Below are positions 1 through 64,000 of a stretch of DNA of 64,000 nucleotides, one piece after another; the first letter of the stretch is position 1, and each line of letters starts with the position of its first letter. The stretch is from contig NZ_JASVWB010000002.1 of NCBI RefSeq assembly GCF_030287445.1, forward strand, positions 6,696,001-6,760,000, in the 5' to 3' direction. Position numbers and translations under genes: made by a program. This stretch comes from Streptomyces sp. ALI-76-A. Lineage in GTDB: Bacteria > Actinomycetota > Actinomycetes > Streptomycetales > Streptomycetaceae. A model generated the notes under the pieces. That model had not been told where the DNA came from, did no database searches, and saw nothing but the letters and a program-made list of their open reading frames with translations.

Positions 1-10
1 TCCTTCGACG

Positions 11-47
11 CGGGACCGGGGCGGAACGTTGGGGCGTTCCGGTCCCG
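11..47 (+). terminator. Possible terminator hairpin upstream of hemG
   Basis: Bases 11-28 and 35-47 pair as inverted arms with a five-base bulge in the left arm and a six-base loop. No T-run follows, which is common for Streptomyces terminators. It probably ends a gene lying outside the window. The rest of 1-124 shows no gene. Confidence 0.35.
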
Positions 48-124
48 ATGCGGTCACGGTCAGGACTCGTGCGGGACACCGGGGCCTCGGCGGGAGTGTC
101 GGTGGGGTCTGAGAAAGTGGGGAC

Positions 125-1576
125 ATGAGCGCAACGGGTGCGGGTCGGGTCGTCGTCGTCGTCGGAGCCGGGATCGCGGGGCTGGCCGCCGCCCACCGGC
201 TGCTGGAGCGCGGGGCGGACGTGACGGTGCTGGAGGCCTCCGACCGCGTCGGCGGCAAGCTGCTGCCCGGCGAGATCGCGGGCGCCCGCGTCGACCTCGG
301 TGCCGAGTCGATGCTCGCCCGCCGCCCCGAGGCCGTCGCCCTCGCCCGCGAGGTGGGCCTGGGCGACCTGCTCCGGCCGCCCGCCACCGCGACCGCCTCG
401 CTGTGGACCCGCGGCGCCCTGCGCCCCATGCCCAAGGGCCATGTGATGGGCGTCCCCGGCACCGCCGCCGCCCTGGCCGGCATCCTGTCCGAGGAGGGCC
501 TCGCCCGCATCGGACGCGACGCCGGCCTGCCCCGCACGGAGGTCGGGGACGACGTGGCGGTCGGGGAGTACGTGGCGGCGCGCCTGGGCCGCGAGGTCGT
601 CGACCGCCTCGTCGAACCCCTGCTGGGCGGGGTCTACGCGGGCGACGCGTACCGCATCTCGATGCGCTCGGCCGTCCCGCAGCTCTTCCGGGCCGCGCGG
701 ACCCACGACTCGCTGACCGAGGCCGTCCGCGAGATCCAGGCCAAGGCCGCGGCCGACCAGCGGACCGGCCCGGTGTTCATGGGCATCGAGGGTGGTGTCG
801 GCACCCTTCCGCTCGCGGTCGCCGCGTCGGTGCGGGCCCGCGGGGGCGAGATCCTGACCGGCACACCGGTGACGGAACTGCGCCGCGAGCCGTCCGGCAC
901 CTGGCGGGTGGTCGCCGGTGACCGTGTCCGGTCCGCCGACGCGGTCGTCGTCGCCGTCCCCGCCCCGGCCGCCGCCGCCCTCCTGCGCACCGAGGCCCCC
1001 GGGGCCGCCGCCGAACTCGACGGCGTCGAGTACGCCTCCATGGCCCTGGTCACCCTCGCCTACCGCCGCACCGACGCCACGCTCCCCGAGGGCAGCGGGT
1101 TCCTCGTGCCGCCCGTGGACGGACGCACCATCAAGGCGTCCACCTTCGCCTCCCGCAAGTGGGGCTGGATCGCCGACGAGAACCCGGACCTGCTGGTCCT
1201 GCGCACCTCCGTCGGACGGCACGGCGAGACGGAGATCCTCCAGCGCGAGGACGCCGAACTCGTCGACGTCTCGCGCCACGACCTCCGGGAGGCCACCGGA
1301 CTCGACGCCGTCCCGGTCGACACCCGCGTCACCCGCTGGACCGACGGCCTGCCCCAGTACCCCGTCGGCCACCACGCGCGCGTGGCCCGCGTCCGCGCAC
1401 ACGTCGGCGGACTTCCGGGGCTGGCGGTCTGCGGCGCGCAGTACGACGGCGTCGGCATCCCGGCGTGCGTCGCGAGCGCGTACGCGGCGGCGGACCAGAT
1501 CGTCGGCGACCTGAGCGCGGTGCGGGAGCTCACCGCCAACCCGGTGCACAGCCTGCACGGCGGAGCGGGAGAATGA
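125..1576 (+). CDS. hemG: Protoporphyrinogen/coproporphyrinogen III oxidase
   Basis: FAD-dependent oxidase that aromatises a porphyrinogen in late haem synthesis. In actinobacteria the HemY/CgoX-type enzyme mainly uses coproporphyrinogen III. The N-terminus holds the dinucleotide motif GAGIAG (residues 14-19) followed by an acidic strand end (VTVLEAS) typical of the UDP-family amine-oxidase fold. The motif [18 protein letters not shown] near the C-terminus is the family's second FAD-contacting segment. At 483 residues the length is normal. The ATG follows a short G-rich stretch (GTGGGG). The stop codon overlaps or lies just before the hemQ start, so the two are probably translationally coupled, and their pairing supports the coproporphyrin-dependent route. 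Confidence 0.93.
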
Positions 1577-1581
1577 GGACC

Positions 1582-2313
1582 ATGAGTGACGACGCCCCCA
1601 CCACCGAGCCCGGCAGGATCCCGAACAAGGGCAAGCTGGCCAAGGACCTGAACGAGGTCATCCGCTACACCCTCTGGTCGGTCTTCAAGCTGAAGGACGT
1701 CCTGCCCGAGGACCGCGCCGGGTACGCCGACGAGGTCCAGGAGCTGTTCGACCAGCTCGCCGCCAAGGACGTGACGATCCGCGGCACCTACGACGTGTCC
1801 GGTCTGCGCGCCGACGCCGACCTCATGGTCTGGTGGCACGCGGAGACCAGCGACCAGCTCCAGGAGGCGTACAACCTCTTCCGCCGCACCAGGCTGGGCC
1901 GCGCGCTCACGCCGGTGTGGTCGAACATGGCGCTGCACCGTCCCGCCGAGTTCAACCGCTCGCACGTCCCGGCGTTCCTCGCCGACGAGACGCCCCGCGA
2001 CTACATCAGCGTCTACCCGTTCGTGCGCTCCTACGACTGGTACCTGCTGCCCGACGAGGACCGCCGCCGCATGCTCGCCGACCACGGCAAGATGGCCCGC
2101 GGCTTCCCGGACGTGCGCGCCAACACCGTCGCCTCGTTCTCCCTCGGCGACTACGAGTGGATCCTCGCCTTCGAGGCCGACGAGCTGTACCGCATCGTCG
2201 ACCTCATGCGCCACCTGCGTGCCTCGGAGGCGCGGATGCACGTGCGCGAGGAGGTGCCCTTCTACACCGGGCGCCGCAAGTCCGTGGCCGAGCTGGTCGC
2301 GGGCCTGGCCTGA
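1582..2313 (+). CDS. hemQ: Coproheme decarboxylase, chlorite dismutase family
   Basis: Last enzyme of the coproporphyrin-dependent haem pathway: it decarboxylates Fe-coproporphyrin III to haem b using peroxide. The 243-residue protein has the family's two ferredoxin-like halves, the segment [12 protein letters not shown], and HGKMAR around His168, the expected proximal haem ligand of HemQ (HGxxGR in relatives). The ATG at 1582 was chosen because GGGAG lies about 10 bases upstream. An in-frame ATG at 1573 overlapping the hemG stop would add only three residues. It follows hemG directly and certainly shares its transcript. Confidence 0.92.
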
Positions 2314-2834
2314 TCAGCGGGTGAGCGCGGCGGCCGGCCTCTTCGGGGCCCGGTCGCCGGGCCGCACCGGCTTCGGCTCGGGGTGCGGTGCGCGGTCCGC
2401 GCGCCGCACCGGGAGGTCGCCTCCAGCCGCTTCCACTCGGGGACCACGCCGATCAGCGGGAAGTACATGCCGGACGCGCCCGGCCCGCCCGGGTTGAACA
2501 CCAGGGCGCCCTGCCGGGGCACCCGGCGCTCGCTGTCGTGCGGGTCCTTCCGGGTGGCCCGCACGCGGCTGACGGTCAGCTCGATCTGCCGGCCGTCGGG
2601 GCGGGCGTAGTCGAGCGGCACGGACACCGTGCCGCACCGTACGGTGCCCGGCAGTTCCTCCTCGGCCGGGCACGTGCCGAAGTCGATGCCCGTCGCCCGG
2701 GCGCGCGCGGCGGCCACCGCCGTGCCGCGCAGCTCGGCCGCGCCAGGGACCGCGGGCGCGCCGTCGGCGGGGGCGGCGGTGAGCGCGGTCAGGAGCAAGG
2801 ACCCGGCGGCCGAGTAGAGGGCGGGGGCTCCCAT
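2314..2834 (-). pseudogene. Truncated secreted alpha/beta hydrolase (tripeptidyl-peptidase-like)
   Basis: From an ATG at 2834 the protein starts with an export signal (MGAPALYSAAGSLLLTALTA). It then shows the N-terminal block of SlpD/E-type secreted peptidases and hydrolases: FGTCPAEEE, TVSVPLDYA, ALVFNPGGPGASG, and PEWKRLE. These families run to about 500 residues with the nucleophile motif well after this point, but here the reading frame turns into unrelated Arg/Pro-rich sequence about 15 residues after the oxyanion block. No GxSxG follows. In another frame the region ends in a plausible natural tail (PAAALTR, stop at 2314), which would fit an internal deletion that also shifted the frame. 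A relic is the best reading. Confidence 0.7.
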
Positions 2835-2952
2835 CACGTATCCCTCCGGTGCACGGCAGCAACCCAAGGGATGTTTCGTTCGCCCGTCGGCGAAGACAAG
2901 CACCGCCTGCCCGGTGTCGGCCCCGATGCCCCCGTGCGCCCCCTTGGGCCCG

Positions 2953-3726
2953 CTAGGCCCGCCAGTACTGCGGCTCACTGTGGGCGAAGGCCGCGCGCAG
3001 GTCCGGTTCGCCGACCGCGCGGATGCCGTGGACGGCCACGGACGTGAGATCCGTACGGTCGTCCCCGCCGACCCGCCGGTTCAGCGCGCCGAGCAGCCGC
3101 TGACCGGCCGGGGAGGCCCAGCGGGAGTACGGGTGCACCTCGATCCGCGCGATGGCGAGACAACTGAGGATGAGCGCGAGGGGAAGCCCGAACCACAGGG
3201 CGACCAGCGTGCGCGGCATGTCCGACTGAGCGGGCGTCAGCAGCGCGGCCGCGCCCAGCGCGACGACGGCCACCGCGGCCAGCCGCACCTGGCGGACCCC
3301 GGCGGCGACCCCCGCGCGGGCGCCGTCGGGGACGGCGAGCCCCGCGCTGACCAGCCGGTCGGCGATGCCGTGCACGGCGTCCGCGGTGGCCGCGGCGGCC
3401 CGCACCGGGGCGATGGGCGACTGACCCTCGGGCCCGATGGCGCCTATCACCGACCGTTCCATGTCGTCCCGTCCGCGCGGGTCGACGACGGTCGCCCAGC
3501 CGGTGTGCGCGAGCAGCAGCCGCCGCTGGCGCGCCATGGAGACGAGGGTCAGGTCGGCGACCCGGCGGGGGCCGCCGGACAGGAAGGCGGCCTCGTACAG
3601 CGTCAGATCGTGTCTTCGGCCCGCGTCCGCGTCGACGGCCGCCGCGTGTACGGCGGCCAGGCACAGCCGCGTACACGCCGTGCCGGCGGCGGCCCAGGCC
3701 AGCAGCAGAAGAAGGACCCAGAACAT
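2953..3726 (-). CDS. TIGR04222 domain-containing membrane protein
   Basis: A 257-residue membrane protein. An N-terminal hydrophobic segment (MFWVLLLLLAWAAAG) is followed by the hallmark soluble block LYEAAFLSGGPRRVADLTLV and MARQRRLLLAHTGW. Two more hydrophobic spans lie near residues 145-190 (LAAVAVVALGAAALL and TLVALWFGLPLALILSCLA). The ATG at 3726 is preferred over an upstream in-frame TTG. As I recall, many TIGR04222 proteins carry a Cys/Gly-rich tail and sit beside DUF692 enzymes; this copy ends without any cysteine tail. It lies downstream of the DUF692 gene in the same direction, 458 bases away. Function unknown. Confidence 0.82.
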   Translation of the reverse strand: MFWVLLLLLAWAAAGTACTRLCLAAVHAAAVDADAGRRHDLTLYEAAFLSGGPRRVADLTLVSMARQRRLLLAHTGWATVVDPRGRDDMERSVIGAIGPEGQSPIAPVRAAAATADAVHGIADRLVSAGLAVPDGARAGVAAGVRQVRLAAVAVVALGAAALLTPAQSDMPRTLVALWFGLPLALILSCLAIARIEVHPYSRWASPAGQRLLGALNRRVGGDDRTDLTSVAVHGIRAVGEPDLRAAFAHSEPQYWRA

Positions 3727-4184
3727 ATGCAATTTTCTATGCGACCGAGTACGTGCGACGCCATGCCTGCTTCACCATCGGGACGGAGTGTTGTCGGTAT
3801 GTGACGTTCCGGTGGGCGGGGGCTGAGTTCAGGAGGTGCGGGGCGCCGTCCCGGGCGGGCCGGACGCCGCCTGGGGGCGGACGGCTCGGTCGTCACCGGG
3901 ATCGCCGGACCCGGGTGGGCTCTCGGGCAGGGCAGGGCAGGGTGGGGCAGGGCGGGGGCGGTGAGTCAGTGAGCAGGGGAGCGCCGCCGGACGCCATGTC
4001 CCGGCCTGAGGCGGCGGGTCGCGGGCGGAGGATGTCAGTCCCGGCACAGTGGACGGCGGGACGGGGGCCGTGGTGGCTCTGGGACACGGCCGCCCGCAGC
4101 TCTCCGCCGCTGGGCGGGCCCGGCCCCGCAGGGGTACCCGCCGGGGCGGGCTCGACGCCACCGCAGCGCTCACCGCGGGCTCGC
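3727..4184. other. Non-coding gap between the TIGR04222 and DUF692 genes
   Basis: No convincing gene. The frame with a GTG at 4087 (64 codons, minus strand, two cysteines) has no ribosome binding site and the same skewed composition as the shadow frames around it. A G-rich run (GGGCAGGGCAGGGTGGGGCA) lies at 3933-3952. It may hold the remains of a lost neighbour, but nothing recognisable is left. Confidence 0.4.
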
Positions 4185-5576
4185 TCAACGCCGCAGCAGT
4201 ACCCGGCGCGTGGCGCGCGCCAGCCGCACCGCCGGGCGCTGCGACCTCGGCGCCGGCCCCGACCGCTCCAGCCACCACTGCCGCAACTGCCGCCGCACGC
4301 CCGCGTCCTGCACCCGTCCGGTCAGCAGGACCTGTTCGGCGAAGTCGAGGGCGTCCCGGCGGTAGCCCCGCGTCATCGGGTGGCCTTGGGCGTAGGCGAG
4401 GAAGGCCGGGCGGTAGGCGGCGCCGAGGACGGACGGGAGTTCGGGGGCGACCTTGGCCACGACGTCCGCCCGCTTGGCGGCGAGCGCCCGGGCCTGCACG
4501 CCCAGCCGCACCCGGTCGAAGCCCTCGGGAACGGGTGTGCCGGCGACCAGCGCGGACAGCAGGGCCGTCTGCGCGAGGGCGAGACGCTGACGGGTGAGGC
4601 CGTCGTCCGGCACGACCGCGGCCGGAACCGCAGACTGAGCCGGAGCCGCAGCGTGAGCCGGAGCCGGAATCGCAGCGGGATCGGATACAGCGGCGTCCGT
4701 GTCGGCGTGGGATGCGGGGGCCGGCGTCCCCGAGGGCGCCGCGGTTCTCGCGCCGCCCTTCTCCAGCGCCTCCCGGATCGCCCCCAGCTCCCCTTCCAGC
4801 TCGGCCGGGGCGGGGAAGTTCTCGTCGCGTTCCAGCAGCACACCCGGCGGGGAGACCCGGGACGCGAGGTCGGTCAGGATGTCGAGGACCGGCCGGGGGA
4901 CCGGGTGGGCGTGGCTGTCGTGCCAGACGCCGTCGCGTGCGAAGCCGCCCGCGACATGGACGTACGCGATGGCCTCCAGGGGCAGGTCGGCGAGCGCCTC
5001 GGCCGGGTCCTCGCCGCGGTTGACGTGGTTGGTGTGCAGGTTCGCCACGTCGATGAGCAGCCGTACGCCGGTGCGGTCGGCCAGTTCGTACAGGAACTGT
5101 CCCTCGGTCATCTCCTCGCCGGGCCAGGAGATCAGTGCGGCGATGTTCTCCACGGCCAGCGGCACCGGCAGCGCGTCCTGCGCGACGCGGACGTTCTCGC
5201 ACAGCACGTCGAGGGCGTCGCGGGTGCGCGGCACGGGCAGCAGGTGGCCGGCCTCCAGGCGGGGGGACGCGGTCAGCGGGCCGCCGGCCCGGACGAACGC
5301 GATGTGCTCGGTGACCAGCGGTGAGCCCAGCGCCTCGGCCCGCTCGGCGAGGGCGGTCAGCCGGTCCCCGTCGGGGCGGTCCGCGCCGCCGAGGCCGAGG
5401 GAGACGCCGTGCGGGACCACCGTGACCCCGCGTTCGCGCAGGCGCAGCAGGGAGTCGGGGAGGTGCCCGGGGCACACGTTCTCGGCCACGACCTCGACCC
5501 AGTCGATGCCCGGCATGCGTTCCACGGCGTCCGCGATCTCCGGCCGCCACCCGATGCCTGTCCCCAGTCGCTCCAT
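4185..5576 (-). CDS. DUF692 (MNIO) family enzyme with C-terminal helical domain
   Basis: Residues 1-285 form the TIM-barrel fold of multinuclear non-haem iron-dependent oxidases (relatives of MbnB and TglH, which modify Cys residues in peptides). Expected metal-site blocks are visible: [66 protein letters not shown] and [10 protein letters not shown] low-complexity Ala/Pro/Ser linker (about 290-325) leads to a C-terminal helical domain. Its [27 protein letters not shown], and [13 protein letters not shown] blocks resemble the partner proteins of the MNIO family (DUF2063/HvfC/MbnC-type), here apparently fused. Its substrate is not identified; the downstream TIGR04222 protein is the obvious candidate partner. 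Confidence 0.85.
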
Positions 5577-6100
5577 GGTCCCCTCCTCGGCTTCCTCCGG
5601 CTGTGCGGTGTCGCCTCCCCGGGCGTGACGCGTGACGGGGGTATGGCCCCGGCATCCGCGTCCGAACCCCGCCGCGGGAACGTTCAGAGCAACATTTGAG
5701 CTTCGGGTCCGTGTGCGCCCGCCGACAGCGGACCGTGGTCCGTCATCGGCGGTCGGTGATGTCGCTCGGGTCGGCGCCAGGAGATACGCGGACGAGGGCC
5801 GCGGCGTTCACAGCCCGTCGGGACGCGCGAAGCCGCCGAGGTCACGCGGCCGCGTGCGACGCCGTGCCGTCCGGCGCGGTGCGGGGGAACCTCGGCTCCA
5901 GGCAGTCGGCCCGGCCGCTCGCACGGCCGCATGGCTGCACGGCGGGCCACCCTCGCGCCGCGCCGGCCGCGGAGCCCCGGCGGTCGGCCGGACGACAGCG
6001 CCCCGCCGCGCGCGCGGGCGAAACCGAACACGCGGGCGCGGTGCCGGACGCCGGGCGCGGTGGCCCGTTCGCCCCGGCCGACGCGCCCGGCGCGGGCGGA
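5577..6100. other. Non-coding gap of 524 bases
   Basis: I find no gene here. All open frames are Arg/Pro/Gly-rich shadows without ribosome binding sites or recognisable motifs. It lies between the start of the DUF692 gene and the end of the Pth2-like gene, so the right part (about 5577-5750) should hold the DUF692 promoter. Confidence 0.4.
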
Positions 6101-6817
6101 TCAGCGCAGCGCCGGATGGTCCGCGACCACCGTGCAGGACCCGGCGGCGATCTCGGTGAAGCCGGCGTCCCGCACCAACGGCAGTCCGCTCGTGGTCAGT
6201 TCGGCCCAGCGGCCGGGGCCGGCGGTGCGCACGGCGAGCGGGAGGCCCGCGTCGCGCCAGTCCCGCCGTTCCTCGTCCGACAGCTCCCACCAGGCGAGCT
6301 GGGCCGCGTGACCGGCCTGGGCCATCGCCTTGCCGGCCGACATGTCCAGGTCCGGGTTCAGCCAGAGCACGGGCGCCGAGGGGTCCGCGTCGACCGGCGG
6401 CTCGGGATCGTCGAGGTCGGTCCCGGACACCTGGAGCCGTGCCAGGTCCTTGGGCCAGCCGTCCAGCGGCACGGGCGGGAAGACGCGTACCTCCGCCGAC
6501 TTCCCCGCCACCGTGATGCCGGGCAGCGCCTCGGCCCGCCGCCACTCGGCCCCGCGGGCCCGCCGCACCACCTTGCGGATCCGGGCGTCCTGCCAGTCCC
6601 GCACGGCCTCCGCCCACTCACCCTCGCCGGCCGACCGCTCGTCACCGAGCAGGACGAGCACGGCCCGGGCGGCGGTCTCCAGGGCGTCCGTACGGGCAGG
6701 GGGCGCGCCCTTCTCGATCCGGACGACCAGCGGCAGCACGAACTGCGGGGCGTGATCACGGGTGCTGGGTTCGGACCGGAAGGGGCTGTCGCCGGGGGAG
6801 GTGGGATCAGGGCTCAC
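6101..6817 (-). CDS. Peptidyl-tRNA hydrolase 2 (Pth2)-like protein
   Basis: The C-terminal half carries the Pth2 signature DMSAGKAMAQAGHAAQLAWW, the phosphate- and tRNA-contacting loop of archaeal and eukaryotic Pth2, followed by LPLAVRTAGP and the terminal strand block GSCTVVADHP. The N-terminal ~120 residues are not recognised but contain a helical segment (TDALETAARAVLVLLGDE). Known Pth2 enzymes release peptides from stalled peptidyl-tRNA; whether this actinobacterial variant does so is inferred. GTG at 6817 is the chosen start (238 residues). A GTG at 6889 in the same frame would extend it into the promoter region of the divergent ABC gene. Confidence 0.72.
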   Translation of the reverse strand: MSPDPTSPGDSPFRSEPSTRDHAPQFVLPLVVRIEKGAPPARTDALETAARAVLVLLGDERSAGEGEWAEAVRDWQDARIRKVVRRARGAEWRRAEALPGITVAGKSAEVRVFPPVPLDGWPKDLARLQVSGTDLDDPEPPVDADPSAPVLWLNPDLDMSAGKAMAQAGHAAQLAWWELSDEERRDWRDAGLPLAVRTAGPGRWAELTTSGLPLVRDAGFTEIAAGSCTVVADHPALR

Positions 6818-6912
6818 AACAGCCAACTCTACGGGGAGCGGCTCCGGGTCGAGGTCCGGCTCCTTCCCGCGGACACACCCGGACCGCACCCGCCCCGCGC
6901 CATGATGTCCGC

Positions 6913-7776
6913 ATGCAGCCCCCTCTCCGCCTGGACGGCGTGGGCCGCCGGTACCACCCGCGCGGCCCCTGGATCCTGCGCGGTGTCGATCTCGTCCTCG
7001 CGCCGGGCACCCTCACCCGCGTGGAAGGCGGGAACGGCATCGGCAAGTCCACTCTCCTGCGCCTGATCGCCCGTCTGGAGGCCCCGACGGAGGGCAGGGT
7101 GAGCGGCCGCCCCCGCACCGCCTACGTCCCCGAACGCTTCCCGTCGGCCCTCCCCTTCACCCCCACCGGCTACCTCACCCACCTGGGGACCGTGCACGGA
7201 CTGAGCCGCGCCGCCGCCGCACGCGCCGCGGGCGCCTGGCTCGACCGCCTGGGCGCCGCCGCCCACGCCCGTACCCCGATGGCGCGGCTGTCGAAGGGCG
7301 GCAGCCAGAAGGTCGCCGTCGCGCAGGCGCTGCTCGCCGAGCCCGAACTGCTCGTCCTCGACGAGGCCTGGACGGGCCTGGACGCCGCGGCACGGGCCGA
7401 ACTGGAGCGGGCCGTCGCGGAACGCACCGCCGCCGGTGGGGCCGTGGTGTTCGTCGACCACGACCCGCGGCGCCTGGCGGGCGTGGCCGACGTGACGTAC
7501 CGCGTGCACGCGGGGACCGTCGACCGCCGAACCGGGCCGCAGCCGTCGCCGTCCGGGCCGCAGGTGGTGATCGAGGCGCAGGGCCCGCCCGACGCAGCGC
7601 CGCCCCCCGTCCCCGGCACGTCCGCCGAGGAGACCGCCCCGGGCACGTACCGTCTCACCGTTCCCGCCGCCCGCTCGGACAGCGTGCTCCGCGCGCTGCT
7701 CACGGCCCGCCCGCCGTGGCACGTGGTGAGCGTGGCCGGGCCCGCCCAGGACCCCGACGCCGGAAGCCGCCGATGA
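6913..7776 (+). CDS. ABC transporter ATP-binding protein
   Basis: Complete nucleotide-binding subunit of 287 residues. Walker A is GGNGIGKST (39-47), the signature is LSKGGSQKVAVAQAL, Walker B is LLVLDEAWTGLD, and the switch His is in VFVDHDPRR. The signature LSKGG departs from the usual LSGGQ. A ~75-residue C-terminal extension after the core is Pro-rich and then folds into a small domain (TYRLTVPAARSDSVLRALL) of unknown role. The stop overlaps the start of the next gene (ATGA), giving a two-gene exporter operon. Substrate unknown. Confidence 0.9.
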   Translation: MQPPLRLDGVGRRYHPRGPWILRGVDLVLAPGTLTRVEGGNGIGKSTLLRLIARLEAPTEGRVSGRPRTAYVPERFPSALPFTPTGYLTHLGTVHGLSRAAAARAAGAWLDRLGAAAHARTPMARLSKGGSQKVAVAQALLAEPELLVLDEAWTGLDAAARAELERAVAERTAAGGAVVFVDHDPRRLAGVADVTYRVHAGTVDRRTGPQPSPSGPQVVIEAQGPPDAAPPPVPGTSAEETAPGTYRLTVPAARSDSVLRALLTARPPWHVVSVAGPAQDPDAGSRR

Positions 7777-8444
7777 CCGCTCTCCTCCGCTACCAGGCCG
7801 CCCTTCTCGCCCGCTCGCAGCGCTGGCTGCCGCCGCTCGTCCTGTACGCCGCTGTCCTGGGCGTCGGCGTCCAGGGCGGCGGGCCGGTGCTGGACTCGCT
7901 CGGCTTCACGGCCGCCGCGCTGCTGCCCGTCGCCGCCTGGCTGGTGCGGATCTGCGTCACGGGCGAGCCGGCGGCGGCCGGCCGGTGCGTGGCCGCGGCG
8001 GCCGGGCCCGCGCGGGCGCATCTGGCCCGGCTGCTGGTCGCACTGGGGGCGTCGACGGCACTCGGCACCGTCGCGACCGTCCTGGTGACGTGGATCAGTG
8101 ACCCGGCGAGCTCCGACCACCGGACCTACGTGCCCCCGCTCCCGGCGGGCGCGGCCGGACTGCTCGCCGCGCTGGCCTGCGCGCTGCTCGGCACCGCCGT
8201 CGGCGCGCTCACCACCTGGCCGTTGCTGCGCTCGACCGGGCGGGCGGTTCCCGCGCTGCTGCTTGCCGTCCTGATGGCGTTGGTGGTGTCCGGTTCGCCG
8301 GCGCGGGCGGCGGTGGGCGGGCTGGTCGCCGGGTCGCGGACCGAGACGGTGGAGGCGCCGCTGCTGCCGCTCGCCGGGGCTGTCCTGTGCGCGGCGGGCG
8401 CCGTGGCGGCGGCCTGCGCGCTCACCTCGCGCCGGTCACCCTGA
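7773..8444 (+). CDS. ABC transporter membrane subunit, small
   Basis: A 223-residue membrane protein translated from an ATG overlapping the stop of the ATPase gene. Six hydrophobic spans can be picked out, including LPPLVLYAAVLGVGVQGG, AAALLPVAAWLVRICV, LVALGASTALGTVATVLVTW, LLAALACALLGTAVGAL, ALLLAVLMALVVSG and AGAVLCAAGAVAAACAL. This is the size and layout of an ABC-2-like permease partner. Its 3' end overlaps the convergent zinc-ribbon gene by nine bases. Confidence 0.82.
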   Translation: MTALLRYQAALLARSQRWLPPLVLYAAVLGVGVQGGGPVLDSLGFTAAALLPVAAWLVRICVTGEPAAAGRCVAAAAGPARAHLARLLVALGASTALGTVATVLVTWISDPASSDHRTYVPPLPAGAAGLLAALACALLGTAVGALTTWPLLRSTGRAVPALLLAVLMALVVSGSPARAAVGGLVAGSRTETVEAPLLPLAGAVLCAAGAVAAACALTSRRSP

Positions 8445-8615
8445 GCACGCCGTCCGCTGCGCCTCCTGCCACTCGCAGACCGGGCACAGCGTGATGCCCT
8501 TGTAGGACTCCGGGTACTCCGTCGGCTTCCGGCACAGTACGCACTCCGCGTACGGCGGCCCGTCGGCCCTGGGCGGCCGGGTCGCGTCGATCAGGCAGTA
8601 GTCGTCCTCGCTCAT
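8436..8615 (-). CDS. Small zinc-ribbon protein, 59 residues
   Basis: A short gene read directly from the minus strand. From ATG at 8615 it encodes a start of MSEDDYCLIDATRPP, then ECVLC and, 19 residues after that pair, CPVCEWQEAQ, ending at a TGA at 8436. Two CxxC pairs at this spacing make a zinc ribbon. The start is preceded by GCTGGAGACATG (GGAG seven bases upstream). It is convergent with, and overlaps, the ABC membrane gene. Role unknown; such proteins are common and conserved in Streptomyces. Confidence 0.75.
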   Translation of the reverse strand: MSEDDYCLIDATRPPRADGPPYAECVLCRKPTEYPESYKGITLCPVCEWQEAQRTACSG

Positions 8616-8633
8616 GTCTCCAGCGTAGGACGG

Positions 8634-9488
8634 TCAGCGCCGATCGCCCGCGGCCCCGATCAGCTCGGACACCTTCACGAACCGGAAGCCCCGCCGGCGC
8701 AGCTCGGGGACGATCGTCCGTACCGCCCGCTCGGTCGTCGGGGCCGCGCTCGTCGTGCAGTGCATGACGACCACGGAACCCGGCCGCACCCCCTCCAGGA
8801 CCTGCCGGGCGACCGCGTCCGCGTCCGTCGCGAACGCGTCCCCGCTCACCACGTCCCACTGCACGGCGGTGACACCGGCCGGGGTCAGCGCCCTCAGGGC
8901 CCGCCGGTCGTGGCAGCCGCCGGGGAAACGGAAGTACGGCATCGGATCCGGCACCCCGGCCTCGCGGAAGGCGGCGTACGCCCGCTCCACGTCCGCGCGC
9001 ATCGCGTCCTCGGGGACGGTCGGCAGCCCGTAGCAGTCGTCGGTGAAGGCGTAGTGGCTGTAGGAGTGGTTGGCGACCTCGAAGAGCGGGTCCCGGCCGA
9101 TGGAGCGGGCCTGCGCCGGGTACTGCTCGGCCCACCGGCCGGTAATGAACACCGTGGCCGGCACCTTCAGCGCCCGCAGGGCCGCGATCAGCCGCGGATT
9201 GTCGAACCGCTCGCCCGCCGCGGCGCGCCGGCCCTGGCCCGCGGTCATGTCGGCGTCGAAGGTGAGCGCCACCGTTCTGCCGTGGGTACGGGGACCGTTC
9301 TCGAAGACAGGGGTCAGGCCGGCGGGGCCGGGGGCGAGCGTGGGCGGCCGGGACGGCACGGCGGAGGGCGCGGACGGAGCCGGACGGGCGGGGCGCGGGG
9401 CCTGGTCGGTGCCGCACCCGGCGAGGGCGGCGAGGGTGGCGCTCAGGACGCAGGCGACGGTGACACGGCGTACGGGAGTGATCACCAC
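8634..9488 (-). CDS. Lipoprotein polysaccharide deacetylase (NodB fold)
   Basis: Lipoprotein signal with lipobox LAGC (VACVLSATLAALAGCG), a Pro/Ser-rich spacer, then a carbohydrate esterase 4 domain. Motif 1 is ALTFDADM (the catalytic and metal Asp pair), motif 2 is NHSYSHYAF, motif 3 is RFPGGCHD. The later block is VQWDVVSGDAF and the last is VVVMHCT. It is predicted to remove acetyl groups from a cell-wall or surface glycan outside the membrane. GTG at 9488 (or 9485) gives a normal signal peptide; the upstream ATG-less extension is not needed. Confidence 0.88.
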   Translation of the reverse strand: MVITPVRRVTVACVLSATLAALAGCGTDQAPRPARPAPSAPSAVPSRPPTLAPGPAGLTPVFENGPRTHGRTVALTFDADMTAGQGRRAAAGERFDNPRLIAALRALKVPATVFITGRWAEQYPAQARSIGRDPLFEVANHSYSHYAFTDDCYGLPTVPEDAMRADVERAYAAFREAGVPDPMPYFRFPGGCHDRRALRALTPAGVTAVQWDVVSGDAFATDADAVARQVLEGVRPGSVVVMHCTTSAAPTTERAVRTIVPELRRRGFRFVKVSELIGAAGDRR

Positions 9489-9610
9489 ACGAAGGTATGA
9501 TGATCGGCTTTTCGGGGGGTGCCGACCCGTCGGCGAGGTCACCCGCTCGGCGCCGTGCCACAGCCGCGCTCAGGACGTCCCGGCGCTCGGCCCCCGCACC
9601 CGCGTCCCGC

Positions 9611-11125
9611 TCAGATGTCCCGCTGCTCCAGCGGCCGGACCGCCGGTCCCTGGACCACCTTGCCGTCCGTGTCGAAGCGGGAGCCGTGACAGGGGCACTC
9701 CCAGGCGCGTTCGGCGGCGTTGAAGGCGACCAGGCAGCCCATGTGGGTGCAGCGCGCGGAGACGGCGTGCGGCTGGCCGGCCTCGTCCCGGTACACCGCG
9801 AGGCGCTCGCCGCCGACGCGGACGACCGCGCCCTCACCGGGCGGCAGGGACTCGACCGGCGGGGCGGGGCGCAGCCGGTCGCCGACGAAGTGGCGGGCCA
9901 CCTCGGCCTGGGTCTTCAGGAACGACGGGGCCTCGCGCACGGCCGAACGCAGCCGGCGCGGATCGTACAGCTCGCTCCACTCGCACGTCCCGCCGGTGAT
10001 CTGGGCGGTGAGCAGCCGGCCCGCCATCATCCCGCCGCTCATGCCCCAGCCGCCGAAACCGGTCGCCACGTACGTGTGGTGGGCGCCCGGGTGGAACGGG
10101 CCGACGAGCGGCACGGTGTCGGTGGGGTCGTTGTCCTGGGTGGCCCAGGCGTGGGTGAGGGTGACGTCCGGGAAGTGCTCGGCGGCCCAGTCGGACAGGT
10201 GCTGGAAGCGGGCCCGGGTGTTGCCGGTGCCGGGCGTGAAGTGCTCCCCGGTGACGACCAGCAGCCGGTCCTCGCCGTGCGGCGCGGTACGCACCGAGCG
10301 GGTGCCCTCGTCCGGCGTGATGTACATGCCGTCGGGGTCCCGGCCGGCGGCGATCGTCCCGGCGACGACCAGCTCGCGGCGCGGGGAGAGGCGGGCGAAC
10401 AGCAGGGCCCGGTCGAAGACCGGGTAGTGCGTGGCGACCACGACGTCCCGGGCGGTCACCGTCACGCCCGTGTCGGTGGTCAGCCGGCACGGCTCGCCCT
10501 CCTCCAGGCCGACGACCGTGGTGTGCTCGTACACCTGACCGCCCCGCGCCAGCAGGTCGTCGGCGAGCGCCAGCAGGTACTTGCGCGGATGGAACTGCGC
10601 CTGCCCGGTCACCTTCACCGCGCCCGCGACGGGGAACGGCAGCCCGGTCTCCGTGACGAACGACGCCGGCAGCCCCGCCTCGTGGGCGGCCCGCGCCTCG
10701 GCCCGCAGCTCCTCCACCCGGCCCGCGTCACGGACGTACGTGTACGCGCTCCGGCGTTCCCAGTCGCAGTCGACGCCCAGCTCGTCCGCGATCCACGCGG
10801 CGCGCTCGATCGCCTCGGACTGCGAGCGGGCGTACAGCCGCGCCCCCTCGGGACCGCGGGTGCGGCGCAGCTTGTCGTAGACCAGGGTGTGCAGCGCGGT
10901 CACCTTGGCGGTGGTGTGCCCGGTGACACCGGCCGCGACCCGGTCGGCCTCCAGCACCGCCACGCTCTTCCCGGCCCGCGTCAGCTCCCACGCGGTACTC
11001 AGCCCGGCCACTCCGGCGCCGATGACGGCCACGTCCACCGTGAGGTCGTCCGTCAGCGCGGGCCGGTCCGGGCCGGGCGCGGTCTGGAGCCAGTACGAGC
11101 CGCTGACGTGGGAATTCTGGGTCAT
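9611..11125 (-). CDS. FAD-dependent oxidoreductase with C-terminal Rieske domain
   Basis: A DAO-type glycine/amino-acid oxidase fold (DVAVIGAGVAGLSTAWELTR, GxGxxG near the N-terminus) spans about 400 residues, with the second FAD segment TYVATGFGGWGMSGGMMAG. A Rieske [2Fe-2S] domain closes the protein: CTHMGC and CPCHGS provide the Cys/His ligand pairs. At 504 residues the fusion is complete. Such fusions are common in soil bacteria and are thought to oxidise an unknown small molecule. The ATG at 11125 gives the usual short lead before the FAD motif. It is followed upstream by the PPK2 gene in the same direction. Confidence 0.9.
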   Translation of the reverse strand: MTQNSHVSGSYWLQTAPGPDRPALTDDLTVDVAVIGAGVAGLSTAWELTRAGKSVAVLEADRVAAGVTGHTTAKVTALHTLVYDKLRRTRGPEGARLYARSQSEAIERAAWIADELGVDCDWERRSAYTYVRDAGRVEELRAEARAAHEAGLPASFVTETGLPFPVAGAVKVTGQAQFHPRKYLLALADDLLARGGQVYEHTTVVGLEEGEPCRLTTDTGVTVTARDVVVATHYPVFDRALLFARLSPRRELVVAGTIAAGRDPDGMYITPDEGTRSVRTAPHGEDRLLVVTGEHFTPGTGNTRARFQHLSDWAAEHFPDVTLTHAWATQDNDPTDTVPLVGPFHPGAHHTYVATGFGGWGMSGGMMAGRLLTAQITGGTCEWSELYDPRRLRSAVREAPSFLKTQAEVARHFVGDRLRPAPPVESLPPGEGAVVRVGGERLAVYRDEAGQPHAVSARCTHMGCLVAFNAAERAWECPCHGSRFDTDGKVVQGPAVRPLEQRDI

Positions 11126-11193
11126 GCGGGCCGGGTACCCCGTCGCGGCCGGTTCAGTGGGGCGGGTCCCCGAGCAGCCGTCGGCGGCACTCG

Positions 11194-12078
11194 TCAGCGG
11201 GGCCGGTCCGCGAGCAGCCGCCGGCGGCTCTCGGCCACGTCGAAGTCGGCCTTCGGGTAGCGCGGGTCCAGGTCCCCGAGGTGCTCCAGGAGCAGCCGGC
11301 TCACCGCCCAGTTCCGGTACCACTTGCGGTCGGCCGGGATCAGGTACCAGGGGGCCTCCGGCGTGGAGCAGCGCTCCAGGGCGATCTCGTACGCCTCCTG
11401 GTACGCGGGCCACAGCGCGCGGTCGTCGATGTCGGACGGGTCGAACTTCCAGTGCTTGTCCGGCCGGTCCAGGCGTCTGAGCAGACGGCGGCGCTGCTCG
11501 TCGTAGGACAGGTGCAGGAAGCACTTGATCACGGTGACGCCGCCGCCGGTCAGGGACTGCTCGAAGCGGTTGATCTGGTCGTAGCGGCGGTCGATCTCGG
11601 CGGGCGGGGCGAGTTCGCGGACGCGGGCGACCAGGACGTCCTCGTAGTGCGAGCGGTCGAAGACGCCCAGCTCGCCGGGGTGCGGCAGGGCCTTCTCGAC
11701 GCGCCACAGGAAGGAGTGCCGGCGCTCCTCGGCGGTCGGCGCCCGGAACGCGCGGACGCGGCAGCCGGACGGGTTGAGATACCCGGCGACGTGCTTGACC
11801 GTGCCGCCCTTGCCGCTGGTGTCCATACCCTGGAGCACCAGCAGGACCCGGCGCCGGTCACCGGCCGTGCTCGCCGCCCACAGGCGCTCCTGGAGCCCGG
11901 TGAGGTGCGCGCCGATCGCGGCGGTGGCCGCCCGGCCCGCGGCCTTGTCCACGGGGCCGGCGGCCGCCGCGCGGGTGTCGTACCCGCTCAGGTCGACGGG
12001 CTCGCCGCCGGGCACGCGCAGCAGCCCGCGCAGGTCGGTCCCCGCACGAGTGCGGGTCTTCGAGCGCTTGTGGCCCAC
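11194..12078 (-). CDS. Polyphosphate kinase 2 family protein
   Basis: Transfers phosphate between polyphosphate and a nucleotide. Walker A is QGMDTSGKGG (residues 83-92). The lid and Walker B region reads FDRSHYEDVLVARV, and DKHWKFDPSDIDDRALWPAY is the family hallmark near the C-terminus. The GTG at 12078 has GGAAGG eight bases upstream. Length (294 residues) matches class PPK2 with a single domain. The class (ADP, AMP or GDP use) cannot be decided from the sequence alone. Confidence 0.9.
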   Translation of the reverse strand: MGHKRSKTRTRAGTDLRGLLRVPGGEPVDLSGYDTRAAAAGPVDKAAGRAATAAIGAHLTGLQERLWAASTAGDRRRVLLVLQGMDTSGKGGTVKHVAGYLNPSGCRVRAFRAPTAEERRHSFLWRVEKALPHPGELGVFDRSHYEDVLVARVRELAPPAEIDRRYDQINRFEQSLTGGGVTVIKCFLHLSYDEQRRRLLRRLDRPDKHWKFDPSDIDDRALWPAYQEAYEIALERCSTPEAPWYLIPADRKWYRNWAVSRLLLEHLGDLDPRYPKADFDVAESRRRLLADRPR

Positions 12079-12178
12079 GGGGCACCCCTTCCGGTCACCT
12101 TCCCCGATCCTGCGACGCGGTGGCCGGGGCCGCGACACGGCAGCCCCGGCCGCCGCGTCGCCCCGAGCTCCGGTGCTG

Positions 12179-13576
12179 CTACCCGCGCCACGGTCCCGTC
12201 ACCGCGAAGGTCGTCCCGGGCGTGTAGCAGTTGAGGTACATCGTCCGGCCGTCCGGGGAGAAGGTGACGCCCGCGAACTCGCCCCACTCCGGTTCCTGCG
12301 GGGTGCCGATGTCCTGCCGGTTGCGGGCCATCGGGTAGACCTCGCCGCGCCGGGTGACACCGTAGACGTGCTGGGCTCCGTTGCCGTCCTCGCAGACCAT
12401 GAGGCCGCCGCTGGGGGCGAGACAGATGTTGTCCGGGGACTCGCCGGGGAGCTGGATGTCGGTGTCCGGGCCGAAGACGACCACCAGGGTCAGGCGGCGT
12501 GCCGACGGGTCGTAGCGCCAGATCTGGCCGTAGTGGTCGCCCGCCGAGCCCTCCGCGCTGCGGGCGAACGACGACACGAAGTAGACGCTCCCGCCGCCCC
12601 AGTAGCAGCCTTCCAGCTTCTGTGCGTGGGTGATGCCCTTCGGCCCGAAGTCCTGGAGCCGGATGGGGGTCTGGGCGGCGAGCGGGTCCGGTACGTCGAC
12701 CCACTCGATCCGGTCGAAGCAGGCGCCGGTCTCCTGGATCGAGGAGAGGTCGGGCACGCCGGGCACGCGCATCGCCTGGAGCCGGCCGCCCGCGCGCAGC
12801 GAACCGGGGCCGCCCAGCGGCCTGTCGGGCAGGAAGCGGTAGAAGAGGCCGAACGGCCTGAGGAAGGCGTCCTCGGTCTCGTAGACGATGCCGCGCCGCG
12901 GGTCGACGGCGACCGCCTCGTGCTGGAAGCGGCCCATCGCGGTCAGCGGGACGGCGCCGGAGCGGCGCGGGTCGGCCGCGTCGACCTCGAAGACGAAGCC
13001 GTGGTCCTTGGTGTAGCCGTTGGTGCCGGCCTTGTCCTCGGTCTCCTCACAGGTCAGCCACGTGTTCCACGGCGTGGGCCCGCCCGCGCAGTTGACGGCC
13101 GTGCCGGCGATCGCGACCCGCTCCGACACCACGTCACCACGGGAGTCGAGGGTCAGGGCCGTACAACCGCCCTTGCCCGCCGGGTCGTAGGTGAGGCCCG
13201 CGACCGTCGGGACGGGGAGCGCGGCGGTGGCGCGGTTCTCGTGGTTGCGGACCAGGTGGACGCGGCCGTGTCTGCCCGCGAAGGCCGACATCCCGTCGTG
13301 GTTGGAGGGGACCGCCCCCTCGCCGGAGCGCAGCGGATCGCCCTCGCGGGAGAGGACCTTGTAGCGGAACCCCTTCGGCAGGTCGAGCAGGCCCCCGGGA
13401 TCGGGGACCAGCGGGCCGTAACCGGTGTGCCCGAGGGGCTGTGCGGCGGCGGTGCCCGCGAAGAGGTCGGAGAGGCTTCCGGCGAAGGCGATCGAGACGC
13501 CCAGCGCGCCGGTGCGGGCGAGCACCTGACGGCGGGTGGAGGCGGTGTTCTCGGCGGACTCGGTGGTTTCGGACAT
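12179..13576 (-). CDS. PhoX-family alkaline phosphatase-like protein, Tat-exported
   Basis: A twin-arginine signal (TRRQVLARTGALGVSIAFAG, Arg15-Arg16) is followed by a 6-bladed propeller typical of PhoX/DUF839 proteins. Family blocks seen include FRYKVLSREGDPL, PSNHDGMSAF, LVRNHE, NTWLTCEET, RFQHEAVAVDP, GIVYETEDA, DNICLAPSGGLMVCEDG and GVTFSPDGRTMYLN. PhoX enzymes are calcium/iron phosphatases at the cell surface; this is a 465-residue member and its real substrate is unknown. It is expected to respond to phosphate, but no Pho box was seen by eye. Confidence 0.88.
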   Translation of the reverse strand: MSETTESAENTASTRRQVLARTGALGVSIAFAGSLSDLFAGTAAAQPLGHTGYGPLVPDPGGLLDLPKGFRYKVLSREGDPLRSGEGAVPSNHDGMSAFAGRHGRVHLVRNHENRATAALPVPTVAGLTYDPAGKGGCTALTLDSRGDVVSERVAIAGTAVNCAGGPTPWNTWLTCEETEDKAGTNGYTKDHGFVFEVDAADPRRSGAVPLTAMGRFQHEAVAVDPRRGIVYETEDAFLRPFGLFYRFLPDRPLGGPGSLRAGGRLQAMRVPGVPDLSSIQETGACFDRIEWVDVPDPLAAQTPIRLQDFGPKGITHAQKLEGCYWGGGSVYFVSSFARSAEGSAGDHYGQIWRYDPSARRLTLVVVFGPDTDIQLPGESPDNICLAPSGGLMVCEDGNGAQHVYGVTRRGEVYPMARNRQDIGTPQEPEWGEFAGVTFSPDGRTMYLNCYTPGTTFAVTGPWRG

Positions 13577-13668
13577 GGGGCGACGACCTTCCTGCTGGCG
13601 GACAGGAACCTGTGACCGCCGTGTCTACCACCTGCCGGAGGATGCGGGAACCACGCGCGTAGAGCGCG

Positions 13669-14553
13669 TCACCGGTCGGCCGGCCGCTCCCGCGACCTGT
13701 CGGCCGGGTGCTCCAGCGCCCGCTCCGGGCGGTCCTGCGCCCGGTCCGGGCGGTCCTGCGCCCGGTCCGGGCGGTCCTGCGCCCGGTCCGGGCGGTCCTG
13801 CGCCCGGTCCAGGAAGCGCAGCAGCTCCACCGGGAAGGGCAGGACCAGCGTCGAGTTCTTCTCGGCGGCGACCGCCACGATGGTCTGCAACAGCCGCAGT
13901 TGGAGCGCGGAGGGCGTGTCCTGCATCTGCTGCGCGGCCTCGGCGAGCTTCTTCGACGCCTGGAGTTCGGCGTCCGCGTTGATGATCCGGGCGCGCCGCT
14001 CACGGTCCGCCTCGGCCTGCCGGGCCATCGAGCGCTTCATCGTGTCCGGCAGGGAGACGTCCTTGATCTCGACGCGGTCGATCTGCACGCCCCAGCCGAC
14101 GGCCGGGCTGTCGATCATCAGCTCCAGGCCCTGGTTGAGCTTCTCGCGGTCGGACAGGAGGTCGTCCAGGTCACTCTTGCCGATGATCGAACGCAGCGAG
14201 GTCTGCGCCATCTGCGAGACGGCGAACCGGTAGTCCTCGACCTGGACGAGCGCGTTCGCCGCGTCGACCACCTTGAAGTACACGACCGCGTCCACCCGCA
14301 CCGTCACGTTGTCGCGGGTGATGCCCTCCTGGGCCGGCACCGGCATCGTGACGATCTGCATGTTCACCTTGTGCAGCCGGTCCACGAACGGGACGATCAA
14401 GGTGAGACCCGGCGGCCGAACGTCTCCGGCGAGCCGCCCGAGCCGCAGGACCACCCCGCGCTCGTACTGCTTGACGACCCGCGCCGCCGAGGCGACGTAG
14501 ACCAGCCCCGCGGTGCCGGCCGCCAGGCCCGCCGTCAACAGTTCCTGGAGCAT
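13669..14553 (-). CDS. SPFH/band-7 (slipin-like) membrane protein with heptad-repeat tail
   Basis: One N-terminal membrane span (ELLTAGLAAGTAGLVYVAS) and a stomatin/slipin SPFH domain: VVKQYERGVVLRLGRL, RPPGLTLIVPFVD, NVTVRVDAVVYFKV, ISKSDLDDLLSDRE-like block (IIGKSDLDDLLSDRE), WGVQIDRVEIKDV. The coiled-coil region KRSMARQAEADRERRARIINADAE follows. The last ~50 residues are unusual: four DRAQDRP units encoded by a 21-bp tandem repeat, then a charged tail. Members scaffold membrane microdomains. Length 294. Confidence 0.9.
   Translation of the reverse strand: MLQELLTAGLAAGTAGLVYVASAARVVKQYERGVVLRLGRLAGDVRPPGLTLIVPFVDRLHKVNMQIVTMPVPAQEGITRDNVTVRVDAVVYFKVVDAANALVQVEDYRFAVSQMAQTSLRSIIGKSDLDDLLSDREKLNQGLELMIDSPAVGWGVQIDRVEIKDVSLPDTMKRSMARQAEADRERRARIINADAELQASKKLAEAAQQMQDTPSALQLRLLQTIVAVAAEKNSTLVLPFPVELLRFLDRAQDRPDRAQDRPDRAQDRPDRAQDRPERALEHPADRSRERPADR
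13730..13812 (-). repeat. 21-bp tandem repeat inside the SPFH gene
   Basis: Four head-to-tail copies of a 21-bp unit (13730-13750, 13751-13771, 13772-13792, 13793-13812, last slightly incomplete). Copies are identical apart from the end. Being a multiple of three, each copy adds the seven residues DRAQDRP without shifting the frame, so copy number can vary freely between strains. Confidence 0.95.
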
Positions 14554-14655
14554 CCCGGCCTCCTCGTCCAGAGGTCCGCTATGTCTGCTCCTGCAACGAT
14601 ATGCCCGGTGCCCGCTCCGGGGCCACGATCGGCCTCGGACCGGGCACCGGAGGGT

Positions 14656-16146
14656 TCACGACGCGGTGGTCATCCGCACCGGTTCCAGTGCGGTGACCCG
14701 CACGGGTTCGGTGCCGACCGCGCTGTGCCGCTCGGCCCAGCTCTCCAGTGCCGTACGGCAGGCGTGGTCCAGGTGGTGCAGCCCGGACAGGTCCAGCTCG
14801 ACCGGGCGGTCCTGGGGCAGCGCCTCCAGACTGTCGAGTATCTTCGGCAGCCGCAGGAAGGTCGCGTTGCCCGACAGGTATGCCTGGACGGGGCCGGCGC
14901 CCTTGTCGATGACCTCCATCTTGAGGTGCGAGGCCTGCCAGGCGGTCTTGACCACGGACAGGGCCAGGCCGATCAGCACGCCCTCGAACATGTTCACCGC
15001 GACGATGGACACCGCCGTGATCACCAGGATCAGCGCCTCACCGCGGTGCTCTCGCCACAGCGAGACGATCTCGCGGAAGGGGATCAGCTTCCAGCCGGCG
15101 TGCACCAGGATGCCGGCCAGCGCGGGCAGCGGGATCAGCGCCAGCGTCGACGGCAGCAGCGCGGCGAACAGCAGCAGCCACACACCGTGCATCACCCGGG
15201 ACGCCTTGGTCTTGGCGCCCGCCTGGACGTTGGCGGAGCTGCGCACGATGACCGCGGTCATCGGCAGTGCGCCGAGCGCCCCGCACACCGCGTTGCCCGC
15301 GCCCTGCGCCATCAGTTCCTTGTCGTACTCGGTACGCGGGCCGTCGTGCAGCCGGTCCACCGCGGCGGCGCTGAACAGGCTCTCGGCGGAGGCGATCAGG
15401 GTGAAGGCGATGATCGTGCCGAAGATGGCCGGGTTGGCCAGCTCGCCGAAGGCCTCGGTGCCCGGCGGCTGGATGGAGTCCAGCAGGCCGTTCACCTCGA
15501 CGGTGGCGACCGGCAGGCCGAACGCCAGGGTGACCACCGTGGCCAGCACGACGGCGGCGAGCGCGCCCGGCACCGTCTGCGCCTTCTTCGGCAGCCGCTT
15601 CCACAGCAGAAGCACCGCGACGGTGCCGGCGCCCACGGCGAGCGAGGCGAGCGCCGCGGTGCTGCCGAGCGCGTCGGCGGCGGCCCCGGGAAGCCCGATG
15701 ATCTTGTCGAGGCCGGAGGACGGAGCCTTGAGGCCGGCCGCCGCGTACAGCTGGCCCGCGATGATCACAAGGCCGATACCGGCCAGCATGCCCTCGACGA
15801 CCGAGACGGATATGGCCCGGAACCAGCGCCCCAGCTTCAGGGCGCCCATGGCGAGCTGGAGCAGGCCGGCGGCCAGCACGATCACGCCGAGCGCGGGCAG
15901 TCCGAACTCGGTCACCGCCTCGTAGACGAGCACGGTCAAGCCGGCCGCCGGTCCGGAGACCTGGAGGCTGCTGCCCCGCATGAGGCCGGTGATGATGCCG
16001 CCGACGATGCCGGTGACCAGTCCGAGTTCTGCCGGGACACCGGAGGCCACGGCGACGCCCACGCACAGGGGCAGGGCGACGAGGAAGACGACAAGGGATG
16101 CGGCGAAGTCCTGCCGCAGGTGAGGGAACTTGGTCTGCTTCTCCAT
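14656..16146 (-). CDS. SulP-family anion transporter (probable bicarbonate or sulfate)
   Basis: Integral membrane transporter of 496 residues with 10-12 hydrophobic spans. SulP marks are FPHLRQDFAASLVVFLVALP, GLVTGIVGGIITGLMRGSSL with VSGPAAGLTVLV, and a C-terminal STAS-like domain (VELDLSGLHHLDHACRTALE). The ATG at 16146 lies nine bases after the end of the carbonic anhydrase gene, so the two form an operon. SulP proteins paired with carbonic anhydrase are usually bicarbonate importers of the BicA kind, so bicarbonate is the favoured substrate, although sulfate cannot be excluded. Confidence 0.88.
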   Translation of the reverse strand: MEKQTKFPHLRQDFAASLVVFLVALPLCVGVAVASGVPAELGLVTGIVGGIITGLMRGSSLQVSGPAAGLTVLVYEAVTEFGLPALGVIVLAAGLLQLAMGALKLGRWFRAISVSVVEGMLAGIGLVIIAGQLYAAAGLKAPSSGLDKIIGLPGAAADALGSTAALASLAVGAGTVAVLLLWKRLPKKAQTVPGALAAVVLATVVTLAFGLPVATVEVNGLLDSIQPPGTEAFGELANPAIFGTIIAFTLIASAESLFSAAAVDRLHDGPRTEYDKELMAQGAGNAVCGALGALPMTAVIVRSSANVQAGAKTKASRVMHGVWLLLFAALLPSTLALIPLPALAGILVHAGWKLIPFREIVSLWREHRGEALILVITAVSIVAVNMFEGVLIGLALSVVKTAWQASHLKMEVIDKGAGPVQAYLSGNATFLRLPKILDSLEALPQDRPVELDLSGLHHLDHACRTALESWAERHSAVGTEPVRVTALEPVRMTTAS

Positions 16147-16154
16147 GACCGGCC

Positions 16155-16733
16155 TCACAGCGCGCGGAAGGTGTCGGAGGACCCGTCGTGGGTCAGGACC
16201 GATCCCGTGTGGACCTCGTAGTACCAAGCGTGCAAAGTGAGTTGGCTCTCCGTCAGCTTCTTGTCGATGAAGGGGTAGGAGCGCAGGCGCAGGACCTGGG
16301 CCAGGACGTGGTTCTGCACGCCCTCGGCCACGCACGGGTCCTCGACCGCGCCGGTGGGGCGCGGCGTCGCGTGCGTGAGCCAGTCGCGCACGGCCGGTAC
16401 GGAGGTCAGGTCGTCGCCGCGGACCAGGGCGCCGACAGCGCCGCAGTGCGAGTGCCCGCAGACCACGATGTCGCGGACGCCCAGCACCTCCACGGCGTAC
16501 TCGATGGTGGCCGCCTCGCTGGTGGGGTGCTCGGAGGCGTACGGGGGGACGATGTTGCCCGCGGTGCGCAGCTCGAAGAGCTCGCCGGGCCGGGCGCCCG
16601 TGATCAGAGCCGGGACGACCCGGGAATCGGAGCAGGTGATGAACAGGACCTGCGGCGACTGGCCTTCGGCCAGTTTGGCGAACTCCTCAGGGCGCTGTCC
16701 GAACATGCGGGCGTTGTCGATGAGGGGCTGCAT
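16155..16733 (-). CDS. Beta-class carbonic anhydrase
   Basis: Interconverts CO2 and bicarbonate. Zinc-site motifs are CSDSR (Cys34, Asp36, Arg38) and VCGHSHCGAVGAL (His and Cys ligands); FELRTAGN is the third conserved block. ATG at 16733 is chosen because AGGAGGAG stands ten bases upstream; an upstream ATG would add 16 residues. At 192 residues it is of normal length. It is the first gene of an operon with the SulP transporter, which suggests it handles imported bicarbonate. Confidence 0.93.
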   Translation of the reverse strand: MQPLIDNARMFGQRPEEFAKLAEGQSPQVLFITCSDSRVVPALITGARPGELFELRTAGNIVPPYASEHPTSEAATIEYAVEVLGVRDIVVCGHSHCGAVGALVRGDDLTSVPAVRDWLTHATPRPTGAVEDPCVAEGVQNHVLAQVLRLRSYPFIDKKLTESQLTLHAWYYEVHTGSVLTHDGSSDTFRAL

Positions 16734-16808
16734 CAGTGGTGACTCCTCCTGGCGCGCCATGGCGGCGCGTCGGACGTACATGACAGAAGTGGGGGGACTG
16801 CGCTGCTG

Positions 16809-17201
16809 TCAGCAGCGGAAGACCTGGAGTGCGGCCGGGGAATGGGCTGTGGGGGGTCTCGACAGCCGGGGCGTGCCGCCGGGCACGGGGTGGGGTGCGG
16901 CCGACGGATCCTGTGCCTGCGTGGGGCGTTCGGGCCCCGCGAGGGCGACTTCTACGGTGCGTTGCCGGTCGCGGGTGCGCAGGGGACCGGTCGGGTCTCC
17001 CGCAGGGGCGCAGTGGCGCTGCGTGGCGGTCTCGTCGCGCAACGCCTTGCCGGGAAGCTTGATCCCGGGCTGAGCTTTGGCCTCTGCTTGACGGGGGGTG
17101 TGCGCGGTTGCGAAGGCGGCGGTGGGTGCGAAGAACGGGAGGGCGAGGAGGGCGGCGGTGAGGATCGCGAGTGCGGCCCATGCGGTCGTACCTCGGAACA
17201 T
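16809..17201 (-). CDS. Small exported or membrane-anchored protein
   Basis: 130 residues from an ATG at 17201 with a GAAGGGGGG ribosome site. The N-terminus is a signal peptide (TTAWAALAILTAALLALPFF ending AFA), and the mature part is a disordered, Arg/Pro/Thr-rich sequence without recognisable domain. I do not recognise it. It lies 75 bases upstream of the carbonic anhydrase gene and reads the same way, so it may share its transcript. The promoter region holds a DasR-like site. Confidence 0.65.
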   Translation of the reverse strand: MFRGTTAWAALAILTAALLALPFFAPTAAFATAHTPRQAEAKAQPGIKLPGKALRDETATQRHCAPAGDPTGPLRTRDRQRTVEVALAGPERPTQAQDPSAAPHPVPGGTPRLSRPPTAHSPAALQVFRC

Positions 17202-17240
17202 GCGCCCCCCTTCAGGTAATTCGCGTCTCCAGCCTGTCTC

Positions 17241-17262
17241 TAGTCCAGACCAACGGTTGGTC
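17241..17262. promoter_or_regulatory. Probable operator: DasR-like half-palindrome plus 15-bp inverted repeat
   Basis: TAGTCCAGACCA at 17241-17252 resembles the GntR-type DasR responsive element (core TGGTCTAGACCA) and the older TGGTCCAGACC chitinase repeat. It overlaps a perfect inverted repeat GACCAAC-G-GTTGGTC at 17248-17262, and another half-site ACTGGTC follows at 17266-17272. It sits 40-70 bases upstream of the small exported protein gene. That it binds DasR is inference. Confidence 0.45.
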
Positions 17263-17472
17263 AACGACTGGTCAAGAAACACCTTAGCCCGGCAAAGTTG
17301 TTTGCAGGGTTAACTTAACGTTTCGAGCTGAAGAGAGGCTGAAGCGTGCGGGTGGGGTGGCGAGAACCCGCTCTTGATCTTGGAGATCCGGTCGGGTAGA
17401 GGAGATCCAAGGGCAGCCGAAAAGGGCGACCGGCCCAGGGTGAGTGGACAAGGGCGGCCGGGTGAAGTGCCG

Positions 17473-18585
17473 TCAGCTCGGCTCGACGAGTCCCTTGGCG
17501 TCCCGGGCCAGCGCGGTGAGGCGGGAGATCGCCCGGAAGTACTTCTTGCGGTAGCCGCCGTTCAGCATCTCGTCGCTGAACAGCCGGTCGAACGGCAGAC
17601 CGGAGGCGAGCACCGGGACTTCACGGTCGTAGAGCCGGTCCGCGAGCACGACGAGCCGGAGGGCCGTCGACTGGTCGGGCACCGCCCGGACGTCGGTGAG
17701 GCAGACGGCCCGCAGGTCGTCGGTCAGGGCGCCGTAGCGGCTGGGGTGGACCCGCGCGAGGTGCTCCAGCAGCCCCGGGAAGGCGTCGAGGGAGGCGCCC
17801 GGGGTGGCGTGGGCGGCCCGGGTGACCTGCTCGTCGCTGTACGGGGGCGGAGCCTCGGGCAGCCCGCGGTGGCGGTAGTCCTCGCCGTCGATGCGCAGGG
17901 CGCGGAAGCGGGCGGACAGGCCCTGGATCTCGCGCAGGAAGTCGGCGGACGCGAAGCGGCCCTCGCCGAGCTTGCCCGGAAGGGTGTTGGAGGTGGCGGC
18001 GAGCGCGACGCCCGCGTCGACGAGCTTGCCGAGCAGGGTCGAGACGAGCACCGTGTCGCCGGGGTCGTCCAGCTCGAACTCGTCGATGCACAGCAGGCGG
18101 TGGCCGGAGAGGGTGCGCACGGTCTGCTGGAAGCCGAGGGCGCCGACGAGGTTGGTCAGTTCCACGAACGTGCCGAACGCCTTGAGCGCGGGCTCGGCCG
18201 GGGTGGCGTGCCACAGCGACGCCAGCAGGTGTGTCTTGCCGACGCCGTACCCGCCGTCGAGGTAGACGCCACGGGGTCCGGCCGGTGTCTTCGGCGCCTT
18301 CGCCCGGCCGAGGCCGAAGAAGCCGCGCCGGCCGGCGCCGGTGGCGTGCGCCCCGCCCAGTCCCGCCGCGAAGGTCTCCAGGACGCGGACCGCCTCGGTC
18401 TGGCTGGGCTGGTTCGGGTCCGGGAGATAGGTGTCGAACCGCACCGAGTCGAACCGCGGCGGCGGCACCATCTCGGCGACCAGCCGGTCCGCGGGGACAC
18501 GCGGCTCGCGGGCGCACAGGGACAGCGGGGCGGCGTCGGCCGTGGGGCCGGATCCGGACGGGGCGGGGGTGGTGGACACGATCAC
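17473..18585 (-). CDS. zapE: Cell division protein ZapE (AFG1-type AAA ATPase)
   Basis: AAA+ ATPase of 370 residues. Walker A is GGYGVGKT (111-118), Walker B is LLCIDEFELDDPGD, sensor 1 is ALAATSNTLP, and the conserved C-terminal end reads FDRLFSDEMLNGGYRKKYFR and ISRLTALA. This matches ZapE/AFG1, which in Proteobacteria assists division under stress; the actinobacterial role is untested. GTG start at 18585. It is divergent from the pyrimidine reductase gene, with a 98-base intergenic region between. Confidence 0.9.
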   Translation of the reverse strand: MIVSTTPAPSGSGPTADAAPLSLCAREPRVPADRLVAEMVPPPRFDSVRFDTYLPDPNQPSQTEAVRVLETFAAGLGGAHATGAGRRGFFGLGRAKAPKTPAGPRGVYLDGGYGVGKTHLLASLWHATPAEPALKAFGTFVELTNLVGALGFQQTVRTLSGHRLLCIDEFELDDPGDTVLVSTLLGKLVDAGVALAATSNTLPGKLGEGRFASADFLREIQGLSARFRALRIDGEDYRHRGLPEAPPPYSDEQVTRAAHATPGASLDAFPGLLEHLARVHPSRYGALTDDLRAVCLTDVRAVPDQSTALRLVVLADRLYDREVPVLASGLPFDRLFSDEMLNGGYRKKYFRAISRLTALARDAKGLVEPS

Positions 18586-18683
18586 CCATGCTAGGCCCTG
18601 TCCGAAGCGGGCAGGGCGGCGCCTCGGGCGCGGGCCCGCCGCTCAGAAGTGACGTTTCCCTCCCGCGTGGAACACTGCACGGC

Positions 18684-19478
18684 ATGCGACGTCTGTTCCC
18701 TGTGACCGAAGAGACAGCGGCCCGGACCCGGGAGGATGCCGAGTGGTCCCTCGCGGAGCTGGCCGAGGCCTACGCCTATCCCGCGCTCGGGCCGGCGGCC
18801 GGGCCGGGCGGGCCCGGGGTCTGGCTGCGGGCCAACATGGTCTCCACGCTCGACGGGGCCGGCCAGCACGACGGCCGCTCGCACCCCATCTCCGGCGCGG
18901 CCGACATGCGGATCTTCGGCACCCTGCGGGCCCTGGCGGACGTCGTGGTCGTCGGCGCGGAGACGGTACGCCAGGAGGGGTACCGTCCGGCCCGCGCGCG
19001 GGCGGAGTTCGCGGCGGCGCGGCAAGCCGCGGGGCAGGGGCCCGCACCCGCGATCGCGGTGGTCAGCGCCGGCCTGGACCTGGACTTCTCGCTGCCGCTG
19101 TACGCCTCGCCGCTGGTCCCCACCCTGATCCTCACGGGCGCCGCGGCTCCCCCGGACCGGATCGCCGCGGCCCAGCAGGCGGGCGTCCGGGTGGTGACCG
19201 CCGGGGACGGCGTCGGCGTGGAGCCCGCCCGTGCGGTCCGCGCCCTCGCGGAGCTGGGACACACCCGGCTGCTCACCGAGGGCGGCCCGCGTCTGCTCGG
19301 CCAGCTGGTGGCCGCCGGGGTGCTGGACGAGCTGTGCCTGACCGTGGCCCCGATGCTCACCGCGGGGGACGCGCAGCGCATCGCCGGCGGGCCACCGGTC
19401 GCGGTGCCGCAGCGGTTCGTCCTGGCGTCCCTGCTGGAGGAGGAGGGTTTCCTGTTCGGCCGGTACCGCCGGTCCTGA
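18684..19478 (+). CDS. RibD C-terminal domain reductase (pyrimidine reductase family)
   Basis: 264 residues from ATG at 18684. The RibD-C/dihydrofolate reductase-like fold is shown by VWLRANMVSTLDGAGQHDGR, MRIFGTLRALADVVVVGAETVR, and HTRLLTEGGPRLLGQLVAAGVLDELCLTVAPML. RibD-C domains reduce a ribosylamino-pyrimidine in riboflavin synthesis, but the stand-alone actinobacterial paralogues usually lack proof of that role. No other riboflavin gene is close. Confidence 0.87.
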   Translation: MRRLFPVTEETAARTREDAEWSLAELAEAYAYPALGPAAGPGGPGVWLRANMVSTLDGAGQHDGRSHPISGAADMRIFGTLRALADVVVVGAETVRQEGYRPARARAEFAAARQAAGQGPAPAIAVVSAGLDLDFSLPLYASPLVPTLILTGAAAPPDRIAAAQQAGVRVVTAGDGVGVEPARAVRALAELGHTRLLTEGGPRLLGQLVAAGVLDELCLTVAPMLTAGDAQRIAGGPPVAVPQRFVLASLLEEEGFLFGRYRRS

Positions 19479-19704
19479 GCCGGGCCCGGTCGTACCGCTC
19501 ACCCGGAACAGGTCCGGAAAAGGGGGGATTGTCACCATCGTCCCGACATCGTCGGAATATGTCGTTCCGTACATCGTCCGGCCGGGCACACTGAGTCCGG
19601 CAGTACCCGTGTGATCTCGGGGCAGGATGGTTTCGGCAGGGGCCGGGCACCCGGCTCACGGAGGAGAGAAGACCCGCCGGTCTTCGAAGGAGAAGGGGCG
19701 CCTG
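19479..19704. other. Intergenic region carrying a promoter
   Basis: 226 bases without a gene. The segment is AT-richer than its surroundings at 19510-19575 (AAAAGGGGGGATTGTCACC, then TCGTCGGAATATGTCG), as expected of the promoter for the downstream GTG-start gene. GAAGGAGAAG at 19685-19694 is its ribosome site. No riboswitch was recognised. Confidence 0.4.
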
Positions 19705-20178
19705 GTGTTCACAAGCGTTTTGATGATCGAGAAAGCCCTGACGTCCGCCGACGTGGAGTTCGTCACCACCTTGCACGGGGACGAGCCGGTCGCCTTCTAC
19801 GTGCTGCTGCAACCGCGCGGCGACCAGGCCGACCGGCTGCTGCGCGCCATCGACGACGTGGCGCTCGGCGAACTCGACGAAGCCGCCCGGGAGGGGGAGA
19901 CCCCCGAGGGCCAGGAGGCGCGAGGCCCGGCCGAGCAGGCCCTGGACGTGTCCCTGAGAGCTCTGCGCGCGGCCGGCAGCGAGGCCGCGGGCAAGCTGAT
20001 CGAGGACCATCCGCTGGACGTGCTGAAGGCGCTGGTCGACGAGACCGGCGCCGACGAGGTGATCGTGCTGACGGACCCCCACTACGTGGAGGAGTTCTTC
20101 CACCGGGACTGGGCGTCCCGGGCGCGGCACAAGGTCGGGGTGCCGGTGCTGAAGCTGTTCTCGCACAGCAAGGCGTAG
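19705..20178 (+). CDS. Conserved actinobacterial protein of unknown function
   Basis: 157 residues from GTG at 19705, supported by GAAGGAG ten bases upstream. Start MFTSVLMIEKALTSADVEFV, middle ALDVSLRALRAAGSEAAGKL and DPHYVEEFFHRDWASRAR near the end suggest an alpha/beta UspA-like or IGPS-like small fold; homologues are sometimes misnamed indole-3-glycerol phosphate synthase. It ends 114 bases before murC in the same direction. I cannot assign a role. Confidence 0.7.
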   Translation: MFTSVLMIEKALTSADVEFVTTLHGDEPVAFYVLLQPRGDQADRLLRAIDDVALGELDEAAREGETPEGQEARGPAEQALDVSLRALRAAGSEAAGKLIEDHPLDVLKALVDETGADEVIVLTDPHYVEEFFHRDWASRARHKVGVPVLKLFSHSKA

Positions 20179-20291
20179 CGGCGGGGCCGTCCGCGGCGCC
20201 CCTCACCGGGGCCGGCCGCCGCACGCAATAGGCTGGGGGCGCGTCCGTTCCCGGGCGCGCTCACCGTCGTACCACTTGGGGAGAAACGCGC

Positions 20292-21683
20292 ATGGCACCC
20301 GGCCTTCCTACCGCCATGGACCGACCGCACTTCATCGGCATCGGCGGCGCCGGGATGTCGGGGATCGCGAAGATCCTCGCCCAGCGCGGGGCGAAGGTGG
20401 CGGGCAGTGACGCCAAGGAGTCCGCGACCGCCGAGGCGCTGCGCGCGCTGGGCGCGACCGTGCACATCGGGCACGCGGCGGAGCACCTGGCGGACGACGC
20501 CACCTGTGTCGTCGTCTCGTCGGCGATCCGGGCCGACAACCCGGAGCTGGCGCGGGCGGCCGAGCTGGGCATTCCGGTGGTCCACCGTTCGGACGCGCTC
20601 GCCCGCCTGATGGACGGTCTGCGCCCGATCGCGGTCGCCGGCACCCACGGCAAGACCACGACCACGTCGATGCTGGCCGTGTCGCTGAGCGAGCTGGGTC
20701 TGAAGCCGTCGTACGCGATCGGCGGCGACCTGGACGCGCCCGGCTCCAACGCCCTGCACGGTGACGGCGAGATCTTCGTCGCCGAGGCGGACGAGTCGGA
20801 CCGCAGCTTCCACACGTACGCCCCCGAGGTCGCGATCGTCCTCAACGTCGAACTGGACCACCACGCCAACTACGCCTCCATGGATGATATCTACGAGTCC
20901 TTCGAGACGTTCGCGGGCAAGATCGTGCCCGGCGGCACGCTGGTGATCACGGCGGACCACGAGGGCGCGCGGGAGCTGACGCGGCGGCTGGCCGGATCGG
21001 TGCGGACGGTGACGTACGGGGAGTCCGAGGACGCCGACGTGCGGATCCTGTCGGTGCGGGCGCAGGGCCTGAAGAGCGAGGTCACGGCCGTCCTGGACGG
21101 CGAGGAGCTCACCTTCGGGGTCTCCGTGCCCGGCCGGCACTACGCGCACAACGCGGTGGCCGCCCTGGTGGCGGGCGTGGCGCTGGGCCTTCCGCCCGGG
21201 GCGCTGGCCCGGGCCCTGGGCGCGTACACCGGGGTGAAGCGGCGCCTCCAGCTGACCGGTGAGGCGGCGGGCGTGCAGGTCGTGGACTCCTACGCCCACC
21301 ACCCGACCGAGATGACGGCCGACCTGGAGGCGATGCGCGCGGCGGTCGGTGACGCCCGGATCCTGGTCGTCTACCAGCCGCACCTGTTCTCCCGCACCCA
21401 GGAGCTGGGCAGGGAGATGGGCGAGGCCCTCGCCCTGGCGGACTCCTCGCTGGTCCTCGACATCTACCCGGCCCGCGAGGACCCGGTCCCCGGCGTCACC
21501 AGCGCCCTGGTCGTCGAGGCGGCCCGGGCCGCGGGCGCGGACGTGACGGCGGTCGCCGACCAGGGCGAGGTGCCGGAGCGCGTCGCGGGAATGGCGAAGC
21601 CCGGTGATCTCGTTCTCACCATGGGCGCGGGTGACGTGACGGACCTCGGCCCGCGGATCCTGGACCGTCTCGCACAGAAGTAG
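20292..21683 (+). CDS. murC: UDP-N-acetylmuramate-L-alanine ligase
   Basis: Adds L-Ala to UDP-MurNAc, the first amino acid of the peptidoglycan stem peptide. N-terminal Rossmann motif GIGGAGMSGIAKILAQRG, ATP loop GTHGKTTTTSM, DESDRSF, NVELDHHANY, HYAHNAVAAL, and RRLQLTGEAAGVQVVDSYAHHPTE complete the Mur ligase pattern. Start chosen at the ATG with GGGGAGAAA seven bases ahead. 463 residues, full length. It is unlinked to the main dcw cluster in this window. Confidence 0.95.
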   Translation: MAPGLPTAMDRPHFIGIGGAGMSGIAKILAQRGAKVAGSDAKESATAEALRALGATVHIGHAAEHLADDATCVVVSSAIRADNPELARAAELGIPVVHRSDALARLMDGLRPIAVAGTHGKTTTTSMLAVSLSELGLKPSYAIGGDLDAPGSNALHGDGEIFVAEADESDRSFHTYAPEVAIVLNVELDHHANYASMDDIYESFETFAGKIVPGGTLVITADHEGARELTRRLAGSVRTVTYGESEDADVRILSVRAQGLKSEVTAVLDGEELTFGVSVPGRHYAHNAVAALVAGVALGLPPGALARALGAYTGVKRRLQLTGEAAGVQVVDSYAHHPTEMTADLEAMRAAVGDARILVVYQPHLFSRTQELGREMGEALALADSSLVLDIYPAREDPVPGVTSALVVEAARAAGADVTAVADQGEVPERVAGMAKPGDLVLTMGAGDVTDLGPRILDRLAQK

Positions 21684-21697
21684 AGGGGTTGGCGAAC

Positions 21698-22105
21698 ATG
21701 TCGTACGACGTCGAGAAGCCGGACGAGCAGTGGCGCGCGGAGCTGACCCCGGCCGAGTACGCCGTCCTGCGCCAGGCGGGGACGGAGCCCGCCTTCACCG
21801 GTGAGTACACGGACACCAAGACCGAGGGTGTCTACTCCTGCCGTGCCTGCGGCGCCGAACTGTTCACCTCCACCACGAAGTTCGAGTCCCACTGCGGCTG
21901 GCCGTCCTTCTACGACCCGAAGGACACCGACGCGGTGGAGCTGATCGCCGACCGGTCCCACGGGATGGTGCGGACCGAGGTGCGGTGTGCGCGGTGCGGA
22001 TCGCACCTCGGGCACGTGTTCGAGGGTGAGGGCTATCCGACCCCCACGGACCAGCGGTACTGCATCAACTCGGTCTCGCTGCGGCTCACCCCCCAGGCGG
22101 ACTGA
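21698..22105 (+). CDS. msrB: Peptide-methionine (R)-S-oxide reductase
   Basis: Reduces oxidised methionine in proteins. 135 residues. Structural zinc is held by CRAC and CARC pairs, HCGWPSF and FEGEGYPTPTDQRYCINS complete the fold, with catalytic Cys in RYCINS. ATG at 21698 with AGAGGGG nine bases upstream. It begins 14 bases after murC and is probably cotranscribed. Its end is only nine bases from the convergent lipoprotein gene. Confidence 0.94.
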   Translation: MSYDVEKPDEQWRAELTPAEYAVLRQAGTEPAFTGEYTDTKTEGVYSCRACGAELFTSTTKFESHCGWPSFYDPKDTDAVELIADRSHGMVRTEVRCARCGSHLGHVFEGEGYPTPTDQRYCINSVSLRLTPQAD

Positions 22106-22114
22106 GCCACAGGG

Positions 22115-23395
22115 TCACCCGCCGGGGCCCGCGCACAGGTGCTCCGGCGGGCGGAACGAGCGGTCGTCGGGTGACTGCTCGTCCACCTGGGCGCGCACCG
22201 TGTCCAACTGGCTCAGCAGCGCGCTGAGATGGCCGTCCTCGGGATTCCGGAGAAACTCGACGACCGCTTGGTGGAAGGCGTCCCGCAGCTCGGGTGGCAT
22301 GGCGTCCGAGGCGTCGAAGCAGAGGGTGTCGGCGCCCGAGGTGAGCAGGGTGTCGATCTCGCGCTCGATGGGGTCCGTGGGCGTCGGCCCGGTGGCGCTC
22401 GGGAACAGCGGTCGCACGGCCGGGCCCGCCTCCGCCCACCAGCGCGCCCGCCCGTCCGGGCTCGACAGCCGCTCCACCAGTTCCGGGGCCGCGGGGTCGT
22501 CGCTGAAGACGGCGGCCATGTCACCGGCCACCTCGTACGTGTCGCGGTACTCGGCCGGCCCCTTCAGGAAGCGGGCCGACGGCTGCACCTGGATGTCGTC
22601 GTCCGCGTAGAGGTACCGGATGAACGCGCTCTGGTGCTCGTGGGTGCAGTCGAACTCGGGGGAGTCGAGCAGGCCGCGCGGTCCGGCGGGCCCGGCGGAG
22701 CCCTCGAACGACGTGGTGAGGGACTGTTCGACCGACCGGGCGGAACGGTCGCCGAGCAGCCGGGCCCAGGTCGTCCAGGCCCGCCGCACGGCCGGGTCGC
22801 GCCAGCTGAGCCTGCTGGTGGCCCACTGCTCGTAGCGGGTCGGGCCCGCCTGGTGGAGCAGGATGTCCTCGATCCAGTCGGTGCCGGGCCAGCCGGTGGT
22901 GGCCTGCGAGGCGAGGCCCACGCACCAGACCGGGGCGTCGTCCGGCGCCCCCTTCCTGCTCCACACCAGGCTCTTCAGGTCGACCTTCAGCGGCACCCAG
23001 TAGGTGTCGCGTTTGTCGTCCACGCGCAGCGTCGGCGCCCACGGTTCGTACGCGCGTTCCTCGGCCTGGTCGGTGAGGGGCTTGAGCTGGTCGCGGCGGG
23101 CGTATTCGGTGAGTTCGCCGATGCTGTTGAGGATCGCCACGTCCGGCGGGTCGTCGGCCTCCAGCTGTGAGACCAGGGTCTCGCGCAGCGAGCGGGTGCC
23201 CTCGTAGGTGTACGTCCGGCCCGTCCCGTCGTCGAGCCGCTCCAGGGCGGACTCGAAGGCCTCGCCCTCCGGCCCGGTCCACGGCCCCAGCACGACGAGG
23301 GGCGCGGGCGTGTCGGCGGAACAGCCGGGGACGAGCGCCAGCAGACAGGCCACCGTCAACAGGGTGCGCAGGACACGGCTCGGCACCTTGTTCAT
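22115..23395 (-). CDS. Solute-binding lipoprotein in the PknG/GlnX-like operon
   Basis: 426 residues with a lipobox (LLALVPGCS) and a type-I-like binding fold: LVVLGPWTGPEGEAFESAL, DDPPDVAILNSIGELTEYAR, VPLKVDLKSLVWSRKG, WPGTDWIEDILLHQ. It ends the minus-strand operon; its ATG overlaps the stop of the membrane gene (ATGA). In Mycobacterium tuberculosis a lipoprotein (GlnH), a membrane protein (GlnX) and PknG form one sensory pathway. The gene order and coupling here match that, although this binding protein looks like a sugar or polyamine-type rather than a glutamine-type receptor. Ligand unknown. Confidence 0.82.
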   Translation of the reverse strand: MNKVPSRVLRTLLTVACLLALVPGCSADTPAPLVVLGPWTGPEGEAFESALERLDDGTGRTYTYEGTRSLRETLVSQLEADDPPDVAILNSIGELTEYARRDQLKPLTDQAEERAYEPWAPTLRVDDKRDTYWVPLKVDLKSLVWSRKGAPDDAPVWCVGLASQATTGWPGTDWIEDILLHQAGPTRYEQWATSRLSWRDPAVRRAWTTWARLLGDRSARSVEQSLTTSFEGSAGPAGPRGLLDSPEFDCTHEHQSAFIRYLYADDDIQVQPSARFLKGPAEYRDTYEVAGDMAAVFSDDPAAPELVERLSSPDGRARWWAEAGPAVRPLFPSATGPTPTDPIEREIDTLLTSGADTLCFDASDAMPPELRDAFHQAVVEFLRNPEDGHLSALLSQLDTVRAQVDEQSPDDRSFRPPEHLCAGPGG

Positions 23396-24594
23396 ACGGC
23401 GGCTCCCGGTCGGGTCACCACGAGGTACTCGCGGCGGTAGACGTGCAGGGCGCCGCCCACCAGTCCGGCGCCGGCCAGCCCCACGGGGAACACGAAGGGG
23501 GCGGTCCCGTCCAGGAGGGCGAGCCGCCCGTCGGCGAGAACGTCGTCGAACCGGTCGGCCAGCACCTCGATGCCCCGCGGGAGCGGGGCACGGAAGGGAT
23601 AGTCCTCGGCGACCGTCTCGACCCGGGGCGAGGTCTCCTCGGCGAGCGCCCGCGCCACGGGCAGGGTCTGCCGCTGCGCGTGCTGCGCGAGCAGCGCGTC
23701 GGCCGCAAGGAGCGGCACGGCGAGCAGCGGCAGGGCGCCGGCCGCCAGCGGGACGCTCAGCCGGATCCGGAAGCGGCGGCGCAGGAAGACCAGGGTGCGC
23801 CAGAGCCCGACGGTGAACAGCGCCAGGGCGAGCCCGGACACCGCGGCGGCGGTCAGCACGCCGTCGCCCCAGCCCGCCCGGTCCGCGAGCCGCTCGCGCA
23901 GCTGTCGTTCCAGACCCGCCACCCGGTCCACGATCGCGGTCGCGCTGGAGCCGGTCTGCGCCGGGCACGGCGGGTAGCGCTCCCGCCGGTGCTCGGCGCG
24001 GACCGGGCGGGAGCAGAGGATGGTGCGGGCGGACGCCAGACGGGCCTTGCGCAGGACCGCGTCGTCGGCCTGCTGGGCCTGGCCGATGTCTCCTGTGAAG
24101 TCCACGACCAGCGCGGACACCACGCGCAGCTCCTGCTCCTCGGCCACCGTCAGCGCTCCGCTGCGCGCGACCTGGTTCAGGCTCTGCGTCGCCCGCGCCA
24201 CCCGGGTCCGGTACCGCTCGCTGAGCTCGCCGATCCGCACCGCCTGCCCCGCGCGGAGGATCCGCACGGCCTCGCCCTGCGCGATGAACAGCGAGGCCCT
24301 GGCGTCCGCGAGACCGACCAGCGCGGGCGCCAGCCGGTCCCGCAGGTACGCCGAGTCGCCCCGTACGTCCGCGTAGGCCCAGCCGAACGCGCCGAACCCC
24401 ACCACGGCGAGCAGCGGCAGCGCGACGAGCCGGTCCCGCAGGAACTCACGGTTGCGCCGGCCCGCCGCCGTCGGCCACGTGTAGCGCCGGACGCGGCGGG
24501 CGAGTTCGGCGGCGACGGCGAACACGGCCCGGACACCGCGCGGAGCGGGTGAGCGCCGGCCGGCACCCGCCCGGGGCCACCTCCCCCGCCTCAC
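23392..24594 (-). CDS. GlnX-like membrane sensor protein
   Basis: 400 residues with four hydrophobic spans: LVALPLLAVVGFGAFGWAYA, VLTAAAVSGLALALFTVGLW, VPLAAGALPLLAVPLLAADA, and PFVFPVGLAGAGLVGGAL. Between the first and second spans lies a ~150-residue helical extracytoplasmic loop with five cysteine-free helices except for TILCSRPVR and YPPCPAQ. This is the topology of GlnX, which couples a lipoprotein to PknG. GTG at 24594 overlaps the kinase stop (GTGA) and its own stop overlaps the lipoprotein start, so all three are translationally coupled. Homology to GlnX is inferred from topology and context. Confidence 0.72.
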   Translation of the reverse strand: MRRGRWPRAGAGRRSPAPRGVRAVFAVAAELARRVRRYTWPTAAGRRNREFLRDRLVALPLLAVVGFGAFGWAYADVRGDSAYLRDRLAPALVGLADARASLFIAQGEAVRILRAGQAVRIGELSERYRTRVARATQSLNQVARSGALTVAEEQELRVVSALVVDFTGDIGQAQQADDAVLRKARLASARTILCSRPVRAEHRRERYPPCPAQTGSSATAIVDRVAGLERQLRERLADRAGWGDGVLTAAAVSGLALALFTVGLWRTLVFLRRRFRIRLSVPLAAGALPLLAVPLLAADALLAQHAQRQTLPVARALAEETSPRVETVAEDYPFRAPLPRGIEVLADRFDDVLADGRLALLDGTAPFVFPVGLAGAGLVGGALHVYRREYLVVTRPGAAV

Positions 24595-26897
24595 TCGTGG
24601 GCCGTCCGACGGCTCCTCGCGGTCTTCGCCGACGGGGTGTGGGCGACCGTCCGGAGCCAGTCGGTGAGCCTCTTTCCGAGCCATGGGCTGTCCCTGTGAT
24701 GTCGGAAGGCCGGCGGGCGGACCTCGTAGGCGCGGTCGAGCAGCGTCTCGGCGACGGCCGCGTCCTCGGGCACGGGGGACCGGGCGGCCTGGTGGGCGAG
24801 GGCGAGATACAGCCGGGACAGGTCCCGGCGCAGGCCGGGTTCGTCGGACGGCAGACCGAGCCGTACGTCGGCGGCGGCGGCCAGCGCGGCCAGGCCCGGC
24901 GGGTGGAGGGCGCCGCGCGCGAGGGCGTACCGCACGGTCTCCCACACCTCCGTCGTCATCCGGACCCTGGCCTGCTCGTCGGTCAGTCCGTGCGCGTGGA
25001 AGAGCCGGGCCAGCCGCTCCAGCACCTCGTGCAGCCGCTCGGCGACCTCGTCGGCGCGTTCGGCGGTGCGCACGTGCTCCACTCCCACGCGGACGGCGGC
25101 GGTACGGGCGGCGGTGCGGTGCCGTGAGTGCTGCGGCACCGCGTCGAGGGCCCGTACGGCCTCGTCCCGGGCCTGTTCGCCGCCCAGCGCGAGGCTGGCC
25201 CGCACCGCGCCGAACACCGCGCTGCCCAGCGACGGGTTGCGCAGCCGGACCGCCTCGTAGAACGTGAGCGCCTCGTGCCAGCGGCCCAGGCGCTCGGCGC
25301 AGTAGCCGAGTGCGAGCTTCGGCGCGTACTCACCCGGTATGGCCGCGTACACCCGGTCGAAGTGCCGCCGCGCCGCCGTCACGTGGTCCCGGGCGAGCGC
25401 GAGCAGCCCGCGGTGCCAGTCGAGCCGCCAGTCGTACGGGGCGCGCTCCGGTCCGATCAGCGCCTCGGCGGATCTCAGCTCCCGCAGGGCGTCCTCGGTC
25501 GCGCCGCGGGAGGCCCGCAACCGCACGCGGCAGCGCAGCAGATGGACCTCCGGCGACTCCCGCCAGTCCCCGGTGTGCTGGAGCAGCGCCTCCGGATCGG
25601 CGTCGGCGAGCCGGCTCAGCTCCGCGTGGTGGGCGTCGTCCGGGTCGGGCCGGGGCACGGGCAGCCGTCGCGCGACGTCGGTGGGCGACGGCGGCGCGAA
25701 CGCCGCGGGGGTGTCCGGCGTGGCCCAGCGGGCCGGGGGCGGCGCGGACCCCAGCTCGCCGTCCAGGGCGTACGGCGACTGGAGGAACAGCGGTGACGGC
25801 TCGAAGGTCTCCGTCCCGGTGCGCAGGGACCGCAACTCCCGGAAAACGCCTCGCAGTTGCTCCTCCATCTCGCGGGCGGTGGCGAACCGTTCGGCCGGCT
25901 CGGCGCGGGTCGCGCGGTGCAGGACGCGGGCGAGCGAGAGGAGACCGAGCCCGCGGGGAGCGGGTGTCGTCATCGCGTGGGCCTCGGGGAACGCGGGGTC
26001 GTCGGGGTCGGTGGGGGTGTCCAGCCCGCTGAGCATGCTCAGCGAGCCCAGTTCGGCCAGATCCTTCGGGGAGCGTCCCAGTCCGCTCAGCCGCCGCAGT
26101 GTCTCGCCGAGGCTGAACAGGTCGTCCTGGCCGGTGGATTCGCCGTTCGGGCCGACGGTCGGGGCGCGGAACCCCTCCGTGGTGGGGCCGGGGAGGCCGG
26201 CCGCGCGGACGCTTCCCACGTCGACGATCTTCGTCGTGGTGCCGTCGTGCATCACGTTGTCCGGTTTCAGGTCGCCGTAGACCTTCCCGAGCCGGCGGTC
26301 GTGCAGATGGCCGAGGGCGGCGAGGATGCGCACCCCGTAGGCGAGCACGAACTCGTGGAAGCGGCTGCCGCCGAACTCGGCCGGGTTCACCTGGGCCCGG
26401 GCCCGCACCTCCTCCAGCGTGAGCCCGTCCACGTACTGCAGGACGAGGAAGTCGCCGACCTCGGGGTGGTGCCCGTAGTTGAACACCCGGATGATGTCGT
26501 CGTGGTTGAGGTCGACCAGGGCCCGCCGCTCCCGGACCAGGGCGCCCGCCGCCTGGCCGGGGTGCAGGATCTTGATGGCGACCTCGCGGTGGTCGACCTC
26601 GGTGTCGAGCGCCAGGTAGACCTCGCCCATCCCGCCGTAGCCGAGCGAGCGCATCAGCCGGTACTGCCCGGCCAGCAGTTGTCCCGGCGGCAGCGGGAGC
26701 CCTTCGTCCGGCTCGGCGCCCCGGGACGCGGCTCGCTCCAGCAGGGTGATCGTGGGCAGCAGGCTCGGGTCGGGGCTCTCCTCGGGAAGCTCCACGTGCG
26801 CGGCCCGCAGATAGGGGGCCATCACGACGAGCTGCCCGAACGGCCCGCCGGAATCCGGCGGTTCACCGGACGCGTCCTTCCCCGAAGCCCCCTCCAT
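24591..26897 (-). CDS. PknG-type serine/threonine protein kinase with TPR-like C-terminus
   Basis: N-terminal ~75 residues carry no rubredoxin CxxC pairs, unlike mycobacterial PknG. The kinase domain follows: Gly loop GYGGMGEVYL (86-95), VAIK Lys109, YGDLKPDNVM for the catalytic loop (no HRD Arg, as in PknG), and VDVGSV replacing DFG, close to the PknG DLG type. A TPR-like region (residues ~420-750) ends the protein. It is predicted to phosphorylate a FHA protein such as GarA and respond to the coupled GlnX-like sensor. ATG at 26897 is chosen; no strong ribosome site is visible. It lies 128 bases after the 774-residue gene. Confidence 0.87.
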   Translation of the reverse strand: MEGASGKDASGEPPDSGGPFGQLVVMAPYLRAAHVELPEESPDPSLLPTITLLERAASRGAEPDEGLPLPPGQLLAGQYRLMRSLGYGGMGEVYLALDTEVDHREVAIKILHPGQAAGALVRERRALVDLNHDDIIRVFNYGHHPEVGDFLVLQYVDGLTLEEVRARAQVNPAEFGGSRFHEFVLAYGVRILAALGHLHDRRLGKVYGDLKPDNVMHDGTTTKIVDVGSVRAAGLPGPTTEGFRAPTVGPNGESTGQDDLFSLGETLRRLSGLGRSPKDLAELGSLSMLSGLDTPTDPDDPAFPEAHAMTTPAPRGLGLLSLARVLHRATRAEPAERFATAREMEEQLRGVFRELRSLRTGTETFEPSPLFLQSPYALDGELGSAPPPARWATPDTPAAFAPPSPTDVARRLPVPRPDPDDAHHAELSRLADADPEALLQHTGDWRESPEVHLLRCRVRLRASRGATEDALRELRSAEALIGPERAPYDWRLDWHRGLLALARDHVTAARRHFDRVYAAIPGEYAPKLALGYCAERLGRWHEALTFYEAVRLRNPSLGSAVFGAVRASLALGGEQARDEAVRALDAVPQHSRHRTAARTAAVRVGVEHVRTAERADEVAERLHEVLERLARLFHAHGLTDEQARVRMTTEVWETVRYALARGALHPPGLAALAAAADVRLGLPSDEPGLRRDLSRLYLALAHQAARSPVPEDAAVAETLLDRAYEVRPPAFRHHRDSPWLGKRLTDWLRTVAHTPSAKTARSRRTAHE

Positions 26898-27025
26898 GCG
26901 TCCACAGAATAGACGTGCGGGCCGGAAATGCCCCCCGTGCCGCATGAGGAGGTGGTGTGTCCAAGTCATCCCCGCCCGGCGTCACGTCACCGCCGACGCC
27001 GGGCCACCGGCCCGGACCGGCCGGC

Positions 27026-29350
27026 TCAGCGCTCCGCCGCGGCCGCCGCCGGGTCGGCGCGCATCCAGTGCGGGCCCGTGCTCCAGCCGAGGAAACAGCG
27101 GGCCCGGCCCCCGTCCGCCGTGCCGTCGCGAGCGAAGGCGCCGCCCGCGGCGACGAGCCGCAGCCCCGCGAGGGCGGGGGCCAGCCGGGCCGCCACGTGG
27201 GCGGGGTGGCGTGCGGTCTCCTCGTCGAGTGCGGCGAGAACGTACTCCTGTTCGGCGGGTGAGCACAGGGACAGGTGGAACAGCATCTGCCGCCAGGCGT
27301 ACGCCGCGTCCTTGAGGGCGGGCAGGGGCCGCGGGTTGCGGTGCACCCGGGCGGTGCGGCGGCACACCGTGACGAAGCAGCGGTGGGCCAGGTCGGAGGG
27401 GCCGGGTTCCGGGGAGACACCGACGCGGGCCACCAGCGTGGCCAGGTTGTGCGTGGTGAGGATCTGGGCCTGCTCGATCACCTTGCCGTTCGCCGCCACC
27501 GACCACGAGCCGGCCGGCTCCCCGGCCCGCTCGGCGCACAGCGCGGCGAACCCCGGCGAGGTCCGGGCACCGTACCTGCGGCTCGGAGCCGTGGCCGCCT
27601 CGGTGATCGCCAGGTCCCGGACCGCCCGGTAGTCGATGCCGTAGTAGCGCTCGTACAGCGTGCCGTGCAGGAGGTCGGCCGCGATCCGTGCCGCGGCGGG
27701 GAACTTCGGGCTGAACGTGCCCATGAAGATGTCCGCGGCGAGTTCCTCCACCAGCGGGGCGCCCAGGTCGGCCCGGCGGGCGAGCACGCCGAGTTCGCGG
27801 ACGAGCGGGTTGGGCAGAAGGGTGCCGGGAAAGGTCCGCACGGCCAGTTCGCCCAGCTCCCGCAGCACGGTGAGCGCGGGCCCCCGCCCCTCGGTCCCGT
27901 CGCCGAGCTGCCCCGCCACCGCGCGCACCCACGGCAGTTCCTCGGCCCGCACCTGCTGCCGCAGGTGGAGCAGGAGCAGCGAACGGCGGTTGCGGAACGC
28001 GCGGTAGTGCGCGGCCATCAGCGTCCGCAGCGCCTCGTCGCCGTAGCCCTGGGCGGTGGTGGCGGCGACCAGCTGCGGCACCAGCTCGGCCAGAACCTCG
28101 GCCGAGGGGATGACGCCCCGTTCCACCAGGGTGCCGATCGGCGCGCTCAGCGCGGCCTCGACCACCTGCCGGACCGTCGGCGGGACCACTGTCCCGGCGG
28201 GCAGACCGGCGTCCCGCGCCTCCTGTTCGGTCACCGGGGACACGAAGGGGGCCACCTCCGGGACGCCCGAGTCCTGGGGCAGTCCGCCGAGACGGCGCAG
28301 GACCAGCTGGGCCAGCGCGTGGTGGGAGGGGAGCGCCGCCTGGGCGGCCTGCCGCTCCCGCAGTGCCGTGTGCGGCGCGGAACCGGGCAGACCGCGCCGA
28401 CGCACCATGGACGCGACCGCGTGCCGCAGCAGACCCAGGCGACGGGCGTCCAGCGGGCGTCCGGCGACGGTCTCCTCCAGCGCGCCGCGCAGAATGCCCA
28501 GGTTCTGCCTGGGGTCGCGGTGCTTTCCGCAACGGGTGTGCCGCGCGGCCAGCTGCCGGTAGCGGTGCAGCAGGGCCGCGCCGCGCGCCGGCCAGGCGGT
28601 GTCCGGGGTCCGTTCGAGGACCCGGCCGTCGCGGGCCGTCTCCAGCCAGTGGGCGAGCAGTTCGTCGCCGAACGGCTGCCATACCGTGAGCGCCTCGCGC
28701 TGGGTCTCGACGGCGGCGTGGGGGCGTCGCCGGGCCAGGGTCGCCGAGGCATCGGAGACGGTGTCGCGGTGCACCGCCGCCGGGTCGGCCGCGGTGGGTT
28801 CGTCCGTCGGCCGGGGCAGGAACCGCAGCCGGCCGGCGTACGGCTCCAGTTCCGTCACGAGGTCCAGGGCGCCGGCCGTCTCGTCGTGGCGCACCAGCCA
28901 GGCCACGGTGAGCAGCGCGGCCTCCTCCGGCACCGTCACCTCGTAGCGGCCGCTGTCCAGCAGCTCACCCAGCCAGGCGAGCCCGGGTGCGGTGAGGCAG
29001 TGGGCGAACAGCGCTCCCCGGTCGGCGGCGACCCCGAAGCGCCGCGCGGCCTGCGCCTCGTACGGCTGGAGCGGGCCGCCCGCGCCGGCGGCCCCGGTGG
29101 CGAAGCCGCCCCGCACCACCTCGGGAGTCACCCAGACCGGGAGACCGGCCACCGGGGCGCGCGAACCGATCCGCAGCCGGCCGTCGGCCATCCCCGCGAG
29201 CACGGCACGCCAGCGCTTGACGCGCTGTGCCGCCCGGTCCCGGGTGCCGGCGTCCGGGTGGGTCAGCGCGGTCGTGAAGGCCTTGGCCGACTGGGCCGCC
29301 GCGTAGGACGGGGCGGCGGTGAGGGGCTGCTGCTCAGCGTCATCGTTCAT
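27026..29350 (-). CDS. Unknown 774-residue helical protein, first gene of the kinase operon
   Basis: I do not recognise the family. The sequence is predicted mostly helical with repeated leucine-rich segments (for example ALLTVAWLVRHDETAGALDL, ALAQLVLRRLGGLPQDSG, RSLLLLHLRQQVRAEELPWV) suggesting an alpha-solenoid. Distinct blocks are ADIFMGTFSPKFPAAARIA, LLHGTLYERYYGIDYRAVRD and the cysteine-containing DLAHRCFVTVCRRTARVHR. No membrane span or export signal, so it is cytosolic. The ATG at 29350 begins three bases after the 3' end of a tRNA-like element and has no ribosome site in the usual place, suggesting leaderless-like translation. It precedes the PknG-like kinase and probably works with it. 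Confidence 0.7.
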   Translation of the reverse strand: MNDDAEQQPLTAAPSYAAAQSAKAFTTALTHPDAGTRDRAAQRVKRWRAVLAGMADGRLRIGSRAPVAGLPVWVTPEVVRGGFATGAAGAGGPLQPYEAQAARRFGVAADRGALFAHCLTAPGLAWLGELLDSGRYEVTVPEEAALLTVAWLVRHDETAGALDLVTELEPYAGRLRFLPRPTDEPTAADPAAVHRDTVSDASATLARRRPHAAVETQREALTVWQPFGDELLAHWLETARDGRVLERTPDTAWPARGAALLHRYRQLAARHTRCGKHRDPRQNLGILRGALEETVAGRPLDARRLGLLRHAVASMVRRRGLPGSAPHTALRERQAAQAALPSHHALAQLVLRRLGGLPQDSGVPEVAPFVSPVTEQEARDAGLPAGTVVPPTVRQVVEAALSAPIGTLVERGVIPSAEVLAELVPQLVAATTAQGYGDEALRTLMAAHYRAFRNRRSLLLLHLRQQVRAEELPWVRAVAGQLGDGTEGRGPALTVLRELGELAVRTFPGTLLPNPLVRELGVLARRADLGAPLVEELAADIFMGTFSPKFPAAARIAADLLHGTLYERYYGIDYRAVRDLAITEAATAPSRRYGARTSPGFAALCAERAGEPAGSWSVAANGKVIEQAQILTTHNLATLVARVGVSPEPGPSDLAHRCFVTVCRRTARVHRNPRPLPALKDAAYAWRQMLFHLSLCSPAEQEYVLAALDEETARHPAHVAARLAPALAGLRLVAAGGAFARDGTADGGRARCFLGWSTGPHWMRADPAAAAAER

Positions 29351-29353
29351 AAG

Positions 29354-29425
29354 CCGGCGTGGCAGGTTCCGCCCCTGCGCCCTCCGGGTCCGGAGCCCGG
29401 TGCTCTGCTCCTGAGCTACACGCCG
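29354..29425 (-). tRNA. tRNA-Arg(CCG)-like element with aberrant D and T loops
   Basis: A 72-base cloverleaf on the minus strand with every stem perfectly paired: acceptor 7 bp (CGGCGTG/CACGCCG), D stem GCTC/GAGC, anticodon stem CCGGG/CCCGG with loop CTCCGGA (anticodon CCG, Arg), variable AGGGC, T stem GCAGG/CCTGC. But the T loop reads GGCGGAA instead of TTCRANY, and the D loop AGGAGCA lacks G18 (typical AGTGGTA). Residues needed for the D/T loop contact (G18, T54, T55, A58) are gone. CCA is not encoded. It could be a decayed tRNA, a divergent functional tRNA or a processed 5' leader element of the 774-residue gene. Confidence 0.65.
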
Positions 29426-29835
29426 ATGAACGCCGACGGTAGGTGCGGAGCGGGTGATCGTACAAGCGGGTTTTCCGCGGCTCGGCCGCGGATCACCGGC
29501 GTGCTGCTGGTCCGGATGGCGGTCGCCGAGGCCTCCGCCCAGCTGCTCGCCGCCGGGGAGCGGCCTCCGGTGTACGTCCCCGGCGGCTTCGAGGGAACCT
29601 GGAGCTGGAGGAGCGGTACGCGGGCCGGATCCGCCGCACCGCGGGCTGAGGTGTAGGGGTTCCGGGGGCGCGGCGAGGGTTCGGCCCGCGCGGGGACGGT
29701 AGCGGGGGCGGGGCCGGCCGAGCGTGTGGTGGGGCCGGGGTGGGGCCGGCGGTGGGTGGCCGGTCGTCCTGTCTTCCCCGAGGCGCTCAACGGGTAGTCT
29801 CCGTCACAGAGTTCACGGGGGCCCCGGGGAGTGGC
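29426..29835. other. Intergenic region between the tRNA-like element and the CHAT gene
   Basis: 410 bases. In its left part lies a gene relic (see separate entry); the right part (29650-29835) is G-rich (GGGGCCGGGGTGGGGCCGGC near 29730-29750) and should hold the divergent promoters of the 774-residue and CHAT genes. TAGTCT at 29795-29800 is a candidate -10, with no clear -35. Confidence 0.4.
29500..29649 (+). pseudogene. C-terminal gene relic beside the tRNA-like element
   Basis: The + frame reads LLVRMAVAEASAQLLAAGER then PPVYVPGGFEG with gene-like composition. A frame change at about 29593-29596 joins it to LELEERYAGRIRRTAG ending in TGA at 29647-29649, which looks like a natural C-terminus. 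There is no start codon or ribosome site, so this is read as the decayed 3' end of an unrecognised gene. It could also be chance. Confidence 0.35.
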
Positions 29836-32800
29836 ATGGAGGCTTTGCCTGCGTCGCCGATGACGCGAGCCGTGTCGGACACGGTCCCGCACCTGGTGCG
29901 ACGGCTGTTCGCCGCGAGCGCCGGCGCCGGACTCCCCATGGACCGGCCCGTCCCGCTGGCCGCGCAGTTCTCGCTCCCGGGACCGGACGCGGGCCGCCTG
30001 GAGAGTGAGATCCGACAGCTCCTCGCGGAGCAGGTGCGCAAGGCCGCGGAGGCGCGGCCGGACGCCCCCGCGATGGACGCCGACGCCTACGCGGCGGTCA
30101 CCGATGCCCTGGCCACCACCCTGCTGGAGCTGGGCAACGTCCGGCTCAGCGACGTCCAGGCCGTGGCACTGCGGCCGAGCGGACTGGCGGACCGGTTGCG
30201 GGCACTGGCGCCCGGCGCGACCGACGGGCTCGGTTCGGACGCCACCGCCCTCCACTCGACCCTGCTGCACCTCATCTGCCTGCATGTGCTGCACTTCCTG
30301 AGCGTGCGCTCGGCCTACGTGCCCCAGGCGCTGGCCCGCCAGAGCCGGGAACTGGCCGTGAGCGTCGAGGCCTTGCGCGGAGGCGGGTCTCCGCCGCCTG
30401 GCGGGAGCGGGCCCGCTCCCGCGCACGGCGGGCCCGCTCCCTCGGGTGGGCCGCCGCCGTTCCCGGGTGGGCCGCCGCCCGCCCCGGGTGGGCCGCCGTT
30501 CCCGCCCTTTCCCGGTGCGCCCACCGCTGCGGCCGATCCGGCGGGGCTCAGCGCGGACCGTCTGCTGCGGGTGCGGCGCGCACCGCGGGTACGGAACCGC
30601 GGGCGCGGGGCGTTCGGCCGGCTGCTGCCGGGCCGGCGGGCCGCCGAGGCGGAGGAACAGCGCAAGCGTGCCCTCATCCGGACGCCCGTCCTGTCCTGCT
30701 ACCGGATCGCGGTCGTCGGCCTCAAGGGAGGCGTCGGCAAGACCACGACCACGGCCGCGCTGGGCAGCGTCCTGTCGGCGGAGCGCAACGACCGGGTCCT
30801 GGCGCTCGACGCGACCCCGGACGGCGGGACGCTCGGCGGCCGGCTGGCCCGGGAGACGTCCGCCACCGTCCGCGACGTGGTGCGCGAACTGCCGCGGATC
30901 GACTCCTACCTGGACTTCCGACGCTTCACCTCACGCACGGCGTCAGGTCTGGAGGTCATCGCCAACGACATCGATCCGGGAGAGTCCGTCGTCTTCGGCG
31001 GCGCGGACTACCGGGCGGTGGTCGAGGCGTTCGGGACCCAGTACCCGATCATCCTCACCGACTGTGGCACGGGGCTGCTGCACAGCGCGATGCACGGGGC
31101 GCTGACCCTCGCCGACCAGGTCGTCTTCGTCACCGCCCCGTCGGTGGACGGGGCGGTCGGCACCGGCAACACGCTGGACTGGCTCGCCGGCCACGGCTAC
31201 GCCGACCTGGTGCGGCGGTCCCTCGTCGTGGTGTCCGGGGTCCGCAGGACGTCCCGGACCGTCAAGGTCGACCGGATGGTGGCGTACTTCCAGGCGCGCT
31301 GCCGGGGCGTGGTGACCGTCCCGTTCGACGAACACCTCGCCGCGGGCGCCGAGATCGACCTCGGCCGGGTGCGGTCCGGGGTGTACCGGGCCTACTTCGA
31401 CCTCGCGGCGCTTGTGGGAGAGGACCTGCGACGGCACTGGGCGTCGGGGAGCCGGGCAGGGCACGGGACCGGAGTCGGAGCCGGGATCGGCGTCGGGGGT
31501 GGGGCCGGTCGGGGCGAGTGGCAGGGGTGGACGCCGCAGGCGGGGTGGGGGGCGCAGCCCCCGCCGTTGCCGGAACCGTTGCCGGAACCGTTGCCGGACG
31601 CCGGCCTCGTGCCGGGGCCCCTGCCGGAGCCGGAGCCGGACGTGCCCCTCGAACCGGAGTGGGAGCCGGACGCCGGCCTTGGGCCCCTGCCCCTGCCGGA
31701 GCCCTTGCCGGAGCCGGAGCCGGAGTCGGAGCCGGAGCCGGAGCCGGAGTCGGACGCCGGCCTCGAACCGGAGTCCGAGCCGGCGCCGGATGTCGAGCCG
31801 GATGCCGAGCCGGATGGGCGTCACGCCCGTGAGCGACCCGCCGTCGACGCGCGCCTGACGAGGCCCTCCGACGGTCAGGGCAGGGCGCAGTCCGGGCGGC
31901 GACCACCTGCCGGGCCGGTGGTCCTCCCGGGCTCGGAGTCTCCACCGGACGCGGGCGGACAGGCGGGCTCGGGTCCGACATCTCCGCCGGGGTCGGCGAC
32001 GCCTCCGCCGGGCTCGGCGACGCCCCCACCGGGCTCGGCCCCCCAGCCGGACGAGGCCACCGGGCGGCCGGGCTCCACTCGGCAGCCGGGCCCGACCCCG
32101 CAGTCCGGCCCCACTCCCGGTTCCGGCTCGTCCGGACCGGCGGGTTCCGTCCTCGTGCCGGACTCGGCCGTTCCGCCGTACGAACCGGCACCGGCCGACG
32201 CGTGGGCCGAACCGTCGCCGCCGGCGCGGCCGCGCGTGCCGGACCAGGAACCCGGCGTGGAGGAAAGCCGCCGTCTGGTGACGGAACTGGCGGAGCAGAC
32301 CGCTCAGGGCCGCACCCTGCCGCTGCATGTGCAGGTGGTCTGCGGTGCCGGGCCGGGCGCGCCGCTGCGGGCCTTCAGGATCCCCGAGGAGGGCGCGGTG
32401 CTGGGGATCACCGTGCATGCCGTGGGGCTGCGTGCGCTGAGCGACCTCCACCAGGAACTGACGGTGTATCCGCGCCAGGACTCCGACGTCGCGCGCTTCC
32501 TCTTCAAGGCCGACGTCCCGGGACTGCACGAGGTGACCGTCCGGGCGTTCCGGGGCGGCACCTTCCTGGGGGAGCTGCGCTGCCAGGTCTCCGTCGAACC
32601 CGGCGGGGTCACCCGCGACGGCCCCCGGCGGTCGGTGCCGCTGCCCTCGGTGGCGTTCGACCCGGGCGAGGTCACCCTGCAGGTGCTGAAGGACGAGACG
32701 GCCGGGACGTTCAGCTTCCAACTGCTCGGGGAGACCTGCTACGCGCCGGAGACCCACCGTTTCCGGGCCGGCGACCCGGCTCACGCGGCCGGGCTCATCC

Positions 32801-33705
32801 AGGCGGAACTGAGGGCCGCGGCCGCCGGACGGCAGCCGGAGGACCCGTCGTACCTCCGCGACCGCCTGCGCAACCACGGCGTCCAGCTGTGGTCCTCCGT
32901 GGTCCCGAGGGCCGTGCAGGAACAGTTCTGGCAGCAGCGCGACCACGTCACGTCGTTCACGGTGCTCGGTGAACAGGACGTCGTGCCCTGGGAGTTGATG
33001 TACCCGCTGAGCAGGGACCAGGACGACGGCGGCTTCCTCGCCGAGTGGCTTCCCGTGGTGCGCCGGGTGTTCGGGCAGGACCGGGTGCGCAGCTTCCGGC
33101 TTCCGGGCGCCGCCTTCGTCGTGCCTCCGGGATCGCCCGCCGACACCGAGGAGGAGATCCGTGCGGTGCGGGCGCGGATCGGTCCGTCGGTCGGCGACCT
33201 GGGAGTGCTCACCGAACGGTCCGCGCTCACCCGCCTGATCGAAGCGGGCGGGGTCGGCCTGCTGCACTTCGCCTGCCACAACGCCTTCGGCCCCGGCGGA
33301 TCACGCGTCACCATGGCCGACGGCCCCTTCGACCCCATCGACCTGTCCTTCGCCGCCGAACTGCGCAGTCTGCGGGACCACCACCCGCTGGTGTTCTTCA
33401 ACGCCTGCCGCAGCGCCGGGGAGATCGACTGGTTCGGCGCGAACCTGGGCTGGGCGCAGCAGTTCCTGAGAGCGGGCGCGGGAGCGTTCATCGGCACGCT
33501 GTGGCCGGTCAGGTCGCGGTCGGCACTCCAGTTCTCCGAGGCGTTCTACCACCAGCTGATCGCCGAGCGGCAGCCGCTCGGCCGGGCCACGCTGGCGGCC
33601 CGCCGGGCGATCCGCGACCAGCACGGCGACCCCACCTGGCTCGCCTACGCGGTGTACGGCAGCCCCGCGGCCACCGTCAGCCATGTCCCCGTCCCGAGCG
33701 TGTAG
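29836..33705 (+). CDS. NNH7-like / MinD-like ATPase / CHAT protease fusion protein
   Basis: About 1289 residues with five parts. (1) Residues ~17-180: helical domain close to NNH7 ([48 protein letters not shown]), normally found before NACHT NTPases. (2) Pro/Gly-rich spacer. (3) ~285-535: SIMIBI MinD/ParA-like ATPase, Walker [11 protein letters not shown], then [15 protein letters not shown] and IILTDCGTG. (4) ~535-800: disordered linker rich in PEPEP, then Pro/Gly/Ser. (5) ~805-940 beta-rich domain, then a CHAT caspase-like protease with LLHFACHN (His1148) and [10 protein letters not shown] (Cys1191). The start ATG at 29836 follows GGGGAG; ATG at 29860 is an alternative. Cytosolic. Predicted sensor-protease of a conflict system; targets unknown. 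Confidence 0.85.
31555..31820 (+). repeat. Short-period CCGGAG/CCGTTG repeats in the acidic linker
   Basis: Imperfect 6-, 9- and 12-base repeats encoding [14 protein letters not shown] and EPDAGL units in the linker between the ATPase and the CHAT half. All expansions seen keep the frame. Such low-complexity DNA should vary in length among strains. Confidence 0.85.
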
Positions 33706-33719
33706 AGGAGCGTCACCGC

Positions 33720-34880
33720 ATGACCGATCCGGTCTTCGTCATCCACGGCGTGGGCAACCGCGACCGCGACGGCTTCGAGGCCGCCGTGACCGCACTGCGG
33801 AAGGCTTCCGGCGTGGACCTCGTACCGGTCTACTGGGGTGATCTGGGCGCGGACGACACGCACTTCGCGGTCACCCTGCCCGCCCTGCCCGGCGCCCTGC
33901 GCGACGACGCCGGCGGCGAGACGGACCCCGACGCCGTTCCGGAGGCGGCGGACGCCGTGGACGCGGCCGAAAGGGTGGACGTACGGCGGCAGTGGCCGCA
34001 CCTGGCGGCCGGTGCCCGCGAACGCGCCGACGACCTGGACGCCCCCGAGGACGGACTGCGGGCCGGACCCGGTGCCGAGCACGACCCCGGCCGACTCCTC
34101 GACGTGGTGGCGGAGATGTGGTCCGACACCCGTTGGCTGAGCAGGACGGACGACCCGGGACTGCTGCGCGAGGTCGGCGCGGCGCTCGCCGATGTCCTGA
34201 CCGAACTCGACGCCCAGGAAGCCGCTTTCGAGGTGCGGTCGTACGCCGACGAGACCGCCCGGCTGCGGGCGCTGGTACGGCGCCGGCTGAACGATCTCGA
34301 CCGGGTCGCCGGCGCGGCGGTGCAGGCCGCGGCCCGCCGGATGAACCACGCCCTGCGCTCCCGTATAGGCCCCGGCACCACGCGGTTCGTCGGTGACGTG
34401 CTCGTCTACCAGCGGCACCAGGCGGCCGTGCACGCCCGGGTGCGGGCCACGATCGACGCCGTGGACCCGGCGATCGGGCGGGGACCGGACCGGCCGGCGC
34501 GCATCGCCGCGCACAGTCTGGGCGGGGTCGTCGCCGTCGACATGGCGACCGCCGAAGAGCCTCTGTGGACCGGTCAGTTGCTCACCTTCGGTTCGCAGTC
34601 CGCCCTGTTCCACGTCTGCGACCCCCGGGGCGGGCGGCTCGCCCCGTACGACGGCACGGAGCCCGTACGACTGCCGCCGACGCTGCACCGCTGGACCAAC
34701 CTCTGGGAGCCGCTCGACGTCCTGGCGTTCGCCGCGACCCGCCTGTACCGGCTGCACGACGACACCGCGCCGGTGGACGTGCCCGTGCCCCATCTGGCCC
34801 GTACCGGGCTGTGGACGCACTCCGCCTACTGGGAGCACCCCGAGGTGGCGGCCGTGCTCGCCGCGACCATGGCGCCCTGA
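33720..34880 (+). CDS. Alpha/beta hydrolase, probable partner of the CHAT protein
   Basis: 386 residues starting at ATG 33720, which follows GAGGAG by nine bases and lies 14 bases after the CHAT stop, so the two are one operon. The strand-turn FVIHGVGNRDRDG opens an alpha/beta hydrolase fold, and the nucleophile motif AHSLGGVVAVDMA (GxSxG-type Ser) lies in the second half; TFGSQSALF and WTNLWEPLDVLAF follow, as in putative serine esterases. No signal peptide or transmembrane span, so it acts inside the cell. The substrate is unknown; lipase, esterase and peptidase remain possible. Confidence 0.8.
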   Translation: MTDPVFVIHGVGNRDRDGFEAAVTALRKASGVDLVPVYWGDLGADDTHFAVTLPALPGALRDDAGGETDPDAVPEAADAVDAAERVDVRRQWPHLAAGARERADDLDAPEDGLRAGPGAEHDPGRLLDVVAEMWSDTRWLSRTDDPGLLREVGAALADVLTELDAQEAAFEVRSYADETARLRALVRRRLNDLDRVAGAAVQAAARRMNHALRSRIGPGTTRFVGDVLVYQRHQAAVHARVRATIDAVDPAIGRGPDRPARIAAHSLGGVVAVDMATAEEPLWTGQLLTFGSQSALFHVCDPRGGRLAPYDGTEPVRLPPTLHRWTNLWEPLDVLAFAATRLYRLHDDTAPVDVPVPHLARTGLWTHSAYWEHPEVAAVLAATMAP

Positions 34881-34998
34881 CTCCGAGAGGCCGGGACTCC
34901 CGCGACCATGGCTCCCTGACTCCGAGAGGCCGGGACTCCCGCGACCATGGCGCCCTGACTCCGAGAGGCCGGGACTCCCGCGACCATGGCTCCCTGAC
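34863..34998 (+). repeat. 39-bp tandem repeat copying the hydrolase stop region
   Basis: An 18-base block GCGACCATGGCKCCCTGA (the last five codons plus stop of the hydrolase gene at 34863-34880) recurs at 34902, 34941 and 34980, separated by an identical 21-base spacer. The ambiguous base alternates G, T, G, T, suggesting that a 78-bp unit was duplicated after a 39-bp one. Only the first copy is part of the gene. Confidence 0.95.
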
Positions 34999-35150
34999 TC
35001 CCACGTGATCCGCCGCGTCGGCGGAGCCGACGCCGAGGCCCCGCACCGTGGCCGTCCGGTGGCACCGCGTCCACGCCGGTCAAGGCCCCGGCGGACCGCA
35101 CCGGCAGGGCACCCGATGAACCCGGTACCGCCGCTGACCAGGACGGACAC
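34998..35150 (-). pseudogene. Relic of an NAD-dependent epimerase (SDR) N-terminus
   Basis: A GTG at 35150 begins MSVLVSGGTGFIG, the classic atypical short-chain dehydrogenase start with a GxxGxxG nucleotide motif. The next residues are scrambled, and a shifted frame reads ALTGVDAVPP, like the ALxGVDxV block that normally comes about 50 residues later. About 150 bases are recognisable, so this is the remains of a deleted and frame-shifted gene. Confidence 0.55.
35015..35033. terminator. Hairpin downstream of the hydrolase gene
   Basis: CGTCGGC at 35016-35022 pairs with GCCGACG at 35026-35032 across a three-base loop, with one flanking G-C pair. It may end the CHAT/hydrolase transcript. No T-run. 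Confidence 0.35.
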
Positions 35151-35205
35151 GGGCCCACGCCGGCGGGGCGGTCATCAGGACGACCGACGGGCCGCGCCCG
35201 GCACG

Positions 35206-36663
35206 TCACGGTTCCATGAGACTCGGGGGTGTCAGCGCGAGCGTCACCGTGAAGACCGTGGCCCCGGGCTCGTCGCTCAGCTCGATCGTCCCGCCGTGCG
35301 CCCGGACCAGGGAGCGGGCGACGGCGAGGCCGAGGCCGCTGCCGCCGCGGTCGCGGCTGCGCGCCTTGTCGACGCGGTAGAAGCGGTCGAAGACCCGTGC
35401 CCGGTCGGCGGGCGGGATGCCGGGGCCGGCGTCCGCGACCCGCACCAGCGCCCGGCCCGGCTCGGCCAGGACGCCGACGGTCACCTCCGTGCCCGCCGGG
35501 GTGTGCACGGCTGCGTTGGTGAGCAGGTTGTCCAGGACCTGGCGGATGCGCTGCGCGTCCAGGCGCAGCCTGAGCGTCCGGGGGCCGGGCGTCACCGTCA
35601 GCGGATGGTCCGGGTGGCTCGCGCGGAACGCGTCCGCCGCGTGCTCGACCAGCTGCACCAGGTCCGCCTCCGCCGGCCGCAGCGGGGTCTCCACCTCGGC
35701 CGCGTCCAGCCGGGCGAGCAGCAGCAGGTCGTCCAGCAGGACGCCCATCCGGGCCGCCTCGGCGCGCAGCCGCGCCAGGTGCTTGTCGCGTTCCTCGGGG
35801 GCGTTGGCGGCGGCGTACTGGAAGAGGTCCGCGTATCCCCGTACGGACATCAGGGGTGTGCGCAGTTCGTGCGAGGCGTCCGCGACGAAGCGGCGCAGCC
35901 GCTGTTCGGCCTCCGCGCGGACCGCGAGGGAGTCGTCGATGTGCTCCAGCATCGTGTTGAACGCGGTGCGCAGCTCGTCCACCTCCGCGCCGCCGTCCCG
36001 GCCGTCCGCGCGCAGCGACAGCCGGGCCGCGGACTCGGTCAGGTCGTGCGAGGTGATGCCGTGGGCGGTGGACGCCATGTCGCTGAGCGGCTTCAGGCCC
36101 CGCCGGAGCATCCTGCGGCCGAAGATCACCAGCGCCAGCAGCGCGAGCACGAACGTGACGACCTGGATGGTGATCAGCTGCTGGACGGTGTCGTCGATGT
36201 CGTCCATCGGCGCGGCGCTCACCAGGACCACCCCCGGTTCGACCTCGCAGGCGCGCAGCCGGTAGACGCCGGCGCCCCGGAGGTGCTCGGTGCGCACCAG
36301 CTCCGAGCCCGACGCGGCCTGGGCGCCGGCCAGGGAGGTGAACTCGTCGATGTCCGTCGGTACGTCGCCGGCGTTCTCGGGTGTACGGAGCACGGGTGCG
36401 CCGTCCGACACGTCGTACACCGCGTAGTACCAGCGGTAGTACCGCTTGCCCTGGAGCGTGCCGGTGTCCGCGATGCTCTTGGACTGGGCCATCTGGGCGA
36501 GCTTCAGCTGGTCGTTGAGCTGTGCCGACAGGTAGTCCCGCATGTACGTCGTCAGGGCCGTGCCGACCACGGCGAACACGACCAGGGAAAGGACGCCCAG
36601 GCCCAGGGCCAGCCGGGTGCCCAGCCGCATCCTGCGGTAGGTCCGGCGCAGGCGGCCGATCAC
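35206..36663 (-). CDS. Sensor histidine kinase of a two-component system
   Basis: 485 residues. Two membrane spans (LALGLGVLSLVVFAVVGTAL and VVTFVLALLALVIFG) enclose a ~130-residue sensor domain; a HAMP linker follows, then the dimerisation box DASHELRTPLMSVRGYADL (His near residue 265) and the ATPase domain with NLLTNAAVHTP, DAGPGIP and GGSGLGLAVA. GTG at 36663 overlaps the stop of the response regulator gene (GTGA). It lies divergent from a flavin-based electron-transfer operon, which it probably controls. Confidence 0.92.
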   Translation of the reverse strand: MIGRLRRTYRRMRLGTRLALGLGVLSLVVFAVVGTALTTYMRDYLSAQLNDQLKLAQMAQSKSIADTGTLQGKRYYRWYYAVYDVSDGAPVLRTPENAGDVPTDIDEFTSLAGAQAASGSELVRTEHLRGAGVYRLRACEVEPGVVLVSAAPMDDIDDTVQQLITIQVVTFVLALLALVIFGRRMLRRGLKPLSDMASTAHGITSHDLTESAARLSLRADGRDGGAEVDELRTAFNTMLEHIDDSLAVRAEAEQRLRRFVADASHELRTPLMSVRGYADLFQYAAANAPEERDKHLARLRAEAARMGVLLDDLLLLARLDAAEVETPLRPAEADLVQLVEHAADAFRASHPDHPLTVTPGPRTLRLRLDAQRIRQVLDNLLTNAAVHTPAGTEVTVGVLAEPGRALVRVADAGPGIPPADRARVFDRFYRVDKARSRDRGGSGLGLAVARSLVRAHGGTIELSDEPGATVFTVTLALTPPSLMEP

Positions 36664-37367
36664 TCGGCGGCCCGCCGGATCACGTAGCCGAAGCCGCGGA
36701 CGGTGTGGATCAGCGGCTCGCCCGTGTCGTCGAGCTTGCGGCGCAGCCGGCTGACCACCAGCTCCACCACGTTCGAGCGGCCCCCGAAGCCGTACTCCCA
36801 CACATGGTCCAGGATCTGCGCCTTGGTCAGCACGGTCGGCGACTTGCGCATCAGGTAGCGCAGCACCTCGTACTCGGTCGGCGTGAGCGTGAGCAGCTTC
36901 TCGCCGCGCCGCACCTCACGGGTGTCCTCGTCCATCGTCAGGTCCGCCACCCGCAGCACCGAGCGCTGGAAACCGGGCCCGGCGCTGCGCCGCAGCACGG
37001 TCCGCAGCCGGGCCATCAGCTCCTCCACCGCGAACGGCTTGACCAGGTAGTCGTCCCCGCCCCGGGTCAGGCCCGCCACCCGGTCGGCGACCGCGTCCCG
37101 CGCGGTGAGGAACACCACGGGCACCATCGTCCCGGACCGCCGCAGCCGGTCCAGCACGCCGAAGCCGTCGATATCGGGCAGCATGAGGTCGAGCACCACG
37201 ATGTCGGGACGGAACTCGGCGGCACGCCTCAGTGCCTCCTCGCCGGAGTTGGCGGTGACCGCGTCCCAGCCCTCGTAGCGGGCGACCGTCGCCACGAGGT
37301 CGGCGATCGGCGGGTCGTCGTCCACGACGAGGAGTCGTACTTTTTCCACCTGCTCATAGTGCGTCAC
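36660..37367 (-). CDS. OmpR/PhoB-type response regulator
   Basis: Receiver domain with LLVVDDDPP, phospho-acceptor Asp60 in DIVVLDLMLPDIDG, Thr in VVFLTARD, and Lys in YLVKPF, followed by a winged-helix DNA-binding domain (LTPTEYEVLRYLM, SNVVELVVSRLRRKLD, IHTVRGFGYVI). 235 residues from GTG at 37367; a GTG six codons downstream is an alternative start. First gene of a two-gene operon with the kinase, transcribed away from the reductase operon. Confidence 0.93.
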   Translation of the reverse strand: MTHYEQVEKVRLLVVDDDPPIADLVATVARYEGWDAVTANSGEEALRRAAEFRPDIVVLDLMLPDIDGFGVLDRLRRSGTMVPVVFLTARDAVADRVAGLTRGGDDYLVKPFAVEELMARLRTVLRRSAGPGFQRSVLRVADLTMDEDTREVRRGEKLLTLTPTEYEVLRYLMRKSPTVLTKAQILDHVWEYGFGGRSNVVELVVSRLRRKLDDTGEPLIHTVRGFGYVIRRAAE

Positions 37368-37500
37368 CCGGCGGCCGAAGCCAGAGGCGGGCCACCGTCC
37401 TGCCCACATCGATAAACACTTGAAAGTTGCACGACAGTTAATCGACAGCTCCCGCCGGAGAAGCTCGGTTACCCAGGACCCGGATCAAGGAGCTCTGTCC

Positions 37501-38838
37501 GTGACGACCGTCCAATCACCCCCGGCGCCCCCCACGGCGATACGCCCCAGGGTGGTGGCCCGTACGGGCCTGTACACCGTGCTGGCCGCCAACGTGGCCG
37601 TGGTCACCTTCTTCTTCACCCAGGCCGGCTTCGCCTCGAACACCCTCATCGTGCTGGGCCGGCTGGCCGGTCTGTACGGCGCTCTCCTGATGGCGTTCCA
37701 GCTGGTGCTGGTGGCCCGCCTGCCCTGGCTGGACCGCCGCATCGGCATGGACCGGCTGACCTCCTGGCACCGCTGGACCGGCTTCGGCCTCCTGTGGACG
37801 CTGCTCGCCCACGCCGTCCTCATCACCTTCGGCTACGCCGAGTCGTCCGACCTGGACCCCGTCAACCAGATCGTCGACCTCGCCGAGACCGTCGAGGGTG
37901 TGCTGCGCGCGGTCGTCGCGTTCGGCATCATCCTCGTCGTGGGCGCCGTCTCCGCCCGCTCCGCCCGCCGCCGGCTCGCGTACGAGACGTGGCACTTCAT
38001 CCACCTGTACACCTACGTCGCCGTGGTGCTGGCCTTCACCCACCAGGTCGCCGTCGGTACGACCTTCACCGCCTCCGACGCCGCCACGGCGTACTGGTAC
38101 GGCCTGTGGGGCGTCGCCCTCGGCTCGGTGGCCCTCGGCCGGCTGGTGCTGCCGCTGTGGCGCAACTGGCGTCACCAGCTGCGCGTGACCGCCGTCGTCC
38201 CCGAGTCGGACAACGTCGTCTCGGTCTACATGACCGGCCGCGACCTGGACCGGATGCCCGCCCGGGCCGGCCAGTTCTTCCTGTGGCGCTTCATGACCCG
38301 GGACCGCTGGTGGCAGGCCAACCCGTTCTCCCTGTCGGCCGCGCCCGACGGCCGCACCCTGCGCCTGACCGCCAAGGCCGCCGGTGACGGCAGCTCCTCC
38401 CTGCGGCACGTCAAGGTCGGCACCCGCGTCTTCGCCGAGGGCCCCTACGGCGCCTTCACCGCGATGCACCGCACCCGCCCCGAGTCCGTACTCATCGCCG
38501 GCGGCGTCGGCGTCACCCCCATCCGGGCGCTGCTGGAGGAACTGCACGGCCACGCCGTCGTCATCTACCGGGTCGCCACCGACCGCGACGCGGTCCTCTA
38601 CGACGAACTGCGCGACCTCGCCCTGGCCAAGGGCGCCGAGCTGCACCTGGTGACCGGGCCGGCCGTCCCCGACCGGCTGGCGCCGGGCGAGCTGGCGCGG
38701 CTCGTGCCGGACATCGCCGGGCGGGACGTCTTCCTGTGCGGGCCGCCGCCCATGATGAACGCGGTGCTGGGCAGCCTGCGCGAGCTGGACGTGCCCAAGC
38801 CGCAGATCCACTTCGAGCGCTTCAGCCTGGCCGGATGA
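37501..38838 (+). CDS. Ferric reductase-like transmembrane flavoprotein
   Basis: 445 residues. The N-terminal half has six hydrophobic spans with haem-ligand histidines in the FRD pattern (SWHRWTGF, LLAHAVL, WHFIHLYTYV, AFTHQVAV). The C-terminal half is a ferredoxin-NADP reductase fold: FLWRFM, ANPFSLSAAP for FAD, LIAGGVGVTPIRALL and VFLCGPPPMMNAVL for NAD(P)H. It should move electrons from NADPH across the membrane. GTG at 37501 has AAGGAG nine bases upstream. It heads an operon with the FMN-binding protein (10 bases) and ApbE, suggesting that electrons pass on to that flavoprotein. Confidence 0.92.
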   Translation: MTTVQSPPAPPTAIRPRVVARTGLYTVLAANVAVVTFFFTQAGFASNTLIVLGRLAGLYGALLMAFQLVLVARLPWLDRRIGMDRLTSWHRWTGFGLLWTLLAHAVLITFGYAESSDLDPVNQIVDLAETVEGVLRAVVAFGIILVVGAVSARSARRRLAYETWHFIHLYTYVAVVLAFTHQVAVGTTFTASDAATAYWYGLWGVALGSVALGRLVLPLWRNWRHQLRVTAVVPESDNVVSVYMTGRDLDRMPARAGQFFLWRFMTRDRWWQANPFSLSAAPDGRTLRLTAKAAGDGSSSLRHVKVGTRVFAEGPYGAFTAMHRTRPESVLIAGGVGVTPIRALLEELHGHAVVIYRVATDRDAVLYDELRDLALAKGAELHLVTGPAVPDRLAPGELARLVPDIAGRDVFLCGPPPMMNAVLGSLRELDVPKPQIHFERFSLAG

Positions 38839-38848
38839 GGAAGTCACC

Positions 38849-39553
38849 GTGAAACGAGCCATACCTGTCGTCGTCCTGAGCATCGCCGGGCTGGTCCCCG
38901 TCTGGCTCTACGAACCGTCGGCCGCCACGTCCACCGTCCAGGCCGTCACGCCCGCGCCGTCCGCGACCTCCTCGTCGGGTGCCGCGTCGGGATCCTCCAC
39001 CGTGGTCGCGGGCCCGACGGTGACCACCGAGAAGGGTCCCGTGCAGGTGGAGGTGACCTTCGCGGGCCAGAAGATCACCGCCGTGAAGCTGCTCCAGCAG
39101 CCGAACCACCCGCAGACCACGGCGGCCGTGCCGAAGCTGATCGCCGAGACACTGGAGGCGCAGAGCGCGGACATCGACACCGTGTCCGGCGCCACCATCA
39201 CCACCGAGGGCTACAAGGAGTCGCTCCAGGCCGCGATCGACGAGAACGCGAAGGCGGCGTCCGCCTCGCCCTCCCCCTCGGTGTCCGCCGCGCCCCAGGT
39301 CGTCGCGGGCCCGACGGTGACCACCGAGAAGGGCCCGGTCCAGGTCGAGGTGACCTTCGCGGGCGACGAGATCGGCTCGGTCCGCATGCTCCAGCAGCCG
39401 AACCACCCGCAGACCACGGCGGCCGTGCCGAAGCTGATCGCCGAGACACTGGAGGCGCAGAGCGCGGACATCGACACCGTGTCCGGCGCCACCATCACCA
39501 GCGACGGCTACCGCGAGTCGCTCCAGGCCGCCCTCGACACGAAGGGCGCCTGA
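38849..39553 (+). CDS. Exported protein with two tandem FMN-binding domains
   Basis: A signal peptide (VVVLSIAGLVPVWLY) and a Ser/Ala-rich spacer lead to two FMN_bind domains about 99 residues apart. Each ends in DTVSGAT, the ApbE recognition motif in which Thr carries covalent FMN through a phosphoester (Thr116 and Thr215). The two domains share 113 identical bases. The gene lies between a ferric reductase-like protein and apbE. It is predicted to be an extracytoplasmic electron carrier bearing two flavins. 234 residues. Confidence 0.9.
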   Translation: MKRAIPVVVLSIAGLVPVWLYEPSAATSTVQAVTPAPSATSSSGAASGSSTVVAGPTVTTEKGPVQVEVTFAGQKITAVKLLQQPNHPQTTAAVPKLIAETLEAQSADIDTVSGATITTEGYKESLQAAIDENAKAASASPSPSVSAAPQVVAGPTVTTEKGPVQVEVTFAGDEIGSVRMLQQPNHPQTTAAVPKLIAETLEAQSADIDTVSGATITSDGYRESLQAALDTKGA

Positions 39554-39555
39554 GG

Positions 39556-40287
39556 GTGCACCGCGTCGAACACGTCATGGGGTTTCCCGTCTCACTGCGC
39601 GTCGACGACGAGGACGTCCCCGAGTCGGCCGCGGACGCGGTCTTCGCGTGGCTGCGCGAGGTCGACGCCCGGTTCAGTCCGTTCAAGCCGGACAGCGAGG
39701 TGTCGCGCCTCGACCGGGGCGAGCTGCCGGACCTCAGCGATGACCTCACCGAGATCCTCGGCCTGTGCGAGCGGTACCGGGCCGCCACCGGCGGCGCCTT
39801 CGACGTACGGCTGCCCGGTCGCGGCCTGGACCCCTGCGCGGTGGTCAAGGGCTGGTCGGTGCAGCGGGCGGCGGAGCTGCTCACGGCGGCCGGGGCACGC
39901 CGGTTCTGCCTCAACGCCGGAGGTGACGTGGTCGCCGTCGGCGGGCCCTGGCGGGTCGGCGTACGGCACCCGGAACACGCCGACCGGCTGTGCACCGTCC
40001 TGGAGCTCACCGACGGCGCGGTCGCGACCTCCGCCCGCTACGAGCGCGGCGACCACATCATCGACGGCCGCACCGGGCGCCCGGCGACCGGGCTCCTCAG
40101 TCTGACGGTCGTCGCCCCGACCCTCACGGAGGCGGACGCGGTCGCCACGGCGGCCTTCGCGATGGGCCCCGAGGGCATCGACTGGGCCGCCGGGCTCCCC
40201 GCCTGCGAGGTCTTCGCCGTGGACACCGAGCGCCGAGTACTGCGGACACCGGGGTTCCCCACGGCAGGGGAGCGGGCGGTGGCCTGA
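39556..40287 (+). CDS. apbE: FAD:protein FMN transferase
   Basis: Attaches FMN covalently to Thr in DxxSGAT motifs of target proteins. Blocks seen are VMGFPVSL, DARFSPFKPDSEVSRLDRG, GGAFDVRLPG (family TGGAFD), VVKGWSVQRAAELL, FCLNAGGDVVAVG, VATSARYERGDHIIDGRTG and DAVATAAFAMGP. At 243 residues it is somewhat short, as usual for actinobacterial ApbE. GTG start just two bases after the FMN-binding gene. Its substrate is very likely that gene product. Confidence 0.94.
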   Translation: MHRVEHVMGFPVSLRVDDEDVPESAADAVFAWLREVDARFSPFKPDSEVSRLDRGELPDLSDDLTEILGLCERYRAATGGAFDVRLPGRGLDPCAVVKGWSVQRAAELLTAAGARRFCLNAGGDVVAVGGPWRVGVRHPEHADRLCTVLELTDGAVATSARYERGDHIIDGRTGRPATGLLSLTVVAPTLTEADAVATAAFAMGPEGIDWAAGLPACEVFAVDTERRVLRTPGFPTAGERAVA

Positions 40288-40295
40288 CGGTGGAC

Positions 40296-40324
40296 AGGGC
40301 GGGCCGCGACCGGCGGCCCGCCCT
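40296..40324. terminator. Rho-independent-like terminator of the apbE operon
   Basis: Perfect 12-bp stem: AGGGCGGGCCGC (40296-40307) pairs with GCGGCCCGCCCT (40313-40324), loop of five bases, nine bases after the apbE stop. No T-run. Confidence 0.75.
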
Positions 40325-40344
40325 GCTCATCGTGGCCGGCCGGC

Positions 40345-40600
40345 TCAGCCGGCGTCGGAGATGTCCAGGCGGTACAGGCCGCTGTACGCGGTCACGGCTG
40401 TGCCGTTCTGCTCGCCCCGTCCGGCGATCCCGGCGCTGCTCCCGCTGCTCCGCCCGCTGATCACGAGGCAGCGCGGCGTGCCGGGCCGCACCACGCTCTT
40501 GAGCCTGGCCAGGGTCGTCGCGTCAGCGGTGCCGGACCACCCGCCCATGGAGATGACGGGCTCGCCCGACTCCGCGCCCGCCGTCCGGGGCGGCCGGCGC
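40345..40600 (-). pseudogene. C-terminal relic of a GT39-type glycosyltransferase
   Basis: The minus strand reads SGEPVISMGGWSGTADATTL, then LVISGRSSGSSAGIAGRG and NGTAVTAYSGLYRLDISDAG with a natural stop at 40345. This is the C-terminal block of ArnT/PMT-like membrane mannosyltransferases of Actinobacteria (PVISMGGFSGSDPxPTL, AVTAYSGLYxLD). No membrane-spanning part or start codon remains upstream, so the remaining ~85 codons are a relic of a ~600-700 residue gene. The rest of 40601-40741 is promoter space for the OpuB operon. Confidence 0.65.
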
Positions 40601-40741
40601 GGACAGCGGGGCCGGGGCCGGCTCCGGCGCCCTCACCCGACAAGTCGCCGCAACACAAGCCGTCTAGACTCTCCCCCCAACGGCCCGCACCACTGGCCGA
40701 AAGTGGGCAATTTCTGCCAGACCCGAAGGGTATTCGGCGTT

Positions 40742-41902
40742 TTGATACGGATAGATTCAGTCACCAAGCGATACCCGGACGGCACGGTGGCGGTCGACCG
40801 GCTCTCGTTGGAGATACCCGACCGTTCGATCACCGTCCTGGTCGGCCCGTCGGGCTGCGGCAAGACGACGACCCTGCGCATGATCAACCGGATGGTCGAG
40901 CCGAGCGAGGGCACCATCCTCCTCGACGGCAAGGACGTCCAGAAGCAGCCCGTCAACACGCTGCGCCGGTCCATGGGATACGTCATCCAGAACGCCGGTC
41001 TCTTCCAGCACCGCACGATCATCGACAACATCGCCACCGTGCCCCGCATGCTCGGCTGGGGCAAGGAGAAGGCGCGGGCGCGGGCCCGGGAACTGATGGA
41101 GCGGGTGGGCCTCGACGCCGCGCTCGCCAAGCGGTACCCGTACCAGCTGTCCGGCGGACAGCAGCAGCGCGTCGGGGTCGCGCGGGCGCTGGCCGCCGAT
41201 CCACCGGTGCTGCTGATGGACGAGCCGTTCTCCGCCGTCGACCCCGTGGTCCGCAAGGGGCTTCAGGACGAACTCCTGCGCATCCAGGATGAGTTGGGCA
41301 AGACGATCGTCTTCGTCACCCATGACATCGACGAGGCCGTCAAGATCGGCACGATGGTCGCCGTGATGCGCACCGGCGGCAAGCTCGCCCAGTTCGCGCC
41401 GCCCGCCGAGCTGTTGTCCAGCCCGGCCGACGCCTTCGTGGAGGACTTCCTCGGCGCGGACCGCGGCATCCGGCGGCTGTCCTTCTTCCCCTCCGCGGGC
41501 CTGGAACTGCTGACCGCGCCGATCGTCGCGATCGACTCCACCGCCGAGCAGATCGCCGCCCGCGCCACGGCCGGCGCCCCCTACCTCCTCGTCACCGACC
41601 TGGCCGGCAAGTCGCTCGGCTGGAGCGCGCCCGGGGACCTGACCGCGGGCGGCATCCGGCCGGAGCGGCTGCTGTCCTACGGGCGGCCGTTCGTCGCCGG
41701 GACCGACTCGCTGCGGGCCGCGCTCGACTGCGCGGTGCTCTCGCCCACCGGCTGGGCCGTCGCCGTGGACGCCGAGGGCCGGGCGGCCGGGGTGGTCTCC
41801 CAGCAGAGCATCGGCGAGGCGATCCGCGGCGCCCACGCGGAGGCCGTCACGGACGACGCCGCCGGCCGTACCGCCGCCAGGGTCGCGAAGGCCGCCCGGT
41901 GA
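40742..41902 (+). CDS. Osmolyte (betaine/choline) ABC transporter ATPase, OpuBA/ProV type
   Basis: 386 residues. Walker A GPSGCGKTTT, signature LSGGQQQRVGVARAL, Walker B VLLMDEPFSAVD, switch TIVFVTHDID. Following the ATPase core, a C-terminal pair of CBS-like blocks (TAGAPYLLVTDLAGKSLGW, SPTGWAVAVDAEGRAAGV) matches OpuA/OpuC family ATPases. TTG at 40742 gives MIRIDSVTKRYPDG; GAAGGG stands 12 bases upstream, and a GTG at 40703 is an alternative. It heads a three-gene operon whose stop-start overlaps (ATGA) show coupling. The substrate-binding protein lies 6 kb away. Confidence 0.92.
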   Translation: MIRIDSVTKRYPDGTVAVDRLSLEIPDRSITVLVGPSGCGKTTTLRMINRMVEPSEGTILLDGKDVQKQPVNTLRRSMGYVIQNAGLFQHRTIIDNIATVPRMLGWGKEKARARARELMERVGLDAALAKRYPYQLSGGQQQRVGVARALAADPPVLLMDEPFSAVDPVVRKGLQDELLRIQDELGKTIVFVTHDIDEAVKIGTMVAVMRTGGKLAQFAPPAELLSSPADAFVEDFLGADRGIRRLSFFPSAGLELLTAPIVAIDSTAEQIAARATAGAPYLLVTDLAGKSLGWSAPGDLTAGGIRPERLLSYGRPFVAGTDSLRAALDCAVLSPTGWAVAVDAEGRAAGVVSQQSIGEAIRGAHAEAVTDDAAGRTAARVAKAAR

Positions 41903-42612
41903 ACGGCTTCTTCGACATCCCGAGCGACCTCCAGCACAGCTGGCTCGGCCTCATCGGCCTGCACCTGCGCGAGGCCCTGCTGCCGGTCCTGGGCGGGCTG
42001 ATCCTCGCGTTGCCGCTCGCCCAGCTGTGTGTGCGCTTCCGCTGGCTGTACCCGCCCGTGCTGTGGGTGACGACCGTGCTGTACGCCATCCCCTCGCTGG
42101 CCTTCTTCGTCGTCCTCATCGACTACACCGGCCAGACCGAGCTCACCGTGATGATCCCGCTCACCGTCTACAGCCTGGTGGTGCTGGTCCCGGCCATCGT
42201 GGACGGTGTGCGCTCGGTGCCGCAGGAGACGCTGGCCGCCGCGACCGCCATGGGCTTCGGGCCCGTACGCCGCTACGTCCAGGTGCAGTTGCCGATCGCC
42301 GTGCCCGCCATCATCGCGGGCCTGCGCATCGCGGTCGTGTCGAGCGTCTCCCTGGTCAGCGTCGGCACCCTGATCGGCAACCAGGGCGCGCTCGGCAACC
42401 TGCTCGCCGACGCGATGTTCTACCACCGGCCCGAACTGGCCGTGAACTCCGTGGTCACCACGGCCGTCCTGGCGATCGTGCTGGACGCCCTGCTGGTGGG
42501 CCTGCGGAAGCTGCTGACGCCCTGGATGCCGAGCGGCGCCCGCGGGAAGAAGGGGACGTCGGCGGCCCGGCCCGAACCGGCCACGCTCGTCCTGGAGGAC
42601 GCGGTCAAGTGA
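41899..42612 (+). CDS. Osmolyte ABC transporter permease 1
   Basis: 237 residues with five to six membrane spans (LREALLPVLGGLILALPLA, PVLWVTTVLYAIPSLAFFVV) and the ABC permease loop AATAMGFGPVRRYVQVQLP. It matches OpuBB/OpuBD-type permeases. Start overlaps the ATPase stop (ATGA). Confidence 0.9.
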   Translation: MNGFFDIPSDLQHSWLGLIGLHLREALLPVLGGLILALPLAQLCVRFRWLYPPVLWVTTVLYAIPSLAFFVVLIDYTGQTELTVMIPLTVYSLVVLVPAIVDGVRSVPQETLAAATAMGFGPVRRYVQVQLPIAVPAIIAGLRIAVVSSVSLVSVGTLIGNQGALGNLLADAMFYHRPELAVNSVVTTAVLAIVLDALLVGLRKLLTPWMPSGARGKKGTSAARPEPATLVLEDAVK

Positions 42613-43277
42613 ACCTGCTGAACTTCATGAACGCGTTCTTCACCGACAGCGCCCACTGGAAGGGCTACGACGGCATCCCCACCCGGCTGGCCGAGCACGT
42701 CGGGTACTCCCTGCTGGCACTCGCCGTCGCCGCCGCCATCGGCCTGCCCGTCGGCCTGCTGACCGGGCACACCGGCCGCGGCGGCAACGCGCTCGCGTTC
42801 ATCGCCACCGCCGCCCGCGCCCTGCCCAGCTTCGGTCTGCTGGTGCTGATGTTCGTCATCCTCGGGCTCGGCCTGCTGCCCGTGATGATCCCGCTGGTCG
42901 TCCTCGCCGTCCCGCCGATCCTGGTCACCACCTACGAGGCGATGCGCTCCGTCGACCCGTCCCCGGTGGACGCGGCCCGCGGCATGGGTATGCACGAGTC
43001 CCGGATCCTGTTCCAGGTGGAGCTGCCGGTGGCCCTCCCGCTGATCCTCAGCGGCCTGCGCTCGGCGGCCATCCAGATCGTCTCCACGGCCACCATCGCC
43101 GCGTACGTCTCCTTCGGCGGCCTCGGCCGGTACATCGTCGACGGTCTCTACCAGCGCGACTACGAGAAGGTCGTGGGCGGTGCCACCCTGACCGCGGTGA
43201 TGGCGCTGGTGACGCTCGGGATCTTCTGGGCGGTGAACCGGATCGCGGTGTCACCCGGCGTGCGCCGCGGCGGCTGA
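42609..43277 (+). CDS. Osmolyte ABC transporter permease 2
   Basis: 222 residues from GTG overlapping the stop of permease 1. The spans are YSLLALAVAAAIGLPVGLLT, LPSFGLLVLMFVILGLGLLP, LVVLAVPPILVTTYEAM and others. The EAA-like loop AARGMGMHESRILFQVELP is present. The two related permeases form the heterodimeric channel of an OpuB-like importer. Its stop lies within a long terminator stem. Confidence 0.9.
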   Translation: MNLLNFMNAFFTDSAHWKGYDGIPTRLAEHVGYSLLALAVAAAIGLPVGLLTGHTGRGGNALAFIATAARALPSFGLLVLMFVILGLGLLPVMIPLVVLAVPPILVTTYEAMRSVDPSPVDAARGMGMHESRILFQVELPVALPLILSGLRSAAIQIVSTATIAAYVSFGGLGRYIVDGLYQRDYEKVVGGATLTAVMALVTLGIFWAVNRIAVSPGVRRGG

Positions 43278-43337
43278 CGGAACGGGGCGGGCCCGGGGCG
43301 GACTTCTCCGTCGCCCCGGGCCCGCCCCGTTCCGTCA
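43275..43337. terminator. Bidirectional terminator containing both convergent stop codons
   Basis: Perfect 26-bp inverted repeat: 43275-43300 pairs with 43312-43337, loop of 11 bases. The left arm begins with the TGA of the permease gene and the right arm ends with the TGA (minus strand) of cvnD, so each gene's stop is the outermost base-triplet of the hairpin. It should end transcription in both directions. Confidence 0.9.
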
Positions 43338-43973
43338 GGCCTCGGTGCGGGCCAGCGCCTGTTCCAGTACGACGAGCAGGGCGTCGCGCACCGAGCCGCG
43401 CTCCCGGGCGTCGAACACCACCAGCGGCACGTGGTCGCTGACGTCGAGCGCCCAGCGGACCTCCTCCAGGGTGTGCTCGACGTGCCCGTCGAAGGCGTTG
43501 ACGGCCACCGCGAACGGGATCTGCTTGTGCTCGAAGTAGTCGACGGCCGCGTAGCAGTCGTCGAGGCGGCGCGTGTCCACGATGACGAGCCCGCCGAGCG
43601 CGCCCTCGACGAGGTCGTCCCACATGAACCCGAACCGCTCCTGGCCGGGCGTGCCGAACAGGTACAGCTTCAGTGTCGGGTCGATGGTGATGCAGCCGAA
43701 GTCCATCGCGACCGTCGTCGTGGTCTTGCGCGGGGTGTGGCTGAGGTCGTCCACACCCGCCGCGACCTCGGTGATCGCGGCCTCGGTGGTCAGCGGCTCG
43801 ATCTCGGAGATCGAGCCGACCGCGGTGGTCTTGCCCACCCCGAAGCCGCCCGCGATCACCATCTTGACCGGCAGGGGTGGTTTCACGGCGGCCTGCCCGG
43901 CCGCGCCGGGGGTCCCCCCAGGTCGAGCGGATCCGAGACCCTGGGGGAGGGAGGCCGGTTCAGTCGGTGTCAC
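43335..43973 (-). CDS. cvnD: Conservon GTPase CvnD (first conservon)
   Basis: Ras-like GTPase of the MglA/CvnD family (212 residues). P-loop GGFGVGKTT, switch region TTTTVAMDFG, G3-type LFGTPGQERFGFMW, base-recognition region AVNAFD replacing NKxD. GTG at 43973 overlaps the end of cvnC by 14 bases. In Streptomyces conservons CvnD works with CvnA-C in a membrane-bound signalling complex, loosely like a eukaryotic G-protein. Confidence 0.92.
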   Translation of the reverse strand: MTPTEPASLPQGLGSARPGGTPGAAGQAAVKPPLPVKMVIAGGFGVGKTTAVGSISEIEPLTTEAAITEVAAGVDDLSHTPRKTTTTVAMDFGCITIDPTLKLYLFGTPGQERFGFMWDDLVEGALGGLVIVDTRRLDDCYAAVDYFEHKQIPFAVAVNAFDGHVEHTLEEVRWALDVSDHVPLVVFDARERGSVRDALLVVLEQALARTEA

Positions 43974-44406
43974 GGAGTACCCCTCGGGAGTCGGGGATGG
44001 CCCTGAGGCCATCGATAACCCTTCGCAGGACGGACGAGTCGTGCGTGGCGCCGGAGTCGGGCACGTGCACCGTCAACTGCCCCGCCGCGCGCAGATCCTC
44101 GGCGAGGACGCGGACCACGTTCAGGTGCAGCCGCAGCCGGGCCGCGATCTCCGCGATGGACTGCGGCTGCCGGCACGCGGCGACGATGTCGTGCTGTTCG
44201 AAGGAGAGTTCGTCGAGCACGCCGAGCCCCTCGGCGGTGGCCACCACCTGGGTCTCGACGGGCATGGTCCGGCCGTTCGCGCTGGGCGCCACCCGGCCGG
44301 CGGTGACCAGGAACGGCCGCACGGCGGGGACGGGGCCGGCCGGGTCCGGGTCCGGGGGCGCGGTGCCGTCCTCGCCGGCACCTGCGTGAGTGCGGCCGTC
44401 CGCCAT
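43960..44406 (-). CDS. cvnC: Conservon DUF742 protein CvnC (first conservon)
   Basis: 148 residues. A disordered N-terminus precedes the DUF742 core with RPFLVTAGRVAP, a winged-helix-like segment (FEQHDIVAACRQPQSIAEIA and LNVVRVLAEDLRAAGQL) and a C-terminal SVLRRVIDGLRAIP. Part of the cvnABCD unit; a GTG/ATG start at 44406, 37 bases after cvnB. Role: regulatory partner of CvnD. Confidence 0.9.
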   Translation of the reverse strand: MADGRTHAGAGEDGTAPPDPDPAGPVPAVRPFLVTAGRVAPSANGRTMPVETQVVATAEGLGVLDELSFEQHDIVAACRQPQSIAEIAARLRLHLNVVRVLAEDLRAAGQLTVHVPDSGATHDSSVLRRVIDGLRAIPDSRGVLRDTD

Positions 44407-44443
44407 GGCTTGTGTCTTCCTCCTCGGCCGGGCGGGCGCCCGG

Positions 44444-44920
44444 TCAGCGCTTCGACGCGGCGCCGACGCTGTTCTTCAGTTCGAGCACGAGCTGGGGGCT
44501 GAGCGCGGCACCGGCACGGTTGGCGAACAGCGTCATCTCGTACGCGATGTTGCCGAGCTTGGCCTCCTTGTCGGTGACCACGCCGAGAACGGCTCCGCTG
44601 CCGATCGCGGAGACCAGGACGTGGCCGCCCTCCAGGTCGATGATGACCTTGTTGAGGCCGCCCAGACCGTAGTTGCCGGAGGCCCCGGCGGCCAGGCTGG
44701 TGATGCCGGAGACGATCGCGGCGAGGCGCTCGGAGTCGGCGTGCTCACGCAGCTCGGACACGGCGATGAGCAGGCCGTCGGAGGATACGGCGATGGCGTC
44801 GACGACACCCGCCGTCTCGGTGGCGAAACGATTCAACAGCCAGGTGAAGTCGGCTGCCGCGGCCTGGAGTTCGGCCGGCGTGGTGCCTCCCGCCGGGGTG
44901 CCACCTGTCGACGTGCTCAC
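44444..44920 (-). CDS. cvnB: Conservon roadblock/LC7 protein CvnB (first conservon)
   Basis: 158 residues with the roadblock/LC7 fold (MglB family, GTPase-activating or scaffold role): LLNRFATETAGVVDAIAVS, SERLAAIVSGITSLAAG, GHVLVSAIGSGAVLGVVTD, IAYEMTLFANRAG. GTG at 44920 with GGAAGGAGCG upstream. The GTGA overlaps the stop of cvnA. Confidence 0.93.
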   Translation of the reverse strand: MSTSTGGTPAGGTTPAELQAAAADFTWLLNRFATETAGVVDAIAVSSDGLLIAVSELREHADSERLAAIVSGITSLAAGASGNYGLGGLNKVIIDLEGGHVLVSAIGSGAVLGVVTDKEAKLGNIAYEMTLFANRAGAALSPQLVLELKNSVGAASKR

Positions 44921-47736
44921 TGCTCCGCTCCTTCCGGGGAGTGATGGTGCTGGGGGTGGGGTGCGGGTCCGCTGGCGCGGGGCACGGGGGTCGGGGTGAT
45001 CGCGGTGGTGCCGGGATCGGCGCGGCGGGGGGTGGCGGGGCCGCGGTCGCCCGAGCCGTGGCCGTCGGCGCCGTCGCCGTCCCTGGTGCTGTCGCGGTGG
45101 GCGCGCTGCACGGCCGCCTCGAACTCGTCGAGCGCGTCACGGACGGCCTCCGCGTCGGCGGGCCGGGGGGCGGACCGGCGGGCGGTCTGCTGGTCGGGGT
45201 CGGTACCGAAGGTCGTCCGCAGCGTGGCTCCGCGGACCCGTCGGCGCAGGGGCCGGGAGGCGTCGCCGGGGGTGGCCGGCGTCGTCTCGCCGTCCCGGGC
45301 CCGGGGGATGAAGGCGGCGTCGGCGGGACGGGGGTCCGGGCCGGCCGAGCTGCCGTCCGGGCCGGCCGGTGTGCCGGACGCGGGTGCGGCGCCGGGCGCG
45401 GGGCCGGTCCCGGAGGAGCGGCCGCCCGCCTTCGGGCCGGTCGGCGCCGTGTCTCGCTGGGGCACCCTGCGGGGGAGCGGCGCGGGCTCGTCGTCGGTGC
45501 CGGGGGAGGCGGGCGCCGTCCGCGCCGGGGCCGCGGACCGCGCGCCGGAGGTCTGCGCGTCGGTGACCCCGGGGCGGCCGGCCCTGGACGGCACGGAGTC
45601 CGCGGCCGGCACGGAGTCCGGGGCCGGTACGGAACCCGCGGCCGGGCCGGCAGCCGTCGGGTGCGCACGCGGGGTCGCGGCCGGCGCGGGACGCGTCCGT
45701 GCCGGCGTGTGCTGCGGCGCACCGGCGGCCGTCACCGGGCTCATCGTCAGCAGCAGGGACGACGGGATGGTCACCTCGGCCGTGACACCGCCTCCCGGGG
45801 TGCGGGACAGGGTCACGCCCACCTCCCAGCGGCGGGCCAGGGTGCCCACCACGAACAGGCCGAGCACCTTGGTGGGGACCACGTCGAGGCGTTCGCGGCG
45901 GATCAGCCGGGCGTTCTCCTCCGCGAGCCGCTCCTCGCTCATGCCCAGCCCGTGGTCGGTGACCACGACCAGCGCGCCCTCGGCGCTGTCGAGGGCCGTC
46001 ACCTCGACGGGGCTGCCCGCCGGGGAGAAGGACACGGCGTTCTCGACGAGTTCGGCCACCATCAGGGTGAGGTCGCCGATGATGTCGGGCTCCACCATGA
46101 CCTCGGTCGCGGCGCGCAGACGGACCCGCTGGAAGCCCTCGATCTGGCCGAGCGCGGCCCGTACCACGTTGGTGAGCGCGAGGGGACCGGAGTCGAGGAC
46201 CGTCTCGCGGATGCCGGCCAGCAGCATCAGGCTGTCCGCGTTGCGGCGCAGCCGGACCGCGATGTGGTCGATGCTGTACAGCCGCTCCAGCAGCGCGGGA
46301 TCCGTCTCGCCCCGCTCCACCGCGTCGATCAGCGCCAGCTGCCGGGTGGTCAGGTTGCTGACCCGGCGCCCGACGTTGCCGAACATCTCGGCGACGTTGC
46401 GCCGGCTGAGCACCTGGCGCTCCAGCAGCGCGGAGGCGGTCGTCTGTACATGGTTGAAGGCCTCGGCGAGATCCCCGATCTCGTCCTTCGCGGTGACCGG
46501 CACTTTGCGCAGCCGCGGCGGCGCGGCGTCCTCGGCGTCGTCGTCGGCCACCCGCGCGAGCTCCCGCCCGGCGACGTCGGCGACCTGCCGGGCGGCACCG
46601 GTCAGCGCCTGCACCGGACGTACCACGGACCGCCGTACGAGGACCGCGAAGGCGATCCAGCCGGCGAAGCCGAACAGCGCGATGCCCAGCAGCACGCCCG
46701 CGCGCCAGGCGGCCTCGCTGGAGGCGGCGTCGGCCCGGTCGGCGATCTGGCCGATGAGGGACCGGGTGATCTCCAGCCGGATCTGCGACTGTTCGCGGTA
46801 GGCGGGGTAGGAGGCGAGGGCCTCGTTGAACGCCTCGCGGATCCGGTCGGGGGTGCCGGCCTGGAGGTTGCTGGGGTCGATCTGCAGCTCGGCGTAGTGC
46901 CGGCCGATGGTCGCCTGGGCGGAGTTGTGCTCGATCCCGCCGAGCTCGTTGGCCTGGGCCTCGGTCGCGAACCGGGCGAAGCGGTCGGCCTGGTGGGTGT
47001 ACTCGTTGGCGGAGCCGACCGCGCCGATGAACTCGATCAGGGCGTTGGTGTCACCGGTGCGGGCGGAGAAGACGGCCGTCTCGAAGGCGCTGTGGGCGGC
47101 GTCGGCCCGCAGCAGCGAGTCCAGCTGATTGCCGGTGAAGGTGCCGGCGAGGTCCTCGTCGTGGTCCAGGCCGAGGCCGTCGATCAGGCCCTTGGAGGCG
47201 TTGGTGTAGGCCGGGTCGATGTTGTCGGCGGGCAGATAGGACTGCTCGATGGTGTCGCGCAGGCTGGTGAGGCCGTTGATCTCGCGCAGGGCTTGGGCCT
47301 CGGTGTCCGGCAGCCGGTCGCCGAAGGTGTCCCGGACCTTCCTGACCTGGGCGTCCACCCCGGCCTGCGCCTTGCGGTACTCGGCGGCGGAGGGCCGGGT
47401 GCCCGGGCCCGCGGCCTCGAAGCGCACGGACAGCAGGATGGCCTGCTGGTGCTCGGTCTCCACCCGGTCCACCAGCTCGGCGACCTGCGCGCTGTCCCGG
47501 ACCAGGCGTGCGGCGGAGTCGGCGTCCCGGGCCTGGTCCACCTGCTGGGCGATGAGGTAGGTGAGCAGCACGGCGACCACGGCCAGCGGCACACCGACCA
47601 GGACGTTGAGCTTGCGCCGGAAGGGCCAGCGGTCGGCGAAACCCCGTAGCCGCCGGACACCCCGTGCACCGGGGGAGTCACCCCGGGCCGGTGGCGGTGT
47701 CGGCTGGGCGGACGCGCCCACTTCGCTCGTGGACAC
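44917..47736 (-). CDS. cvnA: Conservon sensor kinase-like protein CvnA (first conservon)
   Basis: 939 residues. First span FRRKLNVLVGVPLAVVAVLL, a ~300-residue nitrate/nitrite-sensing-type (NIT) sensor region, second span AGVLLGIALFGFAGWIAFAV, a HAMP-like linker, then a HATPase domain: VAELVENAVSFSPAGSPVEV and DHGLGMSEERLA. The conserved His of ordinary kinases is replaced (no HExxxP box). A ~230-residue Pro/Ala/Ser-rich tail follows. CvnA proteins receive an outside signal and act with CvnB-D. The GTG at 47736 is used. Confidence 0.9.
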   Translation of the reverse strand: MSTSEVGASAQPTPPPARGDSPGARGVRRLRGFADRWPFRRKLNVLVGVPLAVVAVLLTYLIAQQVDQARDADSAARLVRDSAQVAELVDRVETEHQQAILLSVRFEAAGPGTRPSAAEYRKAQAGVDAQVRKVRDTFGDRLPDTEAQALREINGLTSLRDTIEQSYLPADNIDPAYTNASKGLIDGLGLDHDEDLAGTFTGNQLDSLLRADAAHSAFETAVFSARTGDTNALIEFIGAVGSANEYTHQADRFARFATEAQANELGGIEHNSAQATIGRHYAELQIDPSNLQAGTPDRIREAFNEALASYPAYREQSQIRLEITRSLIGQIADRADAASSEAAWRAGVLLGIALFGFAGWIAFAVLVRRSVVRPVQALTGAARQVADVAGRELARVADDDAEDAAPPRLRKVPVTAKDEIGDLAEAFNHVQTTASALLERQVLSRRNVAEMFGNVGRRVSNLTTRQLALIDAVERGETDPALLERLYSIDHIAVRLRRNADSLMLLAGIRETVLDSGPLALTNVVRAALGQIEGFQRVRLRAATEVMVEPDIIGDLTLMVAELVENAVSFSPAGSPVEVTALDSAEGALVVVTDHGLGMSEERLAEENARLIRRERLDVVPTKVLGLFVVGTLARRWEVGVTLSRTPGGGVTAEVTIPSSLLLTMSPVTAAGAPQHTPARTRPAPAATPRAHPTAAGPAAGSVPAPDSVPAADSVPSRAGRPGVTDAQTSGARSAAPARTAPASPGTDDEPAPLPRRVPQRDTAPTGPKAGGRSSGTGPAPGAAPASGTPAGPDGSSAGPDPRPADAAFIPRARDGETTPATPGDASRPLRRRVRGATLRTTFGTDPDQQTARRSAPRPADAEAVRDALDEFEAAVQRAHRDSTRDGDGADGHGSGDRGPATPRRADPGTTAITPTPVPRASGPAPHPQHHHSPEGAEQ

Positions 47737-48115
47737 CAGGCCTCCTTCGTGGGTGTCTTACGGCGCGCGAGAACCGCACGTGACCGTTTCTGATCGAACG
47801 GGGCGGTGTGACAGGACAACACCGACGCGGCCCCCGCACGCCACTGTGACCGGCGCCAACTTCCGGGAGACTACAGCCTCTTCGGGCGGCTGACCGTGCC
47901 ACCCCGCGTCAAGAATCCGTTACGACACACCCCTGAATCGGCGGGTTCGGTGGCGGCCCGTACGTCACTCCTTCACCTTTGACACACAACCGACTCGCAA
48001 TCGACCACTCGCCGAAGCCATTTGGTGACCGGCCTGCTCTTGACTGATCAAGAACAGGCTGGATTGGATCAGCGCAAGAGCTTCCGAGCATCCCTCAGAG
48101 TCCGGAACGGAAATC
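47737..48115. promoter_or_regulatory. Promoter region between cvnA and opuBC-like gene
   Basis: 379 bases with no gene. TTGACT at 48040-48045 and TTGGAT at 48064-48069 (spacing 18) form a plausible vegetative promoter for the binding-protein gene. An inverted repeat CTTGA-CTGA-TCAAG (48039-48052) overlaps its -35 box and may be an operator. Confidence 0.4.
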
Positions 48116-49072
48116 GTGACTTCTACCGCCGCACACAGCAGGTCCTTCGGGAGACGTCCCGGCGTGGCCGCCCTCGCGCTCGCCGCCGCCACCGCCCTGC
48201 TGGCGGGATGTTCCTCCTCCGACGACACGTCCGACCCGCTGGCCGAGAAGACCGCCGAGGGCGGCACGGTCGTGGTCGGCTCCAACAACTTCGCCGAGAG
48301 CATCCTCCTCGCCGACATCTACGGCGAGGCCCTCAAGGCCAAGGGCATCAAGGTCGAGTACAAGCCCAACATCGGCAGCCGCGAGACCACCTACGGCCTG
48401 CTGAAGAACGGCTCCATCACGGTCCTGCCGGAGTACAACGGCTCGCTGCTCGCCTACCTCGACCCCAAGGCGGAGCAGAAGACGGCCGAGGCGGTGAACG
48501 CGGCGGCGAAGACCAAGCTCGACCCGAAGCTCACGCTGCTGGAGTCGGCGCCCGCCGAGGACAAGGACTCCGTCAGCATCAACGCGGAGACCGCGAAGAA
48601 GTACAGCCTGACCGCCTCGTCCACGCTCGCGGACCTCAAGGACATCGCCCCGGAGCTGGTCATCGGCGGTTCGCCGGAGTTCCAGACCCGGCAGCAGGGC
48701 CTGGTGGGCCTGGAGGCCGAGTACGGCCTGAAGTTCAAGTCCTTCAAGGCCCTGGACGCGGGCGGCCCGCTGACCCAGGCGGCGCTGACGAAGAACACCG
48801 TGCAGGCGGCGGACATCTTCACCACCGACCCGACCATCACCAAGGAGAAGTTCGTCGTCCTCCAGGACCCGAAGAACCTCTTCGGCTTCGCGAACGTGAC
48901 CCCGCTGGTGTACAAGTCCGGACTCTCCCAGGAGGGCGTGGCCGCCCTCAACGAGGTCTCGGCCAAGCTCGACACGAAATCGCTGCTGGAGATGGACTCC
49001 CAGGTGCAGCTGGAGAACGAGGACCCGCTCGACGTCGCCAGGGCCTGGCTGAAGTCGGTCGGCCTGAGCTGA
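48116..49072 (+). CDS. Osmolyte-binding lipoprotein (OpuBC/OsmF type)
   Basis: 318 residues. Lipobox LLAGC (ALAAATALLAGCSSS) then a type-II binding fold: VVVGSNNFAESILLADIYGE, YKPNIGSRETTYGLLKNGSI, PEYNGSLLAYLD and GLKFKSFKALDAGGPLTQAAL. The binding pocket region is typical of betaine/choline-binding proteins. It is the missing subunit of the OpuB-like transporter, yet a whole conservon (43335-47736) lies between them. GTG start at 48116 with GGAAC and GGAAATC upstream. Regulation by osmolarity is inferred. Confidence 0.88.
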   Translation: MTSTAAHSRSFGRRPGVAALALAAATALLAGCSSSDDTSDPLAEKTAEGGTVVVGSNNFAESILLADIYGEALKAKGIKVEYKPNIGSRETTYGLLKNGSITVLPEYNGSLLAYLDPKAEQKTAEAVNAAAKTKLDPKLTLLESAPAEDKDSVSINAETAKKYSLTASSTLADLKDIAPELVIGGSPEFQTRQQGLVGLEAEYGLKFKSFKALDAGGPLTQAALTKNTVQAADIFTTDPTITKEKFVVLQDPKNLFGFANVTPLVYKSGLSQEGVAALNEVSAKLDTKSLLEMDSQVQLENEDPLDVARAWLKSVGLS

Positions 49073-49653
49073 CCGCCGGCACCTCCGTCACACGCCGTGG
49101 CCACCACCACCGCGGACGGAGCGGCGCGGGTGCCCCCTCGGACGCAGGGCGCCCGCGCCGTCCGCGACGGAACCACCCTCGACGTCGGCACGCCGGTACG
49201 GCTCGCGGACGGCCGCGCCGTACCCGTCGTACCGCCCGAGGCCCGGGAACGGGCGGTACGGTCCCGGCGTACCGCCCCGCGTTCCGCCGCGCCGGCGTCG
49301 GCGAGGGTTCGGCGTGTGCCCAGGACCGGCTGACGCACCCGCCGCTCGTGGAGGCCGTGACGTCCGGAGGCCGTGACGTCCGAGACCGGTCGTGCTGATG
49401 TCCGGTGGGATACGACCGGTCGTGCTGACGTCCGGAGGCCGTGACGTCCGAGACCGGTCGTGCTGACGTCCGGTGGGGTACGACCGGTCGTCCTGACGTC
49501 CGGTCGTATCCGTCGGTGGCCCCTGGCTTCCGGCTTCCCGTGTCCGGCGCTCGGCGCCCGGCTACCCGTATCCCGTATCCCGCTTCGGCGGTCCGGGCCC
49601 GCACCCGTCCGGGCGCACACCTGTCCGATCCGGTCCCACCGTCGTCGCGCCGG
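49073..49653. other. Intergenic region with direct repeats
   Basis: 580 bases. A small frame from GTG at 49097 (78 codons, starting VATTTADGAARVPP and containing DVGTPVRLADGRAVPVVPPE) has gene-like composition but no ribosome site; it may be a relic. From 49366 a tandem repeat begins. The rest shows no gene. Confidence 0.35.
49366..49501. repeat. Two 68-bp tandem copies with 34-bp sub-units
   Basis: 49366-49433 and 49434-49501 are near-identical. Each contains two sub-units sharing ACCGGTCGTGCTGAYGTCCG, giving four copies of a core with a palindromic ACCGGT. There are no regular spacers between the copies, so this is not a CRISPR array. Confidence 0.9.
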
Positions 49654-50265
49654 TCAGCGGACCGGGCGAGGAGGACCCTGGGAGCCGTCCCGCCGGTCGA
49701 CCTCGGCGATCACCCGGTCCAGGAGGGCGACCAGCACGTCCCGGCTGGAGGCCCGTTCCCGCGCGTCGCACAGCAGCACGGGCACGTGCTCCGGGAGCGC
49801 CAGCGCGTCCCGGATGTCGTCCGGCGCGTACGGGTGCCGTCCGTGGAAGCCGTTCACGCCGACGACGAACGGGATGCCCCGCCGCTCGAAGAAGTCGACG
49901 GCGGCGAAACTCGACTCGGGCCTGCGGACGTCGATCAGCACCACCGCGCCCAGCGCGCCGACGGCCAGGTCGTTCCACATGAACCAGAACCGCTGCTGCC
50001 CGGGCGTGCCGAAGAGATAGAGCACCAGTTCGTCGCTGATCGTGATCCGGCCGAAGTCCAGGGCCACGGTGGTGGCACGTTTCTGCTCGATGCCGTCGAG
50101 ATCGTCGATGCCCAGGCCCGCGGCGGTCAGCGACTCCTCGGTGCGCAGTGGGGCGATCTCACTGACCGACCCGACCATGGTGGTCTTCCCGACGCCGAAG
50201 CCCCCGGCGATCAGGATCTTGACGGTGTCGGGTGCCACCGGGGCGGCGGTGTCAGAGCCGGCCAA
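49654..50265 (-). CDS. cvnD: Conservon GTPase CvnD (second conservon)
   Basis: 203 residues of the MglA/CvnD GTPase family: P-loop GGFGVGKTTMVG, TTVALDFG, LFGTPGQQRFWFMWND, and ERRGIPFVVGVNGFHGR. Start overlaps the end of cvnC by 14 bases, as in the first conservon, showing that gene order and coupling are conserved. Confidence 0.92.
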   Translation of the reverse strand: MAGSDTAAPVAPDTVKILIAGGFGVGKTTMVGSVSEIAPLRTEESLTAAGLGIDDLDGIEQKRATTVALDFGRITISDELVLYLFGTPGQQRFWFMWNDLAVGALGAVVLIDVRRPESSFAAVDFFERRGIPFVVGVNGFHGRHPYAPDDIRDALALPEHVPVLLCDARERASSRDVLVALLDRVIAEVDRRDGSQGPPRPVR

Positions 50266-50611
50266 GACCGTCCCTCACTTTCTGCAGCAGGTCCATGTCC
50301 GGGGTGCGGAGCGAGACGGGATGCGGCGGGCGGGCGGTGATCAGACCGGCCTCCAGCAGATCGCAGAGCATGATGACGATGACGCTCACCGGCAGGTCCA
50401 GCAGCGCCGCGAGCTCCGCCACGGCCACCGGCCGCGCACACCGGCGCAGGATCCGGGTCTGTTCGGGCTGTGGCCGTGGAGCCCGTTCCGGGGGCGGATC
50501 CACCGTGGTCACCGTCGTGATGAGGGTGAAGTCGGCGCGGCTGGGCCGGGTCCGTCCGCCGGTCAGCGCGAAGGGCCGCACCAGCCGCCCCGCCGCGTCG
50601 CTTCCGCTCAC
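50252..50611 (-). CDS. cvnC: Conservon DUF742 protein CvnC (second conservon)
   Basis: 119 residues; RLVRPFALTGGRTRP and the winged-helix block (RILRRCARPVAVAELAALL, SVIVIMLCDLLEAGLITA) identify DUF742. Shorter at the N-terminus than the first conservon's CvnC. Start overlaps cvnB by a few bases' distance. Confidence 0.9.
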   Translation of the reverse strand: MSGSDAAGRLVRPFALTGGRTRPSRADFTLITTVTTVDPPPERAPRPQPEQTRILRRCARPVAVAELAALLDLPVSVIVIMLCDLLEAGLITARPPHPVSLRTPDMDLLQKVRDGLGRL

Positions 50612-50612
50612 C

Positions 50613-51047
50613 TCACTCGCCTGGGGCGGCCGGGGTGGGGCCCACGTGCGCCCGCGGCGCCGCGCTGAGGTGCTCGCCGATCTTCTTCACCAGCATGTTC
50701 ATCTGGTACGCCACCACGCCGACGTCCGCACCCGGCCCCGTCAGGACGACCAGGTGGGCGCCGGGTCCGGCGGAGGTCAGGATCAGGAAGCTGTTGGCCA
50801 TCTCGATCAGCGCCTGCCGCACCGGGCCGCCGCGGAAGTCCATGCTGACGCCCTTGCTGAGGCTCATCAGCCCGGAGGCGGTCGCGGCCAGCCGCTCCGC
50901 GTCGTCGCGCACGAACCCGACGGACCGGCTGACGACCAGCCCGTCCTCGGAGAGCACCACGGCGTGGTTCACGTCGGCGACCCGGTCCACGAGACCGGTG
51001 AGCAACTGGTCCAGCTGGGTGTCCGTGGCGGGGGTGGGGCGTGTCAT
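50613..51047 (-). CDS. cvnB: Conservon roadblock/LC7 protein CvnB (second conservon)
   Basis: 144 residues from ATG at 51047 (GAAGGACACC provides a ribosome site); an ATG at 51062 that overlaps the cvnA stop would add five residues. Roadblock fold: LLTGLVDRVADVNHAVVLS, LMSLSKGVSMDFRGG, SFLILTSAGPGAHLVVLTG, VVAYQMNMLVKKIG. Confidence 0.92.
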   Translation of the reverse strand: MTRPTPATDTQLDQLLTGLVDRVADVNHAVVLSEDGLVVSRSVGFVRDDAERLAATASGLMSLSKGVSMDFRGGPVRQALIEMANSFLILTSAGPGAHLVVLTGPGADVGVVAYQMNMLVKKIGEHLSAAPRAHVGPTPAAPGE

Positions 51048-51058
51048 GGCGGTGTCCT

Positions 51059-53677
51059 TCATGAGCGGTCGGTGTGGGCGGTCGGGATGACGGCGGGGGC
51101 GGCGCGGGGGACCGGCGGGGCCGGGTCCTTCCCGTCGTGGGGCGCGGGCCGGTCCGGGTCGCGGTCCGGCGCGTCCTTGTCCGGTGCCGACGTGTCGTTG
51201 TCCGGTGCCGGTTCCTCTTTCTCCGGTGCCTGCTCCTCACTCTCGGAGGGGGGCTCCTCCTTCTCCGGGGGCGACTCGTCCTCGTCCCGGGCTCTGCGCG
51301 TTCCGGCCTGGAAGCAGGCGAGCGAGGAGGCGGCGTGCTCCGCGGTGAAGTCCTCGGCGTCGGCCTCCTCGGCCGGCGTGGCCTCCTCACGGAGTTCGGC
51401 GACCAGGCTGGTCTGCGGAACCCGGCGGGGCAGCGCCGTGAGCCCGTCGTAGAGGACTGTCGGAGTGGGAGTGGGAGTGGGAGTGGGAGTGGGCACGGAG
51501 GCGGCGGTGGGGCGGGGGGCGGCGAGGGCGCGGACGGCGCGTGAGAGCGCCGAGTCCTGCCTGGCGTCCGGGTCCGCGACGGCGGCCGGGGCATTCGTGC
51601 TGTCCGGGGCCGTGAGGGTGACGGCGGCCGGGGCGTTCGTGCTGTCCGGGTCCGCGGCGGTGACGGCGGCCGGTTCCGGCAGGGATCCCTGGGCCTTCCC
51701 GGGCGGCGGCTCCGGTGCCGTCGCCCGCTCCGCGGCCGCGTCCGCGTCGGAAGCCGCCGGCACCACGATGTCGTGCGGGAGCAGCACGATCGCGGTGGTG
51801 CCGCCGTACGGCGAGGGGCGCAGGGTGACGACGATGCCGTGCCGTTTGGCGAGCCGGGAGATCACGAACATCCCGAGGCGCAGGTCGTCGGCGAGTGCCA
51901 CCACGTCGAACTGCGGCGGCTCGGCCAGCTGGGCGTTGAGCGAGGCGTAGTCCTCCTCGGACATGCCGAGACCCCGGTCCTCGATCTCCACGGCCAGCCC
52001 CTTCGCCACCATCGCGGCCCGCACTCCGACGGGGCTGGGCGCGGGGGAGTACGCGGTGGCGTTGTCGATGAGTTCGGCCAGCAGATGGATCACGTCGGCC
52101 ACCGCGGGCGGGGCCAGGCAGACCTCCTCGTCGGTGTGCACCTCCACCCGCCGGTACTCGGCGACCTCGCCGATCGCGCTGCGCAGGATGTCGGCCAGGG
52201 CGACCGGTTCGGTCCAGCTGCGCCGCGGCTGCTCGCCGCTGATGATCACGAGGTTCTCCTCGTACCGGCGCAACTGGCTCGCTGTGGAGTCCAGTTCGTA
52301 CAGGCCCTTGAGGACGTCCGGGTCCTGGTGCTCGCGCTCCAGCGCGTCGAGCTGGCTCAGCTGGAGGTTGACCAGGTTCTGGCTCTGCCGGGCGATCCCC
52401 AGGATCACCTTCTGGAAGCCGCGCCGGGTGTCGGCGAGTTCCACGGTGGTCACCACCGCCGTGCGCTGTGCGGTGTTGAACGCCTGTGCCACCTGGCCGA
52501 GTTCGTCCGAGCCGTAGTCCAGCGGGGGCGCCGCCAGGTCCACGTCCACGGTCTCGCCCCGCTCCAACCGGCGTACCACGTCGGGCAGTCGTTCCTCGGC
52601 CAGGCCGAGCGTGGCCTCCTTCAGGCCGCGCAGCCGCCGGGACAGGGAGCGGGTGATCCGCCAGGACATGCCCACGCACAGCAGCAGCGCGACCAGTCCG
52701 CCGGCGCTCAGCGAGGCGGCCGTCAGCAGCAGCCCGTCGGCCTTCTCGGCGCTCCGGCTGAGCAGCCCGGACGTCTGCCGCTGGATCAGGTCGCCGTACT
52801 GGTCGGAGACCTTCCGCAGCGCGGCGGTCCACTGGGTGCGCAGGTCGGGCAGGGCGACACGGCGGGCGTTGTCGGACGGCCGGGTCGCGAGCACCTGGTC
52901 CTCGATGGCCTCCAGGGTCTGCCACTCGGCGCTGCTCAGGATGCGCTCGGTCTGGGTCTTCGCGCTGCCGCGCAGCGAGGGGACGATCTGGTCCTGGACG
53001 ATCCAGCGGCGCGTGCTGACCAGTTGGCCGAACTCGGCCCAGGCCTTCTCGTCGAGGTACCCGGACGGCCAGGCGAGCGTGAGCCGCGCGTCCTCCTGGG
53101 AGACCAGTTCGGCCGCGTGCTCCAGTGCCACCAGCGGACCTGCCTGCGAGGTGAGGTCGCCGTCGTCGACCTGGGAGAGCTCCTGGAAGGCGTGGACCTG
53201 GTCGTCGATGATCGAGGTGTACTGGTCCAGCGCCTGCTCGGCGGTGATGTCGGTGGGGTCGTCCACCTGACCGCGGTAGTACTCCAGGCTGCCCACCGAC
53301 CCGACGACCGAGTACAGCTGCTCCGCTATCCGGGCGGGGGCCCGCTGGATCGCGTCGGACCGGCCGACGAGCTTCCCGACCGCCGCGTCCGTCTCCCGCC
53401 GGGCCTGGTCCAGGGCGGCCCGCGAGCCGGGGTGCGCGGCCAGCCAGGCGGCCGACAGTCCGCGTTCCCGCTGTAGCGCGAGCGTGGCCTCGGTGCCCAT
53501 CGCGCCGGTGGACCGGCTCAGCTCCGTCTGCGACCGCAGCCGCAGGCCCTCCGAGAAGATCTGCGTGGTCGTGACACCCCACAGGGCGGCGAGGGTGACG
53601 CTCGGGACCAGCGCGAGAAGGATGAGGGAAAGACGTATGGAACCGAGGCGGCGCCGGGCACCTGTCCGTCGAGACAT
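51059..53677 (-). CDS. cvnA: Conservon sensor kinase-like protein CvnA (second conservon)
   Basis: 872 residues from ATG at 53677. Two spans (IRLSLILLALVPSVTLAAL, LLLTAASLSAGGLVALLLCV) enclose a ~290-residue NIT-type sensor region; then a linker and a HATPase domain (LAELIDNATAYSPAPSPVGV, DRGLGMSEEDYASL). The tail (from ~residue 640) is disordered and includes a run of Thr/Pro codon repeats (SVPTPTPTPTPTPTVLYDG). Sensor identity differs from the first conservon. Confidence 0.9.
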   Translation of the reverse strand: MSRRTGARRRLGSIRLSLILLALVPSVTLAALWGVTTTQIFSEGLRLRSQTELSRSTGAMGTEATLALQRERGLSAAWLAAHPGSRAALDQARRETDAAVGKLVGRSDAIQRAPARIAEQLYSVVGSVGSLEYYRGQVDDPTDITAEQALDQYTSIIDDQVHAFQELSQVDDGDLTSQAGPLVALEHAAELVSQEDARLTLAWPSGYLDEKAWAEFGQLVSTRRWIVQDQIVPSLRGSAKTQTERILSSAEWQTLEAIEDQVLATRPSDNARRVALPDLRTQWTAALRKVSDQYGDLIQRQTSGLLSRSAEKADGLLLTAASLSAGGLVALLLCVGMSWRITRSLSRRLRGLKEATLGLAEERLPDVVRRLERGETVDVDLAAPPLDYGSDELGQVAQAFNTAQRTAVVTTVELADTRRGFQKVILGIARQSQNLVNLQLSQLDALEREHQDPDVLKGLYELDSTASQLRRYEENLVIISGEQPRRSWTEPVALADILRSAIGEVAEYRRVEVHTDEEVCLAPPAVADVIHLLAELIDNATAYSPAPSPVGVRAAMVAKGLAVEIEDRGLGMSEEDYASLNAQLAEPPQFDVVALADDLRLGMFVISRLAKRHGIVVTLRPSPYGGTTAIVLLPHDIVVPAASDADAAAERATAPEPPPGKAQGSLPEPAAVTAADPDSTNAPAAVTLTAPDSTNAPAAVADPDARQDSALSRAVRALAAPRPTAASVPTPTPTPTPTPTVLYDGLTALPRRVPQTSLVAELREEATPAEEADAEDFTAEHAASSLACFQAGTRRARDEDESPPEKEEPPSESEEQAPEKEEPAPDNDTSAPDKDAPDRDPDRPAPHDGKDPAPPVPRAAPAVIPTAHTDRS

Positions 53678-53894
53678 GGTCGTCCTTGGGCGATCAGCGG
53701 GGAAGCGAGGGCGAGGAGCGGGGTGAGGAGCGGGGCGAGAAGTGGGATGAGAGGGGGCGGTGGGGAGCGGGCGGGGGAGCGGAGGCCGCGGTCCGGCGGC
53801 GGTCCGCCGGAAGACGCGTACGGCCACCGTGCCCCGCCGTGATCCGGTCGCCGTGCCCCGCCGGGATGCGCCCACGGTATTCCACGGGAGCGGG

Positions 53895-54914
53895 TCAGCG
53901 TGTTCCGGCGGCGGCGAACCGCTCGACCGAGGCGACGTTCGCCTTGGTGACGAAGGCGGGCCCGGTGAGGACGGGAGCGACTCCGCCGCCGCTGAGGTTG
54001 CCGTTGGTCTCGTACAGCCAGAGCGCGTCCACGGCGAGGTAGCCCTGGAGGTACGGCTGCTGGTCCACCGCGAACTGCACCTGCCCGTCCCGCACGGCGT
54101 CGACCAGGTCCTTGTCGAGATCGAAGGTGGCCACCCGCGCCGTGCTCCCGGCCGCCCGCACCGACCCGACCGCGGTGAGCGCGAACTGCGCGCCCATCGT
54201 GACGACTTCGTCGATGGTGGAGTCCTGCCGCAGCCGGGCCGTGACGGCGGCGTCCACCGCGTCCATGTCCGTGCCCTCGACATAGAGCATGTCGGTCCGG
54301 CCGGTGAACGTCTTCTTCACCCCGGCGCAGCGTGCTTCGAGGGCGACATTGCCCCGCTCGTGGATGACACACAGGGCGTGTTCGGCCTTCATGCCGTCCA
54401 GCTTGTCGCCGACGGCCCGGCCCGCGAGACTCTCGTCCTGGCCGAAGTACTCCAGCAGCCCCTGGGAACGCCACGCGGCGATTCCGGAGTTGAGGCCGAC
54501 CACGGGGATCCCTGCCGCCTTCGCCTCGGCGACCGGCGTCCTCATCGCCTGTGGCTTGGCCAGGGTCACCGCGATGCCGTCGACCTTGTCCCGGATCGCG
54601 TCCCGCACCAGCTGCGCCTGCCGCGCCGGGTCGGAGTCGTTCGCGTACGTCAGCTCGATGCCGTCCTTGGCGGCCGCCGTCCGGGCGCCCTTCTGCACCA
54701 GGTCCCAGAAGGCGTCCCCCTTGCCGCCGTGGGTGATCAGGGCGACCCTGATCCGGCCGCTGTCCGCACCGCCCACCGCGTCCGTGCCCGCGGCGAGCCC
54801 GGCGTCGCCCGATCCGGCTCCGGAGCAGCCGGCGAGGAGCAGGCAGAGTGCGGCCGCCAGGGCGGCGGTGCGGGGGAATCCCGGGGAGGCCTGAGGTGGG
54901 GGAGGAGTGTTCAT
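53895..54914 (-). CDS. Sugar-type (RbsB-like) substrate-binding lipoprotein
   Basis: 339 residues. Lipobox LLAGC, then a periplasmic-binding-protein fold of the LacI/RbsB class: VALITHGGKGDAFWDLVQKG, AIRDKVDGIAVTLAKPQAM, AGIPVVGLNSG, ATFDLDKDLVDAVRDGQVQF and DQQPYLQGYLAVDAL. An ABC partner is not present in the window. ATG at 54914 with GAGG about 10 bases upstream. It may instead serve a sensory role beside the adjacent conservon; this is speculation. Confidence 0.88.
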   Translation of the reverse strand: MNTPPPPQASPGFPRTAALAAALCLLLAGCSGAGSGDAGLAAGTDAVGGADSGRIRVALITHGGKGDAFWDLVQKGARTAAAKDGIELTYANDSDPARQAQLVRDAIRDKVDGIAVTLAKPQAMRTPVAEAKAAGIPVVGLNSGIAAWRSQGLLEYFGQDESLAGRAVGDKLDGMKAEHALCVIHERGNVALEARCAGVKKTFTGRTDMLYVEGTDMDAVDAAVTARLRQDSTIDEVVTMGAQFALTAVGSVRAAGSTARVATFDLDKDLVDAVRDGQVQFAVDQQPYLQGYLAVDALWLYETNGNLSGGGVAPVLTGPAFVTKANVASVERFAAAGTR

Positions 54915-55262
54915 GGAGGGTGCACCTCGCTGTGCGGCCGAGCAAGAGGAACGCGAAAGCCCGGCCGCGGCGCTGGTACGCGCCGGCCGGTCCAACCTTC
55001 ACTGGCCTGGAGCCAACCGCGTGTGACCGCCGGTAGTCAAGTGATCGGCCGCTCGCGGTGAGTTGTCGGTGCCGCATCGTGATGATCTTTGCGTCCCCGA
55101 GACATACCGTCCTTGTCGTGACTCGCGCACGGCTCCAGCGCACGGCCGGGGCCCGGCCTCCGTCCGACCTCTCCGCCCGACCTCCGCCGAGCGCGCACCG
55201 CGCCGCGCAGGGGCCCGCCCGACGCGATCACCGGGCGGGCCCCTACGGCGAGCGGCCGGGGG
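54915..55262. other. Intergenic region between the binding protein and DUF6114 genes
   Basis: About 350 bases without a gene. It contains the promoter of the binding-protein gene at its left side and the terminator of the DUF6114 operon at its right side (55210-55243). Confidence 0.5.
55210..55243. terminator. Terminator of the DUF6230/DUF6114 operon
   Basis: Perfect 11-bp stem, GGGGCCCGCCC (55210-55220) with GGGCGGGCCCC (55233-55243), loop of 12 bases. It lies 20 bases after the end of the DUF6114 gene on the minus strand. Confidence 0.75.
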
Positions 55263-55823
55263 TCAGGCGGGCTCCACGGCGTGCCGCTGACCGGCCTGCT
55301 CCTGAGCCGGCTGCTCGATGACGGGTGCGTCCACGACAGGCTTCTCCAGGCTCGTCCGCTGGTGTCCCGTCCCCTCGCGTCCCGTCCCCTCGTGTCCCGC
55401 TCCCAGTCCGGTCCCCGCCGATTCCCGCGCCGCCTTCCGGCGCCGGCGTCGGCTCACGCGCGGTTCCTGGTCCGGCAGCCAACCGAAGGCGAGGCAGCTG
55501 CCGACCGTCCCCAGCAGGAGGCCGACGAAGAAGCCGCCCAGGTTCGAGGTGAGCCAGGTGCCCAGGGACAGCAGGATGCCGGTGATCGAGTAGAAGAGCC
55601 GCTGAACGGGGTTGAAGACGATCAGCAGCCCGAGCAGGAACATCAGGGCCGGCAGGAGATATCCGGCCAGGCCCTGCATGCCGATGTGCAGGATGACCTT
55701 GAGCGACGCCTTCTGGGTGAGCAGGATCTCCGCCCCGCCCAGGGCGAGCAGCAGCCCGCCCCAGAACGGACGGCCGGCCCGCCAGCGCCGGAAGGCGGAC
55801 CACTGATCCGGCCGGCCCGGCAT
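55263..55823 (-). CDS. DUF6114-like membrane protein
   Basis: 186 residues. Four hydrophobic spans (RPFWGGLLLALGGAEILLTQ, MQGLAGYLLPALMFLLGLLI, RLFYSITGILLSLGTWLTS, GGFFVGLLLGTVGSCLAFGW) then a charged Arg-rich stretch and a disordered tail with GTGREGTGHQ repeats. Start overlaps the stop of the DUF6230 gene (TGATG). The DUF6230/DUF6114 pair is well conserved in Streptomyces; function unknown, and a spore or cell-envelope role is sometimes suggested. Confidence 0.82.
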   Translation of the reverse strand: MPGRPDQWSAFRRWRAGRPFWGGLLLALGGAEILLTQKASLKVILHIGMQGLAGYLLPALMFLLGLLIVFNPVQRLFYSITGILLSLGTWLTSNLGGFFVGLLLGTVGSCLAFGWLPDQEPRVSRRRRRKAARESAGTGLGAGHEGTGREGTGHQRTSLEKPVVDAPVIEQPAQEQAGQRHAVEPA

Positions 55824-56527
55824 CAGCAGCCCTTGTCGCTGAAGCCGAGCTTCAGGCCGGGCAGCTTGAACACCCCTGCGGTGGTCGCGTAGTTGGTCTG
55901 CCGCAGATTGGCGATCCGCACGGTGTCGGCCTGCTGGCTGAACACGCCGATCGGGCCCTTCACCCCGGCCTTGGTGAGGGTGCTGGCGTCGTTGCCGATC
56001 TCGATGTTGGTGAAGGCGGCGTCGCCGGACAGCTCGGTCGAGTCGGTGGTCAGATCGCTCGCCTGGACCGGCTGGGCCCCGCTGCCCGCGGTGATGAGCA
56101 GGTTGGTGCCGCCGAGGTCGACGCTCTGGCACAGCTTGGTGAGCGTCGCGTTCTTGATGGCGGAGGTGACGACCAGTACCTGGCCGCCGGTGTCGCCCGC
56201 GTTGGGGCTGCCCTCGGCCATGTTGTCGAGGCCGCCGAACTGCTCGAACCCGGTGCCCTTGAGCTCGGTGGCGGTGACCGTGAACGGCATGCCGGAGATG
56301 GCGAACTGCACACCCAGCGCTCCCTCGGCCGTCAGGATCGCGAGCCCCGCGGCGACCACGGCGGCCGGCACCGCCATGATCGCGGCCCGCCGCGCCCTGA
56401 CCCGCCCGCGTCTCATGGAGCTGCCGGGGACTTCGGGCACTGATGGTACGGAACCGCTTTCCGCGTGCTCAGCGGTGTTCTCAGGAATGTTGCCGGCGGA
56501 CGAGCTGACGTCCGAGGACGAGGCCAT
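55823..56527 (-). CDS. DUF6230-like exported or membrane-anchored protein
   Basis: 234 residues. A hydrophilic N-terminus, a single span (IMAVPAAVVAAGLAILTAEG) and an extracytoplasmic part: GVQFAISGMPFTVTATEL, VLVVTSAIKNATLTKLCQS, NLLITAGSG, AFTNIEIGNDASTLT and GFSDKGC at the very end. Two cysteines may form a disulfide. It is transcribed before the DUF6114 gene. Role unknown. Confidence 0.82.
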   Translation of the reverse strand: MASSSDVSSSAGNIPENTAEHAESGSVPSVPEVPGSSMRRGRVRARRAAIMAVPAAVVAAGLAILTAEGALGVQFAISGMPFTVTATELKGTGFEQFGGLDNMAEGSPNAGDTGGQVLVVTSAIKNATLTKLCQSVDLGGTNLLITAGSGAQPVQASDLTTDSTELSGDAAFTNIEIGNDASTLTKAGVKGPIGVFSQQADTVRIANLRQTNYATTAGVFKLPGLKLGFSDKGC

Positions 56528-58017
<1,490 letters not shown>

Positions 58018-58165
58018 TGCCGTGGCAGGCGACGTCGGCTCCGTCGCGACACCCGGCACGCACTCTCGCACCGGACGCCGCTCCCTGAGGGCAGACGTCG
58101 CCCGCCGAGGCGCCGACGTGGCGCGGCGCGTGATCCACGGCGGGTGACCCCGGCGCGCCGGGCGT

Positions 58166-59209
58166 TCAGCGCCGACGCATCCGCAACGCCAGAGCGGCGC
58201 CCCCGGTGAGCAGCAGCACCGCGGCGGCGCCGCTCGCCAGCGTCGGGGCGGAGGAGCGGGGGTCCGCGTCGCCGGCCGAGGCCACCGGAGTGCTCCCGGG
58301 TGCGGTGCCGGCCTCGGCGGAGCGGTCGGCGGCGGGCGACCGGCTCGCCTGCGCGGCGCGCTCCCCGGCCGGCGAGGCACCGGCGCTCGCGCGCTCCCCG
58401 ACGCCGGCCGCCGTGGCCGGCACCGAGGCCTCGGCTCCCGAGCCCGCCGACCCGGTACCCGCGGCTCCCCTCCCGTCCGCCCCGGTCCCGTCCGACCCCG
58501 ACCCGTCCGCCCCGGTCCCGTCCGACCCCGACCCGTCCGCCCCGGACTCCTGCGTCCCCGCGCTCTTCGCCGCCGGGAACACCACGTCCGAGCACGAGTA
58601 GTAGGTGTCCGGCGTGCCGCTGTTCTGCCAGATCGTGTACAGCACGTGCCGTCCCGTCCGGTCGGACGGCAGGGTCGCCGCGAACCGGTACGCCCCGTCC
58701 GTGAGCGCCGGGTCCTTCACCTGCGCGAAGGGCTTGTCCGGCAGGTCGGACCACGTCAGCGGCTTCGCGGGGTCGTAGCCGGGCTCGGTGAGATAGAGCC
58801 GGAACGTGCCGGTGTGCGGGATCGTCGAGACGTACCGCATGGACAGCGTGGCGCCCGGGGACAGGCGGGTGGACGGCCAGTCGGGGCGGGCGAGGTCGAG
58901 GCCGCGGTAGGCGGGCAGCCCTCCGCTGCACAGCTTCCCGTCGGGGACGGTCTGCCGGTCCCGTCCGTTCACGTTCGCCACGCGCAGGTTGTCCCAGGCG
59001 GTGAAGGGCGACCCGTTCGCGGTGACGGCGGCCCGGCAGGCGGCGGTGCCGGTGGCGCCGCCGTCGGGGGAGCAGCCGTGGACCCGGCTGACCGGATCCG
59101 TCGGGGCGCCGTGTGCCACGGCGGGCGCCGCCGCCCACATCCCCAGCAGCAGGGAGCCGGAGACGGAGACCGCCAGGGCGGTGGTGCGGTGTGCGGTGGT
59201 CCGGGACAT
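58166..59209 (-). CDS. AA10 lytic polysaccharide monooxygenase with C-terminal membrane anchor
   Basis: Copper enzyme that oxidatively breaks chitin or cellulose outside the cell. The signal peptide ends just before His33 (AVA-HGAPTDPVSR), which becomes the N-terminal copper ligand; His132 (STIPHTGTFRLY) is the second histidine-brace ligand. TIWQNSGTPDTYYSCSD completes the fold. A Ser/Gly/Asp/Thr linker with GSDGTGADGS repeats and a final membrane span with RMRRR tail (no LPxTG/LAxTG) anchor the enzyme to the cell. 347 residues. It is divergent from a secreted subtilisin. Confidence 0.82.
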   Translation of the reverse strand: MSRTTAHRTTALAVSVSGSLLLGMWAAAPAVAHGAPTDPVSRVHGCSPDGGATGTAACRAAVTANGSPFTAWDNLRVANVNGRDRQTVPDGKLCSGGLPAYRGLDLARPDWPSTRLSPGATLSMRYVSTIPHTGTFRLYLTEPGYDPAKPLTWSDLPDKPFAQVKDPALTDGAYRFAATLPSDRTGRHVLYTIWQNSGTPDTYYSCSDVVFPAAKSAGTQESGADGSGSDGTGADGSGSDGTGADGRGAAGTGSAGSGAEASVPATAAGVGERASAGASPAGERAAQASRSPAADRSAEAGTAPGSTPVASAGDADPRSSAPTLASGAAAVLLLTGGAALALRMRRR

Positions 59210-59679
59210 CCGGGACGTCTCCTCGGCCGGGGCGGAACGGTCTGGCTACCACGTGGGCGTCCGCGGGGTGCGCGGACCGCTGCCGTCCAGTACGGGAAAC
59301 CTGCCGGGCGCGTTCACGGGGAGCCCAACCACCGCAAATCGAACGGTTCCCGCTCAACTGGCCAGTGTCGAGGGTGGGTTTCCGGCCGGATCGAGGGTTT
59401 CCCCTGTATCCCGATGACCTGCCCTTTGCCTATCGTTCGACCACAGCTGACCCACAGGTAACCCCGGACGGGTCGCACCCCGCGTCAGGCCGGCCACCGC
59501 GTGCTCCTCGACATCCCCACGGTGCCACTCGCACCGTCGTCACTCGCACCGCTGTCACCCTGCGGTGCCGCCCCCTGCACCGCTGCTCTCCACAGCGCAC
59601 ACCCCCCCGCCGCTTCAGCGCCGAAGCGAATCGACCACCGCTCCGTGCTGCCCGGAGTACGGCCACGAAAGGCAAGCCC
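59210..59679. promoter_or_regulatory. Divergent promoter region with a palindrome
   Basis: 470 bases between LPMO and protease genes. A perfect 10-base palindrome ACTGGCCAGT lies at 59357-59366, and AT-richer DNA surrounds 59430-59460. GAAAGG at 59667-59672 is the ribosome site of the TTG-start protease. No gene. Confidence 0.4.
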
Positions 59680-61479
59680 TTGCGCACCTTCCCCACCTCC
59701 GGACGGAAGTTGATATCCGTCGCCGCGGTCTCCGCGGCCCTGCTGACGGCCGCCACCGCCTCGGTCGCCGTCGCCCAGGAACCCGCCTCCCAGGCCCCGT
59801 CCCTCCCGGCCGCGTTCACCGAGGCCGCGCCCGGCACCCCGGCCGAGCGTCTCATCGTCGGCTACAAGTCCGGCGCCGCCGAGGCCGGATCGAACACGGC
59901 CGCCGAGGCCGACGCCAAGGCCAAGGGCAAGGAGACCGGCGAGGACGTCGACTTCCAGCGCCGCCTCGGCACCGGCGCCGCCCTCGTCGACCTCGGCGCG
60001 CGGCCCAGCGCCGCCGACGTGGCCGACGTGATCGCCGAGTTCAGGGCCGACCCGCAGGTCGCCTATGTCGTGCCGGACCGCCTGAACACCGCGAAGGCCG
60101 ACCCGAACGACACCGAGTACGCCAAGCAGTGGGACCTGTTCGAGGCCACGGCCGGCATGAACGTGCCCGGCGCCTGGAACACCACCACCGGCACCGGCGT
60201 CACCGTCGCCGTCATCGACACCGGCTACGTGACCCACTCCGACCTCGCCGCGAACATCGTCGGCGGCTACGACTTCATCGCCGACACCGCCGTCGCGGTG
60301 GACGGCAACGGCCGCGACAGCAACCCGGCCGACCCGGGCGACTACTACGCCGCCAACGAGTGCGGTTCCGGCATCCCCGCGAGCACCTCCTCCTGGCACG
60401 GCACCCACGTCGCCGGCACCATCGCCGCGGTCACCAACAACAGCAAGGGTGTCGCGGGTATCGCCTACGGCGCGAAGATCTCCCCGGTGCGCGTGCTCGG
60501 CAAGTGCGGCGGCTACGACTCCGACATCATCGACGCGATCACCTGGGCGTCCGGCGGCACCGTCTCCGGCGTGCCCGCCAACTCCAACGTGGCCAAGGTC
60601 ATCAACATGAGCCTCGGCGGCGACGGGGCCTGCACCTCGGCGACCCAGAGTGCCATCAACGCCGCCGTCGGCCGCGGCACGACCGTCGTCGTGGCGGCGG
60701 GCAACGAGAACGACAACGTGGCCAACCACTCGCCCGGCAACTGCAACAACGTCATCTCGGTGGCCGCGACCAGCCGCACCGGCGCCAAGGCCTCGTACTC
60801 CAACTACGGCTCCCTCGTGGACATCTCGGCGCCCGGCGGCCAGACCAGCACCGGCACCGCCAACGGCATCCTGTCCACCCTCAACTCCGGTACGAGCACG
60901 CCGTCCACGGAGTCGTACGCCTACTACCAGGGCACCAGCATGGCCACCCCGCACATCGCGGGCCTGGTCGCGCTGATGAAGTCGGCCAACTCCGCGCTGA
61001 CCCCGGCGCAGATCGAGACCGCCGTCAAGAACAACGCCCGCGCCCTGCCCGGCGCCTGCTCCGGCGGCTGCGGTGCGGGTCTGGCGGATGCGGCGAAGAC
61101 GGTGACGGCCGTGAGCGGTGGTACGTCCACCGGGACGACCTTCGCCAGCACCAGCGCCGTCACGATCCCGGACAACGGCGCCGCCGTCGAGTCCTCCCTC
61201 GTCGTGAGCGGCCGCACCGGCAGCGCTCCCTCCGCCCTCCCGGTCGGCGTCGACATCACCCACACCTACCGCGGCGACCTGGTCATCGACCTGGTGGCCC
61301 CGGACGGTACGGCCTACCGCCTGAAGGCCGCGAGCTCCTCGGACTCCGCGGACAACGTCACCACCACCTACACCGTCAACGCGTCCTCCGAGACGGCCAA
61401 CGGCACCTGGAAGCTGCGCGTCCAGGACACGGCCGCCCAGGACACCGGCCGGATCAACGGCTGGAAGCTGACGTTCTGA
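59680..61479 (+). CDS. Secreted subtilisin (S8) with proprotein-convertase P domain
   Basis: 599 residues from a TTG start. Signal sequence (ISVAAVSAALLTAATASVAV), inhibitor_I9 propeptide (AERLIVGYKSG, QVAYVVPDRL), then the catalytic triad VAVIDTGY (Asp), WHGTHVAGT (His) and GTSMATPHIAG (Ser), with oxyanion Asn in VVAAGNEND. A C-terminal P domain (VDITHTYRGDLVIDLVAPDG, GTWKLRVQDTAAQDTG) closes it. Extracellular protease. A strong terminator follows 18 bases after its stop. Confidence 0.93.
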   Translation: MRTFPTSGRKLISVAAVSAALLTAATASVAVAQEPASQAPSLPAAFTEAAPGTPAERLIVGYKSGAAEAGSNTAAEADAKAKGKETGEDVDFQRRLGTGAALVDLGARPSAADVADVIAEFRADPQVAYVVPDRLNTAKADPNDTEYAKQWDLFEATAGMNVPGAWNTTTGTGVTVAVIDTGYVTHSDLAANIVGGYDFIADTAVAVDGNGRDSNPADPGDYYAANECGSGIPASTSSWHGTHVAGTIAAVTNNSKGVAGIAYGAKISPVRVLGKCGGYDSDIIDAITWASGGTVSGVPANSNVAKVINMSLGGDGACTSATQSAINAAVGRGTTVVVAAGNENDNVANHSPGNCNNVISVAATSRTGAKASYSNYGSLVDISAPGGQTSTGTANGILSTLNSGTSTPSTESYAYYQGTSMATPHIAGLVALMKSANSALTPAQIETAVKNNARALPGACSGGCGAGLADAAKTVTAVSGGTSTGTTFASTSAVTIPDNGAAVESSLVVSGRTGSAPSALPVGVDITHTYRGDLVIDLVAPDGTAYRLKAASSSDSADNVTTTYTVNASSETANGTWKLRVQDTAAQDTGRINGWKLTF

Positions 61480-61496
61480 GCGACGCCCCGTGATCG

Positions 61497-61536
61497 GGCG
61501 GGCCGGCCGGTGCGGATGGGCACCGGCCGGCCCGCC
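61497..61536. terminator. Terminator after the S8 protease gene
   Basis: 17-bp perfect stem: 61497-61513 pairs with 61520-61536, loop GGATGG. It stands between two convergent genes and probably serves both. Confidence 0.85.
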
Positions 61537-61542
61537 GTCGTG

Positions 61543-62397
61543 TCAGGCGCGGAAAGCGGACAGGTGCCCGGCGGCCCAGTCCCGGTAGGACCGCGCGGGC
61601 CGGCCCAGCAGCTCGGCGACCGTCGGGTCCACCTGCGCCTTGGTCCCCTCCAGCCCTCGCGCGACGCTCTCCGCCAGGGCCCGCGCCACCGGAGCCGGAT
61701 ACCGCTCCAGCATGCCCCGCAGCACCTGCTCCCTCGCCAACTCAACAAATTTCAAAGGGCGTTGGAGCAGGCCGCTGAGAATCTCCGTCTGCCGGACCGG
61801 ACTCACCGCCTCGGGTCCGGTGAGCGCGTACTCCCGCCCCGCGTGCTCCTCGATGTCGGTCAGCGCGCGTACCGCCACCTCCGCGATGTCCCGCGGATCG
61901 ACCGCGGCGGTCTCCGTGTCGCCGTGCGGAGCGCGCACCACGCCCTCCTCACGGACCGAACGGGCCCAGCGCAGGGTGTTCGACATGAAGGCCCGCGGCC
62001 GCAGCAGGGTCCAGGTCGGACCCGAGGCCCGCAGCAGCCGCTCGTTCTCCCGCTGCCACTCGGTGACCAGGTCCGTGGCGTCGGGCTCGGTCACCGACAG
62101 GGTCGTCACCTTCACCACGTGCCGGACCCCCGCCGCGCGGGCGGCCGCCAGGAAGTTCTCGTCATGGGCGTGCGTGAGCGGATCCGCCGTGACCAGCAGG
62201 GCGGACCGCACACCGGTCAGCGCCCGCCGCAGGCCGACGGGGTCCTCGAAGTCCCCGCCCACCACCTCGGCGTGCGCTCCCGCGAGGCCGGCGGCGCGTC
62301 CCGGGTCCCGGGTCAGCAGCCGCACCGGCTCGGTGCCGGGCAGCCGCCGGGCCGTCAGTGAGCCGACCGTCCCCGTTGCCCCGGTCAGCAGGATCAC
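61543..62397 (-). CDS. NmrA-like NAD(P)-binding reductase, GBL-locus partner
   Basis: 284 residues. Nucleotide motif LLTGATGTVGSLTARRL, then VGGDFEDP, HVVKVTTLSVTEP, TLLRPRAFMSNTLRWARSV, DPRDIAEVAVRAL, YALTGPEAVSP. It is of the NmrA/atypical SDR type. The GTG at 62397 overlaps the stop of the receptor gene (GTGA), placing it in the same operon. In gamma-butyrolactone loci such a reductase often acts on the butenolide or a ketone precursor; this is inferred from position. Confidence 0.85.
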   Translation of the reverse strand: MILLTGATGTVGSLTARRLPGTEPVRLLTRDPGRAAGLAGAHAEVVGGDFEDPVGLRRALTGVRSALLVTADPLTHAHDENFLAAARAAGVRHVVKVTTLSVTEPDATDLVTEWQRENERLLRASGPTWTLLRPRAFMSNTLRWARSVREEGVVRAPHGDTETAAVDPRDIAEVAVRALTDIEEHAGREYALTGPEAVSPVRQTEILSGLLQRPLKFVELAREQVLRGMLERYPAPVARALAESVARGLEGTKAQVDPTVAELLGRPARSYRDWAAGHLSAFRA

Positions 62398-63041
62398 GAC
62401 ACCGCGGCGTCGAGCGACGCGAGGACCCGGACACCGCGGTCGGCCTTGCTGTCGAGGGCGAGCAGCAGCCCCGGCACCGCGATGCTCGGCAGGACATGGG
62501 CCCACAGGACGGACAACCGGTGCCCGAGATCCCCCCGGTCGGTCAGCGCCCGGGACATCAGCTGGATGCCGGTGAACGAGCCCACCAGCAGCTCCACTGT
62601 CTCCCGGGTGTCCACCGTGGGCAGCAACTCGCCCTGCGCCCGCGCCTGTTCCAGCAGCGAGGTCAACCGGTCCGCCCACTGCCGGAACGGCTCGCCGTGA
62701 TCGATGCCGGACGGCGAGGCCTGGTCCACCGCCAGCCGCACGCTGCCCCGCAACAGGGCGTTGCTCAGCAGCCGGTGACCGACGACGAAGGTCATGTCGA
62801 TCACCTCCTGCAACTTGGAGGGCTGCGGGGGGACCTTGCCGAACGGCACCTGCTCGTCGAGCACCGCCTGCGCGAGGGACTCCTTGGACGGGAAGTGGAA
62901 GTACAGGGCGCCCTTGGTGACGTCGGCCCGCTCCAGCACCATGGCGATGGTGGTCGAGGTGTAGCCGTGCTCGTCGAAGATCGCGCCGGCCGCTTCCAGG
63001 ATCGCCCTGCGCGTCCTGATGGCGCGCTCCTGTTGTGCCAT
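62394..63041 (-). CDS. scbR: Gamma-butyrolactone receptor, TetR family
   Basis: 215 residues. A TetR helix-turn-helix (RAILEAAGAIFDEHGYTSTT, GALYFHFPSKESLAQAVLDE) and the ArpA/ScbR-type C-terminus (GSVRLAVDQASP, VGSFTGIQLMSRAL, LWAHVLPSIAVPGLL). Relatives bind a DNA palindrome and release it on binding gamma-butyrolactone. It is divergent from the ScbA/AfsA gene, the classic arrangement, with a 181-base intergenic region. Species-specific naming is by analogy. Confidence 0.88.
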   Translation of the reverse strand: MAQQERAIRTRRAILEAAGAIFDEHGYTSTTIAMVLERADVTKGALYFHFPSKESLAQAVLDEQVPFGKVPPQPSKLQEVIDMTFVVGHRLLSNALLRGSVRLAVDQASPSGIDHGEPFRQWADRLTSLLEQARAQGELLPTVDTRETVELLVGSFTGIQLMSRALTDRGDLGHRLSVLWAHVLPSIAVPGLLLALDSKADRGVRVLASLDAAVS

Positions 63042-63121
63042 GAGAGCCCCTCCGCTGCGCCGCGTTGCCCTGATCCGTCGTGGTGTGCCGCGGTGTCCCC
63101 GATCATAAGGCGCGCGCGAAT

Positions 63122-63141
63122 GGTCTCATTGAAAACAGACC
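63122..63141. promoter_or_regulatory. Candidate receptor-binding element (ARE-like)
   Basis: Inverted repeat GGTCT-N10-AGACC at 63122-63141, with A-rich centre (GAAAACAGACCGGG), in the divergent scbR/scbA intergenic region where such autoregulatory elements lie. The exact match to a consensus was not computed. Confidence 0.4.
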
Positions 63142-63222
63142 GGGTGCCTCATACCCTGACGCTCACCGGAGCGGACGTCCCACTGTCTGCGCATGGCCTT
63201 CCGGGGGACCGTAGGGAGAGAC

Positions 63223-64000
63223 ATGCCTCAACCGCGGCAGCGCGCCGAGTCCCTGTCCATGACCGCGACCGTTCCGCGTCAGCTGGTCCACCGCGCGGCG
63301 GTCGCGGAGACCCTCCTCACCGGCTGGCGGCGGACCGCGCCAGACCGGTTCTCCGTCACGGCGCAGTGGCCGCGCACGCACGGTTTACACGTGTCGGCGG
63401 ACCGGTCCGCGTACGACCCCCTGCTCGTGGTGGAGACGGTGCGGCAGAGCGGGATGCTGATCGCGCACACCGAGTACCAGGTGCCGCTGGACCACCACTT
63501 CGTGCTCCAGGAGTTCGAGGTCCGCACACTTCCCCAGCACTTGGCCGTGGGAGCGGTCCCCGCGGAGCTGACCGTCGACGTCGTCTTCGTGGACGTCCAG
63601 TACCGGGGCCGCCGGCCGGTGGGGGCCCGGTACACCGCGGAGGTCCTGCGCGACGGGGATCGCGTGGCGACCACGCGCGTGGCGTTCACCTGCACCAGTG
63701 AGCCCGTCTACCGCCGGCTGCGGGGCGGCCGTACGGCCGCCACCGCGGTGCCGCTGCCGTTGCCGCCTCCGCTTCCCGCCGTCACCGTCGGCCGGGCCCT
63801 GCCCGCGGACGTCGTCCTGGCCCCGTCCGGGCGGCCGGACCTCTGGCGCCTGCGAGTAGATACCGCACACCCCGTTTTTTTCGACCATCCGCTCGACCAC
63901 GTCCCGGGCACGCTGCTGCTGGAGGCGGCCCGCCAGGCCGTACGGGCGCGGACCGCCGGGACGCGCTCTCCGGCGTCCTTCCGCATCGCCTTCTATCGCT
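63223..64000 (+). CDS. scbA: ScbA/AfsA-type gamma-butyrolactone synthase, truncated by window end
   Basis: 259 codons seen, the 3' part missing. AfsA family proteins condense a beta-ketoacyl chain with dihydroxyacetone phosphate in butyrolactone synthesis. Two hotdog repeats are visible: VVETVRQSGMLIAHTEYQVP then, in the second repeat, VFFDHPLDHVPGTLLLEAAR. ATG at 63223 has AGGGAGAG eight bases ahead. It is divergent from the receptor gene. Confidence 0.9.
   Translation, partial: MPQPRQRAESLSMTATVPRQLVHRAAVAETLLTGWRRTAPDRFSVTAQWPRTHGLHVSADRSAYDPLLVVETVRQSGMLIAHTEYQVPLDHHFVLQEFEVRTLPQHLAVGAVPAELTVDVVFVDVQYRGRRPVGARYTAEVLRDGDRVATTRVAFTCTSEPVYRRLRGGRTAATAVPLPLPPPLPAVTVGRALPADVVLAPSGRPDLWRLRVDTAHPVFFDHPLDHVPGTLLLEAARQAVRARTAGTRSPASFRIAFYR

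Follow-up and report, generated by a model that had tools for sequence, protein, structure and literature searches.

A putative two-gene conflict unit of Streptomyces combining an NNH1–MinD–CHAT protein with an alpha/beta-hydrolase-like partner

Introduction

Among the bacterial systems closest to the locus described here are conflict systems built around vWA and MoxR components. As far as the consulted text of Kaur et al. (2020; PMC7159879) goes, MinD/ParA-like domains and caspases both belong to the parts of these systems. The caspases of the VMAP component are always neighbors of an alpha/beta hydrolase, and the MinD/ParA-like domain is listed as an effector that is predicted to be inactive. 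MinD-type ATPases are also found in a family that NCBIfam denotes as "SCO5717 family growth-regulating ATPase" (NF041021). The following sections concentrate on a two-gene unit located in a stretch of 64,000 nucleotides from Streptomyces sp. ALI-76-A (the window), in which we see known conflict-system parts arranged in a new architecture.

The two-gene unit and its surroundings

Gene 1 (29836..33705, + strand) is a single open reading frame starting with ATG at 29836. It codes for a protein of 1289 aa with the order NNH1, MinD of the SCO5717 type, a further segment, and CHAT, as delineated by Pfam domains and an orthologue; the domain matches are well beyond chance expectation. The four motifs quoted in an earlier sequence-only reading all lie in this frame: stretches of 16 residues at residue 146 and of 10 residues at residue 297, the CHAT motif LLHFACHN at residue 1142, and another stretch of 10 residues at residue 1187. 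A search for homologues with the same domain order, as that reading had proposed, yielded one, a 1082-residue protein of S. resistomycificus (locus L048, 8162-11410). Since this protein occurs in another species, the long frame is no assembly accident. Gene 2 (33720..34880, + strand), absent from the earlier gene list, begins 14 bp 3' of gene 1 and codes for an alpha/beta-hydrolase-like protein of 386 aa; in S. resistomycificus the start of the hydrolase gene overlaps the stop of gene 1.

The flanks of the unit differ between the two species. A remnant of the 3' end of a SIS-domain gene lies upstream in the window (29493..29650, + strand; 82% over 171 aligned columns against L048), and the complete gene (SIS_2, E 1.1e-39 over the whole gene) precedes the unit in S. 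resistomycificus. Judged from open reading frames and a few profiles of the neighbors, the window unit is located outside a secretion locus and its surroundings are not shared with L048, and the sole orthologue sits in neither a secretion nor a chromosome-partition locus, a setting that would have spoken against the earlier proposal of a defence protein.

A tRNA-Arg gene (29353-29425) has the unit on its 5' side. An island integrated at this tRNA is unsupported, with no repeat of at least 18 bases involving tRNA-Arg in 29300-35300. A phage origin was rejected: the CHAT part matched none of 50,697 phage records, and viral contigs gave no confirmed relative of the complete gene 1 protein or of the hydrolase. 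In the window, PADLOC hit gene 1 weakly (best E 9.5e-05) and gene 2 not at all, and one neighbor drew generic kinase matches. MoxR, vWA and VMAP-C had no match in genes 1 and 2 or in four other scanned window proteins. On the PADLOC result, the locus does not stand out as a defence island.

The NNH1 head of gene 1

Residues 11-180 (29866..30375, + strand) form an NNH1 domain (PF22733, E 8.5e-29; 101.3 bits against a cut-off of 27), and nothing else in this genome matches NNH1 at E <= 0.001. The sequence-only reading had assigned this part to NNH7, a family without a profile match in gene 1 at E up to 1 (Pfam). Its view of a helical head associated with NACHT proteins holds, and the family label changes to NNH1, a sister family of NACHT heads. 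No NACHT family was found in gene 1; a MinD-type P-loop occupies the place after the head. Of the 29 other NNH1 loci read, 23 have a NACHT-type P-loop after the head, and none of the 29 has the motif KGGxGK (the count covers NNH1 matches with a locus; 13 of 43 matches, having none, were left out). The NNH1 head thus belongs to switch-driven proteins, and the layout can fairly be described as an ATPase in the position expected of NACHT. The earlier proposal that a SIMIBI ATPase stands in for the STAND switch is therefore upheld as regards the layout, though not in its NNH7 label. A poorly conserved proline-rich linker (residues 181-276; 30376..30663, + strand) connects the head to the ATPase, with 53% identity and a dN/dS of 0.82 over 57 aligned codons between the window and L048.

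The MinD/ParA domain and its kinship

The MinD/ParA ATPase domain encompasses residues 277-535 (30664..31440, + strand), with profile matches from residue 291 onward (CbiA, E 6.5e-09; AAA_31, E 2.1e-08) and an intact Walker A motif at residues 297-306, as the sequence-only reading had recognized. D325 and D409 presumably serve the ATPase as well, in roles that we assign from the fold. What that reading lacks is the kinship of this domain with the SCO5717 family, which is linked to type VII secretion: the domain is 63% identical to the SCO5717-family ATPase of the same genome, whose gene lies near the type VII secretion genes eccE and eccB. A match of the SCO5717 type (E <= 1e-30) is present in 190 of 199 Streptomyces genomes. 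The N-terminal motif of NF041021 has no match in gene 1 and scores 89 bits in the genome's own copy; this motif was checked in that copy and in L105, and further copies were assigned by their MinD part. A generic MinD or chromosome-partition protein was ruled out, the nearest relatives being SCO5717-like and plasmid MinD/ParA proteins among the best 20 of 164 plasmid records and the genus Streptomyces.

In a MinD tree of 46 rows, the window and L048 domains form a clade of their own (100/100) outside, and beside, the SCO5717-like copies, while L106, a protein with SAV_2336, GntR and MinD parts, is nested among them. For this tree, every third (16) of 48 best-match copies was kept along with the genome's own, and 10 rows from 8 loci repeating the same places were dropped. 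Among the 211 near-invariant columns of 49 SCO5717-like copies, the gene 1 ATPase keeps 144 and L106 keeps 192. MinD domains of the SCO5717 type also form the C-terminus of further multidomain proteins in Streptomyces, in one case (L116) together with an NB-ARC STAND module. The gene 1 domain may therefore be an effector, bait or targeting part; the C-terminal position in those fusions also fits an effector or targeting role. Eight long multidomain second MinD copies have a degenerate Walker A, and in 3 shorter frames the motif is altered; that gene 1, unlike these copies, has it intact counts in favor of the mechanism proposed below. Three of the eight proteins with degenerate Walker A were scanned, and all three have the SAV_2336 N-terminal domain (the family scan covered 8 second-copy proteins). 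No NNH1 or CHAT-part match (E <= 1e-6) occurred in 22 second-MinD regions of 22 Streptomyces genomes.

The C-terminal part of gene 1 and the hydrolase

A Pro/Glu/Asp-rich linker with tandem repeats follows (residues 536-809; 31441..32262, + strand), which is poorly conserved (43% identity to L048 over 84 aligned codons of 536-800). The next segment (residues about 810-1095; 32263..33120, + strand) is 88% identical in L048. It is probably beta-rich, judging by eye and from a low-confidence AlphaFold model with a mean pLDDT of 35.3 that was built from a two-row alignment. Two Hymenobacter CHAT proteins contain stretches similar to the segment, and a TerB protein contains one similar to its first part. 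The predicted CHAT protease domain (residues 1102-1271; 33139..33648, + strand) matches PF12770 with E 4.4e-21 (76 bits against a cut-off of 24). The His and Cys named by the sequence-only reading are in place, and H1144, H1148 and C1191 are invariant across 6 aligned CHAT proteins, so that the catalytic pair is conserved among these homologues.

In gene 2, an oxyanion HG (H9-G10), a nucleophile elbow HSxGG (H265-S266-x-G268-G269), D333 and H367 are invariant in 6 aligned homologues, the pattern of an alpha/beta hydrolase; two of five distant homologues and two fragments were left out of this alignment. The best profile match (Hydrolase_4, E 0.06) stays below the cut-off. Weak PDB matches are mostly to lipases, esterases and thioesterases (best E 0.0099), and the AlphaFold model, also from a two-row alignment, has a mean pLDDT of 36.2, too low for use.

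CHAT and hydrolase genes are adjacent in the window, in L048 and on a Hymenobacter plasmid (L135), which corresponds to the caspase–hydrolase pairing of the VMAP type. This plasmid, of Hymenobacter sp. 5317J-9, carries the operon TerB / CHAT / hydrolase / CHAT, with a recombinase gene immediately after it and type III methyltransferase and restriction genes two positions further on. The pairing is not universal. This genome's two other CHAT genes have no hydrolase homologue within about 5 kb on each side, and neither do four distant CHAT loci of Streptomyces within 1.5 kb on each side. Among five distant hydrolase homologues, one (L139, genome G096) is directly followed by genes for caspase–VMAP-C, a MoxR-like AAA protein and SAV_2336, and another (L141) adjoins a gene for an EAD2 protein without a caspase match.

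Distribution and selection

A short-peptide search, which finds close relatives only, recovered one orthologue in 84,980 species genomes. Full-length matches of the CHAT part were absent from 149 other Streptomyces genomes and from 295 other genomes of the class. In many genomes of the 149-, 199- and 295-genome searches and of the NNH1 and hydrolase-fragment searches, first-pass candidates were scored in part, hence weak homologues may be missed; several searches exclude records very near the window's genome. Decayed hydrolase fragments were detected in two other genomes. From the two available sequences, dN/dS amounts to 0.12 for CHAT, 0.155 for the preceding segment (residues 815-1095), 0.24 for MinD, 0.29 for the hydrolase and 0.44 for NNH1, the fastest-changing folded part. 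The folded parts of both genes are under purifying selection.

Proposed mechanism and alternative explanations

The two genes probably make up a switch for stress or defence that is complete in itself and composed of known parts in a new order. That the unit is a conflict or arrest system of some kind appears likely. The more specific main reading, a rare, relocated two-gene conflict unit (for defence or programmed arrest) made of a receptor-protease and a hydrolase, is given a probability of about 0.42. The sequences themselves establish which domains are present and that their motifs are intact, that CHAT and hydrolase genes are paired in two Streptomyces and on a plasmid of the Bacteroidota, that selection acts on the unit and that its genomic site has changed. 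In favor of the reading count the domain content with its motifs, the NACHT-type P-loops that mostly follow NNH1 elsewhere, the intact Walker A, the dN/dS values, the CHAT–hydrolase adjacency, the caspase–VMAP-C gene next to the hydrolase homologue in L139 and the pairing rule of VMAP systems in Kaur et al. (2020). The rarity of the unit, the weak PADLOC matches, the non-universal pairing, the 144 of 211 columns and the C-terminal place of such MinD domains in other fusions count against it. In such a unit, the NNH1 head would sense or dock a trigger, and ATP would induce a change of state or dimerization of the SCO5717-type ATPase. This change would bring the C-terminal CHAT proteases together and activate them. 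The hydrolase may be partner or substrate, cleaved by the active CHAT or cooperating with it, and its attack on a lipid or ester would stop growth. That CHAT acts on or with the hydrolase is reasonably probable, and that the ATPase is a working switch is slightly favored. A bolder version is an immune-type receptor whose NACHT switch has given way to a working ParA/MinD dimerization switch of the SCO5717 kind; this switch would directly drive a caspase-like protease and a partner lipase and might guard the secretion or growth machine to which the ATPase is akin. We consider this version doubtful.

Other explanations put the weight on different parts. MinD could be a targeting, bait or effector part and no switch, with regulation by NNH1 and partners. 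Through its SCO5717 likeness it would then bring the protease to the growing tip or the type VII secretion machine, or act as a lure for an attacker of that machine, in the manner of the integrated decoys of plant immune receptors. Points in favor are the identity to a housekeeping protein encoded near secretion genes, the recruitment of this domain type into multidomain proteins more than once (L106 nested, the window pair apart), its C-terminal place in other fusions, once with the NB-ARC module, and its listing as an effector in the consulted text of Kaur et al. (2020). A decoy should, however, track its model closely, and gene 1 keeps fewer of the near-invariant columns than L106; the ATP site is intact, unlike that of the effectors predicted to be inactive. 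We regard this explanation as unlikely.

A proteolytic regulator of growth or type VII secretion, i.e. a housekeeping or developmental function and no defence system, would agree with the kinship of the ATPase and the "growth-regulating" family name. Such a role is improbable: the window copy lies apart from secretion genes in surroundings not shared with its orthologue, the unit is sporadic compared with the near-general SCO5717-type match, and the decayed hydrolase fragments look like remains of an accessory element. It is similarly improbable that CHAT and hydrolase are an older portable effector module with NNH1-MinD as one of several interchangeable sensors and no special mechanism. The Hymenobacter pair, with a similar segment and no NNH1 or MinD match, and the fast change of NNH1 point in that direction, but MinD is under purifying selection and has kept its Walker A motif.

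If the ATPase is the switch, the unit would represent an NLR-like bacterial protease that is not driven by a STAND NTPase, and a fold known for positioning plasmids and septa would also trigger a caspase-like cut; with NACHT truly replaced, this would be a second, SIMIBI-based route to an NLR-like death switch. If the domain serves as bait instead, bacteria would have an integrated decoy for a protein linked to type VII secretion. The CHAT–hydrolase pair occurs in two phyla and is by itself a candidate for a portable effector module.

Comparison with known systems

The exact domain combination of gene 1 was not found in the literature searched by title and abstract opening. The earlier statement that the architecture is not described thus stands, within that search, for this combination and not for its ingredients, as MinD/ParA and caspases already appear together in PMC7159879. 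The unit shares with those systems, as far as the consulted text goes, a caspase-like peptidase beside an alpha/beta hydrolase and a MinD/ParA-like domain, and gene 2 has distant homologues in such loci; the ATPase motif of the window protein is intact, whereas theirs is predicted to be inactive. TPR-CHAT (Csx29) of Craspase (PMC9729208) is likewise, in the text consulted, a CHAT protease under the control of another module, from which the window unit differs by having no CRISPR part, no TPR and a different control domain. The Hymenobacter operon resembles the unit in its hydrolase (33% over 406 aa), its CHAT part (39% over 197 aa) and the preceding segment (25% over 268 aa), but it has no NNH1 or MinD match, carries TerB as a separate gene and resides on a plasmid of the Bacteroidota. 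With the NLR-like NNH1-NACHT proteins of bacteria, gene 1 has the N-terminal NNH1 domain in common; instead of NACHT, a SIMIBI ATPase comes next, and a protease forms the C-terminus. From the SCO5717 family, to which its MinD part is so close, gene 1 is set apart by the missing N-terminal motif, its place outside a secretion locus and its fusion to NNH1 and CHAT.

Architecture of the two-gene unit

Gene 1 (29836-33705, + strand) is a single frame of 1289 residues that contains all four motifs quoted in the sequence-only reading. The proposed union of a MinD-like ATPase and a CHAT protease in one protein is borne out, as Pfam matches both: a MinD/ParA-type domain from residue 291 (CbiA, E 6.5e-09; AAA_31, E 2.1e-08) and CHAT at residues 1102-1271 (E 4.4e-21). 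The head, previously called NNH7-like, is assigned to NNH1 (residues 11-180, E 8.5e-29); the matches, taken up to E 1, do not include NNH7. Between the domains lie long repeats rich in Pro or in Pro and Glu; two structure models were of too low a quality for use.

Gene 2 (33720-34880, 386 aa), which was absent from the earlier list of features, begins 14 bases downstream of gene 1. The product scores below the cut-off of every Pfam model. It is called alpha/beta-hydrolase-like, since six aligned homologues share an invariant first-strand HG, an HSxGG motif (presumed nucleophile S266), D333 and H367, and since a profile search against the PDB yields weak matches, mostly to lipases, esterases and thioesterases (best E 0.0099).

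Orthologue, selection and genomic site

Short peptides searched against 84,980 species genomes, an approach that detects close relatives only, yielded one orthologue of gene 1, in Streptomyces resistomycificus (CHAT part 88% identical). Its domain order is the same and a hydrolase gene is also present, the start of which overlaps the stop of the gene 1 orthologue. A blastn comparison of the whole window with this 21-kb locus shows similarity in the unit and nowhere else except in 171 aligned columns where a SIS-domain gene ends, so the unit occupies two different sites in the two genomes. The SIS-domain gene is whole in S. resistomycificus, and just its 3' end remains in the window.

Two-sequence Nei-Gojobori dN/dS values between the orthologues are 0.12 for CHAT, 0.155 for the segment before it, 0.24 for MinD, 0.29 for the hydrolase and 0.44 for NNH1, with 0.82 and 0.46 for the first and second linkers. 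Only two orthologues are compared here, and deeper conservation comes from CHAT and hydrolase homologues. The CHAT part is matched in 4 of 149 other Streptomyces genomes (32-39% identity), and 295 other genomes of the Actinomycetes gave two partial matches. Gene 2 homologues occur in 7 of 198 other Streptomyces genomes: five are distant (27-34% identity), and two are fragments of 110 and 45 residues (L136, 8155-8526, 68% identity; L142, 6859-7119, 67%), around which gene 1 has no match within 14-16 kb.

A 39-base tandem repeat (34861-35001, 3.6 copies, 97% matches) coincides with the end of similarity to the S. resistomycificus unit (34897). Neighbouring genes were picked by frame composition, and few were annotated with profiles. 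A 774-aa protein (27026-29350, - strand) for which Pfam, NCBIfam and PADLOC yield nothing up to E 1 adjoins a PknG-like kinase with TPRs (24591-26969). Two conservon-like runs (43335-47736 and 49654-54283, - strand) each appear, by eye, to comprise a sensor kinase, a roadblock-type protein, a small protein and a GTPase.

Origin of the MinD domain

At E <= 1e-5, the genome itself encodes a single other match to the gene 1 MinD domain (63% identical), a protein of the NCBIfam SCO5717 family whose gene lies near eccE and eccB and about 15 kb from eccC. Matches at E <= 1e-30 occur in 190 of 199 Streptomyces genomes, mostly one per genome. Among the plasmid matches listed (20 of 164 records), Streptomyces MinD/ParA proteins show 57-64% identity and Rhodococcus proteins 42-46%.

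In a midpoint-rooted tree of 46 rows with several long branches, the window and S. resistomycificus domains make up a clade (100/100) separate from the SCO5717-like copies, among which that of L106, a SAV_2336-GntR-MinD protein, nests; multidomain proteins have thus probably recruited a MinD domain of this type on more than one occasion. Sequences from genomes of the window's genus group in this tree with named Streptomyces plasmid sequences. Forty-nine SCO5717-like copies share 211 near-invariant columns, of which gene 1 retains 144 and L106 192. The L106 protein (2591-5773, + strand, genome G140) joins a SAV_2336 N-terminal domain, a GntR helix-turn-helix and an intact MinD, and the L116 protein (4425-8435, - strand, genome G088) combines an NB-ARC/FxSxx-TPR STAND module and, at its C-terminus, a MinD of SCO5717 type whose Walker A (KGGTGKT) looks intact.

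Switch or targeting part

The MinD part is favoured as a working ATPase because its ATP site is intact. In the likeliest mechanism, NNH1 would dock or receive a trigger, the ATPase would dimerize or change state with ATP, and CHAT domains brought together would become active. The protease would then cleave the hydrolase or act jointly with it, and the hydrolase would damage a lipid or ester and so stop growth.

The main rival holds that the MinD part is a targeting or bait part and not a switch. It draws on the position of MinD kin in other fusions: in 22 genomes with second or third copies, all 24 frames found carry the MinD part toward the C-terminus. Eight of these proteins were scanned, revealing a SAV_2336 N-terminal domain in four, an NB-ARC/FxSxx-TPR STAND module, FhaA_N and an SCO5717 N-terminus in one each, and none of these in one. 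Eight long second copies have a degenerate Walker A and three shorter frames an altered one, whereas the motif of gene 1 is intact, which points to a working ATPase; the moderate retention of SCO5717 columns counts against a close decoy. Sequence alone does not separate the switch from the targeting or bait role.

The CHAT-hydrolase pairing elsewhere

On a plasmid of Hymenobacter sp. 5317J-9 (Bacteroidota; NZ_CP095052.1, L135, 2838-9278), genes for TerB, CHAT, hydrolase and second CHAT proteins run in one direction. The hydrolase is 33% identical to gene 2 over 406 aa, and the second CHAT protein shows 39% identity over 197 aa and is preceded by a segment similar to that of gene 1, the first part of which is also found in the TerB protein. 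A recombinase, two opposite-strand genes, and type III methyltransferase and restriction genes follow.

Neighbours of the five distant Streptomyces hydrolase homologues were resolved at two loci. At L139, a vWA-MoxR type conflict locus, a gene for a caspase-VMAP-M0-VMAP-C protein comes after the homologue, and then genes for an AAA ATPase and a SAV_2336-TPR protein; at L141 it adjoins an EAD2 protein without a caspase match. No hydrolase homologue was found beside the two other CHAT genes of the window's genome, or within 1.5 kb on each side of four distant CHAT loci. These CHAT loci and L141 count against a fixed pairing rule.

Comparison with known systems

The NNH1 profile has 43 matches, spread over 25 of 296 Actinomycetes genomes, the window's own included. 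Among 30 loci read, the window's included, KGGxGK follows NNH1 in the window only; a NACHT-type P-loop follows it in 23 of the 29 others, and six are partial or ambiguous. Bacterial NACHT proteins are described with N-terminal effectors, a central NACHT and C-terminal sensors (PMC12169576), whereas gene 1 carries its protease at the C-terminus. Kaur et al. (2021; PMC8195603), in whose main text no word starts with 'MinD', report that a KAP or AP-GTPase domain can take the place of a STAND domain. In vWA-MoxR systems, MinD/ParA-like domains are given as the commonest cell-division-type effectors, predicted to be inactive, and VMAP-component caspases as always having an alpha/beta-hydrolase neighbour (Kaur et al., 2020; PMC7159879). 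The parts of the unit and the protease-hydrolase pairing are already known. For NNH1-MinD-CHAT, novelty is claimed within the literature searched (titles and abstract openings of the matches listed, with few subscription journals and no paper that contains the name SCO5717), which holds no description of it; what is new to us is an intact SIMIBI ATPase after NNH1 in this combination.
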